From an uncultured archaeon (GTDB lineage: Archaea > Thermoproteota > Bathyarchaeia > Bathyarchaeales > Bathycorpusculaceae), in assembly GCA_938023865.1 (NCBI GenBank), contig CALJDG010000029.1, positions 1 through 35,073 of the forward strand: 35,073 nucleotides of DNA, in the 5' to 3' direction. How positions within the stretch are numbered: position 1 is the stretch's first letter; each line of letters begins with the position of its first letter. The notes below the pieces were generated by a model that saw nothing but the letters and a program-made list of their open reading frames with translations, made no database searches and was not told the origin of the DNA. The position numbers were made by a program, and so were the translations under genes. Of this stretch, positions 1 to 35,073 are shown piece after piece.

Positions 1-1338
1 GAGGCTGAAGTTGGAAAGAAAGGGGCTGCTTCTACTGAGGCACATGCAGAGTTGCCAATAGACGCAATCGCACAGCCCCCTTGCAGCCAGCTTCAGCCAA
101 TTATAAACTGTCCCTTATGTGGCTCAACAAAAATTTACAAAGATGGGTTACGCTATCTAATGGATGGCACCATCATTCAACGTTACTTATGCAATATCTG
201 CGGTTACAGATTCAGCGAAAACAGCATCAACAATTCAAACAAGTCTCAATATGCTCAGAAAATTGAAAGGCAGATTTTAAATTCACCAGAAGCCTTACCT
301 ACTAACCGCCAAGGGAGCTATGAAGCCTTAAGCCAAGCACCCTCCGCCCATAAGGCGGTGCAAACCTTGGCCGAAGTGGAAACCCGCCATGAGATGCCCC
401 AGCGGGAGGGCTCAACACACCTAAACCAACAGAAAATCGTCGACCTCATCTGGTATATGAAAAGAAATGGATACGCTGAAACCACCATCCAAGGCAGAGT
501 CAGACTCATAAAAAGGCTTGCAAAGTTAGGAGCAAACCTATACGACCCAGAAAGCGTCAAACAAGTAATAGCCAAACAGCCATGGTCGGCTGGAAGAAAA
601 GACCTCGCATGCGAAGCCTACACAACATTTCTGGCAATGCACGGTGGAACATGGCAACGTCCAACATACAAAAGGGTTGAAAAAGAGCCCTTCATACCAC
701 AGCCCAGCGAGATAAAACAGCTAATAGCCGGATGCAGCCCAAGAATGGCATGCTTCCTACAACTCCTGCTTGAAACAGCCATGCGCCCAGGAGAAGCATG
801 GCAACTAACATGGGCAGACTACGACAAAGCCACAAGAACCATAAGAGTAACACCGGAAAAAGGTTCAAAATCAAGAACCTACAAAATCTCAAAAGAACTG
901 GCTGAAATGCTAAATAACCTTCCAAGAAAATACGGCGACAGAATATTCTCCAAACCCGACATGCCCATAGACCACCACAATCGCAACTTCGCCCTTCAAA
1001 GAAAACGCATAGCTCAAAAACTCAAGAATCCAAGGCTACTGCAAATAAGCTTCAAAACCCTCCGCCACTTTAAAGCTACAATGGAAGCATGGCGCACACG
1101 AGACCCATTCCACGTCCAAGAATTTCTACGCCACAAAAACATAAAAAACACCATGAGATACATTCACTTGGCTCAGGTGCTCTTCAAAAACGAGCAAGAA
1201 TACATAACAAAAGTAGCCCACAACGTCAAAGAAGCTTGCTCTCTCATAGAAGCCGGCTTCGAATATGTAACAGGCGAATATGATGATGGCGGCAAAATTT
1301 TCAGAAAACCCAAAGACCCATTGGCCTATGAAGAATAA
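1..1338 (+). CDS. Tyrosine recombinase (integrase) with N-terminal zinc ribbon, 5' end possibly outside the window
   Basis: Site-specific DNA integrase/recombinase. Numbering is from a TTG at 52 (428 codons), but the frame is open back to base 1 and neither a clear Shine-Dalgarno site nor an in-frame ATG supports that TTG, so the true start may lie upstream. A CxxC...CxxC ribbon (C20, C23, C47, C50) resembles those of transposase-like DNA-binding heads. A SAM-like core-binding domain follows at about 125-200, then the catalytic domain with R245 (ETAMRPGE), K270, R338 in TLRHF, H361 and the nucleophile Y370 in NTMRYIH. The residue three before R338 is Lys335 rather than the usual His, as reported for SSV1-type archaeal integrases. 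The gene ends 40 bp before the 3' end of tRNA-Leu, which suggests an element lying to the left. All catalytic residues are present, so it looks functional. Confidence 0.9.
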   Translation, partial: EAEVGKKGAASTEAHAELPIDAIAQPPCSQLQPIINCPLCGSTKIYKDGLRYLMDGTIIQRYLCNICGYRFSENSINNSNKSQYAQKIERQILNSPEALPTNRQGSYEALSQAPSAHKAVQTLAEVETRHEMPQREGSTHLNQQKIVDLIWYMKRNGYAETTIQGRVRLIKRLAKLGANLYDPESVKQVIAKQPWSAGRKDLACEAYTTFLAMHGGTWQRPTYKRVEKEPFIPQPSEIKQLIAGCSPRMACFLQLLLETAMRPGEAWQLTWADYDKATRTIRVTPEKGSKSRTYKISKELAEMLNNLPRKYGDRIFSKPDMPIDHHNRNFALQRKRIAQKLKNPRLLQISFKTLRHFKATMEAWRTRDPFHVQEFLRHKNIKNTMRYIHLAQVLFKNEQEYITKVAHNVKEACSLIEAGFEYVTGEYDDGGKIFRKPKDPLAYEE

Positions 1339-1378
1339 GCCTCTGGGAATGAACCCCCCTCAAATTTCAACATAGCAG

Positions 1379-1463
1379 TGCGGGGGGTGGGATTTGAACC
1401 CACGAACCCCTACGGGACAAGGTCCTAAGCCTTGCGCCTTTGACCAGGCTTGGCGACCCCCGC
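1379..1463 (-). tRNA. tRNA-Leu (anticodon UAG)
   Basis: An 85-nt class II tRNA on the minus strand. The acceptor stem GCGGGGG pairs with CCCCCGC, and the anticodon stem CAAGG/CCTTG holds the loop CTTAGGA, giving anticodon UAG. A long variable arm (CCC/GGG) and the T arm GTGGG-TTCAAAT-CCCAC complete it. The discriminator is A73 and CCA is not encoded. Its 3' end faces the integrase gene, making it the likely attachment site of that element. Confidence 0.96.
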
Positions 1464-1489
1464 CTTCATACTGCTTGGAAGAATTCCAA

Positions 1490-1500
1490 GATTATAAATT
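1490..1500 (-). promoter_or_regulatory. TATA-like box of tRNA-Leu
   Basis: AATTTATAAT on the minus strand lies about 28 bp upstream of the first base of tRNA-Leu, the usual archaeal TATA spacing. It shares the short AT-rich gap with the divergent tRNA-Thr promoter. Confidence 0.55.
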
Positions 1501-1521
1501 GTTTGTTTTGAAGCGCGAAAT

Positions 1522-1540
1522 CCTTTAAAACGTTTATGTG
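1522..1540 (+). promoter_or_regulatory. TATA-like box of tRNA-Thr(GGU)
   Basis: CTTTAAAACGTTTATG lies about 24-38 bp before the 5' end of the tRNA at 1562, the right distance for an archaeal TBP site. Confidence 0.5.
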
Positions 1541-1561
1541 TCTATTTTGTGTTGACGTAGT

Positions 1562-1654
1562 GCCTCGGTAGCCTAGCCTGGTGGGGCACCGCCTTGGTAA
1601 GGCTATAAAGCCACAGAAAGGCGGTGGTCGCGGGTTCGAATCCCGCCCGAGGCT
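1562..1654 (+). tRNA. tRNA-Thr (anticodon GGU) with a 19-nt intron
   Basis: The acceptor stem GCCTCGG pairs with CCGAGGC, discriminator U73. The anticodon stem CCGCC/GGCGG encloses 26 nt. Removing 1600-1618 leaves a normal 7-nt loop TTGGTAA with anticodon GGU. The intron sits after position 37, the canonical archaeal 37/38 site cut by the splicing endonuclease, and carries a small GGC-TATAAA-GCC hairpin. T arm is GCGGG-TTCGAAT-CCCGC. The mature tRNA is 74 nt. CCA does not follow the discriminator directly. Confidence 0.95.
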
Positions 1655-1908
1655 TCCATTTATGTAGTTTCTTTAAGTGTGTGAACTGCAACGTTTTGGT
1701 GGCGGTTGCTTTTTAAGACTCCTGAGGGAGATTATATTTTTTGGCAGTGTTTTTGAATTTGTATAAGGTTACGCGCGTTTCCAATGTTTTTAAGAGGGCT
1801 GTTGGGCAGAGAATGGTTTTTTTAGGCGGCTGGGCCAAAGGAACCTTTCTATGGGAAACAGTAAGGTTTAGTTCCTGAAAATTACTAAATAAGAGTGAGT
1901 GGCCACGC

Positions 1909-2475
1909 ATGCGTGAATTTGTTCTGTATTCACGGACGGGTCGAACTGACGCGAAATGGAAAAATCTCCATGATGCAGGACGATTAGACATAGTTTATGA
2001 GTGTGCCGTTGCAAGCCTTTTCTTATCCCATGCTATAAGAAAGGATACGGTTTTCCATGCCATACTGAATGGTCCGCCAGAACCGCCATTACATTTGAAG
2101 GTTGAAGGCTCAACATTATATGATGTTAGAACCGACGTTAGCACGTGGACTCAAATTCTGAAAAAGGTTCTGTCTGGAAAACAACACCCTGGTATAAGCC
2201 TTTCAAAGACAAGCTTTGAGGGCTTGATGAGGGAGAAGGCGGAAAAAGCCAAAATATACGTTCTCGAAGAGGGCGGGAAAGATGTTTTTGAGGTTGATAT
2301 TGGAGGAAATCTGGTTTTTGTTTTAGGGGATCATGTTGGTATACCTAAAAAGGTTGAGGCTTTTGCTTTACGTTATGGGGAGAAGATATCCCTTGGGAAG
2401 AGGCCTTACTTGGCTGCCACATGCATAACTGTTCTAAATTACCTGCTTGACAGAAAGGAACTGAGCGAAAAATAA
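1909..2475 (+). CDS. trmY: tRNA (pseudouridine(54)-N1)-methyltransferase TrmY
   Basis: SPOUT-class methyltransferase that uses SAM to convert pseudouridine 54 in the tRNA T-loop to N1-methylpseudouridine, an archaeal replacement for bacterial/eukaryotic m5U54. The 188-aa product has the TrmY length. The N-terminus MREFVLYSRTGRTD is the diagnostic family start. Residues of about 140-165 (VFVLGDHVGIP) form the SAM-binding trefoil-knot loop, and GEKISLGKRPYLAATCI is the C-terminal knot motif. The ATG at 1909 begins exactly at the conserved N-terminus. The gene lies next to two tRNA genes but has its own upstream region of about 250 bp. Confidence 0.93.
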   Translation: MREFVLYSRTGRTDAKWKNLHDAGRLDIVYECAVASLFLSHAIRKDTVFHAILNGPPEPPLHLKVEGSTLYDVRTDVSTWTQILKKVLSGKQHPGISLSKTSFEGLMREKAEKAKIYVLEEGGKDVFEVDIGGNLVFVLGDHVGIPKKVEAFALRYGEKISLGKRPYLAATCITVLNYLLDRKELSEK

Positions 2476-2483
2476 GCGCTAAA

Positions 2484-2495
2484 TTTTTATTTTTG
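2484..2495 (+). terminator. T-rich tract after trmY
   Basis: Two T5 runs, separated by one A, begin within 10 bp of the trmY stop and precede the ATPase promoter region. Oligo-T tracts are the usual archaeal intrinsic terminators. Nothing else supports the call. Confidence 0.35.
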
Positions 2496-2560
2496 TGATT
2501 TCTGGTTAAAATCTGTGATTGTTGAAGGTGTTTAAACCCTTCAATTTGGGGTGACCCTGA

Positions 2561-3937
2561 ATGGCGGCTATTAGGGAATTGCCAACAACACCGGTTTCAA
2601 AATTTGAAAGGATAGGTGCCCACACCCACATTAAGGGTTTAGGGTTAGATGAAAATCTAAAAGCTGTAAAAATAAAGGATGGGATGGTTGGCCAGGAAAA
2701 GGCTAGGGAGGCTGCCGGCTTAGTTGTGAAAATGATTAAAGAAGGGAAGCTCAGCGGAAAATGCATTATTTTGGCTGGCCCTCCAGGCACCGGAAAAACT
2801 GCCATAGCTGTGGCTGTTTCTAAGGAGCTCGGCGAGAATGTTCCATTTATACAGATGAGCGGCAGCGAAATCTACAGTACTGAACGGAAAAAAACAGAGG
2901 TCCTCATTGAAGCGATAAGGAAATGCATTGGCGTTGAAATCCATGAGATGCGGAAGGTTTACGAGGGTGAAGTTACAATGGTTGACATTCGAACGGCACC
3001 TCACCCCTACAATCCATACCAGAAAGTTCCTGAAAGCGTTAGATTAACGTTGAAAACAAGGGAAGAGGAGAAAACCATCGAAGCTGGCACCTCTATAGCC
3101 CAACAAATAATTGCTGAGGGCATATCTGAGGGGCATGTTATCCAAATAGATGCCGAAACAGGCAGAGTAGCCAATCTTGGACTCTGCCTTGAGAGCCAGA
3201 AGGGAAAGACCTATGATGTTGACACTCGGAGGAAGATTCCCAGACCAAATGGCAAGGTCTTGAAAGAAAAAGAGTTTGTTTACATGCTTACGCTGGCGGA
3301 TTTGGACGAGTTAAATGCTAGACAACGTTCAGGCGGATTGTTCTCACTATTTTTTGGTGGTTCTGAGTCTAAGGAGATAGACACTGAAGTGCGGATGGCT
3401 GTTGACCAACAAGTGAAAGAATGGGTGGACAGCGGCAAAGCCTTCATCCATCCCGGCGTACTTTTCATTGACGATGCCCACTTGCTTGACTTAGAAGCCT
3501 TCAGCTTCCTAGGGAGAGCTATGGAAAGCGAGCTCGTCCCAATAATAATCCTCGCCACAAACCGTGGAGTGGCAAGAATCCGTGGAACAGACATAAGGAG
3601 TCCCTTGGGCTTTCCCGTAGACCTTATAGACCGATCCGTTATAATTGCAACACAGCCCTACGACCTAGAAAGCATTAAGGAAATCTTAAGGATCCGCGCC
3701 TCTGAGGAGAAGATTAAGCTGGACAAGGATGCACTTGAAAAGCTTGCTGAGGTTGGATCGAAAAGCTCCATGAGGTACGCTGTTCAATTATTAAGTCTAG
3801 CAGCCCAAAATGCCAAATCATCCAGCAGGGACAAGATAACCGTTGAGGACGTGCAGCGGGTAGATGAACTATTCATGGACGTGAGTGAAGCTGCCGAATA
3901 CTTAAGGAAGTATGAGGAGAAGCTGATGGTGCACTGA
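2561..3937 (+). CDS. RuvB-like AAA+ ATPase (TIP49/RuvBL family)
   Basis: Archaeal homologue of eukaryotic RuvBL1/RuvBL2, hexameric AAA+ ATPases of chromatin-remodelling and snoRNP-assembly complexes; the archaeal role is not settled. The 458-aa length is typical. The family N-terminus (RIGAHTHIKGLGLD, 18-31) is followed by Walker A GPPGTGKT (73-80), the inserted OB-like domain II (about 125-245) and Walker B LFIDDAHLLD (301-310). The family Walker B normally reads LFIDEVH, so Glu305 is Asp here. The sensor-1 region ATNRG and the C-terminal TIP49 domain follow. The ATG has a GGTGA site just upstream. It appears to be transcribed alone. Confidence 0.93.
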   Translation: MAAIRELPTTPVSKFERIGAHTHIKGLGLDENLKAVKIKDGMVGQEKAREAAGLVVKMIKEGKLSGKCIILAGPPGTGKTAIAVAVSKELGENVPFIQMSGSEIYSTERKKTEVLIEAIRKCIGVEIHEMRKVYEGEVTMVDIRTAPHPYNPYQKVPESVRLTLKTREEEKTIEAGTSIAQQIIAEGISEGHVIQIDAETGRVANLGLCLESQKGKTYDVDTRRKIPRPNGKVLKEKEFVYMLTLADLDELNARQRSGGLFSLFFGGSESKEIDTEVRMAVDQQVKEWVDSGKAFIHPGVLFIDDAHLLDLEAFSFLGRAMESELVPIIILATNRGVARIRGTDIRSPLGFPVDLIDRSVIIATQPYDLESIKEILRIRASEEKIKLDKDALEKLAEVGSKSSMRYAVQLLSLAAQNAKSSSRDKITVEDVQRVDELFMDVSEAAEYLRKYEEKLMVH

Positions 3938-4025
3938 CAAAACATTTACAAGCTGTAGAAATAATCCTTATTCAAGAATAGCAATCCTTTAAATTCCCTA
4001 ATGCTTTACTTTAAGCGGTGGTTTA

Positions 4026-4358
4026 ATGATTGAAAAGAGGCATAAGCGTGAAACCACAAGCCCGGTCAGATTAGATCTAGCTGAAAATTTAGGTTTCATT
4101 TTAGAGCCAACAAAAATCGAGATTGGCTCCGGATACGCTGTGTCGCTGAGCTATGATGAAGATGGCAACCCTGTAGTTGACGTTAAGACTTATGGGGATG
4201 TAGACTTATCCAAAATTAAGAGGGATATTGAACGTATATACCCAGATGCCCGGATTAGGCAGCTAAGCCAGGAGCCAACAGTAACAGTTGTTAGAAAGAG
4301 AAAGGACAAACAGAAGACTAGAGGAAAATATTTTCTCGCCCAAAAATCTGACTTTTGA
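4026..4358 (+). CDS. Conserved-looking small protein of unknown function
   Basis: 110 aa, not recognised. The first half is acidic and strand-rich (LGFILEPTKIEIGSGYAVSL, about 26-45), and the C-terminal third is basic (VRKRKDKQKTRGK), which could bind nucleic acid. There is no signal peptide or membrane segment. The ATG follows GGTGG by 5 nt, a good ribosome-binding site, and codon use matches the neighbours. It lies 88 bp downstream of the RuvB-like gene on the same strand, so co-transcription is possible. Confidence 0.72.
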   Translation: MIEKRHKRETTSPVRLDLAENLGFILEPTKIEIGSGYAVSLSYDEDGNPVVDVKTYGDVDLSKIKRDIERIYPDARIRQLSQEPTVTVVRKRKDKQKTRGKYFLAQKSDF

Positions 4359-4554
4359 AATGAGATTGAAATAGAACCGTAAATTCCCTCATATAAATTT
4401 TCTCTCGCGAAATAAAGATTTCAACATATCTTTTCAATTTTAGTAATGCATAGGATAAATTGATTATAGTTAAGTTAAGAGAAGGGCTAGGCAAACCGTT
4501 TAGCTTTTAAGCTCCCATCAAACATGATGTGACTTCGACAGAAAGCGGAATACT

Positions 4555-5841
4555 ATGTCAAAGGAAAATGGCAGGTTATCGAGGAACGCCAGGAGGTTGA
4601 AAATTGTCTATATTCGTTCAGTAGTGAACGCTCTTGGAACTGGCATGATAAACCCGTTTGTCGGTCCTTACGCCGTTAAGGAACTAAGCGCCTCCTCTTC
4701 TGAGATGGGGTGGTTTCAGTCGATGAGCAACATATCAAATAATGTTATGCAAGTTTTCTGGGGGAGATTAAGCGACAGGTTTGGACGAAGAACTCCTTTC
4801 ATTATTTTTGGCGGCTTAGTTGTCGCTTTGCTTTGGCTCCCAATGTTGTTTATTAAGACTGCTGGTCAGCTTGTAGTGCTAATCAGTTTGCAAGCGCTCC
4901 TTGGCTCCATGGCTATTCCTGCATGGACTGCCCTTATAGGCGACTTGGTTCCTTCTACACGTTTAGGAAGAATTAACGCGGCAATCAATTTGTGGGCTTC
5001 TGTGGGAAGCATTTTGGCTACAATGTTTTCTGGGGCTATCATGACAGCCACAGGAGGGTCTGTGCGGGAACAGATCATGATTCCTATCGCTGTTTCGACG
5101 GCATGCGGCTTATTATCATCACTTGTTATGTTTTATGTTAAGGTTGAAAAGATAGGCAAAAGCGTAGGCAAAGAGGTGAAGAAAGATTTTATGATGGACT
5201 TGCTTGATGTTGTGAAGATTGCAGAGAAGTCTTCAGATTTTACTAAGTATTGCGCTTGTAGCGCGGTCTTTAACTTTTTTATGTCGATTGCTTGGCCGTT
5301 GTTTGCCATAACGCAGGTTAAAGTTTTAAGGGCTTCAATGTTGGAGATAGCGTTACTCAGCGTTGTTCAGGGAGTATTCACAATACTTTTTATTGGGTGG
5401 GCTGGAAAGCTCGCTGACACCGTTGGCAGAAAACCATTGCTTATTTTCGTTAGGTTCAGTTATGTTTCTGTTCCATTAGCTTACGCTTTTTCCCCAAACG
5501 TTTACGTTCTAACAGTCATAGGTGCTTTTTGGGGCGCGGTTGCAGCTTTTGAGCAGGCAAGTGTTACGACCTATTTGCTTGATGTTTCCCCGGAAACGCA
5601 TCGGGGTAGCTTCACAGCCTTCTATAATCTGTTGATAGGAACAGTAACGTTTTTCGGCTCCCTCATAGGCGGCTACCTATGTGACTTAGCTGTTGGTATA
5701 TACGGCTTAGTTTTAGGCCTGCAAATAGTTTACATAATTTCCGCTGTTGGGCGGTTTACTGGAGCTGCAACATATTTTAGGCTGAGGGAAACCCTCAAAA
5801 GAAGAAACTCTAAAACGGTTAACTTTCCGTTATTTTCTTAA
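4555..5841 (+). CDS. Major facilitator superfamily transporter
   Basis: 428-aa, 12-helix MFS secondary transporter in the membrane; substrate unknown. The MFS motif A appears in both halves: GRLSDRFGRRTPF at about 70-82 between helices 2 and 3, and GKLADTVGRKPLL near residue 285 after helix 8, which confirms the internal duplication. The basic N-terminal tail (RNARRLK) is cytoplasmic. The start ATG at 4555 leaves a complete first helix. The stop overlaps the 3' end of the convergent radical SAM gene by 12 bp. An efflux role is common for this type but cannot be shown here. Confidence 0.9.
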   Translation: MSKENGRLSRNARRLKIVYIRSVVNALGTGMINPFVGPYAVKELSASSSEMGWFQSMSNISNNVMQVFWGRLSDRFGRRTPFIIFGGLVVALLWLPMLFIKTAGQLVVLISLQALLGSMAIPAWTALIGDLVPSTRLGRINAAINLWASVGSILATMFSGAIMTATGGSVREQIMIPIAVSTACGLLSSLVMFYVKVEKIGKSVGKEVKKDFMMDLLDVVKIAEKSSDFTKYCACSAVFNFFMSIAWPLFAITQVKVLRASMLEIALLSVVQGVFTILFIGWAGKLADTVGRKPLLIFVRFSYVSVPLAYAFSPNVYVLTVIGAFWGAVAAFEQASVTTYLLDVSPETHRGSFTAFYNLLIGTVTFFGSLIGGYLCDLAVGIYGLVLGLQIVYIISAVGRFTGAATYFRLRETLKRRNSKTVNFPLFS

Positions 5842-6945
5842 ATAGTGTCCAGTTATAGGGATTCTTGTTCCACAGTTTGGGCATTTCTTGTCTTCGGTGA
5901 CAGCATATTTTAAGACATAAGATCCGTATCGTTTGATGAGCTTCTTTCCGCAGTTTGGGCAGTAAGTATTTTCATATTGGTGTCCCGCTACATTTCCAAT
6001 GTATGGGTGTAAGATTCCCGCCTTTTTAGCCATTTCATAAGCCTTCTCTAAAGTTTCAACTTTGGTGGGCGGATTGTGGAACTTGTAGGCTGGGAAATAC
6101 CTTGTAAAATGTAGTGGTGTTTCTGGCCCTACATGTTTTAAGTGTTTCTCAATGACCCAGCTTAGAGCTTCTTCGCCGTCGTTGACGCCTCTAACAACTA
6201 GGTTCACAATTTCGACGTGTAAACCTAAGCGTTTTGCTTCCGCAGCGTTTCTCCAAACCTTCTCCACGTCTGCGCCGCCGCAATATCTCGTGTAGGTTTC
6301 TTGGTCGCCCTTAACATCTATTTTAAGCCCGTCCATGCCAGCGTTACGAAGGGCTTTTAGGGCTTCAGGGGTCATGTAGCCGTTCGAGACGTAGCAAAAA
6401 TATTTTATTCCCTTTCTTTTGCCAATGCTGAAGGCCTGAATGGTCCACTCGGTTAGAAGTGTTGGCTCTTGAAAACTTGCACATAGGCCTGCATCTTCGT
6501 AAGCTAGAGCTAACTCAACAATCTTCTCCGGTGGATAATAAACCGCTCTGTTTGGTTCCGGCGCAACTTTGGACAAATGATAGTTTTGGCACCAGACGCA
6601 GTCGAAATTGCATGACCATGTGGAAAAGGTTAGGGCTGTTGAACCTGGCCAGTAGTGGAAGAAGGGCTTTATTTCTATTGGGCGGCTTTCAACAGCGCTT
6701 ATGTCGCCATAAACAAGTGTGTATAGTTTGCCGCCAAAATTCCTACGAGTTTTGCATAATCCTAAATTGCTTTCTGCGATTTCGCATCTTCTTTCGCAGA
6801 GGCTACACTTAACCTTGGTATTGCGTAGCCTTTCGTAGAATAGTGCCTCTTTAACGGTTGGATGAACAGGAAAAATCTTGTTAGCGCTTTCTGAAATGTT
6901 CCCAACCCCTAGGCTCGATAATTCGTCTCTTGCCATCAGCCTCAA
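5830..6945 (-). CDS. amrS: AmmeMemoRadiSam-type radical SAM enzyme (AmrS-like)
   Basis: Radical SAM enzyme of the AmrS / pyruvate-formate-lyase-activating-enzyme-like family, which cleaves SAM with a 4Fe-4S cluster; its substrate is not established. The cluster motif is C112-x3-C116-x2-C119 in SCNFDCVWCQN. An upstream Cys set (CSLCERRC...C, 47-64) and two C-terminal zinc-ribbon pairs (CPNCGKK and CPNCGTR) complete the family layout. The start at 6945 (or ATG 6936) overlaps the 3' end of thiL by 56-65 bp, and no later start codon precedes the conserved region, so translational coupling with thiL is likely. The partner Memo and AMMECR1 genes are not in this window. Confidence 0.9.
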   Translation of the reverse strand: MRLMARDELSSLGVGNISESANKIFPVHPTVKEALFYERLRNTKVKCSLCERRCEIAESNLGLCKTRRNFGGKLYTLVYGDISAVESRPIEIKPFFHYWPGSTALTFSTWSCNFDCVWCQNYHLSKVAPEPNRAVYYPPEKIVELALAYEDAGLCASFQEPTLLTEWTIQAFSIGKRKGIKYFCYVSNGYMTPEALKALRNAGMDGLKIDVKGDQETYTRYCGGADVEKVWRNAAEAKRLGLHVEIVNLVVRGVNDGEEALSWVIEKHLKHVGPETPLHFTRYFPAYKFHNPPTKVETLEKAYEMAKKAGILHPYIGNVAGHQYENTYCPNCGKKLIKRYGSYVLKYAVTEDKKCPNCGTRIPITGHYLRK

Positions 6946-7873
6946 GAACTATTTGCTTTTCGGTGGTTGTTCTTCCAATTTTTATGAGGTTTCCGCCAAC
7001 ACTTTTTATGGCTTTTTCAGCCTTATCCCAGAGGCTTGGATTTATGGTTAAAACTAGCTCGTATTCTTCGCCGCCGTAAAGGGCTAAATCCAGCGGGTCC
7101 AAACGGTTTATTTCAGCAAACTTGGTTGCTTCGTTGGCTAATGGAACATTTTCTAAGAAAAATCCCACGTTGCTTGCCTTTGATAGCTCATAGAGGCTCC
7201 AAGCTAAACCGTCGCTTGAATCGATAGCGGATGTGACAGCTTTAGAAGCGCTTAGGGCTAAGCCTTCCTTTAAACGGGCTTTTGGCATGTAAACAGCCTC
7301 TAAAATAGAATAGTAAATTTCGGCTGGTGCCTTACAGTTTTCCAGGAGAATTTTTAATCCGGCTGATGTTTTTCCAAAAGTGCCGGTGACGGCTACTGTG
7401 TCCTTTGGTTTGGCTCCGCTTCGTAATATTACATCATTCTTCTTTGCCAACCCGAAGACTGAAAGGCTTATGATGAGGTCTGAAGCCTCGTTTGTGTCTC
7501 CGCCGATGATAAATGCTCCGTATTCGCGGGCTCCAGCATTTAGGCCATCTGAGATTTCTTTAACTTCTTTTTCCTTGGTGTTTCTTGGCATTCCAAGGGA
7601 GACCAGCATGACGAGAGGTTTTACGCCCTTGGCAGCGAAGTCGCTGATGTTCATGACTACGGCTTTACGGGCTGCCTGCCAGAGGCTCATACCCTTTGGG
7701 ACGTCTGTTTTGCCAACTAACATGTCAGTTTTTAAGATAAGAAGCCGCTCCCTGTCTAATGGATAGGCTGAAACATCATCGCCGAAGGGGATTGGCATTC
7801 GGGGCATTTTATCTAACATTTCCAAAATTAGCTCAATGGCTTTTCTCTCGCCAATGTCCTCCAATTTTCTCAA
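6881..7873 (-). CDS. thiL: Thiamine-monophosphate kinase
   Basis: ATP-dependent kinase turning thiamine monophosphate into thiamine diphosphate, the last step of cofactor synthesis. The 330 aa match the AIRS/PurM-like ThiL fold: the N-terminal GERKAIELI, the metal/ATP segment PFGDDVSAY (about 29-37), the TDMLVG motif, FIIGGDTNEA, SAIDSSDGLAWSLYEL and the hallmark GGEEYELV. The start is a TTG at 7873 after a GGTG element. It is the first gene of a two-gene minus-strand unit with the AmrS-like gene; the functional link is unknown. Confidence 0.93.
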   Translation of the reverse strand: MRKLEDIGERKAIELILEMLDKMPRMPIPFGDDVSAYPLDRERLLILKTDMLVGKTDVPKGMSLWQAARKAVVMNISDFAAKGVKPLVMLVSLGMPRNTKEKEVKEISDGLNAGAREYGAFIIGGDTNEASDLIISLSVFGLAKKNDVILRSGAKPKDTVAVTGTFGKTSAGLKILLENCKAPAEIYYSILEAVYMPKARLKEGLALSASKAVTSAIDSSDGLAWSLYELSKASNVGFFLENVPLANEATKFAEINRLDPLDLALYGGEEYELVLTINPSLWDKAEKAIKSVGGNLIKIGRTTTEKQIVLEADGKRRIIEPRGWEHFRKR

Positions 7874-7944
7874 AACACTGCACCATTCAAAATATGTGAG
7901 ATGCTAATCTTAAACGTTCTTGGATTTATTCGGCGACGCTTCCG

Positions 7945-7960
7945 AACATCTTAAAAATAG
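7945..7960 (+). promoter_or_regulatory. TATA-like box of tRNA-Thr(CGU)
   Basis: ATCTTAAAAATAG lies about 32-40 bp before the mature 5' end at 7991, which fits a TBP site with a short 5' leader. Confidence 0.45.
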
Positions 7961-7990
7961 GCTTGTTCTTGAAATATCAATGAGCCTTTA

Positions 7991-8064
7991 GCCTCGGTGG
8001 CTCAGCCTGGTAGAGCAGCGGCCTCGTAAGCCGCGGGTCCCGGGATCGAAGCCCGGCCGAGGCT
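7991..8064 (+). tRNA. tRNA-Thr (anticodon CGU), CCA encoded
   Basis: Acceptor GCCTCGG/CCGAGGC, D arm GCTC...GAGC with GG in the loop, anticodon stem GCGGC/GCCGC with loop CTCGTAA (anticodon CGU), discriminator U73 followed directly by CCA (8065-8067). No intron. The T stem is CCGGG/CCCGG, but its loop reads ATCGAAG: position 54 is A instead of the near-universal T, so this tRNA could not carry the TrmY modification made by the enzyme encoded at 1909. Confidence 0.95.
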
Positions 8065-8106
8065 CCAAAGCTTCTATTTGCTGAGTTTATCTAGGGCCTA
8101 GAATAG

Positions 8107-8153
8107 GTGTTGGTGGCCGCCGAATTTTACATCGGCTGAATAGCCACTAACAC
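8107..8153 (+). ncRNA. Stable hairpin downstream of tRNA-Thr(CGU)
   Basis: 8107-8117 pairs with 8143-8153 in 11 continuous base pairs (one G-U). After a one-base bulge on one side and six bases on the other, GCCGA (8119-8123) pairs with TCGGC (8132-8136) around an 8-nt loop. It starts about 40 nt after the tRNA end. It may be a processing element, a small RNA or a fortuitous fold. The rest of the 8065-8476 gap is AT-rich promoter-like DNA. Confidence 0.4.
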
Positions 8154-8186
8154 TTTGAGGGTTTAAGTTGAATGTTGGGTTTTTAA

Positions 8187-8202
8187 TGTGTATTTGTGTT
8201 GT
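8187..8202 (+). repeat. 16-nt motif shared with 21401-21416
   Basis: TGTGTATTTGTGTTGT occurs here and again, identical, at 21401. Both copies are followed by loosely similar AT-rich sequence containing AAACA and TTTAT blocks. The first lies in the region before the epimerase gene, the second 74 bp before the Cys-rich protein gene. A shared regulatory element is possible but unproven. Confidence 0.4.
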
Positions 8203-8476
8203 AATCTTAAACAAAAACAAAACATTTATATTATATTAAGACTTAAGACAAACGTACTGATGGTATGTTGGAAAGATTCTTCTTTATTGAAAATTTAGTT
8301 TAAAATGAATGAAACCTTGATGTTCTCCGCAGGCTACGCCTATGAATTGTTGGAAGCTTCCTTTGGCGATTTTTGCTACTTCTAGCGTTTTTGCATGGTT
8401 GCAGGCTTCTTATAGGGTTTTGTGCTATGAAAGGTTTATGTTACTGTTTATTTTTTGTTTGGTTGGTGTTGGCGGT

Positions 8477-9052
8477 TTGAGGGTTTTGGTTACTGGTGGT
8501 GCAGGTTTTATTGGCAGTCATTTGGTGGATAAGCTTCTGGCTGAAGGTTTTGATGTTATTGTTTTGGATAATTTGCGCAGTGGAAGCATAGAAAATATCG
8601 GTCGGCATGTTGGCGAGAGGGGTTTCCATTTCGTTCAGGGTGATGTTAGGGATGACCGTCTTGTTAATGGCTTGGTTAGAGGCGTTAATTATGTTTTTCA
8701 TTTGGCAGCTTTGGTCAGCGTTCCCGAATCTCTGCGGGATCCTGTTTTGACTTATGACATTAATGTTAATGGAACTTTGAATTTGTTGAAGGCTTGCGTG
8801 GATGAAGGAGTTGAACGCTTCGTTTATGCTTCCTCATGTGCTGTTTATGGAAATATTGAGGGAACGCCCATCAAAGAAGGCTGCCCAACCAGGCCTATGT
8901 CGCCCTACGGCGTTTCGAAGCTAACCGCCGAAAACTACGTGCAGAAATACTTTAAAGATTTTGGTTTGGAAACCGTTTGTTTAAGATATTTTAATGTTTA
9001 TGGCCCGAGGCAAGCCTACAACGACTACAGCGGTGTCATAACCAATTTATAA
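8477..9052 (+). CDS. NAD-dependent sugar epimerase/dehydratase, N-terminal part (frameshifted)
   Basis: Extended short-chain dehydrogenase of the UDP-glucose 4-epimerase type, used in nucleotide-sugar and surface-glycan synthesis. The dinucleotide-binding motif VTGGAGFIGSH begins right after the chosen TTG start (MRVLVTGG). The frame is open back to an ATG at 8342, but that would add 45 non-conserved hydrophobic residues. Also visible are VLDNLRSG, HLAALVSV, the catalytic region with Ser/Thr in YASSCAVYG, Y-x3-K in YGVSK and YFNVYGPRQ. The frame ends early at TAA 9050-9052. Adding one T to the run at 9046-9048 restores GVITNFINRVKKG and joins it to the next fragment. Confidence 0.88.
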   Translation: MRVLVTGGAGFIGSHLVDKLLAEGFDVIVLDNLRSGSIENIGRHVGERGFHFVQGDVRDDRLVNGLVRGVNYVFHLAALVSVPESLRDPVLTYDINVNGTLNLLKACVDEGVERFVYASSCAVYGNIEGTPIKEGCPTRPMSPYGVSKLTAENYVQKYFKDFGLETVCLRYFNVYGPRQAYNDYSGVITNL

Positions 9053-9078
9053 ACCGCGTTAAGAAGGGTCTCCCTCTA

Positions 9079-9402
9079 ATGGTTTTCGGCGACGGCGAAC
9101 AAACAAGGGATTTCGTTTACGTCAAGGATGTTGTCGATGCCAACATGCTCGCCTTGAAAAGTGAAAAAGCTATAGGAGAGGTTTTCAACATCGGCACAGG
9201 CGTGGCCACATCCATCAACCAGCAGGCTAAAACACTTTTAGACATCGCTGACAAAAAGAATTTGAAAATTTTGCATTATAGGCCCAGGGAAGGCGACATA
9301 AAGCATAGCGTCGCAGACATTTCAAAAGCCAAGGAGAAAATGGGTTACAATCCAAAAGTTACGTTGAGGGATGGGTTAAAGAAGCTTTTAATTGAAGGTT
9401 AA
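9079..9402 (+). CDS. NAD-dependent sugar epimerase/dehydratase, C-terminal part (frameshifted)
   Basis: Continuation of the epimerase at 8477. The real reading resumes at about 9049, before the ATG at 9079. It contains VFGDGEQTRDFVYVKDVVDA, the standard substrate-binding segment, then FNIGTG and the C-terminal GYNPKVTLRDGLKKLL. The two parts together give about 308 residues, the normal family length. A single-base deletion in a T run is the only defect seen, so it is either a very recent pseudogene or a consensus error in the sequence. Confidence 0.85.
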   Translation: MVFGDGEQTRDFVYVKDVVDANMLALKSEKAIGEVFNIGTGVATSINQQAKTLLDIADKKNLKILHYRPREGDIKHSVADISKAKEKMGYNPKVTLRDGLKKLLIEG

Positions 9403-9592
9403 ATGTTTACAAAACTTGGAAATTTATTTGCGCAGTGCCATTTTGTTTCGTAACTATGAAGAAGACTAGCATTGAAGAAATTTACGCGGAGAACGTTGAA
9501 AACTTCTGGGATATGGGATTACGATAGGCTTATATCTTTTACAACCTTCGGTAAAGCTCTTATAACTTTATCAATTTTGGTGATTTTCGGAT

Positions 9593-9805
9593 ACAGTTAC
9601 AGTTAAGGTTGATGAGAAGTTGAAGCGGAATGAATGAGGTTAAAATTAATTGGCCTGAGTACAATAGAGAGCCATTAGGCGCAAGGTTAGGCTTGAGGAA
9701 AAGAAGGGTGCAGCTGAAAAGCTTTTGGAGAGTTTGAGGGCGAAGAAACATATTTTTCCTTCCGGTTTATTAATAAACCATTCGGGAAACGAGGAAGCCC
9801 GTTAA
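9593..9805 (+). pseudogene. Degenerate VapB-type antitoxin
   Basis: Antitoxin-like peptide readable only by changing frame twice: TVKVDEKLKR (9593 onward), MNEVKINWPEYNRE (ATG 9630), then AIRRKVRLEEKKGAAEKLL and a stop at 9803. Together these resemble a VapB antitoxin that would pair with the PIN remnant directly downstream. No intact frame exists. Confidence 0.6.
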
Positions 9806-10225
9806 ATTTATGTGATGGACGCTTCTGTTGCTTCTAGGTTTTGTTAATTGAGGATTTATCAGATAGGGCCGAATTGGTTTTGGAGGTTTTTTGGAGGGAA
9901 GGTTAGATTTAAAGTAAACGGACTTACTTGTTCATGAAGTTGGAAACACGTTATGGAAAGTGTAAAAAAGGGTTTCATAGGATTAAATGAAGCGATAGAA
10001 AAGTTTTCATATTTCTTAAAGTTAAAGATTGATACCATAAACCTCAGCGATGAATAACATGAAGAAGTTTTGAAGTGAAGTGTTAACAACAACGCAACCT
10101 ATTATGACAGCGTTTATGTAAAATCTAGCATTAAAGTCGGTGGAACCCTTTTAAACGGCCGACGACGTTCTATACAGGAAATCTAAGAAATTCGTACCAA
10201 CGATACATTTAAAGGATTATACAAA
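9806..10225 (+). pseudogene. Degenerate VapC toxin (PIN domain)
   Basis: A PIN ribonuclease is recognisable across frames: YVMDASVASRF with the first Asp at the start, DLSDRAELVLE, LLVHEVGNTLWK holding the second acidic residue, KGFIGLNEAIEKFSYFLKL, YYDSVYVKSS with the third acidic position, then GGTLL...ADDVLYRKSKKFV. Several frameshifts and stops separate these blocks. It follows the broken antitoxin, so this was once a full vapBC pair. Confidence 0.65.
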
Positions 10226-10272
10226 AATGCTGTCATAACATGTTGATGTATAAAAAGCCCTGTCCTGCCAGC

Positions 10273-10316
10273 TTTCTGAAGTGACAAGCCTTGCTAGGAG
10301 TTCAGCCCATGTTTTG
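10273..10316. repeat. 44-bp direct repeat, copy 1 (copy 2 at 12864-12907)
   Basis: These 44 bases are identical to 12864-12907, which lie inside the ribbon-helix-helix antitoxin gene at 12712-12984 and encode KTWAELLARLVTSEK on the minus strand. Sequence on both sides here is unrelated. The copy is thus a small fragment of an antitoxin gene carried into or left in this place. Confidence 0.85.
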
Positions 10317-10439
10317 GTTTTGTGGATTTTGTGTCAAGTATTAAGGTTTAAGAATATGAAGAAACTATTTTGACATGTTCTAAACCCTGTAATATGAATG
10401 TTTAAATATATGTTTAAACTATTTGTTTACGGTGACACG

Positions 10440-10652
10440 TTGGCTAGAACAATAACTATTAAAGATGAAGTTTACAGGAAGTTGTTGAAGGTTAAGCGTG
10501 AGGGTGAGAGTTTCAGCGATTTGTTTGAGAGGCTTATTGAGGGCGCTAGCCCCCTTGAAACTTTAAGGAAGCTTAGGGGTTGTGTTGAGTTTAGGGATAA
10601 AGAAGCTTTGCTCAGAGAGATTTATGCTGCAAGGGCTGAGCGTAGGCTATGA
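10440..10652 (+). CDS. vapB: PF02697-type VapB antitoxin
   Basis: Short antitoxin (70 aa) of the archaeal VapB family with a predicted N-terminal DNA-binding segment (ARTITIKDEVYRKLLKVKR) and the signature GESFSDLFERLIEG, then a toxin-binding tail. I use TTG 10440 because a GGTGA site lies 5 nt upstream and the family N-terminus begins there; the frame is open to ATG 10398. The gene overlaps the vapC start by ATGA, the classic coupled arrangement. Confidence 0.85.
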   Translation: MARTITIKDEVYRKLLKVKREGESFSDLFERLIEGASPLETLRKLRGCVEFRDKEALLREIYAARAERRL

Positions 10653-11032
10653 TTGTTTTAGACACAGATGTGTTGATTGAGATTTTTGATAAGCGATCTA
10701 TTAGGGGAGATGAAGCTTTAACGAAGCTTTTGGAGAGGAGTGAAGATGTAGCCACAACCGTGATTAACCTTCACGAGATTTTATATGGCCTTGAAAAGTA
10801 TGCGAGGCCTGTTAAAGATGTTTTGCTCTTACCAGTAATTGAGTATACTAAGAGGGATGCCCAGTTATCTGCTGAGTTGGAGTTGAAAGCTGAAAGTTTA
10901 GGGAAACCTTCACGAAGAGCCGACGCCATGATCGCCGCCATAGTATTGAATAGGGGAGCGTCTCTTTACACATTTGATCTAAAACACTTTAATGTTTTCA
11001 AGAACTTTGGCCTCAAACTTCTCCAATTATAG
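10649..11032 (+). CDS. vapC: VapC-type PIN-domain ribonuclease toxin
   Basis: 127-aa PIN ribonuclease, expected to cut RNA when freed from its antitoxin. All four acidic positions are visible: D5 (VLDTDVLIEIF), E43 (NLHEILYG), D92 (RRADAMIAA) and D110 (YTFDLKHF). ATG 10649 overlaps the antitoxin stop, so the pair is translationally coupled. It looks intact and is the first complete TA pair of the archipelago. Confidence 0.92.
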   Translation: MIVLDTDVLIEIFDKRSIRGDEALTKLLERSEDVATTVINLHEILYGLEKYARPVKDVLLLPVIEYTKRDAQLSAELELKAESLGKPSRRADAMIAAIVLNRGASLYTFDLKHFNVFKNFGLKLLQL

Positions 11033-11050
11033 GGGAGTAGGAGTATTAGT

Positions 11051-11295
11051 TCATTGTCTGATTTCTGGAGCTACGTTTTTATACACGGGGATTTTGATTA
11101 AGCGTTCTTCTCTTAAAAGTTCAATTACTTTTTCAATTTTGTTTCTAGTGTTTGTTGGATATTGTTTGTGTATATCTTCAGGGCTGTAGCCTTTTTCTCA
11201 AAGTTCTGAATGTATTGAACAGACACTCGTGTTCCTTGAATTACTGGTTTCCCCCATATGTGGGGATAAGAAACTATTATGCAATTTTCAGGCAT
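11051..11295 (-). pseudogene. DUF433 antitoxin, frameshifted
   Basis: On the minus strand an ATG at 11295 begins MPENCIIVSYPHIWGKP, then IQGTRVSVQYIQNFEKK, the DUF433 pattern (HP-x-GKP-x-I-GTR-x-V). Reading fails in the T5 run at 11192-11196; one extra base there restores GYSPEDIHKQYP and a stop at 11051. DUF433 proteins are winged-helix-like antitoxins that usually partner DUF5615 or PIN toxins, but no toxin follows. The remaining gap to 11420 holds nothing recognisable. Confidence 0.7.
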
Positions 11296-11419
11296 TTATA
11301 CCACAGTAATTATTGATGTTCAATGTTTAAACACTTTTAACACTTGCTTTTTCATAGTCCATTCAGAAAAATTATCAAGACGTTTTATTTTTAGTCCCCA
11401 TTTTGTTTTATGTTTCGAA

Positions 11420-11821
11420 TTAGAAAATTCTTTTTATCCATAAGATTTTTTCAAAGTCTTTGTCGTTTGAGTATACCTCTTTTATGTCAAGCCTTTTCAT
11501 TTGTGCAGCGATTACGAGGTCGTCCCACATTGACCATGGCAGGTTGAATTGTGATTGTAGGCTTTTAGCCTCTTCAAAGTCCAGCGTGGTGGTTTCAATT
11601 TTCTGTAGGGATGTAAGCCCTTTCAGAAGGGATAAAAATACAGGTATTACTTCTTCGTTCCTCTTCCACTTAAGGTAGCTGCACACCTGGGCTATTACCA
11701 GGGTTGATGTGGCTGACTCCTCGCCTGCCTCGATTTTTTCAATAATGTTTCTGGCTTTTTGTCCATATGTGGGGTCTGCGGCCAAATGATAAACGAACAC
11801 GTTTGAATCTACAAAGCGCAT
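11420..11821 (-). CDS. vapC: VapC-type PIN-domain toxin
   Basis: PIN ribonuclease, 133 aa from ATG 11821 (MRFVDSNVFVYHL). The frame is open 14 codons further, but the ATG at 11821 has an AGGAG site 4 nt upstream and begins at the domain start. D5 and the downstream acids (WDDLVIAA, YSNDKDFEKI) are present. The second acidic position appears to be Gln (LVIAQVCSYL) where the family has Glu, so catalysis could be weakened. The start lies just downstream of the AbrB antitoxin stop, so the two form an operon. Confidence 0.9.
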   Translation of the reverse strand: MRFVDSNVFVYHLAADPTYGQKARNIIEKIEAGEESATSTLVIAQVCSYLKWKRNEEVIPVFLSLLKGLTSLQKIETTTLDFEEAKSLQSQFNLPWSMWDDLVIAAQMKRLDIKEVYSNDKDFEKILWIKRIF

Positions 11822-11822
11822 G

Positions 11823-12038
11823 TTACTCCTTTCCAAGGGCTTCTTCAATCTCTTCAATTTCAATTTTTTCGATTTTCGCTATACCCCATGTTTCCTTTAC
11901 AGATGGCCCTTTAGGCTTAAGCAATATCCCTTTGCTTGTAATTTCCAACGTCAAGTAGTCGCCTTCCTTAATTCCAAGCATAATCCTTAATTTTAATGGA
12001 AGCGTTATCCTTCCCTTATTACCAATCTTAATTTCCAT
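11823..12038 (-). CDS. AbrB/MazE-type antitoxin
   Basis: 71-aa swapped-hairpin AbrB-family DNA-binding antitoxin. The diagnostic hairpin is IGNKGRITLPLKLRIMLGIK (4-23), followed by GDYLTLEI and an acidic tail (KIEKIEIEEIEEALGKE) that would neutralise the toxin. It precedes the PIN gene with one base between stop and start, and probably represses its own operon. The 240-bp region upstream (12039-12278) is AT-rich and shows no gene. Confidence 0.9.
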   Translation of the reverse strand: MEIKIGNKGRITLPLKLRIMLGIKEGDYLTLEITSKGILLKPKGPSVKETWGIAKIEKIEIEEIEEALGKE

Positions 12039-12278
12039 TTTAAATTCCCACTTTAAAAAGGGACAAACTCCCTTAAAAACATTCTTTAATTTATCCTCTT
12101 TTAATTTATCCCTAATTTTGTGTTTAGCAAACGAACGGTTTACGGTTTACGAAGTTTTGGTGTTCTTTCAAGATTAATTATATGGCTGTTACTGTTGAGG
12201 GTTGGAGTGATCTGCAGACCGAGAATACGGCATTGAAGCATCAACAAAGTTTGGCTTAAGCGTATTAAGCGCGAATGC

Positions 12279-12725
12279 TTAGTATGGGAATTCAGTTACA
12301 TGATAAGCTTCAACAAGTAGTTTTCTTGATTCAAGTTTTTCTATGAAATCTTCTTTGTCTAGAGATATAAGGATGGCTTTTTTATCTAGGGCTACTTTGA
12401 GGTATAGAGCATCAATAGCGTAAATATTATATTCCGCACAGAGGGGGTAGGCTGATGTGCAAAAAGCCTTGTCGCAGTTTATTAAAAGTGAGGGGTGAAG
12501 CATTGGGTCTAATTGTTCTTTTGCCTTAACTGCCGCGGTTTTTCCAGCTTTTCTTGCCAGCATTCCGCAGACTTCTTGGTATATGATGCTTGGCTCTGTC
12601 AAGAGGAATTCGTCTGGAACTTTTTCCAATATTGCGATGCATTTTGCGCTGTAGGGTTCATCATTTTTTAGGGCGGCTATCAAAACATTAGAGTCTAATG
12701 TTAAGAGTTGGCTAGGCGGATTCAT
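12279..12725 (-). CDS. vapC: VapC-type PIN-domain toxin
   Basis: 148-aa PIN ribonuclease with the acids in TLDSNVLIAAL, IIYQEVCGML (Glu), YAIDALYLKVAL and LISLDKEDF. The ATG at 12725 overlaps the end of the antitoxin gene by 14 bp, so translation is coupled. It appears intact. The fold and context identify the class; the RNA target cannot be told. Confidence 0.9.
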   Translation of the reverse strand: MNPPSQLLTLDSNVLIAALKNDEPYSAKCIAILEKVPDEFLLTEPSIIYQEVCGMLARKAGKTAAVKAKEQLDPMLHPSLLINCDKAFCTSAYPLCAEYNIYAIDALYLKVALDKKAILISLDKEDFIEKLESRKLLVEAYHVTEFPY

Positions 12726-12984
12726 GACGCCTTAACCTTCTTGTTTCATCAAGCACTGTTGGAGGACCAGTCCATCTTCTTGAAACAACGCTTCTAAGCT
12801 GAAGGAAACCCTGCACACCAGTCTTCATCTCATCAAGCTTATCTCTTGTTAAAATAATTGTCTTTTCTGAAGTGACAAGCCTTGCTAGGAGTTCAGCCCA
12901 TGTTTTGCAGCCTAACTCAACCTTAAGCTTTCTCAACTCCTTGATAAGGTCTTCAGGAACGTTTTTTATGAGTATTGTTGCCAA
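12712..12984 (-). CDS. Ribbon-helix-helix antitoxin
   Basis: 90-aa antitoxin: a short beta strand (ATILIKNVP) followed by two helices (EDLIKELRKLKVELGCK, TWAELLARLV), the ribbon-helix-helix pattern, then a basic C-terminal tail (RRWTGPPTVLDETRRLRRHE). It starts at TTG 12984 with GGTGG about 7 nt upstream. It contains the 44-bp segment duplicated at 10273-10316. It is coupled to the PIN gene at 12279. Confidence 0.83.
   Translation of the reverse strand: MATILIKNVPEDLIKELRKLKVELGCKTWAELLARLVTSEKTIILTRDKLDEMKTGVQGFLQLRSVVSRRWTGPPTVLDETRRLRRHESA
12864..12907. repeat. 44-bp direct repeat, copy 2 (copy 1 at 10273-10316)
   Basis: Exact second copy in the same orientation, inside the intact antitoxin gene. 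The two copies bracket 2.5 kb with two complete TA pairs and a broken DUF433 gene, so recombination between them could delete or circularise that segment. Confidence 0.85.
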
Positions 12985-13073
12985 CTAGGCCACCAAGTTA
13001 TTTTGGGATATCCAGAACATAAAGATTAACTACCTTCAGATAGACTAAACTCTTCTGCTCCCTTCCACAAGAA

Positions 13074-13086
13074 AACTTTATATTTT
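13074..13086 (+). promoter_or_regulatory. TATA-like box of the 13107 antitoxin-toxin operon
   Basis: AACTTTATATTTT is centred about 27 bp before GTG 13107. With standard archaeal spacing transcription would begin at or next to that GTG, giving a leaderless mRNA. Confidence 0.5.
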
Positions 13087-13106
13087 CTGTAATTAATGTT
13101 GAAACT

Positions 13107-13385
13107 GTGGATTCTATGTCAAGCATTCAGGTTGAAGAAGAGGTGAAGAAACAGCTTTTTTCCATAGCTGCTGAGTTGCAGTTGAAGCGTGGTAAAAAAA
13201 CTTCGATTAGTGAGGCGATAAGGCATTTGATTAACTTTTATCTTTCTCAGAGAAGGGATATTCCCAGGATGCTCTCCCTTTTTGGCTGTTTAGGGTTAGA
13301 GCCTAAAGCTCGGACTCTTTTAAAGGAGTTGAGGAAGGAAGAGGATGAAAGGCTTGAAGGACTTGAGAGGAAATACTGCGCTTGA
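13107..13385 (+). CDS. Ribbon-helix-helix-like antitoxin
   Basis: 92-aa antitoxin: strand-helix-helix N-terminus (SSIQVEEEVKKQLFSIAAEL, then KKTSISEAIRHLINFYLSQR) with a charged C-terminal tail (LLKELRKEEDERLEGLERK) to wrap the toxin. The start is GTG 13107, supported by a TATA-like box placed for a leaderless mRNA; ATG 13116 is the alternative. Its 3' end overlaps the PIN gene by 41 bp. Confidence 0.83.
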   Translation: MDSMSSIQVEEEVKKQLFSIAAELQLKRGKKTSISEAIRHLINFYLSQRRDIPRMLSLFGCLGLEPKARTLLKELRKEEDERLEGLERKYCA

Positions 13386-13806
13386 CTCTAGCGTTTTAGT
13401 TGAGTATTTGATGGGAACTAAAACTGGCGAAGCTTTGAAAAAATATTTTGAGACGTTGACCCCTGAGGAAAGGGTGAGTTGTTCATTGCTTACATTATCT
13501 GAGGTTTTTTATATTCTTTGTAGGTTGCGGGGGGCGGAGTTTGCCGAAGAAAAAGTAAGGGAGATGCTTGCATCAAAAGTGTTGGAAGCATACGACTCGG
13601 TTGATCTCGCCATAAAAGCTGGCAACATTAAATGTGGAAGAGCCATCTCTTTGGCTGATTGTAGCTGTTTAGCTTTGGCCGAAATTATAGGGGGAAAGGC
13701 GGTTTTTGCAAGCAGGGAGAAAGAGCTTGTTAAGGAGATGGAAAAGAAGCCATTTAACGTAGAAATAGTGTTCCTTGAAGAAAACCAATCTAGCCCTAAA
13801 CCCTAA
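13345..13806 (+). CDS. vapC: VapC-type PIN-domain toxin
   Basis: 153-aa PIN ribonuclease with TALDSSVLVEYLMG (first Asp), LLTLSEVFYIL (Glu) and ISLADCSCLALAE (Asp). The fourth acidic position is less clear (VFASREKELV, no Asp), as in some active PIN proteins. It overlaps the antitoxin gene in another frame. Apparently intact. Confidence 0.9.
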   Translation: MKGLKDLRGNTALDSSVLVEYLMGTKTGEALKKYFETLTPEERVSCSLLTLSEVFYILCRLRGAEFAEEKVREMLASKVLEAYDSVDLAIKAGNIKCGRAISLADCSCLALAEIIGGKAVFASREKELVKEMEKKPFNVEIVFLEENQSSPKP

Positions 13807-13925
13807 TCGTTATCTATGGATGGCTATTTTGTATTTAGGAAGTTGTGAGCTTTTGAGTCTGCGCATCTTTCGGAAATTGTTAATATAGTTGAATCAGGGT
13901 TGGGTATTGAAAAGTCTTTGGGTTT

Positions 13926-14138
13926 TTGGCTTGGATTTTAACTATGGACAACATTGAGGTTTACTCTGTTGGTTTAGGTCATTATGAGAAGGCATTGCTC
14001 ATTGCCGAAGAAAATGGTGTTAGCGCTAATGATGCGCTTGCATATTTATTTATGAAAAACTATGGTTTAAAGGAAATTTATTCCTTTGACAAGCATTTTA
14101 ACCAATTAAAGGATATTGTCCGATTGCCCAAAAAATAA
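13926..14138 (+). pseudogene. C-terminal fragment of a PIN-domain toxin
   Basis: 70 codons resembling the last half of a VapC: VGLGHYEKALLIAEENGVS, ANDALAYLFMKNYG with the third acidic residue, YSFDKHFNQLKDIVRLP with the fourth. The N-terminal half with the first Asp and the Glu is missing. Upstream, in another frame at about 13870-13940, SEIVNIVESGLGIEKSLGFW looks like more of the same gene. No antitoxin accompanies it, so it is a decayed toxin. Confidence 0.7.
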
Positions 14139-14233
14139 TGGAGAAAAACTTTTCTGTTGTTTTACTTTAATCCGAGTTTTGTTTAAAAGTTTGGCTTTCA
14201 TACACCAGACGAATTGAGAACTCCCGTGGACTT

Positions 14234-14349
14234 TCATGCCAGCTCGTTATTTTTCAGGCCTTTCGGTGAATATTCTGCTATATAGCCCTTGGATTCCAAG
14301 AAATTTTTGATCACTTTCGGGATGTTTTCGTCAAGCAGGAACTTCGGTG
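14234..14349 (-). pseudogene. DUF5615 PIN-like toxin fragment
   Basis: Directly after the DUF433 antitoxin, in another frame, the minus strand reads KFLLDENIPKVIKNFLESKG, then YIAEYSPKGLKNNELA and a stop at 14234. This is the N-terminal third of a DUF5615 PIN-like toxin, the usual DUF433 partner. There is no start codon before KFLLDEN and the rest of the domain is absent, so the toxin is dead. Confidence 0.65.
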
Positions 14350-14579
14350 TGTTTGACGTAGTGTTCGCCTCTTATAACTTTGGCAGCCCAATTTAACGCT
14401 TCTTTGACCATGTTCTCATTTAAGCTAGGATAGTAGTCTGTGAGGATTTCTTTGATGGAGAGTCCAGCGGCGAGTAGTTCAATTACGTCGCTGACTAGGA
14501 TTCGTGTGCCTTTGAAGGTTGGTTTTCCATGGCAGATTTCGTCGTCGATAACTATGTACTTGCTAACTTCAACTCTCAT
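14331..14579 (-). CDS. DUF433 antitoxin
   Basis: 82-aa DUF433 protein with the signature IVIDDEICHGKPTFKGTRI at about 9-27, then VSDVIELLAAGLSIKEILTD and YPSLNENMVKEAL. Members are helix-turn-helix antitoxins that pair with DUF5615 or PIN toxins. The ATG at 14579 starts at the family N-terminus. The partner downstream survives only as a fragment, so this is an orphan antitoxin. Confidence 0.9.
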   Translation of the reverse strand: MRVEVSKYIVIDDEICHGKPTFKGTRILVSDVIELLAAGLSIKEILTDYYPSLNENMVKEALNWAAKVIRGEHYVKHTEVPA

Positions 14580-14635
14580 GGGAAATCACATGTGGTTTTA
14601 ATAAGCAATCATATTTTAAAAACTTTCTAGGGATT

Positions 14636-14733
14636 TTAACTTAGGCGTATTTGGTTTTTGTAGGCTTTTTCTATTGTTTCTAGGTCTTTGAGTGCGTCTT
14701 TTCCAGCTTTAATCCAAGTTTGTCTTAGGCTAA
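14636..14733 (-). pseudogene. Antitoxin-tail-like fragment (paralogue of 15490)
   Basis: A start-less open stretch reads LRQTWIKAGKDALKDLETIE and ends KAYKNQIRLS plus stop. Its last 20 residues nearly match the end of the protein at 15490 (DVLKDLETIEKSYRNQIKLS), and the DNA is clearly related. It appears to be the 3' end of a gene family of unknown function left behind next to a PIN gene. Confidence 0.5.
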
Positions 14734-14735
14734 TA

Positions 14736-15167
14736 TTATTCTAGTTCTTTTATTTTGATGTCTTGGCTGAATCGTTGAATGTCCTTGTCATTGGAATAAA
14801 GGGCTTCTGCTGATTCGTTTATTGCCGTTGCCACGATTAGAGCGTCGGGAAGTTTGCCTCCCCTTTTGGCTTTTAGGCTGGCGGCTGAATCTGCTATTTT
14901 GAAGGTGACTGGAACTATTTTGAAGTTGTTGCGGGTGAGGTCTTCGAAGAGGCTTTTCGTTTTTGTCGCCCCTCTTTCATCTTTTGCAGCGTAGAATCCT
15001 GTTAGAACCTCGGCCATGTTTATTGTGGAGATTATTCCCTGTTTTTCTCCTCTCATGAAGGAGTTTAGGAGAGCCTCTATTTTTGTTGCGTAGGGTTCTA
15101 TGCCTTCAAGAAAGTATATGAGGATGTTTGTGTCAAATGCTATTTTCGGTGGTTTCTTTTTCCCCAC
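14736..15167 (-). CDS. vapC: VapC-type PIN-domain toxin
   Basis: 143-aa PIN ribonuclease: IAFDTNILIYFLEG, STINMAEVLTGFY (Glu), GKLPDALIVATA (Asp) and LYSNDKDIQRF (Asp). All acidic positions are present. It overlaps the upstream AbrB-type gene by 28 bp and the two form an operon. Apparently intact. Confidence 0.92.
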   Translation of the reverse strand: MGKKKPPKIAFDTNILIYFLEGIEPYATKIEALLNSFMRGEKQGIISTINMAEVLTGFYAAKDERGATKTKSLFEDLTRNNFKIVPVTFKIADSAASLKAKRGGKLPDALIVATAINESAEALYSNDKDIQRFSQDIKIKELE

Positions 15168-15391
15168 TCTTTGCGAAGCCTCCTCTGGTACTCGACTGGA
15201 TCTCCGAAGACCCCTTTTCCCGACCCCTTCATTTCAGTAATCGGGTTGTAGGGTTTTAGTAGAAGACCTTCCTTTACCTCCTCGATTTCTAGGATGACTC
15301 CATGTTCAATTTTTAGTTTTTCTCGTAGTTTTTTGGGTATGACTAATTGTCCACGCATGCCGAGTTTAACCTTCTCAGTCACCGCGTTCAC
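15140..15391 (-). CDS. AbrB/MazE-type antitoxin
   Basis: 83-aa AbrB-type antitoxin: VKLGMRGQLVIPKKLREKLK forms the swapped-hairpin DNA-binding domain, ILEIEEVKEGLLLKPY completes it, and a toxin-binding tail follows (GDPVEYQRRLRKEW). GTG 15391 or GTG 15382 starts the gene. It is coupled to the PIN toxin by overlap. Confidence 0.88.
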   Translation of the reverse strand: MNAVTEKVKLGMRGQLVIPKKLREKLKIEHGVILEIEEVKEGLLLKPYNPITEMKGSGKGVFGDPVEYQRRLRKEWGKRNHRK

Positions 15392-15489
15392 TATCAGAAA
15401 CTAATTTATTCTGATAAATAAACTTTCTTACAAATCCATAGCTTATAGAATCTAGCTGTATGAGTTCAGCCTTAAGGGCTCCATTTATG

Positions 15490-15726
15490 TCATTTTGAGA
15501 GCTTTATTTGGTTTCTGTACGATTTTTCTATTGTTTCTAGGTCTTTAAGTACATCTTCGCCCGATGTTGCTGGTTGTTTGTTTGTTTTATGCAGTTTATG
15601 AAGTGTTCCTAATTCTTTTCTATGAGGTTTAAAGTATTTTGGCGTATTTTTTAGGATTAATTGCAGTGCTGTTATGATTTTGCTTAGCGGTTTGTGATAT
15701 GGGAGTGTGAGAGAACCGACAACCAT
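15490..15726 (-). CDS. Hypothetical protein, possible antitoxin relic
   Basis: 78 aa, not recognised. The C-terminal 25 residues (GEDVLKDLETIEKSYRNQI) match the fragment at 14636-14733, which gives some support that this stretch was coding. The N-terminal part is basic (KYFKPHRKELGTLHKLHKTN). No ribosome-binding site is obvious. It may be a decayed antitoxin. Confidence 0.4.
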   Translation of the reverse strand: MVVGSLTLPYHKPLSKIITALQLILKNTPKYFKPHRKELGTLHKLHKTNKQPATSGEDVLKDLETIEKSYRNQIKLSK

Positions 15727-15826
15727 TCATTTGAATCCGAATTTAAACATGTTCTTAGAAGCTAAAATCAGCGAGCCTTCAATTAGCCTCTCAAACAATT
15801 CACTGAAACTTTCTCCCTTACTCTTC
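15727..15826 (-). pseudogene. Fragment of a PF02697-type VapB antitoxin
   Basis: Minus-strand reading gives RKSKGESFSELFERLIEGS and a stop at 15727. GESFSELFERLIEG almost equals the signature in the antitoxin at 10440 (GESFSDLFERLIEG). The N-terminal strand and start codon are gone. The rest of 15840-16060 shows only short unrecognised open stretches. Confidence 0.55.
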
Positions 15827-16060
15827 CTAGACGTTTGAGGGAGTTGTTTGGTGTTGAGACGGGGATGATGTGCGTTTGGCTTTGGTTGAAGTTTTGAAGA
15901 AGGATAGTAGGGGTCATTGGGTTAGGAGGAAGATTGAATAAATGTTTTTCTGTTGGGAAATCGATGTTAAGGTTTGGCTCTTGGTTATTGAAGAATAACG
16001 TTTAGAGTTCTTGCGAAAGTGTTAAATGTGACTTTCGCACTTTTATACTTGGTGGTTTTG

Positions 16061-16309
16061 GTGACGGAGGCAAAAACTGTTAAAATTAGTAGGGAAATAT
16101 ATGAGAGACTTTGCGAGGTTGCGGGTGAACTTCAAGTGAAGTTGAAGCGTCGTGTGTCCCTTGACGAAGCCATGGAACACTTGTTAAGGGAAAGGAAACT
16201 AAAGGTAAGTGATTTTGCGGGGGCGTGGAGTATGAGTGACGAAGAAGAAGCGGAGATTCTTAAGAGCTTGAGGGAGGGGTGGTCTCGTTGGAAGTTCCCA
16301 AAAGAGTGA
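16061..16309 (+). CDS. Antitoxin of a VapBC pair
   Basis: 82-aa antitoxin with a DNA-binding head (AKTVKISREIYERLCEVAGE) and a second helix (RVSLDEAMEHLLRERK), the arrangement also seen at 13107. The acidic tail (SMSDEEEAEILKSLREGW) should contact the toxin. I use GTG 16061: GGTGG lies 5 nt upstream and a TTTATACT TATA-like box lies about 20 bp before it. The longer frame from 16019 would add a hydrophobic non-conserved stretch. It overlaps the toxin gene. Confidence 0.83.
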   Translation: MTEAKTVKISREIYERLCEVAGELQVKLKRRVSLDEAMEHLLRERKLKVSDFAGAWSMSDEEEAEILKSLREGWSRWKFPKE

Positions 16310-16716
16310 TTCTCGACTCAACAGTTATCATTGGACTTTTGCGGAATAAACCGAGGGAGGTGAAGCTTGTTCGGGCTATTGAAGCTGAAGCTGAGCTTGC
16401 AACTACCTCCGTAAATGCATTTGAGGTTTACTGTGGGGCGTATAAATCAAAGGATGCTGAGCGTAATCTTGTTTCTGCTAAGGGTTTTCTTTCAACTATT
16501 GAGCTTTTGGTGTTTGATGATAGTTCTGCTGAATTGGCTGGTCAAGTGTTGGCGGAGCTGGGGTCTAAGGGAAAAAGTATCGATTTCAGAGATCTTTTTA
16601 TTGGGTGTATCGCCCTTAGCAACGGTTTTACGGTAATTACCCACAACAAAAAACATTTTCAACAGATACCGAGGCTTCATGTGGTGGATCCTTCGGAGAT
16701 TAGGGTTGCCCATTAA
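16288..16716 (+). CDS. vapC: VapC-type PIN-domain toxin
   Basis: PIN ribonuclease of about 142 aa: VILDSTVIIGLLRN, TTSVNAFEVYCG (Glu), SIDFRDLFIGCIAL (Asp); the last position reads VITHNKKHF with Asn, a common VapC variant. TTG 16288 is preferred over GTG 16279 because a GGAGGGG site ends 8 nt before it. It overlaps the antitoxin gene in another frame. Apparently intact. Confidence 0.9.
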   Translation: MEVPKRVILDSTVIIGLLRNKPREVKLVRAIEAEAELATTSVNAFEVYCGAYKSKDAERNLVSAKGFLSTIELLVFDDSSAELAGQVLAELGSKGKSIDFRDLFIGCIALSNGFTVITHNKKHFQQIPRLHVVDPSEIRVAH

Positions 16717-16744
16717 GTTTTGTATATTTGAGAAAGTATTCCTT

Positions 16745-16978
16745 TTACTGTTGGTTAGTTGTTAGAGAAACTGATATATCCTTGCCATCAACGTTACAAT
16801 AAGCAGCGTTAACGAGCTTATTTAGACTAAAATACTTGGAAAAACCAGCATCCTTAAAAGGATTAACCCTAAAACCAACAGCCTGCTTAACCCCCAACCC
16901 TCCAGCAACCCTATCCAACCTTTCCAACTCCGCAAAGGACTCCACATTAACAAGCCGTCTAAACGAGGTTCCAAACCA
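16745..16978 (-). pseudogene. Fragment of a PLP-dependent (LysA-like) decarboxylase
   Basis: In a frame different from the overlapping methyltransferase, the minus strand reads RRLVNVESFAELERLDRVAG then VKQAVGFRVNPFKDAGFSKY. This resembles the internal VNVES-x2-EL...RVNP region of diaminopimelate/ornithine decarboxylases. The PLP lysine region and the C-terminal domain are absent. It is a short gene relic lying under the methyltransferase 3' end. Confidence 0.5.
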
Positions 16979-17565
16979 TTAGAGCCGCTATAGTCTTCTG
17001 CATCTTTCAAAAAACGCATAAACCTCAAAAACCTCTGCACAACAAAAACGTCGAAAAAGTCGAAGAAACGCCTAAAACGCTGAAAACTAGGCTCCCGAGT
17101 AACATAGACAAAACCGCCCCTCTTCAAAACCCGCCTGACCTCCTTCAAACAATTGAAGGGTTTAGGCAAATGATGCAAAACAGAAGAAACGGAAACCAAA
17201 TCAGCAACCCCGCCTTTGAAGGGCAGAAACTCAGCATCACACAAAACAAGGTTCAATGAGCGCGAATTCCCCAACCTTTTTCTGGCAACCTCCAACATCC
17301 GCCTGGAAATATCCGTTGCAACAACCATCTTGTAAAGTGGCAACTCAAAACCTGTGACAAAGCCCGTTCCACAACCAACATCAACACACAAACCCCTATC
17401 CTTCGACCCTTCAGCGATAAGGGCTAGGCTTCGAGAAACCTGCGCCCTCTCGTAGAGGCTTGAGCCTTCAGGATGCGCCCTCTCAAAAAACTCAGCCTCA
17501 ACGTCATGATGCCTAATATTAGCCCTCTTAACCTCAACATCGTTAACGCCGCTAACATCAACCAT
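16822..17565 (-). CDS. SAM-dependent class I methyltransferase
   Basis: 247-aa Rossmann-fold methyltransferase of the UbiE/Methyltransf_11 type; substrate unknown. Motif I is LCVDVGCGTGFVTG (about 59-72), followed by ATDISRRML, the acidic segment DAEFLPF, SSVLHHLP (motif IV) and LKRGGFVYVTREP. The N-terminal YERAQVSRSLALIAEGSK is a helical cap. From about residue 197 the frame runs over DNA that encodes a LysA-like fragment in another frame, so the native C-terminus is probably lost and replaced. It starts 29 bp after the hisC stop, so both likely share an operon. Confidence 0.82.
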   Translation of the reverse strand: MVDVSGVNDVEVKRANIRHHDVEAEFFERAHPEGSSLYERAQVSRSLALIAEGSKDRGLCVDVGCGTGFVTGFELPLYKMVVATDISRRMLEVARKRLGNSRSLNLVLCDAEFLPFKGGVADLVSVSSVLHHLPKPFNCLKEVRRVLKRGGFVYVTREPSFQRFRRFFDFFDVFVVQRFLRFMRFLKDAEDYSGSNGLEPRLDGLLMWSPLRSWKGWIGLLEGWGLSRLLVLGLILLRMLVFPSILV

Positions 17566-17594
17566 AACCTTCCAACCACAAAATCCGACGCAGC

Positions 17595-18696
17595 CTATTC
17601 AGCCAAAACCTCACGCAAACACTTCAAGAAAACATCATTCATCTCCGGAAGCCCAACAGTAACCCTCAAGCAACGCCCAATAACCGGCAAATCACCAAGG
17701 TTCTTAATGAAAACACCTCTTTCAAGAAGACCCTTATAAACATCGTCCGCATCCCTCTCTGGTCGAAAAGTTACAAAATTTGCCCTAGAATCAAAAACCT
17801 TAACGCTTCTGATTGAGCGCAGCTCCTTTATCAGCCTTTCCCGCTCCCTTTTTAACCTCTCTAACCAAGCCCTCTATAACATCACGCTTATCCAAAAGCC
17901 TCTCAACAAAACGTGCTACAACCGTGCCGACAGTGTACGGGATAACCTCAGAAAGCCCAGAAGCCAACCATTCATTTACAACCAGATAGCCAAAACGTAG
18001 CCCAGCCAAACCAAAAGCCTTAGAAAAAGTCCTCACAACAACAACGTTTTCCTTCTCAACCGCCTTACGACAGACGGAAACTTCACCAAACTCTGCGTAA
18101 GCCTCATCCACAACTATCAGTGCGGAGCACTCATCAGCCAAAGCCTCAACCTCATCCCAGCCAAACTCGTTCCCGGTCGGATTATTGGGCGAACAAACAA
18201 AAACAAGCCTAGTCCTAGGCGTGCATCTAGCCAAAATCCCATCAACATCAAGAGACAAATCGCTCCTGAGAGGAACCTCAACAACCTTGGCGCCGCAAAG
18301 CGAAACCCTCTTCCCATACATAAAAAAGCCCGGCACAACCGTAACAACTTCGTCGCCAACGCTCAAAAAAGACTGAACAATAAAATCAATCAAATGTTCC
18401 GCCCCGCTCCCAACACAAACACAATCGCCAGAAACACCGATATATCTGCCCAAAGCCTCCTTCAGCTCAGCCATAACGCCTGGACTGTAAAGCCTCAAAT
18501 CAACATCGCTTAAAGCCTCCACAAAAACCCGCCTCAAAAAATCAGCATCTACAAAAAAATTCTCGTTGGAATCCAACTTCAACACGTTACCTTTAGCCTC
18601 TAAAGGCAAGCCTACATAGCCAAGAAGCGAACCACCAAACGACCGCATAGCCTCAACCTTATTTTTTAGCCACTTCAGACTTCGCCGAGAAGCCAA
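17595..18696 (-). CDS. hisC: Histidinol-phosphate aminotransferase, frameshifted near the C-terminus
   Basis: Class II PLP aminotransferase that makes histidinol phosphate with glutamate in histidine synthesis. Motifs: KLDSNENFF, SGAEHLIDF, CSPNNPTGN, VVDEAYAEF and the PLP lysine in RTFSKAFGLAGLRFGY. The first frame ends at 17800 after about 298 codons. Dropping one base of the T5 run at 17849-17853 (A5 on the coding strand) restores RERERLIKELRS and VFDSRANFVTFRP, ending at 17595. The total is then about 366 aa, the family length. TTG 18696 has a GAGGTG site 6 nt upstream. No other his gene is nearby. Confidence 0.9.
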
Positions 18697-18720
18697 AGCC
18701 TACACCTCAAAATTTGATGG

Positions 18721-18792
18721 AGCCGGAGGTTGGACTTTCACCAACGTAAACGGCTCTGCAGGCCGCCGCTTAAATCCTCAGCTCACCCCGGC
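18721..18792 (-). tRNA. tRNA-Cys (anticodon GCA), atypical T-loop, CCA encoded
   Basis: 72 nt on the minus strand. Acceptor GCCGGGG pairs with CTCCGGC (one G-U). The anticodon stem GCGGC/GCCGT has loop CTGCAGA, anticodon GCA. Discriminator U73, the Cys identity base, is followed by CCA (18718-18720). The T stem GTTGG/CCAAC is perfect, but the loop is TGAAAGT in place of the usual TTCAAAT, losing T55 and C56. The D arm pairs only GCT/AGC and has one extra base before it. It is real in outline but unusual, or beginning to decay. Confidence 0.78.
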
Positions 18793-18799
18793 GCCTCTA

Positions 18800-18822
18800 A
18801 CATAAACAGTTTAAAAATTTTT
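18800..18822 (-). promoter_or_regulatory. TATA-like region of tRNA-Cys
   Basis: On the minus strand TTTTTAAACTGTTTATG lies about 10-30 bp before the tRNA 5' end, similar in layout to the box before tRNA-Thr(GGU). This suggests that the unusual tRNA-Cys is still transcribed. Confidence 0.4.
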
Positions 18823-18914
18823 ACTCAGTTTTTCTTTAACTTAACACTTCTTTATAATTCTTCTAAAGTTTGAGAGCTCGCTTTTTGGTCATGTCCGCCT
18901 AACTATTGGCAGGT

Positions 18915-19322
18915 TCAGGGCTCAACTCTCTTAAACCCTACAATTTTATCAAAATCCACGTCGTAACTTACAACTTCTGTTACATCATTCTCTAAAGCTA
19001 CTGCAACATGAATTGCATCCCTAGGCTTCATTAAATATTTTTCCATAAGTTCCTGCGCCTTAAAAATAGTACTTTTCTTAACTCCTAAAAGTTTCAAATT
19101 TGGAAAAGCAAGAAACTTCTTACCCATCTCTGCAGAAAATTCAAAACCAAAAACCTTACGGACAACCCATGCAATTTCATCCCACGTAATCGTTGCCGTG
19201 CAAGCTTCAACACTGCCTTCAGCGATTTTTAAAAGAAAATCCTTAGACTTTTTTGCCTCAACTATAACTTCAGAATCGTAAACAATAGGGTACAGAAAAA
19301 CGTTGGAGTCAACGTAAAGCAA
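18915..19322 (-). CDS. vapC: VapC-type PIN-domain toxin
   Basis: 135-aa PIN ribonuclease from TTG 19322 (MLYVDSNVFLYPIVYD): Glu in TITWDEIAWVVRK, Asp in KPRDAIHVAVAL and YDVDFDKIVGF. All acidic positions are present. The frame is open to an ATG at 19364, but that would add 14 residues ahead of the PIN core; a GAGG site supports the TTG. The start overlaps the AbrB-type antitoxin stop by 14 bp. Confidence 0.9.
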   Translation of the reverse strand: MLYVDSNVFLYPIVYDSEVIVEAKKSKDFLLKIAEGSVEACTATITWDEIAWVVRKVFGFEFSAEMGKKFLAFPNLKLLGVKKSTIFKAQELMEKYLMKPRDAIHVAVALENDVTEVVSYDVDFDKIVGFKRVEP

Positions 19323-19563
19323 ACCTTTCCTCAACCTCCCGCTCCACCAATCCTTCCAAATCAATTTTTTTAGTCAACTTTTTCCCAGCCACCGAACAGA
19401 AACTTTCAACAAATTCCTTAGGATCTACACCTGAACGAATTATTACTTCCCCCTCTCTAACTTCCATTATAACCTCTTCGCCAGCCATAATGCCTGCATA
19501 CTCCCTTATAACCTTCGGAATAACTATTTGCCCCTTCCGCCCAATCTTCCGCCTGATCCTCAT
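19309..19563 (-). CDS. AbrB/MazE-type antitoxin
   Basis: 84 aa from ATG 19563 (GTG 19572 is the alternative). The swapped-hairpin domain reads RRKIGRKGQIVIPKVIREYA, then GEEVIMEVREGEVIIRSG, and the tail (KKLTKKIDLEGLVEREVEER) would neutralise the PIN toxin encoded downstream. The 19573-19813 gap upstream shows no gene. Confidence 0.9.
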   Translation of the reverse strand: MRIRRKIGRKGQIVIPKVIREYAGIMAGEEVIMEVREGEVIIRSGVDPKEFVESFCSVAGKKLTKKIDLEGLVEREVEERFALR

Positions 19564-19827
19564 ATGAACCACAAAGAAAGAAATTGTTAAACCATTAAGA
19601 TAAACTTTTTCCTACATCCAATTCAAACTTTTAATGCATTTCTCCGCCTCATCCACCACGTTAATGGTTGCATACACTGAACGCATCACAGCACTCGGCT
19701 CAACCTTTCTAACCAGCAATTCATGATTCTCCCGCATAACTCGAGAAATCGAACTTTCACTTGCATATACAGCCCTAAATCTCAAGCTTTACAGCGCTGT
19801 TAAACAAAATGTTTTGCCTGGAAAACC

Positions 19828-19840
19828 TTTTATAATTATA
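19828..19840 (+). promoter_or_regulatory. TATA-like box of the 19856 antitoxin-toxin operon
   Basis: CTTTTATAATTAT is centred about 23-25 bp before ATG 19856, so the mRNA should be leaderless or nearly so. This supports the internal ATG as start. Confidence 0.5.
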
Positions 19841-19855
19841 ATAGATTATAATTTA

Positions 19856-20107
19856 ATGGTGTCTCGTTTGGCTGTGAAAGCGCGAGTGCGGAAAATTGGC
19901 ACAAGTTTAGGAATAATAATCCCTAAGGAAAAACTTGAGGAAATTAAGGCTAAAGAAGGAGATATCATAATCATCCCGAGAATTGAAAAACCCGTCAAAG
20001 AAATTAGGGGCATACTTAAAGGAACAACATTCCATTTTGAAAGGGAACACGCAGACAGGGATGAAAACATTGAAAAAACCTTCACAACCGCCGCAGAAGA
20101 ACATTAA
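19856..20107 (+). CDS. AbrB-type antitoxin
   Basis: 83-aa AbrB/SpoVT-like antitoxin: VKARVRKIGTSLGIIIPKEK is the DNA-binding hairpin (GTSLGIIIPKE in place of RGQLVIPKE), then KAKEGDIIIIPRIEKP and a charged tail. ATG 19856 is chosen over the upstream frame start at 19814 because the TATA-like box lies between them. Its end overlaps the PIN gene by 47 bp. Confidence 0.87.
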   Translation: MVSRLAVKARVRKIGTSLGIIIPKEKLEEIKAKEGDIIIIPRIEKPVKEIRGILKGTTFHFEREHADRDENIEKTFTTAAEEH

Positions 20108-20513
20108 ACAAACCTTAAACGCCGTTGTTTTTGACGCCCATGCATGGGTTGAATACGCCCTAGACAGCCCAAACGCCGAACTAATGGCCGAAAAACTTTC
20201 TTCGGCGCAACAAGCCCTCACACCTGCAACAGTCTTAGGCGAGCTAAAAGAGGCTATGCTAAGGCAAAACATACCAAGACAAAAGATCTCAGCCATACTC
20301 CACTACATCAAGAACAAAAGCACAGTCATCGACATCAACGCTGAAATCGCTGAAAAAGCCGGAGAAATAAACTTCAAACACAAAAGACGCACCAAAGACT
20401 GGGGCATGCTTGACTCCATAGTTTACGCAGTAGCCATAACCAAAAAGGGACAAGTGATAACAGGCGATCCACACTTTAAAAACCTAAGAAACACCATTTA
20501 CATAGGCAAATAA
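20061..20513 (+). CDS. vapC: VapC-type PIN-domain toxin
   Basis: PIN ribonuclease, 150 aa from ATG 20061, with a basic lead (KTLKKPSQPPQKNIKQ) before the domain. Acids: AVVFDAHAWVEYALD, ATVLGELKEAM (Glu), WGMLDSIVYAVAI (Asp), VITGDPHFKNL (Asp). The frame is open to 19983, but that ATG lies deep inside the antitoxin gene. This is the last TA pair of the archipelago. Confidence 0.9.
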   Translation: MKTLKKPSQPPQKNIKQTLNAVVFDAHAWVEYALDSPNAELMAEKLSSAQQALTPATVLGELKEAMLRQNIPRQKISAILHYIKNKSTVIDINAEIAEKAGEINFKHKRRTKDWGMLDSIVYAVAITKKGQVITGDPHFKNLRNTIYIGK

Positions 20514-20753
20514 AACACTCAAATCATTGAGTCGTCATGTTAAACCATAATCCGACAAAACGCCCCATAACACTTCAGACCTGACTGACAGAAGTGAGAG
20601 AATAATATAACATTTTTAACTATTAAAAGATTGCTCTAAAATGTTAAAACAAGTTTTAGGCTATGTCAAGTTTAATTGAAAATTCAACGATCATTATATT
20701 AATGAGTTTCCATATGCAATCTGCATGCCAAACACTTAAAACAAGGGAGCAAA

Positions 20754-21368
20754 TTGTACGCTATCGGCCACTTGGCCCTAGGATACTTAACCGCAAAATT
20801 AACGGCCCACTTAACAAAAACTAAAGTTAACATGCCCCTCATATTATCTCTTTCAGTGGCTCCAGACATCGACTTACTAGTGCCATTTATCGTGCACCGA
20901 GGCCCGATCCACTCAATATTTATGGCAATCATAATTTTCATTCCAACAATCATTGCATTTAGAAAAGAAGCCCTTCCATACTTGACATCCTTAATCCAAC
21001 ATTCATTGATAGCCGATTTCATCACAGGAAACACGCAGCTTTTTTGGCCTTTAACCTCACAATCCTACGGAATAGCCATAGATATCGAAAGCCCAACCAG
21101 CATTACCTTTGAGTGGATAGCCTTTCTAATAATGTTCACAGAAATGGTGAGAACTAAAGATTTACAAGTACTACTTAAACCCCATCATTCAAACATAATA
21201 TTGGCTGTCCCAACTTCAACCGTTCTATTGCCAACATTTATAGCATTCCCGTTAAAAGTGCCAGTGTCGCTAATAATCCCACATATAATAATGCTAACTT
21301 TATTCTTAGCATCAATATTAACAGATATGAGAAAAACAGTTTTAAAAGTTTTAAACAAAGTGAATTAG
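20754..21368 (+). CDS. YdjM-like membrane-bound metal-dependent hydrolase
   Basis: 204-aa membrane protein of the DUF457/YdjM (LexA-binding, inner-membrane) family. Metal-ligand-like motifs are GHLALGYL near the N-terminus, VAPDIDLLVPF (about 36-46), HRGPIHSI (about 48-55) and QHSLIADFITG (about 82-92). Five or so hydrophobic helices follow. It starts at TTG 20754. Archaeal members are uncharacterised. It stands alone between the TA archipelago and the Cys-rich gene. Confidence 0.82.
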   Translation: MYAIGHLALGYLTAKLTAHLTKTKVNMPLILSLSVAPDIDLLVPFIVHRGPIHSIFMAIIIFIPTIIAFRKEALPYLTSLIQHSLIADFITGNTQLFWPLTSQSYGIAIDIESPTSITFEWIAFLIMFTEMVRTKDLQVLLKPHHSNIILAVPTSTVLLPTFIAFPLKVPVSLIIPHIIMLTLFLASILTDMRKTVLKVLNKVN

Positions 21369-21400
21369 CTTCAAAATTGTGATATTTTCTGACATACGAT

Positions 21401-21416
21401 TGTGTATTTGTGTTGT
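21401..21416 (+). repeat. 16-nt motif shared with 8187-8202
   Basis: Second exact copy of TGTGTATTTGTGTTGT, 74 bp before the gene at 21490 and followed by AAATGTTTATTAAATATT, which could hold the TATA box of that gene. Confidence 0.4.
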
Positions 21417-21489
21417 GCTTGTAAACAGAAATGTTTATTAAATATTAAGATTATAGATGAAAATGAATCGCCACCGGAGATGAAACCAT

Positions 21490-21816
21490 ATGCACTTCCT
21501 TCACACAGAAAAACTTAAATGCCCATACAAGGGATGCGGGAAAACATTCGGAAAACCAGCAGTCTTAACAGATAACTCAACAGTCCCAAGGCAAACTTAT
21601 TACGCTTGCCCCTACTGCATGTCAAAAATCGACATCATAATAGAAAACATGCGCATAATCGATGTAAAACCAGCTGAGTATCCCAAGGTTCTAGATTCTC
21701 CAGCAAAATGCGCCCACTACTTCGGATTCCTAAACTCCATCCCAAAAGACATGCCAATCCCAGACGAATGCCTAATATGCCCAAAAGTCCTCCAATGCAG
21801 CCTCAGAAAACGCTAA
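21490..21816 (+). CDS. Small Cys-rich zinc-binding protein
   Basis: 108 aa. The first half has a C2-C2-type finger (C11-x4-C16 and C40-x2-C43 in YYACPYCMSKID). The second half carries CAHYFGFLNSIPKD and the cluster CLICPKVLQC (C94, C97, C103). The pattern of CAHYFG-L-PKD-IPDECL-CPK recurs in small uncharacterised archaeal proteins as I recall them, so it is probably a conserved metal-binding protein; nucleic-acid or redox roles are both possible. ATG 21490 is followed directly by the conserved region. Confidence 0.78.
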   Translation: MHFLHTEKLKCPYKGCGKTFGKPAVLTDNSTVPRQTYYACPYCMSKIDIIIENMRIIDVKPAEYPKVLDSPAKCAHYFGFLNSIPKDMPIPDECLICPKVLQCSLRKR

Positions 21817-21890
21817 GCATAACTCCTAACATTTATAGCAGAGAAACATTTTAAATCCCCAATTCAAAATTTTACTTAATGAAATTTAGA

Positions 21891-21995
21891 GGGGCTGTCG
21901 GCTAGCTTGGTCTAGGCTTGGAGACTTGGGCTCTCTAAGCGTGTTGGCAGAAGCCACCTGCGGGAAGGACCCCGGTTCAAATCCGGGCAGCCCCA
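21891..21995 (+). tRNA. tRNA-Pro (anticodon UGG) with a probable non-canonical intron, CCA encoded
   Basis: Acceptor GGGGCTG pairs with CAGCCCC, A73, then CCA (21996-21998). The D arm fits exactly (GGCT/GGCT through G-U pairs; A14, GG, A21). The anticodon stem GGAGA/TCTCT has loop CTTGGGC, anticodon UGG with G37, as expected for Pro. T arm CCCGG-TTCAAAT-CCGGG. Between the anticodon stem and T stem there are 34 nt instead of about 5, holding a TGGC-AGAA-GCCA hairpin. About 29 nt at roughly 21943-21970 are therefore best explained as an intron in the variable region. Confidence 0.88.
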
Positions 21996-22191
21996 CCATC
22001 CAATAGCAACCTACGGTTTCCATTTCTTCCCTTTTTGATGAAGCGGTTTGATTTTGGCTGATTTGTTGGTTTAGAGCTTGAATTAGGCTTGTTGTGGGTT
22101 GTGTTTGGGGGTTTGGGACGGTTCCAGCCATGTATTTGGGACGTCCTAACAGTAGCGCAGTTAAGTAGTTAAGTAACCCGCTGAAGCCGCG

Positions 22192-22377
22192 TTTGAGTTT
22201 AGCGATAAAAAGCTTTACACGTTGGTTGCTTATGGGAAAGGGTTTGACCCGTTGCTTGGCGTGGACGTAATGGAAATTTTAGGCATTCATGTGGACGTGC
22301 CAAGCAAAAAGGTGCTTATGCCAATTAAACATTTCAAAATCAAAAACATGACTGTCTTTTTCGGCTTGAAAAAATGA
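22192..22377 (+). pseudogene. Possible C-terminal relic of a retropepsin-like protease
   Basis: A start-less 61-codon stretch ends at 22377 and includes GKGFDPLLGVDVMEILGIHV then DVPSKKVLMP. The G-D-ME-LGI-VD pattern recalls the C-terminal part of clan AA aspartic proteases. No catalytic D-T/S-G is present. This is a tentative match by eye. Confidence 0.3.
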
Positions 22378-22381
22378 GAGA

Positions 22382-22454
22382 TTCAAGCAGTTTGAATTTT
22401 AAGTGGAAAATTCAAGCAGCTTGAATTTTAAGTAAAAAATTCAAGTGGTTTGAA
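22382..22454. repeat. Three palindromes spaced 29 bp apart
   Basis: TTCAAGCAGTTTGAA (22382-22396), TTCAAGCAGCTTGAA (22411-22425) and TTCAAGTGGTTTGAA (22440-22454) are inverted repeats TTCAA-N5-TTGAA. They recur at exactly 29 bp, close to three helical turns, so they face nearly the same side of DNA. The 14-bp spacers are similar. This suits a protein-binding array (operator or iteron). Confidence 0.75.
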
Positions 22455-22634
22455 TTGCGGACTCACATCTTCGCCGAAAAAGACCTATTAACCTACTGGT
22501 TCGTGATACAAAAGAAAATAGTCAATGTGGCGTCGTCAAAAATAAGGAGTAACGTTTAACGTGTTAACTTATTAAGAACAAAAAGAAGCTTCTGACTCTT
22601 TTCCCATGTATGTTTAGAGGAGAGCAAACCTCGA

Positions 22635-23273
22635 TTATGAAAGAAGCATGAAGAGTGGTGCAGGAATTGCTACAAAGTCCTCACTTAATCGAATTTCTCT
22701 GCCTCTATAAGTTAATATTTCTCTGGTCCCCAACTGTTCACTTATTCTCACCAGCTTCTTCACATGATCGCTATCAATTTCCTCGCCGGAATAAACCTCT
22801 ATGGGAACAAGCCTTCCATTGATATCTACCAAGAAATCTATTTCCCTGCCAGGCTGCGGCTTATAATAGAACAGCTTTCTCTTTAACAACCTCAAATCCT
22901 GAATCATCTCTAAAGAGAACATCATATGGGCAATACTACTACTGGCAACAACCATTTCCGTCATAACCCCTTTCCAACGATCTGACATATTTAAAACCAT
23001 TGTATAGGCGTCTCTAATCCCGGCGCTCATCGCCTTAAAAGCATAGAACATCAACGGATCCCAAAAATAGAATTTCCTCGGAGTTTTCACCGGCGATCTG
23101 CGCCTACTAAAATCCTTCAGCTTTGCAACTTCAAGAAGCACAAACGCATCCACAAGATAGTCCAGATATTGCTTAACCGTATTATGCGAAATACCAAGTT
23201 TAAGCGCTAAACTATTGGCACTGGTTTCCTTTATCGGAACAGCCTCATACAACCCGCCAGGAGCTTCAAGCAA
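22635..23273 (-). CDS. DUF4143-type ATPase, C-terminal part (frameshifted)
   Basis: The C-terminal part of an archaeal ATPase with a DUF4143 domain: a winged-helix-like segment (SANSLALKLGISHNTVKQYL), YLVDAFVLLEV, FYFWDPLMFYAF, then the nuclease-fold-like end GREIDFLVDINGRLVPIEVY. One base in the C4 run at 23276-23279 breaks the frame between this part and 23231-23683; restoring it gives YNVLGELLEAPGGLYEAVP. Since the ATPase head is also lost, this is probably a pseudogene. Confidence 0.8.
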   Translation of the reverse strand: MLEAPGGLYEAVPIKETSANSLALKLGISHNTVKQYLDYLVDAFVLLEVAKLKDFSRRRSPVKTPRKFYFWDPLMFYAFKAMSAGIRDAYTMVLNMSDRWKGVMTEMVVASSSIAHMMFSLEMIQDLRLLKRKLFYYKPQPGREIDFLVDINGRLVPIEVYSGEEIDSDHVKKLVRISEQLGTREILTYRGREIRLSEDFVAIPAPLFMLLS

Positions 23274-23683
23274 TTCCCCAAGACATTGTAAAGCGTATCC
23301 TCATTCAGGCGCCATTTCACAGCATATTTAACCGCAAGATCAACAAACTCTGAATATACACCGGGATCAATTCTTCCCAAAGCAAGTTGCTGCCGAACCG
23401 CCAACGGAAAGCCACCTGTCAGAATATAGTCCTCAAAATACGCATACAATTCATTCAGATAGGCCTCAGCCATCTCCAGCACTGATGGCATTTTGCCACC
23501 TGGTTTCGTAATTTCGATAAAAGTATCAAGCCTTTTCTGAACCCCCAACAACCTCTCATGAGTAAAGAAATCTCTAAGAGCTCGTCTTCCAGCCAACTGC
23601 TCTTTATAGTATGCATATTTCAGCAAATCAGGCTTGTAGTAATGCCTTAAGAAAATGCTCTGCGGAATCCTACCTTGCAGCAA
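23231..23683 (-). CDS. Chimeric ORF: integrase tail joined to the middle of a DUF4143-type ATPase
   Basis: 150 codons from a TTG at 23683. The first 20 or so (LQGRIPQSIFLRHYYKPDLL) look like the catalytic-tyrosine end of an archaeal integrase. After KYAYYKE the reading becomes AAA_14/DUF4143-like: EQLAGRRALRDFF, YILTGGFPLAVRQ, YSEFVDLAVKYA. The Walker A and B ATPase head that should precede LAGRR is missing. So an integrase remnant and a truncated ATPase were joined in frame. The product is unlikely to work as either enzyme. Confidence 0.65.
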   Translation of the reverse strand: MLQGRIPQSIFLRHYYKPDLLKYAYYKEQLAGRRALRDFFTHERLLGVQKRLDTFIEITKPGGKMPSVLEMAEAYLNELYAYFEDYILTGGFPLAVRQQLALGRIDPGVYSEFVDLAVKYAVKWRLNEDTLYNVLGNCLKLLAGCMRLFR

Positions 23684-24040
23684 GTCGATTACTTCTTCGG
23701 ATTTCCTTTCTCCTTAAGAGTTGTAGCAAACAGCTTCCTCAAATCCTTTATCCTAACTTTCAACCCAGATGGGAAGTCTTCTGCCAATGCAAGCCAGCCT
23801 GAGAAACAATCTCCTTCCAATCCTTATACACGCCTAGAAACTTAGCAAGATTCGCCAAAGCCGCCATAGCACTACGCCGATTACACTTAACAAACCACCT
23901 AAAACGCTCGCCTTACAAGGATCAAATAAAACGTAATGATATTTCTTAGCATCATTCCAAACCTTCCTTGCATAAGCCTTTCTAAGCTTATTTTGAAGCC
24001 ATTTATCAAAACAACGCCAATTAATGCTTGTCTTTGGCTT
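23630..24040 (-). pseudogene. Degenerate archaeal integrase
   Basis: Across frames the minus strand reads TSINWRCFDKWLQNKLRKAY and KYHYVLFDP, then RRSAMAALANLAKFLGVYKD and WKEIVSQAGLHWQK: the N-terminal SAM-like half of an archaeal tyrosine recombinase. After an internal deletion another frame gives KVRIKDLRKLFATTLKEKG, then (one G missing near 23697) EEVIDLLQGRIPQSIFLRHY with the catalytic Tyr. The first catalytic Arg and the Lys block are gone. It is unlike the integrase at the left edge. Confidence 0.7.
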
Positions 24041-24155
24041 TGTTGTTGGTTTAGAGCTTTTTATAAGTTTTGTTTGCGTGGGGTTTGTTGAGGAGTATTA
24101 ATACCGATTTTGAGGCTTACGTTTATGCTAATGTTTATCAGCTGGTCTATGAGTG

Positions 24156-24530
24156 TTATTGATGGGAGGATAAGCTGTAGGCTGCCGCCTTAACATATTC
24201 TGTAAATTTTAGTTCTTCGCCGTTCGTTATTTTGATTTTCAGCCCAACTTTTTTGTGGAGTTTTTCCATTATTTTGATTAGTAGGATTTTTGATCCGAAA
24301 CCGAAAATGTCGTTTAAGGCGGCTTCAAACTCTTCAATTTTATCCGGAATCTCGTTTTTCTCTATCCCATGGGAGCCTTTTAGGTGATAGTATAGGCTAT
24401 GCTTTGCAGAGTCGCCGAGGAATGATAGCCCCTTGTCCACAGCCTCAAGTAGTATTGTTCTAAAACTTTTGTTCGGCTTTATTTGATGGAAATATGTGTT
24501 TATTGTGTAGCTTTGTTGAACGGTTGTCAT
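24156..24530 (-). CDS. NitrOD5-like output-domain protein
   Basis: 124 aa resembling the small archaeal NitrOD5 (DUF3227-type) domain: AVDKGLSFLGDSAKHSLYYH, an I-K-x-EIP-x-K motif (GIEKNEIPDKIEEF) and ALNDIFGFGSKILLIKIMEK. Such domains are proposed signalling outputs, with unknown biochemistry. No membrane segment or signal peptide is seen. Start at ATG 24530. It is followed by a gap to 24040 with no other gene. Confidence 0.75.
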   Translation of the reverse strand: MTTVQQSYTINTYFHQIKPNKSFRTILLEAVDKGLSFLGDSAKHSLYYHLKGSHGIEKNEIPDKIEEFEAALNDIFGFGSKILLIKIMEKLHKKVGLKIKITNGEELKFTEYVKAAAYSLSSHQ

Positions 24531-24629
24531 GTTCTACTCCCATACAATTCTATCGCAAGACTTAATATATCGCTTATTACTGAAATCGACATACATCAAA
24601 AATCGATACGTCAAAAAACGGACATAGCT

Positions 24630-24953
24630 TTAATCTTTCCTTACAGGGATTGGCCACATTATGGGGAACCACCAGAGGAACGGCCAGACTATCCAATGGG
24701 CTTCGGCTGTTTCCGGCTGTATCGTGAATGTTGTTCCGCACTTTCTGCATCTCAGCGTTCTTCTTCCAATGAGCTCTAAATCCTTTGAGCCGCATTTTGG
24801 ACAGGCGTAGTCCTCAACCTTTATGGCTGGGGGCTGGTAGGCTGACATTCTAAACCCTTTGATGAATGTTAGGGCCACGAACGCAAACATGAAGATGAAT
24901 ATTAGTAAGGCAATTATGAGGATGGCTGTCGCCAGAACAGATTCAATGCCCAT
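24630..24953 (-). CDS. Membrane protein with a zinc ribbon
   Basis: 107 aa. One transmembrane helix (about 7-31, VLATAILIIALLIFIFMFAF) is followed by a zinc ribbon, CPKCGSKDLEL...LRCRKCGTTF (about 51-75), and a Trp/Pro-rich hydrophobic end (WIVWPFLWWFPIMWPIPV) that may re-enter the membrane. The ribbon pattern resembles those of transcription-related or TFIIB-like proteins, but the function is unknown. The gene lies 6 bp after the stop of the upstream small gene (24960-25205), so both are one unit. Confidence 0.8.
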   Translation of the reverse strand: MGIESVLATAILIIALLIFIFMFAFVALTFIKGFRMSAYQPPAIKVEDYACPKCGSKDLELIGRRTLRCRKCGTTFTIQPETAEAHWIVWPFLWWFPIMWPIPVRKD

Positions 24954-24959
24954 AGCCTA

Positions 24960-25205
24960 TCACACAACCCCTGCAATGGGCTCCTCTTTTCGCTTCTTCC
25001 TCCTCCAAAGCCAAGCCTTTATGAATTCTTCTATTTCACGCTTATTGTATGGGTCTTTCCATGCTTTTTCGAGGGCTTGACACTCGTTTATGGCGCCTAT
25101 AAGCCCGAAGTAGGCTGTCAGCTCATGGTATAGTTGTTCTCGCTCTATCTTGTTTAGCCAAACCCGCATTTCATTCAGTATAACGTTTAAAACTACCTTG
25201 CTCAT
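24960..25205 (-). CDS. Hypothetical helical protein
   Basis: 81 aa, not recognised. It is mostly helical (VILNEMRVWLNKIEREQLYH, ECQALEKAWKDPYNKREIEE) and ends with a basic stretch (LWRRKKRKEE). The ATG 25205 has GAAAGGG a few bases upstream. The tight gaps to the HxxxH gene before it (33 bp) and the zinc-ribbon gene after it suggest an operon of three. Confidence 0.68.
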   Translation of the reverse strand: MSKVVLNVILNEMRVWLNKIEREQLYHELTAYFGLIGAINECQALEKAWKDPYNKREIEEFIKAWLWRRKKRKEEPIAGVV

Positions 25206-25238
25206 CCCTTTCTAATGTGTTAACGTCTCTTTTCTTTT

Positions 25239-26045
25239 TTATAATTCTAACTCCTTCTTGATTATGTCTTCAACAATAACCTTTGTTAGGAGGTTTATGT
25301 TCTGAAAGACGTTTTCTGAAAACTTTTGGGTCATCTCGCCTATTATTTTCTGTATTGTCAACTTGTAGCTTGTCGGCAGGTGCTCGACTCTTTTATCTAA
25401 GCATTCTTTGATTTCGCCTCCGAGCCTTGAATCTTCAAGCAGGGGGACGGCGCAGGAAACGTCTCGGATGGTCATGGCAAGGTAAATTATTCTGGCTATG
25501 GGGTTTGGTTTGGCGATGTTCCATGCTTGGAGCTCTTCAGCTGTAGGTTCAAGCATAAATTTGATGTAGGCTATTTGATCCTCAATGAATCCGCCTTCAA
25601 CAAGAAACTTTGTTACGCTGTATTCTTTAGCCGCCATAGAAGCCCCATAAAGGATTTCCAGCCCAAAATTTTCAGGCAAACCAAAATCGTATATGGCTTG
25701 CTTCAACTCCGCTGGAACCCTGATTTTGTAATATTCTGGCGAGCCGTGGAGTATGGAATGGGCTGCCTGACGCCTAACACCGCCAACAACAACATTTAAT
25801 GGCAAACCTGAAATCCTGTCCAAATAAACGTTTATTGTTGGTTTCCCGTGTAAAGCGTCGTGGGAAGCGAAAAACCCTGAGCCCTCTGAAACTTCAAAAA
25901 TGTTTAGGTCAACCGGATACGTCATAGGTGGACCCAGCCTTTCGTAACACTCAATAATAATTTCAAGTAGCTCTTTCACAGTATCTCGGCCGATGCTCCC
26001 AAAAGTCTTTATCTTCACAAGACCTTCAACATTGCAACCCAACAA
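25239..26045 (-). CDS. Zincin-like protein with an HSILH motif, function unknown
   Basis: 268 aa. The central segment RRQAAHSILHGSPEYY (91-106) looks like a metalloprotease helix in which HExxH has become HxxxH (H96, H100; Ser97 replaces the catalytic Glu), with Glu104 nearby. Similar AxHxxLHGSxxYY segments occur in uncharacterised archaeal proteins as I recall. The rest is mixed alpha/beta and then helical. No signal peptide, so cytoplasmic. First gene of the 24630-26045 unit; start at TTG or ATG near 26045, just after a GGGAGAA site. Confidence 0.7.
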   Translation of the reverse strand: MLGCNVEGLVKIKTFGSIGRDTVKELLEIIIECYERLGPPMTYPVDLNIFEVSEGSGFFASHDALHGKPTINVYLDRISGLPLNVVVGGVRRQAAHSILHGSPEYYKIRVPAELKQAIYDFGLPENFGLEILYGASMAAKEYSVTKFLVEGGFIEDQIAYIKFMLEPTAEELQAWNIAKPNPIARIIYLAMTIRDVSCAVPLLEDSRLGGEIKECLDKRVEHLPTSYKLTIQKIIGEMTQKFSENVFQNINLLTKVIVEDIIKKELEL

Positions 26046-26203
26046 TTCTCCCTTTTATCCCATTTTCCAATGAATACATGTTTGTAGTCTTAATTATTTG
26101 TAATGTTTATTTTCCATGTTCCCTTCTGGCATGGATGCCGAGCCTTCATGGAATAAGAAAAAGCATAAGCCAAACAACAGAAAAAGTCCATGGAAAATAT
26201 GAG

Positions 26204-27985
26204 TTAAGGTTTTGGTTTTATCTTTTTCTTCAAAAGAACGGTTGTGATCACTGTGGTTAGCATAAATAGTGGTAAAATTATGTTTAATGGGAGTTCTGGT
26301 ATGACGTGGTATTGGTAGCAATAGCCGTTGTTGTCGCTGACTTCTCTATTTCCAGCGTTGTCATATGCGACGATGTAGTATGCGATTGTGGTTTCAGCTT
26401 CGTAGCCTTCGATTTCAGCCTCATATAGGCCTAACGTTTCGTTAAGGGTCATGGGTTTGGTTTTCCACTCCCCATAGTTTACACTGTAGCATAACGTGAC
26501 ATTTCTCACCCCGCTTTCATAGTCTGTTACGTTTACTTTCACCTTCACGTTCTGGAAGGGTTGAACGCTTTCCGAAGGCGGATCCTGAATTGGGGTTTCT
26601 ATTCTGGGCTTTTCGTAGTCTGGGTTTATCGTGAAGTTCAGGATGTAAACATTATCGGCTGTGTTTATTTCATCTGGAAGGGGCTTGATTTCCGATATAA
26701 TGGTGTAGTTTCCACAAGTGGCATTAGATGTGTTCCAGGTGAAATCATAGCTCCAAACATCTCCGGGATTGAAACTAACGCCCAAAAACCAAACGCCTTC
26801 CTTGAAAACGCTGTCAGCTCTAACCTCTATGCAAAACACACTCTCTGTTGCGGTGCCCTTTTTTTCAAAATAAACGGTTATCGTGACATTTTTCCCCACA
26901 TAAACCTGTTCGCTTGACAAAGTAACATTTTTAATGGCTAAATCGTGGGTTAAAAGCGAAAGCACGTATTTTGCAAGGTCGTCTCCTCCACCAGCCCACG
27001 TGCTTGGTGCTCCCTGCCACGCGTAGATGTGCCCGTCAGCGTAACCGAGCCGGCAGCCAACATAGTAGCCTATGCCAAAAGGCAAGTCAGCCAAGCGTTC
27101 CCAACTGTTTGTTGATATTGTGTATCGGTAAGTGCGGTTGTCCGGTATTGGTTCGGGATAGGCTTGATTGCCGCTTAAGGCGTAAATGTAGTCTTTCTGG
27201 TCTGGCATCCAGAACCCTATGTAAAGGAGTGAGCCTCCATCTCCAACTCCGCCAACCCCGCCGCTATGAGGATAAGCTGGTATGGAAGCCAACTCTGTTA
27301 GGGTGTTGCTTGTGATGTTGTAACACCAAAAATCGTTGAGGGGCTCAGTCTCAAGATATTCTCCCCGCAGGATATAGAGGCAATCGCCTTCAGCCCAAAC
27401 CATAGAAGCCCCATCGCCCATCCCAGGCAGCGAAACTGGAAGCTGCTCCCAAGTGTTGTTTGATGGGTGATAACGCATCAGAAATGTTGGGCGCTGTTCA
27501 CCGCCTATAGTGGCGTAAAGACAATTGTAGGAGCCGTCAACCCATGCTAATGCGTCCCCCTCTCCCTGGTCAGCCGGAGTGTTTGCCAAAGCCTCCCAAT
27601 CGTTTGACGAGATGCTGTAGCGGTAAAACCACCGGCGGCTTTCATCCGATGAGGCTCCATATAGGGCATAAATGAAATTATTGAAATCCCAAGCCAAGGC
27701 TGTTCCAGTCTCGAAGGCGTCACCATCAGGCTTGGGAGGAGAAGCCAACTCGACAAAGCTATCGTTAGATGGAGTATAACGGTAAAACCTTGTCCCCCTT
27801 GCAATGTATATGGCTTCTCCAGTTCCAACAACGGCTTCCCCATGAGTCCCTGTAACCGTATTCCCAACCCAAATCCAAGAACAGTCAGCCTTAACAGGCT
27901 GAAAACTAAACGTCAACGTTGAAACACTTATCAAAAGCAACGCAAGCACAATTCCAAAAACAGCCTTCCTCAACAATTTCATCAT
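26204..27985 (-). CDS. Secreted Kelch-like/CARDB surface protein with C-terminal anchor
   Basis: 593 aa, exported. A signal peptide covers about 1-33 (VFGIVLALLLISVSTLTFSF, then PVKA). Residues of about 40-345 form repeated blades (YRYTPSNDSFVELASPPKPD, YRYSISSNDWEALANTP, MRYHPSNNTWEQLPVSLPGM), a Kelch-type propeller. A CARDB domain follows (HDLAIKNVTLSSEQVYVGKN), then an Ig-like domain with Asn-glycosylation sites. The end is IPELPLNIILPLFMLTTVIT plus KKKIKPKP, a PEF-like motif, membrane helix and basic tail. It is probably displayed on the cell surface, binding glycans or proteins. Confidence 0.87.
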   Translation of the reverse strand: MMKLLRKAVFGIVLALLLISVSTLTFSFQPVKADCSWIWVGNTVTGTHGEAVVGTGEAIYIARGTRFYRYTPSNDSFVELASPPKPDGDAFETGTALAWDFNNFIYALYGASSDESRRWFYRYSISSNDWEALANTPADQGEGDALAWVDGSYNCLYATIGGEQRPTFLMRYHPSNNTWEQLPVSLPGMGDGASMVWAEGDCLYILRGEYLETEPLNDFWCYNITSNTLTELASIPAYPHSGGVGGVGDGGSLLYIGFWMPDQKDYIYALSGNQAYPEPIPDNRTYRYTISTNSWERLADLPFGIGYYVGCRLGYADGHIYAWQGAPSTWAGGGDDLAKYVLSLLTHDLAIKNVTLSSEQVYVGKNVTITVYFEKKGTATESVFCIEVRADSVFKEGVWFLGVSFNPGDVWSYDFTWNTSNATCGNYTIISEIKPLPDEINTADNVYILNFTINPDYEKPRIETPIQDPPSESVQPFQNVKVKVNVTDYESGVRNVTLCYSVNYGEWKTKPMTLNETLGLYEAEIEGYEAETTIAYYIVAYDNAGNREVSDNNGYCYQYHVIPELPLNIILPLFMLTTVITTVLLKKKIKPKP

Positions 27986-28059
27986 CTCTAGACATAACTA
28001 AAAGATGATTTTAAAAATAAAACTTGTGGAAAAATTCTTTACACTATTGCCATTTCCAC

Positions 28060-28140
28060 TTAACGCTTACGCCTCTTCTCGCTTTCAAAAGCCAACTCAT
28101 AAAGTTCAGAATTAACGCTCTGATGAAAATAGGCACTCAT
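28060..28140 (-). CDS. Possible 26-aa microprotein
   Basis: ATG 28140 preceded by a GGGGTT run starts MSAYFHQSVNSELYELAFES, ending EKRRKR. It lies in the 280-bp gap between two secreted-protein genes. The charged end and the possible ribosome-binding site are the only support. It could be the remains of a longer gene. Confidence 0.22.
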   Translation of the reverse strand: MSAYFHQSVNSELYELAFESEKRRKR

Positions 28141-28266
28141 TCAACCCCAACTAAGATAAAGCCAGAAAAATAAAAGAAAATCTGAAATAAGCCTTTAATT
28201 AAACTCCAATTTAATAAAATGGCGAAAAATGAGAATTTGTTGGATTACACTAAAAAAGTGGTGATG

Positions 28267-29169
28267 CTAAGGTAGCAGGTCGTTTGTGAAGGAGTCGCTT
28301 ATTGTTGGAGTTTGGTATTTGCAGTTCGCCTTAGCATAGTCAAAGGCTTCCTCAACCGTTACATCAGCTTGATTCTGAATGCTGTCGTAATAGTCCGCTT
28401 TTCCAACTGTGATTCCCTTATCTACGAAGTAGTATGTAAATTGACCGTTTTGGACGCTTTCAAACTCGTAGGATAAGCCGTTCTCGGAACACGCCATGAC
28501 TACGATTCTTCCTTCAGCCTTAAGGTCTGTCATTCCGCCAGCATAGCACGAATCGAAAATGAAAATTATCCTTGAAGTGTCGAAGCCGGAAAACATCGTT
28601 GCGAGTTCTCCATCCCAAATTAGCGATTCCGCCGTACACTCCCAGGGGACTATTGCCTCGTCTATGAGTTCTTTGTCTCCGTCGTTGGCTTTGCCTCTTG
28701 CACCATGACCGCTATAGAAAAACACAACTTCATCGCCTACGTCTTCGTTATCTTTCAACCAGTTGATCGCGTTTTCTATATATTGACGTGTTGCGTTGTT
28801 AGTTATATAGTCGGATATAAGCAAGCGAATGTTTTCTCGTGGATATCCATACACGCCTGTAAGCGCGTTAAGCACGTCTAAGGCGTCGTCGTCTGCATAT
28901 TCAAGATCATTCTGCTCTCCACTATAGTCTGAAATGCCTATAATGACAGCCCATTTATCTGCACCTTCGCCGAGTAATTCTCCTAAAACGCCTGTTGCCG
29001 CTTGTTTTGGCGGTTTCGCTGGCTTGCGCATGGCGGCTGGTCCCTTAACTGTGATTTTTGGGGTTATTTCCACGTCTGAGGCTTTAGCTGGAACAGCATA
29101 CGCCAGCGATGGCAAAATAACGCTTAACAATAGAATTGCCAATGTTCCAAGCAAAACTGTTCTTTTCAT
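28267..29169 (-). CDS. Secreted caspase-family (C14) peptidase
   Basis: Clan CD cysteine peptidase (metacaspase-like). From ATG 29169 (300 aa) a signal peptide KRTVLLGTLAILLLSVILPS ends in AYA before VPAKA; the frame is open to 29190. The p20-like domain has KWAVIIGISDYSG, the catalytic His in VFFYSGHGARG (about 155) and the catalytic Cys in IFIFDSCYAGGM (about 208), with EYADDDALDV as a regulatory or acidic loop. Arg/Lys or Asp specificity is not readable. Export makes a classical intracellular death role unlikely; processing of surface proteins is plausible. Confidence 0.92.
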   Translation of the reverse strand: MKRTVLLGTLAILLLSVILPSLAYAVPAKASDVEITPKITVKGPAAMRKPAKPPKQAATGVLGELLGEGADKWAVIIGISDYSGEQNDLEYADDDALDVLNALTGVYGYPRENIRLLISDYITNNATRQYIENAINWLKDNEDVGDEVVFFYSGHGARGKANDGDKELIDEAIVPWECTAESLIWDGELATMFSGFDTSRIIFIFDSCYAGGMTDLKAEGRIVVMACSENGLSYEFESVQNGQFTYYFVDKGITVGKADYYDSIQNQADVTVEEAFDYAKANCKYQTPTISDSFTNDLLP

Positions 29170-29293
29170 ATCCTTTACCGAACTTAACATAAATGCTGAA
29201 TGCTTAAAAGGCTTATTTCAAGCAAGGACGACGATGAAAACCAATTAACTCTTGCTATGTTTCGATAAAAAAGAGGAAGTTTTTAAGATGTCT

Positions 29294-30736
29294 TTACGGT
29301 TGAAGCGGGCCTGTTTTGTCGAATAAAGTCCAATCGTTAGTTGGCAGGTCACGCAGGTATGGTAGTTGCCACTCATATTCTGGATGCTCCTTCAAGAATT
29401 CTTCTACAATAAAGGGTGTTCCACACGGGTGTCCCCATCTTCCCCACATGCCTAAATTAGGATAGGCGAGGCTGCTGTTTGTTACTTTGCCATCATAGGC
29501 TCCGGAAGGATAATAGTCCTCCTTAGGGCATTCTTCCTCATGTCCACACAGGGTTCTGCAACCAGGATGCTCCGTTCCTCCATGCACATCGTAATGGTCA
29601 GACAGCATTAGCTTGCCTATTTCAACATCTATATTACCGTAGTATGTTTTATTTAATTGTAGCCATCTTTGATATCTACAGTATCCGCTTGTGGTTGGAT
29701 CCGACCAATTATAAGTGGTTTCGGAGCGGACGCCTGGACCCTTCGGATAGTTGCATGATCCGATGAAGCCGCTGAAGGTGCGTTCAATATCCCAGTGGTA
29801 ACAGCCAAGTTGTAGTGAGCATATTTCGCCTGTTTTTGCGTCTCCAATGAGCCATTCGTTTGAGTAGGCTCCGTTGCCTTTATATGTCATGACCTTAAGC
29901 CAGTCGTCTATGTTGTTGGTGTATTGCATCGCATATCTTACGCGGACGAATATGGGGATGCCTTCAATGTTGTAAACATGCATTTCCGGCAAGGTTGTCT
30001 CGCAAACCATTAACCCAGCGCTGTTCATAATCCAATCTTGACCGCTCCATATGCATCCTCCAGTGCTTTGATACAAAATTTCATATCCTTTCTGCGGCTT
30101 AATGTGGAAAATAACATTCCAGTAGCTGTCTCCAGCGTATCCCGCCCACGTGTTATGACCTATAACTATTTGCCCGTCGGCAGTGGCTTCCCCTGTTGCT
30201 ATAAATGCGCTGCAACCTTTACTTTGCATTGAAGGGGGCTTAATAAAACCTGAGTGCACACGCTTTTTTTCGAAGTAGGCATCCCAGTAGGCCTCTATAT
30301 CAGCCCAAGCGTTAAAAGCCACAATATCCCATATATCCCAGTTCTTATATCCAGCAGCCCTTAAACCTGCCACTATTCCCTCCATTTCAACCCTATATTC
30401 CGCTGGAACCTTCCGCCAAATGTAAAGCCTCGCAATATCACGCGCAACATACCACCAATCACCAAACTCCTCTTCACTCCAATAAACGTAAATTGCCGCA
30501 CTCCAAGAAATGTTTATGTTATCTGCAAGCAGATAACCATGCTGGAACCCTATTTGAAACGGATTGCCTTCCAGATGAACGAAGATCCACCCGTTTCTCT
30601 GTAAACGATATGCCCTAATCAAAAGCTTGTTTCCTTTATTCGCTTTGGTAGTAACAGTTGTATGTGCTGTTGCTTGTAGGGTACACGTCGAAAGTATCAA
30701 TATAATACACAACAAGGAAACAAAAAACTTTTTCAT
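29294..30736 (-). CDS. Secreted C45-like Ntn-hydrolase
   Basis: 480 aa with a signal peptide at about 1-24 (VSLLCIILILSTCTLQATA). It resembles the C45 peptidase / acyl-CoA:penicillin acyltransferase / phospholipase B-like Ntn-hydrolases: GNPFQIGFQHGYLLA (58-72) is the usual N-terminal motif, and SKGCSAFIATGEATADGQIV has Cys175, the expected nucleophile after self-cleavage of the Gly-Cys bond. CNYPKGPGVR and HPGCRTLCGHEEECPKED add a Cys-rich C-terminal part. Substrate unknown: acyl amides or lipids are possible. ATG 30736 has a GGGGGAG site upstream. Confidence 0.85.
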   Translation of the reverse strand: MKKFFVSLLCIILILSTCTLQATAHTTVTTKANKGNKLLIRAYRLQRNGWIFVHLEGNPFQIGFQHGYLLADNINISWSAAIYVYWSEEEFGDWWYVARDIARLYIWRKVPAEYRVEMEGIVAGLRAAGYKNWDIWDIVAFNAWADIEAYWDAYFEKKRVHSGFIKPPSMQSKGCSAFIATGEATADGQIVIGHNTWAGYAGDSYWNVIFHIKPQKGYEILYQSTGGCIWSGQDWIMNSAGLMVCETTLPEMHVYNIEGIPIFVRVRYAMQYTNNIDDWLKVMTYKGNGAYSNEWLIGDAKTGEICSLQLGCYHWDIERTFSGFIGSCNYPKGPGVRSETTYNWSDPTTSGYCRYQRWLQLNKTYYGNIDVEIGKLMLSDHYDVHGGTEHPGCRTLCGHEEECPKEDYYPSGAYDGKVTNSSLAYPNLGMWGRWGHPCGTPFIVEEFLKEHPEYEWQLPYLRDLPTNDWTLFDKTGPLQP

Positions 30737-31176
30737 ATTCTCCCCCTAAGGAACAAATCTAATAACTCAATTTAAGAGTTTTGTGAAATAATCTTCTATT
30801 TGGGTCAATTTTAACTTTAAACTTCTTATATCTCTGTGTGTGCTTGTGTGCGTGTGCGCCTCTGCACAGTGTAAATGTCTCTCTGTTTCTTATAGAATCA
30901 AGCATTGTTCTTCTTTATAGATGAAATAATAGCCTCTCCGCTAACTTATCTCTATGTTATTTCATCCTCTTTTTTCTTCTTTAGTGATCTTATCATCTTA
31001 TATGCTTGTGCACCTTTCATCGGCATTTTTGGGTTTTCGCCTCCATTTCTAAGTTTTCCTGTTTCAAGTCGGGTTTTGCTTGTTCTTTATATGTTTGTCT
31101 GGAGCCTTTGTGATGCATTGTTTGAGAGCAAAATCTAATAGTTTAAAGTCTTGCAATACTTTAATGGTCAGCTGAG
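30737..31176. other. Long intergenic region with a 10-bp inverted repeat
   Basis: 440 bp without a convincing gene. GATGAAATAA (30920-30929) and TTATTTCATC (30957-30966) form a perfect 10-bp inverted repeat. A (TG)n-rich stretch lies at about 30832-30860. A plus-strand frame at 30905-31138 is hydrophobic and low in complexity. On the minus strand KMPMKGAQAYKMIRSLKKKK ends near 30960 and looks protein-like but has no good start. Confidence 0.4.
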
Positions 31177-31548
31177 TTGAAAGCATCGTTTCTTCGTAAT
31201 GCTGTAAATAGGCATTATTCAGCTTTAGGCTACAGACCATATTTTCCGAAGGGTGGGATACGCTGTGGAAATTGCGCTATAGATGGTGAAGTGAAGTTTA
31301 AAGTTTGGCGAATGGCTGTTGAGCTAAAGAGCGACAGGGATGACATGCTTCGCGGCTTGGGGCAACTTTTGGAGGCTTTAGCTCATGGCTACGATATGGC
31401 ATTGCTTGTGATGTCCCAAATTAGATGTGAAAGCCTTGACCCAAAGGTTTTCCAAGCTACCAGCATAGGATTGGCTGCCGTAAACAGCAGAGGTGAGCTA
31501 AAAATCATAGTGGAACCAAAAATAACAAAACTTATAGAGGAAGTTTAG
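31177..31548 (+). CDS. PD-(D/E)XK-like small protein
   Basis: 123 aa. D36 in AIDGEVKFKV, then E49-x-K51 in WRMAVELKSD, then a helix GLGQLLEALAHGYDMALLVM. The D...ExK followed by a Q-containing helix is the core of restriction-endonuclease-like nucleases, so it may bind or cut nucleic acid. It starts at TTG 31177 with a T-rich leader. Its stop TAG shares the G with the GTG start of the radical SAM gene, so they are coupled. The call rests on motif and predicted shape only. Confidence 0.62.
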   Translation: MKASFLRNAVNRHYSALGYRPYFPKGGIRCGNCAIDGEVKFKVWRMAVELKSDRDDMLRGLGQLLEALAHGYDMALLVMSQIRCESLDPKVFQATSIGLAAVNSRGELKIIVEPKITKLIEEV

Positions 31549-32399
31549 TGGAAACCTATCAAAGGTTTTTATTCCCAGGGTTTAAGCCCTTCAATCCATT
31601 AAAACTTGCAGAAGAAACCGAAAGAATCGTAACAAGACCGGGAGAAGTGGGATTAGAGCGGAAATACACTGATTTCTACTCTGTTCCAGTTTATGGAGGA
31701 ATAGCAACTGGATATGCAGCTGGATGCTGTTTAAGGTGCTTTTATTGCTGGTCTAATTGGTCAAGAGACTTCCCAGAAATCTTTGGCGAATTTTATTCTC
31801 CCCAGAAGGCTGCTGAAATGCTCTTCAAAGCTGCAGAGCATGGCATAACATACTCGAATCACTGGCGAAAACTCATACCGAAGATAAATAAGCTCAGGCT
31901 GTCTGGATGCGAGCCGACAATAGGAAAGGAGCACCTACTAAGCCTTCTACAATTTGTCAAAGAATCAAAATATCCGCTGTTTATTCTTGAAACAAATGGC
32001 ATAATCTTGGGGAACGATAAGGACTATGTGGAAAGGCTTTCAGAGTTTAAAGGTAAACTTTACGTGAGGGTTTCCATAAAAGCAGCAACACCAGAAAGCT
32101 TCACTCAAAGGACAGGAGCTTCTGGCGAGTTTTATAGGCTTCCATTTCAAGCGCTAAAAAACCTTTTAGATAAGGGCATATACGCAAGAGCAGCAGCCAT
32201 GACAGACAACAGGATAATGCCAAAAGAAGAACGTCAAACGCTAATTCAGATGCTGGATAAAATCGATCCAAAGGCAAACTACGCCAAAACATTGGAAGAA
32301 GAGGTTATAGACCCATATGACACCACAATAAAAAGGCTAAAAGCCTACCAAGATGAAGAATATGCCAAACGTTTAATTAAGGAAATCCTTACGCAATAA
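31548..32399 (+). CDS. Radical SAM protein
   Basis: 283-aa radical SAM enzyme: the 4Fe-4S site is C60-x3-C64-x2-C67 in GCCLRCFYCWSN, then LRLSGCEPTIGKEHLL (the GGE-like SAM-binding motif, here SGCEP) and LETNGIILG with VRVSIKAATPESF. The TIM-barrel layout fits, but the substrate is unknown. There is no extra Cys cluster in the C-terminal part. GTG 31548 overlaps the stop of the PD-(D/E)XK-like gene, so both proteins are made together. Confidence 0.9.
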   Translation: METYQRFLFPGFKPFNPLKLAEETERIVTRPGEVGLERKYTDFYSVPVYGGIATGYAAGCCLRCFYCWSNWSRDFPEIFGEFYSPQKAAEMLFKAAEHGITYSNHWRKLIPKINKLRLSGCEPTIGKEHLLSLLQFVKESKYPLFILETNGIILGNDKDYVERLSEFKGKLYVRVSIKAATPESFTQRTGASGEFYRLPFQALKNLLDKGIYARAAAMTDNRIMPKEERQTLIQMLDKIDPKANYAKTLEEEVIDPYDTTIKRLKAYQDEEYAKRLIKEILTQ

Positions 32400-32456
32400 C
32401 CGATATCACACAGAATGTGACTTCAGAAATGCCTTTTAACCACCAAACCGAAAATT

Positions 32457-33167
32457 ATGTTGATAACGATGAATTGTTTTGTTGGCACTTCAGGATGGTT
32501 TTATTCTTGGAACGTTGATGGTAGTTTTGACTGGTTTGTTAAGTTTTCGAACTTAAATGCCGTGGAACTGAACATGAGTTTTTACCGTTTTCCCTTCCCC
32601 AACATGGTTCGCTCATGGGCTACGAAAGGCAGGACTTTAAAATGGGCTATTAAGGTTAACAGGCTTATAACTCACACTTTCAAATTTGGACAAAGAGCCT
32701 TTGAATCCTGGGAAAAATTCCACAGCCTATTCTCTCCGCTTGAGCCATACATAGACTTTTACCTCTTTCAGCTTCCACCATCCATGACGCCTAAATCCAT
32801 GCCAGCAATTGAAGAGTTCATTTCCTGGACAAACTTGAAGGAAAGGTTCGCCCTTGAAGTTAGAAACATAAAATGGTTTAATCAAACTTGTGCAAACTGG
32901 GCAGCTAAACTTGGCATAACATGGGTTAGCGTTGACTCACCGGACTACCCCCTCGATATATTCAACACAAACGGAATAGTTTACGAGAGAATGCATGGAA
33001 GAACAGCATGGTATTCACACTATTACAGAGATGAAGAATTAAGAGACGTAGCCGACAGAATCTTAACGACAAAACCTGAAAAAGTATACGTTTTCTTCAA
33101 CAACAACCATGCAATGCTTGAAAACGCGAGGAAAATGCACAAAATACTTGCGGAACTGACGACATGA
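32457..33167 (+). CDS. DUF72 family protein
   Basis: 236-aa TIM-barrel-like DUF72 protein (YecE family), function unknown. The family start FVGTSGWFYSWNV, then LNAVELNMSFYRFP, KWAIKVNRLITHT, FQLPPSM, FALEVRN and YVFFNNNHAM are all present. ATG 32457 or ATG 32469 (MNCFVGTSGW) could start the gene; a TTTTAA element about 24-36 bp upstream suits a leaderless mRNA. It follows the radical SAM gene on the same strand after 57 bp. Confidence 0.9.
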   Translation: MLITMNCFVGTSGWFYSWNVDGSFDWFVKFSNLNAVELNMSFYRFPFPNMVRSWATKGRTLKWAIKVNRLITHTFKFGQRAFESWEKFHSLFSPLEPYIDFYLFQLPPSMTPKSMPAIEEFISWTNLKERFALEVRNIKWFNQTCANWAAKLGITWVSVDSPDYPLDIFNTNGIVYERMHGRTAWYSHYYRDEELRDVADRILTTKPEKVYVFFNNNHAMLENARKMHKILAELTT

Positions 33168-33251
33168 AATGCTAATTAAGAATCAACTGTCTCTCGCCAA
33201 ATAGAACCTCACTGCGTATTCTGTCCAAGTCATAACCAAAAACATCGAACT

Positions 33252-34085
33252 TTACGTGAACTTTCCAAGCATAAATAGAACTGCTATGTTTAGGTATGTG
33301 GCTGTTAAGCTTATGATAATGCCCTTGTCAAGTCTTAAGCCTTTTCCATAACATATAGCTGCTGAAACCAGCAGTATGCTCCAAATCTGCAGAATTATCG
33401 GTATAATTTGCCTTAAATTTTTCACAAGCTCCCAGCTATATAGGTTAAGTAGTTCTAAAAATGTTGGAACAGCTATGTATATGTAAGGGAAAGCTGCCAA
33501 CGGAAGAGCAGCTAACCCTATGCACGTGAAAAGTTGAAGGTCGTTTCCAAAACGTCTGAAGAGGATATTGGCTAGGGCTTCTGCGAATAGGAATAGGCCT
33601 ATCCAGTTGAATACGAAGAGCACAGCTATGCTTGATGGGTTGCGGTTGGAATATTCAAAATAGAAGAAGAGGGCTGGCTCAAGCTTCGCGATGGAAGCTC
33701 CATAAGCGCCTAAAATTAGTATCATAGTGGAAATTGGTAGCAGCCTCATCGGTTTGGCTGTTAAAGCGAAAAGCGGTGAGAGGAAAAGCCACTTTGCGGC
33801 GCGACTGCCTAGGGTTTCACTGATTCCAAGGCTTGCTGGTATGCTTCCCTCTTTTAAAACGCGGTAGAGTGTCCTTCCCCTCTCGTTTAGCCTATACTTG
33901 CGCTGCTTGTCTTGTTCAAGAAAATCTGAAAGCATGTCAAGATGATAGTAGACTGTTCCGATGCCTAAACCTAAAGCTTCGCGGAGCTCCTTAAATCCCA
34001 CCTTCTCCTGAGCGCCCAAAATTTCAATTATTTTTCGTCTAGCCGGGTCTTTTAAGAGTGCGTAGTAACGCGTTAAGTCTTCCAT
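33252..34085 (-). CDS. Membrane-anchored ArsR-type HTH regulator
   Basis: 277 aa. Residues of about 5-75 form a winged helix of the ArsR type: ALLKDPARRKIIEILGAQE, then FKELREALGLGIGTVYYHLD and the wing DKQRKYRLNERGR. From about 105 on there are five or six membrane helices (LLPISTMILILGAYGAS, SSIAVLFVFNWIGLFLF, IIPIILQIWSILLVSAAIC), Yip1-like in outline. Such one-component sensors bind DNA while sitting in the membrane; the signal is unknown. The ATG is 5' of a clear domain start. The upstream DNA may hold its operator. Confidence 0.85.
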   Translation of the reverse strand: MEDLTRYYALLKDPARRKIIEILGAQEKVGFKELREALGLGIGTVYYHLDMLSDFLEQDKQRKYRLNERGRTLYRVLKEGSIPASLGISETLGSRAAKWLFLSPLFALTAKPMRLLPISTMILILGAYGASIAKLEPALFFYFEYSNRNPSSIAVLFVFNWIGLFLFAEALANILFRRFGNDLQLFTCIGLAALPLAAFPYIYIAVPTFLELLNLYSWELVKNLRQIIPIILQIWSILLVSAAICYGKGLRLDKGIIISLTATYLNIAVLFMLGKFT

Positions 34086-34603
34086 GATTTGCCCTCGGAA
34101 TCAGAAACGTTGAATGCCGAGTATTTATGTTTTCTTAACTTTTGAAAAGTTTCCGTCGTTAGCGTTTAGGCTATGGTTTTTCTTATATATTTTCAATCGG
34201 GAATACACGCTTTATTTGGAAGAGGGCTAGGAAGTTTTGAGAAAGGAGAGGGCCGGAGCAATTTTTATGAGAAAAAAATATGCTGGAACAGCGTGCCGTA
34301 TATGAGAGCGTGTTACCGTTCGTTTCCATAATTGTTCCAGCCCTATAACAAAGAGAAGAGAGTCTCAGAAATTTATAAAGAACCTTTTTAAAAGCGCGGT
34401 GCAGTACCCGAACTTCTATGAAATCTTATTGTTGATGACGGAAACAGCGACTACACGTATGAGATAACATGGGCAACAATTCAAAAGTTCGGAGAAAATG
34501 GCCTAATATTAAAGGCAGGGTCATCAGAAACAGTACTTCGATAGGAGGGCAGACGCTTCTAGAATGGGGGTTAATAGGGCTTTTGGAGAACTAATAATCA
34601 CGA
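34086..34603. other. Intergenic region with a 9-bp inverted repeat and a gene relic
   Basis: 518 bp without a full gene. GCTGGAACA (34282-34290) and TGTTCCAGC (34333-34341) form a perfect 9-bp inverted repeat. A start-less stretch at about 34430-34540 reads VDDGNSDYTYEITWATIQKF, then GENGLILKAGSSETVLR and a stop. It looks like the tail of a lost gene that I cannot name. Confidence 0.4.
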
Positions 34604-35073
34604 TTAGCGCGAAATTTTGTTGAAGCCGAATGCCTTTAGGAGATTGTGAAAGAGTATATGCTGGCGAATATTGGCGAGAAAGGGAAAGCCTATCAAAATT
34701 TTTCCAAATCCATGGTTTTCAAGAACCGTCATGTTCTTTAAGCCTTTTAAGCCAGAAGTAGACGACGCTGCAGCTAGTGTTGCAGCGCCTAGAATCCATG
34801 CTTGGGGCAAAACGAAAAGTGTAAAAACTAAAAGAGCTATGCATGATGTTGCCCCTAAAAATGGCACAATTTTTGGGTACATTCTATTATGCATTTTTAG
34901 CCTTAATGCTGAAACGTTAGCCAACGTATAATAGAAAAGCAGTGCGAAATTGCTTATAGCTACAACCCGTGTTATGTCCACGAAAAGAGCAAGCAGCGTC
35001 ATGACGGCGCCTACAATCCATATGGAGAGATATGGAGTGTTATATTTTGGGTGGAGCCTGCTTAGGGCTTGGG
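34604..35073 (-). CDS. APC-family amino acid permease, C-terminal part (cut by the window edge)
   Basis: The frame is open beyond an internal Met at 35002 to the last base: QALSRLHPKYNTPYLSIWIV, then GAVMTLLALFVDITRVVAIS, FALLFYYTLANVSALRLKM and LVFTLFVLPQAWILGAATL. LHPKYNTPYLSIW matches the loop before a late helix of APC transporters, so this is the last third of a membrane permease whose start is outside. The stop is at 34604 after a short tail. The substrate cannot be told. Confidence 0.85.
   Translation of the reverse strand, partial: QALSRLHPKYNTPYLSIWIVGAVMTLLALFVDITRVVAISNFALLFYYTLANVSALRLKMHNRMYPKIVPFLGATSCIALLVFTLFVLPQAWILGAATLAAASSTSGLKGLKNMTVLENHGFGKILIGFPFLANIRQHILFHNLLKAFGFNKISR

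What the first reader, a model, noticed from the sequence alone, without database searches (positions are those of the whole stretch)
26204..30736. Secreted caspase beside a C45-like Ntn-hydrolase and an anchored Kelch/CARDB protein
Three consecutive minus-strand genes all have signal peptides. The middle one is a caspase-family peptidase with clear SGHG and DSCYAG sites, the last a likely self-processing Cys hydrolase, the first a surface propeller with a PEF-like anchor. An extracellular caspase could process the surface protein, or all three could act in peptide or lipid scavenging.
Basis: partly seen in the sequence, partly recalled or inferred. Interest (0 to 1): 0.55.

Follow-up and report, generated by a model that had tools for sequence, protein, structure and literature searches.

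The report
Solitary secreted metacaspase in an archaeon
A bathyarchaeal genome carries three neighbouring genes for secreted proteins; the middle one belongs to a scattered family of secreted metacaspase-like proteases that probably cut proteins outside the cell, but relatives show no sign that the three genes form a working unit.

Summary
Three minus-strand genes, each with a signal-peptide-like N-terminus, encode a C45/phospholipase-B-like Ntn hydrolase (29294-30736), a caspase-fold peptidase (28267-29190) and a Kelch-propeller protein with an anchor-like tail (26204-27985). The functional link is not supported. Of 39 caspase loci in other genomes (close and distant), none has the Kelch protein nearby and one, a distant relative in a Thermoplasmatales peptidase island, has a C45-like neighbour. 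In the class, 10 of 256 genomes match both families; they are adjacent only here. Both intergenic gaps hold a T-run and an AT-rich box (by eye). The two congeners searched lack the caspase and C45 genes. The caspase is of modest interest: it belongs to a single-domain, exported, metacaspase-like subfamily with a conserved segment (consensus ATG[VI]LG) before the catalytic domain, patchily spread over several archaeal groups and some bacteria. Its predicted fold (pLDDT 89.7) matches metacaspases (Z 24), with the His/Cys dyad and acidic S1 residues that fit Arg/Lys, not Asp, cleavage; 'caspase sites' in the Kelch protein are the wrong test. Most likely role: stand-alone extracellular Arg/Lys protease for peptide scavenging. 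New member of a known kind.

The parts
29294..30736 (-). C45/phospholipase-B-like Ntn hydrolase with signal-peptide-like N-terminus, 480 aa; candidate nucleophile Cys175 after Gly174, HNTW motif at 194
28267..29190 (-). Secreted metacaspase-like peptidase, 307 aa (likely start at 29169): signal peptide, conserved VEITPKITVKG...AATGVLG segment, catalytic domain about 79-307 with H162 and C215
26204..27985 (-). Kelch beta-propeller surface protein, 593 aa, signal-peptide-like N-terminus, C-terminal IPELP-hydrophobic-basic tail
29191..29293 (-). Intergenic, 103 bp: T-run after the C45 stop and a TATA-like CTTTTAAG upstream of the caspase (by eye)
27986..28266 (-). Intergenic, 281 bp: T-run after the caspase stop and an AT-rich box upstream of the Kelch gene (by eye)

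Best explanation
The caspase-like gene encodes a stand-alone, Sec-exported, metacaspase-type cysteine endopeptidase. Steps shown by sequence or model: a hydrophobic N-terminal signal with an AYA|V cleavage context; a conserved pre-catalytic segment with consensus ATG[VI]LG; a metacaspase-like caspase fold with the H162/C215 dyad; Asp213 and Asp102 at positions that line the Arg/Lys S1 pocket in metacaspases; three of four metacaspase calcium-ligand Asp positions. Steps inferred: after export the enzyme binds calcium, is relieved of inhibition by or loses its N-terminal segment, and cuts proteins after Arg or Lys outside the cell to feed the organism's peptide metabolism. The gene is a patchily inherited accessory gene. 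Its neighbours here, a C45/PLB-like hydrolase and a Kelch surface protein, are other secreted accessory genes in the same variable stretch, not dedicated partners.
For: Model mean pLDDT 89.7, pTM 0.85. Foldseek's best hits are metacaspases; VIA Z 24.3, rmsd 2.0 over 212 residues to AtMCA-IIf. A profile of 26 relatives matches metacaspase-4 at 2.6e-30 and Yca1 at 1.2e-27. H162, D177, D193, D213 and C215 are invariant, D102 and D222 at least 90%, in those 26 rows. TbMCA2 S1 residues Cys92, Asp95, Ser156, Asp211, calcium Asp173, 189, 190, 220, and the Arg/Lys preference come from passages of PMC4357240. Relatives with a complete N-terminus mostly show a hydrophobic stretch there (by eye). No neighbour family apart from the caspase was found in more than 3 loci. 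Caspase and C45 matches are absent from congeners G064 and G065. Gingipain-like C25 peptidases, also Arg-cutting clan CD enzymes, made up 41-45% of signal-peptide-bearing peptidase genes in one sediment study (PMC6752024, passages).
Against: No activity, localisation or expression data. The fourth calcium position is Gly194 and TbMCA2 Cys92 aligns with Ala99 here, so calcium dependence is uncertain. Two relatives outside the 26 rows (L041, L045) read FGSC and lack the S1 Asp. No Lys/Arg in the N-terminal segment stands out as a cleavage site: K59 is K/R in 22 of 26 rows but position 60 is Pro in 19 of 26; K62 is K in 7 of 26; there is no evidence that type I metacaspases lose this region for activation (PMC4357240, passages). 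The PADLOC caspase model also matches (57.2 bits), though that may only report the domain. Legumains and caspases follow closely in the structural list. A nutritional role is argued from location and analogy.
Confidence: 0.62

Rival explanations
1. The three genes form a functional unit: the secreted caspase matures the C45 proenzyme or trims the anchored Kelch protein.
For: Same strand, adjacent, all with signal-like N-termini. One distant archaeal locus, L081, also has a secreted caspase-like and a C45-like gene side by side, about 625 bp apart and convergent.
Against: 0 of 39 other caspase loci have a Kelch match and only L081 a C45 match. 0 of 5 contigs with the Kelch propeller (3.3 to 17 kb) hold a caspase or C45 match. 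In the class 10 of 256 genomes match both PF00656 and NF040521, adjacent only in G000, although in fragmented genomes a pair split over contigs would be missed. C45-family enzymes are expected to self-cleave (recalled). Gaps of 103 and 281 bp with T-runs do not look like one transcript (by eye).
Confidence: 0.1
2. The secreted caspase-like protein is a quality-control or shaving protease of the cell surface (trimming S-layer or surface proteins) rather than a nutritional enzyme.
For: Single domain, exported, single Peptidase_C14 match in the genome. Other surface-type proteins exist in the genome, such as a NosD-like protein with a similar tail on contig 86 (by eye) and proteins matching the middle of the Kelch protein on contig 80.
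Against: Patchy distribution: Peptidase_C14 in 25 of 256 class genomes, absent from both congeners, so it is not part of a shared housekeeping set.
Confidence: 0.15
3. It is a conflict protein: a secreted killing or anti-viral protease used against competitors or infected neighbours.
For: Patchy distribution and a tree that does not follow relationships; the PADLOC caspase model matches (57.2 bits) and the EACC1-caspase model matches below its cut-off; action on the cell surface or fratricide by extracellular metacaspases was suggested in PMC3501461 (passages).
Against: No recurrent partner gene beside it; a signal peptide fits poorly with an intracellular defence effector.
Confidence: 0.08

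Closest known systems
Type I metacaspases (Yca1 4f6o, Candida glabrata metacaspase 7qp0/7qp1) and prokaryotic metacaspases/orthocaspases (C14B)
   Same: Fold, His/Cys dyad, acidic S1 positions, three of four calcium Asp positions, N-terminal segment before the catalytic domain.
   Different: Exported, no other domain found, its own conserved pre-catalytic segment. The survey PMC3501461 reported metacaspases in only 5 of 114 archaeal genomes, all Euryarchaeota, although 46 sequences had one N-terminal helix that may be a signal peptide (passages).
Globupain and other secreted C11 peptidases
   Same: Exported archaeal clan CD peptidase with signal peptide; calcium and autoprocessing after Lys, Arg preference (PMC10315481, abstract and passages).
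   Different: Family C11, not C14; two-chain maturation shown there, nothing shown here.
Gingipain-like C25 peptidases of sediment archaea
   Same: Exported Arg-cutting clan CD role in protein use (PMC6752024, passages).
   Different: Different family with a Propeptide_C25 domain; present in the L081 island, not among these three genes.
C45 proenzymes / phospholipase-B-like proteins (PLBD1 4bwc, PLBD2 3fbx)
   Same: The neighbour passes both family cut-offs and aligns with PLBD2 across the nucleophile and HNTW motif.
   Different: A 480-aa form with a signal-like N-terminus; in 300 phylum genomes its only close relatives are two 41%-identical proteins in G115 without a hydrophobic N-terminus by eye.

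Membership tests
Metacaspase / orthocaspase (C14B) | Caspase-like fold | tested here: met
   pLDDT 89.7; Z 24.3, rmsd 2.0 over 212 residues to a metacaspase
Metacaspase / orthocaspase (C14B) | Catalytic His/Cys dyad | tested here: met
   H162 and C215 invariant in 26 rows
Metacaspase / orthocaspase (C14B) | Acidic S1 pocket for Arg/Lys (TbMCA2 Asp95, Asp211 positions) | tested here: met
   D213 invariant, D102 at least 90%; positions from alignments with Yca1 and metacaspase-4 and from PMC4357240 passages; the step to TbMCA2 numbers is by offset, inferred
Metacaspase / orthocaspase (C14B) | Four-Asp calcium site | tested here: inconclusive
   D177, D193, D222 conserved, fourth position is Gly194
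Metacaspase / orthocaspase (C14B) | Cleavage after Arg/Lys | not testable with these tools
   needs purified enzyme
EACC1-associated caspase (NF047832) | Score over the curated cut-off | tested here: not met
   42.3 bits against 140
C45 autoproteolytic acyltransferase/hydrolase (NF040521) | Score over cut-off and Cys nucleophile | tested here: met
   136.9 against 85; GCSA with Cys175
C45 autoproteolytic acyltransferase/hydrolase (NF040521) | Autoproteolysis | not testable with these tools
   needs the protein; the single-sequence model also failed, pLDDT 31.9
Kelch propeller | Kelch repeats over cut-off | tested here: met
   Kelch_6 60.7 against 25.3
CARDB | Score over cut-off | tested here: not met
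   18.9 against 22.7
Archaeosortase-anchored (PEF-CTERM-like) protein | Recognised C-terminal sorting model and a sortase in the genome | tested here: inconclusive
   No NCBIfam sorting model among the 4 families listed at E up to 1 (filters can drop short models); an Exosortase_EpsH family protein is in G000, 35.1 bits against 25.7
Sec signal peptide | Call by a dedicated predictor | not testable with these tools
   Only a hydropathy rule was run

The most novel reading that the evidence does not exclude
An undescribed subfamily of secreted, single-domain metacaspases, marked by a conserved ATG[VI]LG segment just before the catalytic domain and an EEAFDYAK...Q.P...D.F..D tail, has moved among archaea of several phyla (many from heat-loving lineages, a label that is recalled) and some bacteria and works outside the cell as an Arg/Lys protease, so that some metacaspases are digestive enzymes rather than intracellular cell-death or stress proteases.
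Probability: 0.45. Interest if true: 0.45.

Novelty: new member of a known kind. Interest (0 to 1): 0.28.

Why it matters
Prokaryotic metacaspases are usually discussed as stress or death proteases, and an early survey found few archaeal ones (PMC3501461, passages). A coherent exported subfamily in archaea with a conserved pre-catalytic segment would give a compact model for how metacaspases are kept silent and activated, and a candidate enzyme for extracellular protein breakdown. The claimed three-gene partnership would have mattered more, but the evidence is against it.

Tried and rejected
Three-gene operon or processing unit: rejected on lack of recurrence. Clean empty site in congeners: not found. 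In G064 pieces flanking the trio are present in another order (the counterpart of window 24629-25114 lies between those of 32386 and 32422), and in both G064 and G065 the gene to the left of the 31238 counterpart is another one, the same in both by eye. Caspase-type Asp sites in the Kelch protein: not searched, because the S1 residues point to Arg/Lys. A conserved autocleavage Lys in the N-terminal segment: looked for, none convincing. C45 fold: single-sequence model of no use (mean pLDDT 31.9), so no fold search was made with it. No paper on secreted or extracellular metacaspases or orthocaspases turned up: (five phrases, 0 papers) and the listings; this covers only the held open-access library, and PMC3501461 already notes probable signal peptides on some metacaspases. 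The VIA list shows legumains and caspases close behind metacaspases (Z about 20 to 21.5), so fold alone does not fix the subfamily; the sequence profile matched only metacaspases and GSU0716 at E up to 0.001.
Full report
What is there. In transcription order they encode a 480-aa C45/phospholipase-B-like hydrolase (29294-30736), a 307-aa caspase-fold peptidase (28267-29190) and a 593-aa Kelch protein (26204-27985). Scores are over the curated cut-offs for C45_proenzyme, Phospholip_B, Peptidase_C14 and Kelch_6, but CARDB and DUF7743 are below theirs. By a simple hydropathy rule 6 of 34 non-overlapping window ORFs of at least 100 aa have a signal- or TM-like N-terminus; three of the six are these neighbours. 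No dedicated predictor was available. The caspase probably starts at residue 8 (29169), where many relatives start (by eye).

The genome. The window is contig 29 of a 1.65 Mb, 115-contig assembly (80.4% complete, 5% contaminated) and holds its only Peptidase_C14 match. It is bathyarchaeal by inference: contigs of two genomes of its own family, G041 and G086, have the same length and match as named records of Candidatus Bathyarchaeota (L063, L077).

Do the neighbours recur? Caspase relatives came from 90 genomes of the window's family (10 of 90 with a match, the window's own included) and from the named genome collection (32 loci of 75 candidate stretches), with up to 10 kb on each side where contigs allowed. 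In one search, 41 loci besides the window had a caspase match by phmmer at E up to 0.001; two repeat others (L063, L077), leaving 39, among them distant relatives and several loci of one genome (G066). None of the 39 has a match to the Kelch protein, and one, L081, has a C45 match. None of 5 contigs with the Kelch propeller has a caspase or C45 match. Apart from the caspase, no neighbour family was found in more than 3 loci (25 largest clusters printed in order of size). Many contigs are short and single-sequence phmmer can miss distant proteins, so I also searched both families in 256 genomes of the class: Peptidase_C14 in 25 of 256 (23 over cut-off), C45_proenzyme in 90 of 256 (80 over cut-off). 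By my comparison of the two lists 10 genomes have both (G000, G041, G072, G416, G430, G439, G480, G481, G482, G490); only in G000 are they adjacent. The nearest pair on one contig elsewhere (G439) is about 76 kb apart; in G041, G072, G430, G480, G482 and G490 they lie on different contigs, where neighbourhood across a gap cannot be excluded.

The one exception. L081, a Thermoplasmatales archaeon, has a signal-bearing caspase-like protein (677 aa, 22% identity, no Pfam match at 0.001) about 625 bp from a convergent AAT/C45-like gene, within a run that includes M28, C25 with its propeptide, peptidyl-arginine deiminase and C10 genes. That looks like an extracellular peptidase island and supports a scavenging reading in general, not a specific partnership: both proteins are distant relatives of those here.

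Local genome plasticity. Congeners G064 (91% complete) and G065 (97%) have no match to the caspase or C45 protein. DNA to the right of the trio (from 31238), and in G064 also part of the left side (24629-25114), has counterparts there in other arrangements, and in both congeners another gene, the same in both by eye, sits left of the 31238 counterpart. So the trio sits in a variable stretch. The two intergenic gaps (103 and 281 bp) each hold a T-run after the stop codon and an AT-rich box before the next start (by eye), which argues against a single transcript but does not exclude it.

The caspase itself. An alignment of 26 relatives shows invariant S160, H162, D177, D193, D213 and C215 and a C-terminal EEAFDYAK block. 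At 65-67, A, T and G are present in 24, 25 and 25 of 26 rows; the following residues are V or I, L and G in most. The segment before the catalytic domain (33-77) is nearly as conserved as the domain in the five closest rows listed first (77, 68, 62, 55, 71% against 74, 80, 76, 70, 69%) but less so in the others with data (24-50% against 44-69%). The AlphaFold model has mean pLDDT 89.7 and pTM 0.85, with two short strands at 37-48 in that segment. Best structural matches are metacaspases, with legumains and caspases behind.

Specificity. In TbMCA2 the S1 pocket was assigned to Cys92, Asp95, Ser156 and Asp211, and a calcium site to Asp173, Asp189, Asp190 and Asp220; metacaspases prefer Arg and Lys (PMC4357240, passages). 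Through the alignments with Yca1 and metacaspase-4 I map these to Ala99, Asp102, Ser160, Asp213 and to Asp177, Asp193, Gly194, Asp222. The S1 acids are kept, one calcium ligand is not. The mapping to TbMCA2 numbers is by offset, hence inferred. So the enzyme should cut after Arg or Lys, and calcium dependence is open. Two further relatives in the window's own family (L041, L045) have FGSC and lack the S1 Asp.

Distribution and descent. In one search the closest relatives are three Bathyarchaeota bins (72-77%, one partial), a Brockarchaeota bin (72%), Sulfolobales and Nezhaarchaeota (66%), Desulfurococcales (63%), Archaeoglobaceae (56%) and Chloroflexi (53%); two further Bathyarchaeota records stand at 55 and 44%. 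In the window's own family, matches over 100 residues or more are 26-64% identical. That several of these bins come from hot springs is my reading of taxa and bin names, not a call. In a 30-row tree the window falls with six of these archaeal rows (support 80/88, not strong), and G041/G087 of its own family fall with Methanosuratincola and a Methanomethylicia bin (97/95). Holding window, G041 and G087 together is rejected (p-AU 1.8e-5), as is adding G075 (p-AU 1.1e-4); holding the window with two Bathyarchaeota rows is not rejected (p-AU 0.30). The tree's rows were those with E below 1e-20 and over 170 aa, less the duplicates and two fragments (L039, L060). This fits horizontal transfer, but paralogy with loss and wrongly binned contigs remain possible.

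The other two proteins. C45-like: close relatives of this long form are rare (7 of 300 phylum genomes match; besides the window's own only G115, with two copies at 41%, is close, the other five have E of 2.5e-7 or weaker). The G115 genes lie near what look like transporter and amino-acid enzyme genes (by eye). Kelch: the propeller recurs at 65-74% in five genomes of five other genera, in four of them within longer proteins. Its C-terminal third (about 450-593) matches many proteins of the family, some over only the last 33-36 residues at 61-68%. An exosortase-family protein is present in G000 and in all 67 of 90 family genomes counted with it.

Judgement.

Noticed in passing
window 30835-30978: Non-coding repeated element upstream of the C45 gene, with CA-rich ends and an inner GATGAAATAA/TTATTTCATC inverted repeat; two further copies in the same genome (82% at G000:C86:5170-5305, upstream of a NosD-like secreted protein by eye; 74% at G000:C60:107-231), none found in the two congeners; no Rfam match at gathering threshold.
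   Followed up: partly
window 26156-26278: DNA at the Kelch gene's 3' end and just beyond matches G000:C86 at 78% (L102 291-412), a contig that also carries the upstream repeat: surface-protein genes here may share swapped ends.
   Followed up: no
window 10649-20513: About eight PIN/VapC-like ORFs (by eye: 10649, 11420, 12279, 13345, 14736, 16279, 18915, 19983).
   Followed up: no
window 22635-23683: Two overlapping ORFs in different frames that look like one broken ATPase of the DUF4143 kind (by eye).
   Followed up: no
L081 2713-17135: Thermoplasmatales island with M28, peptidyl-arginine deiminase, C25 with propeptide, caspase-like, C45-like and C10 genes.
   Followed up: partly
L054 10001-10846; L041 920-1831; L045 7948-8634: Departures at catalytic motifs: SSHG instead of SGHG in L054; FGSC instead of FDSC in L041 and L045, a separate branch without the S1 Asp.
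   Followed up: no
L039 861-1843: A caspase relative in G086 broken into two ORFs (same contig as L077).
   Followed up: no
L079 10001-10129: An 81%-identical match to only residues 264-306 of the caspase in a Nitrososphaeria bin, with no caspase ORF found there: possibly a gene remnant.
   Followed up: no
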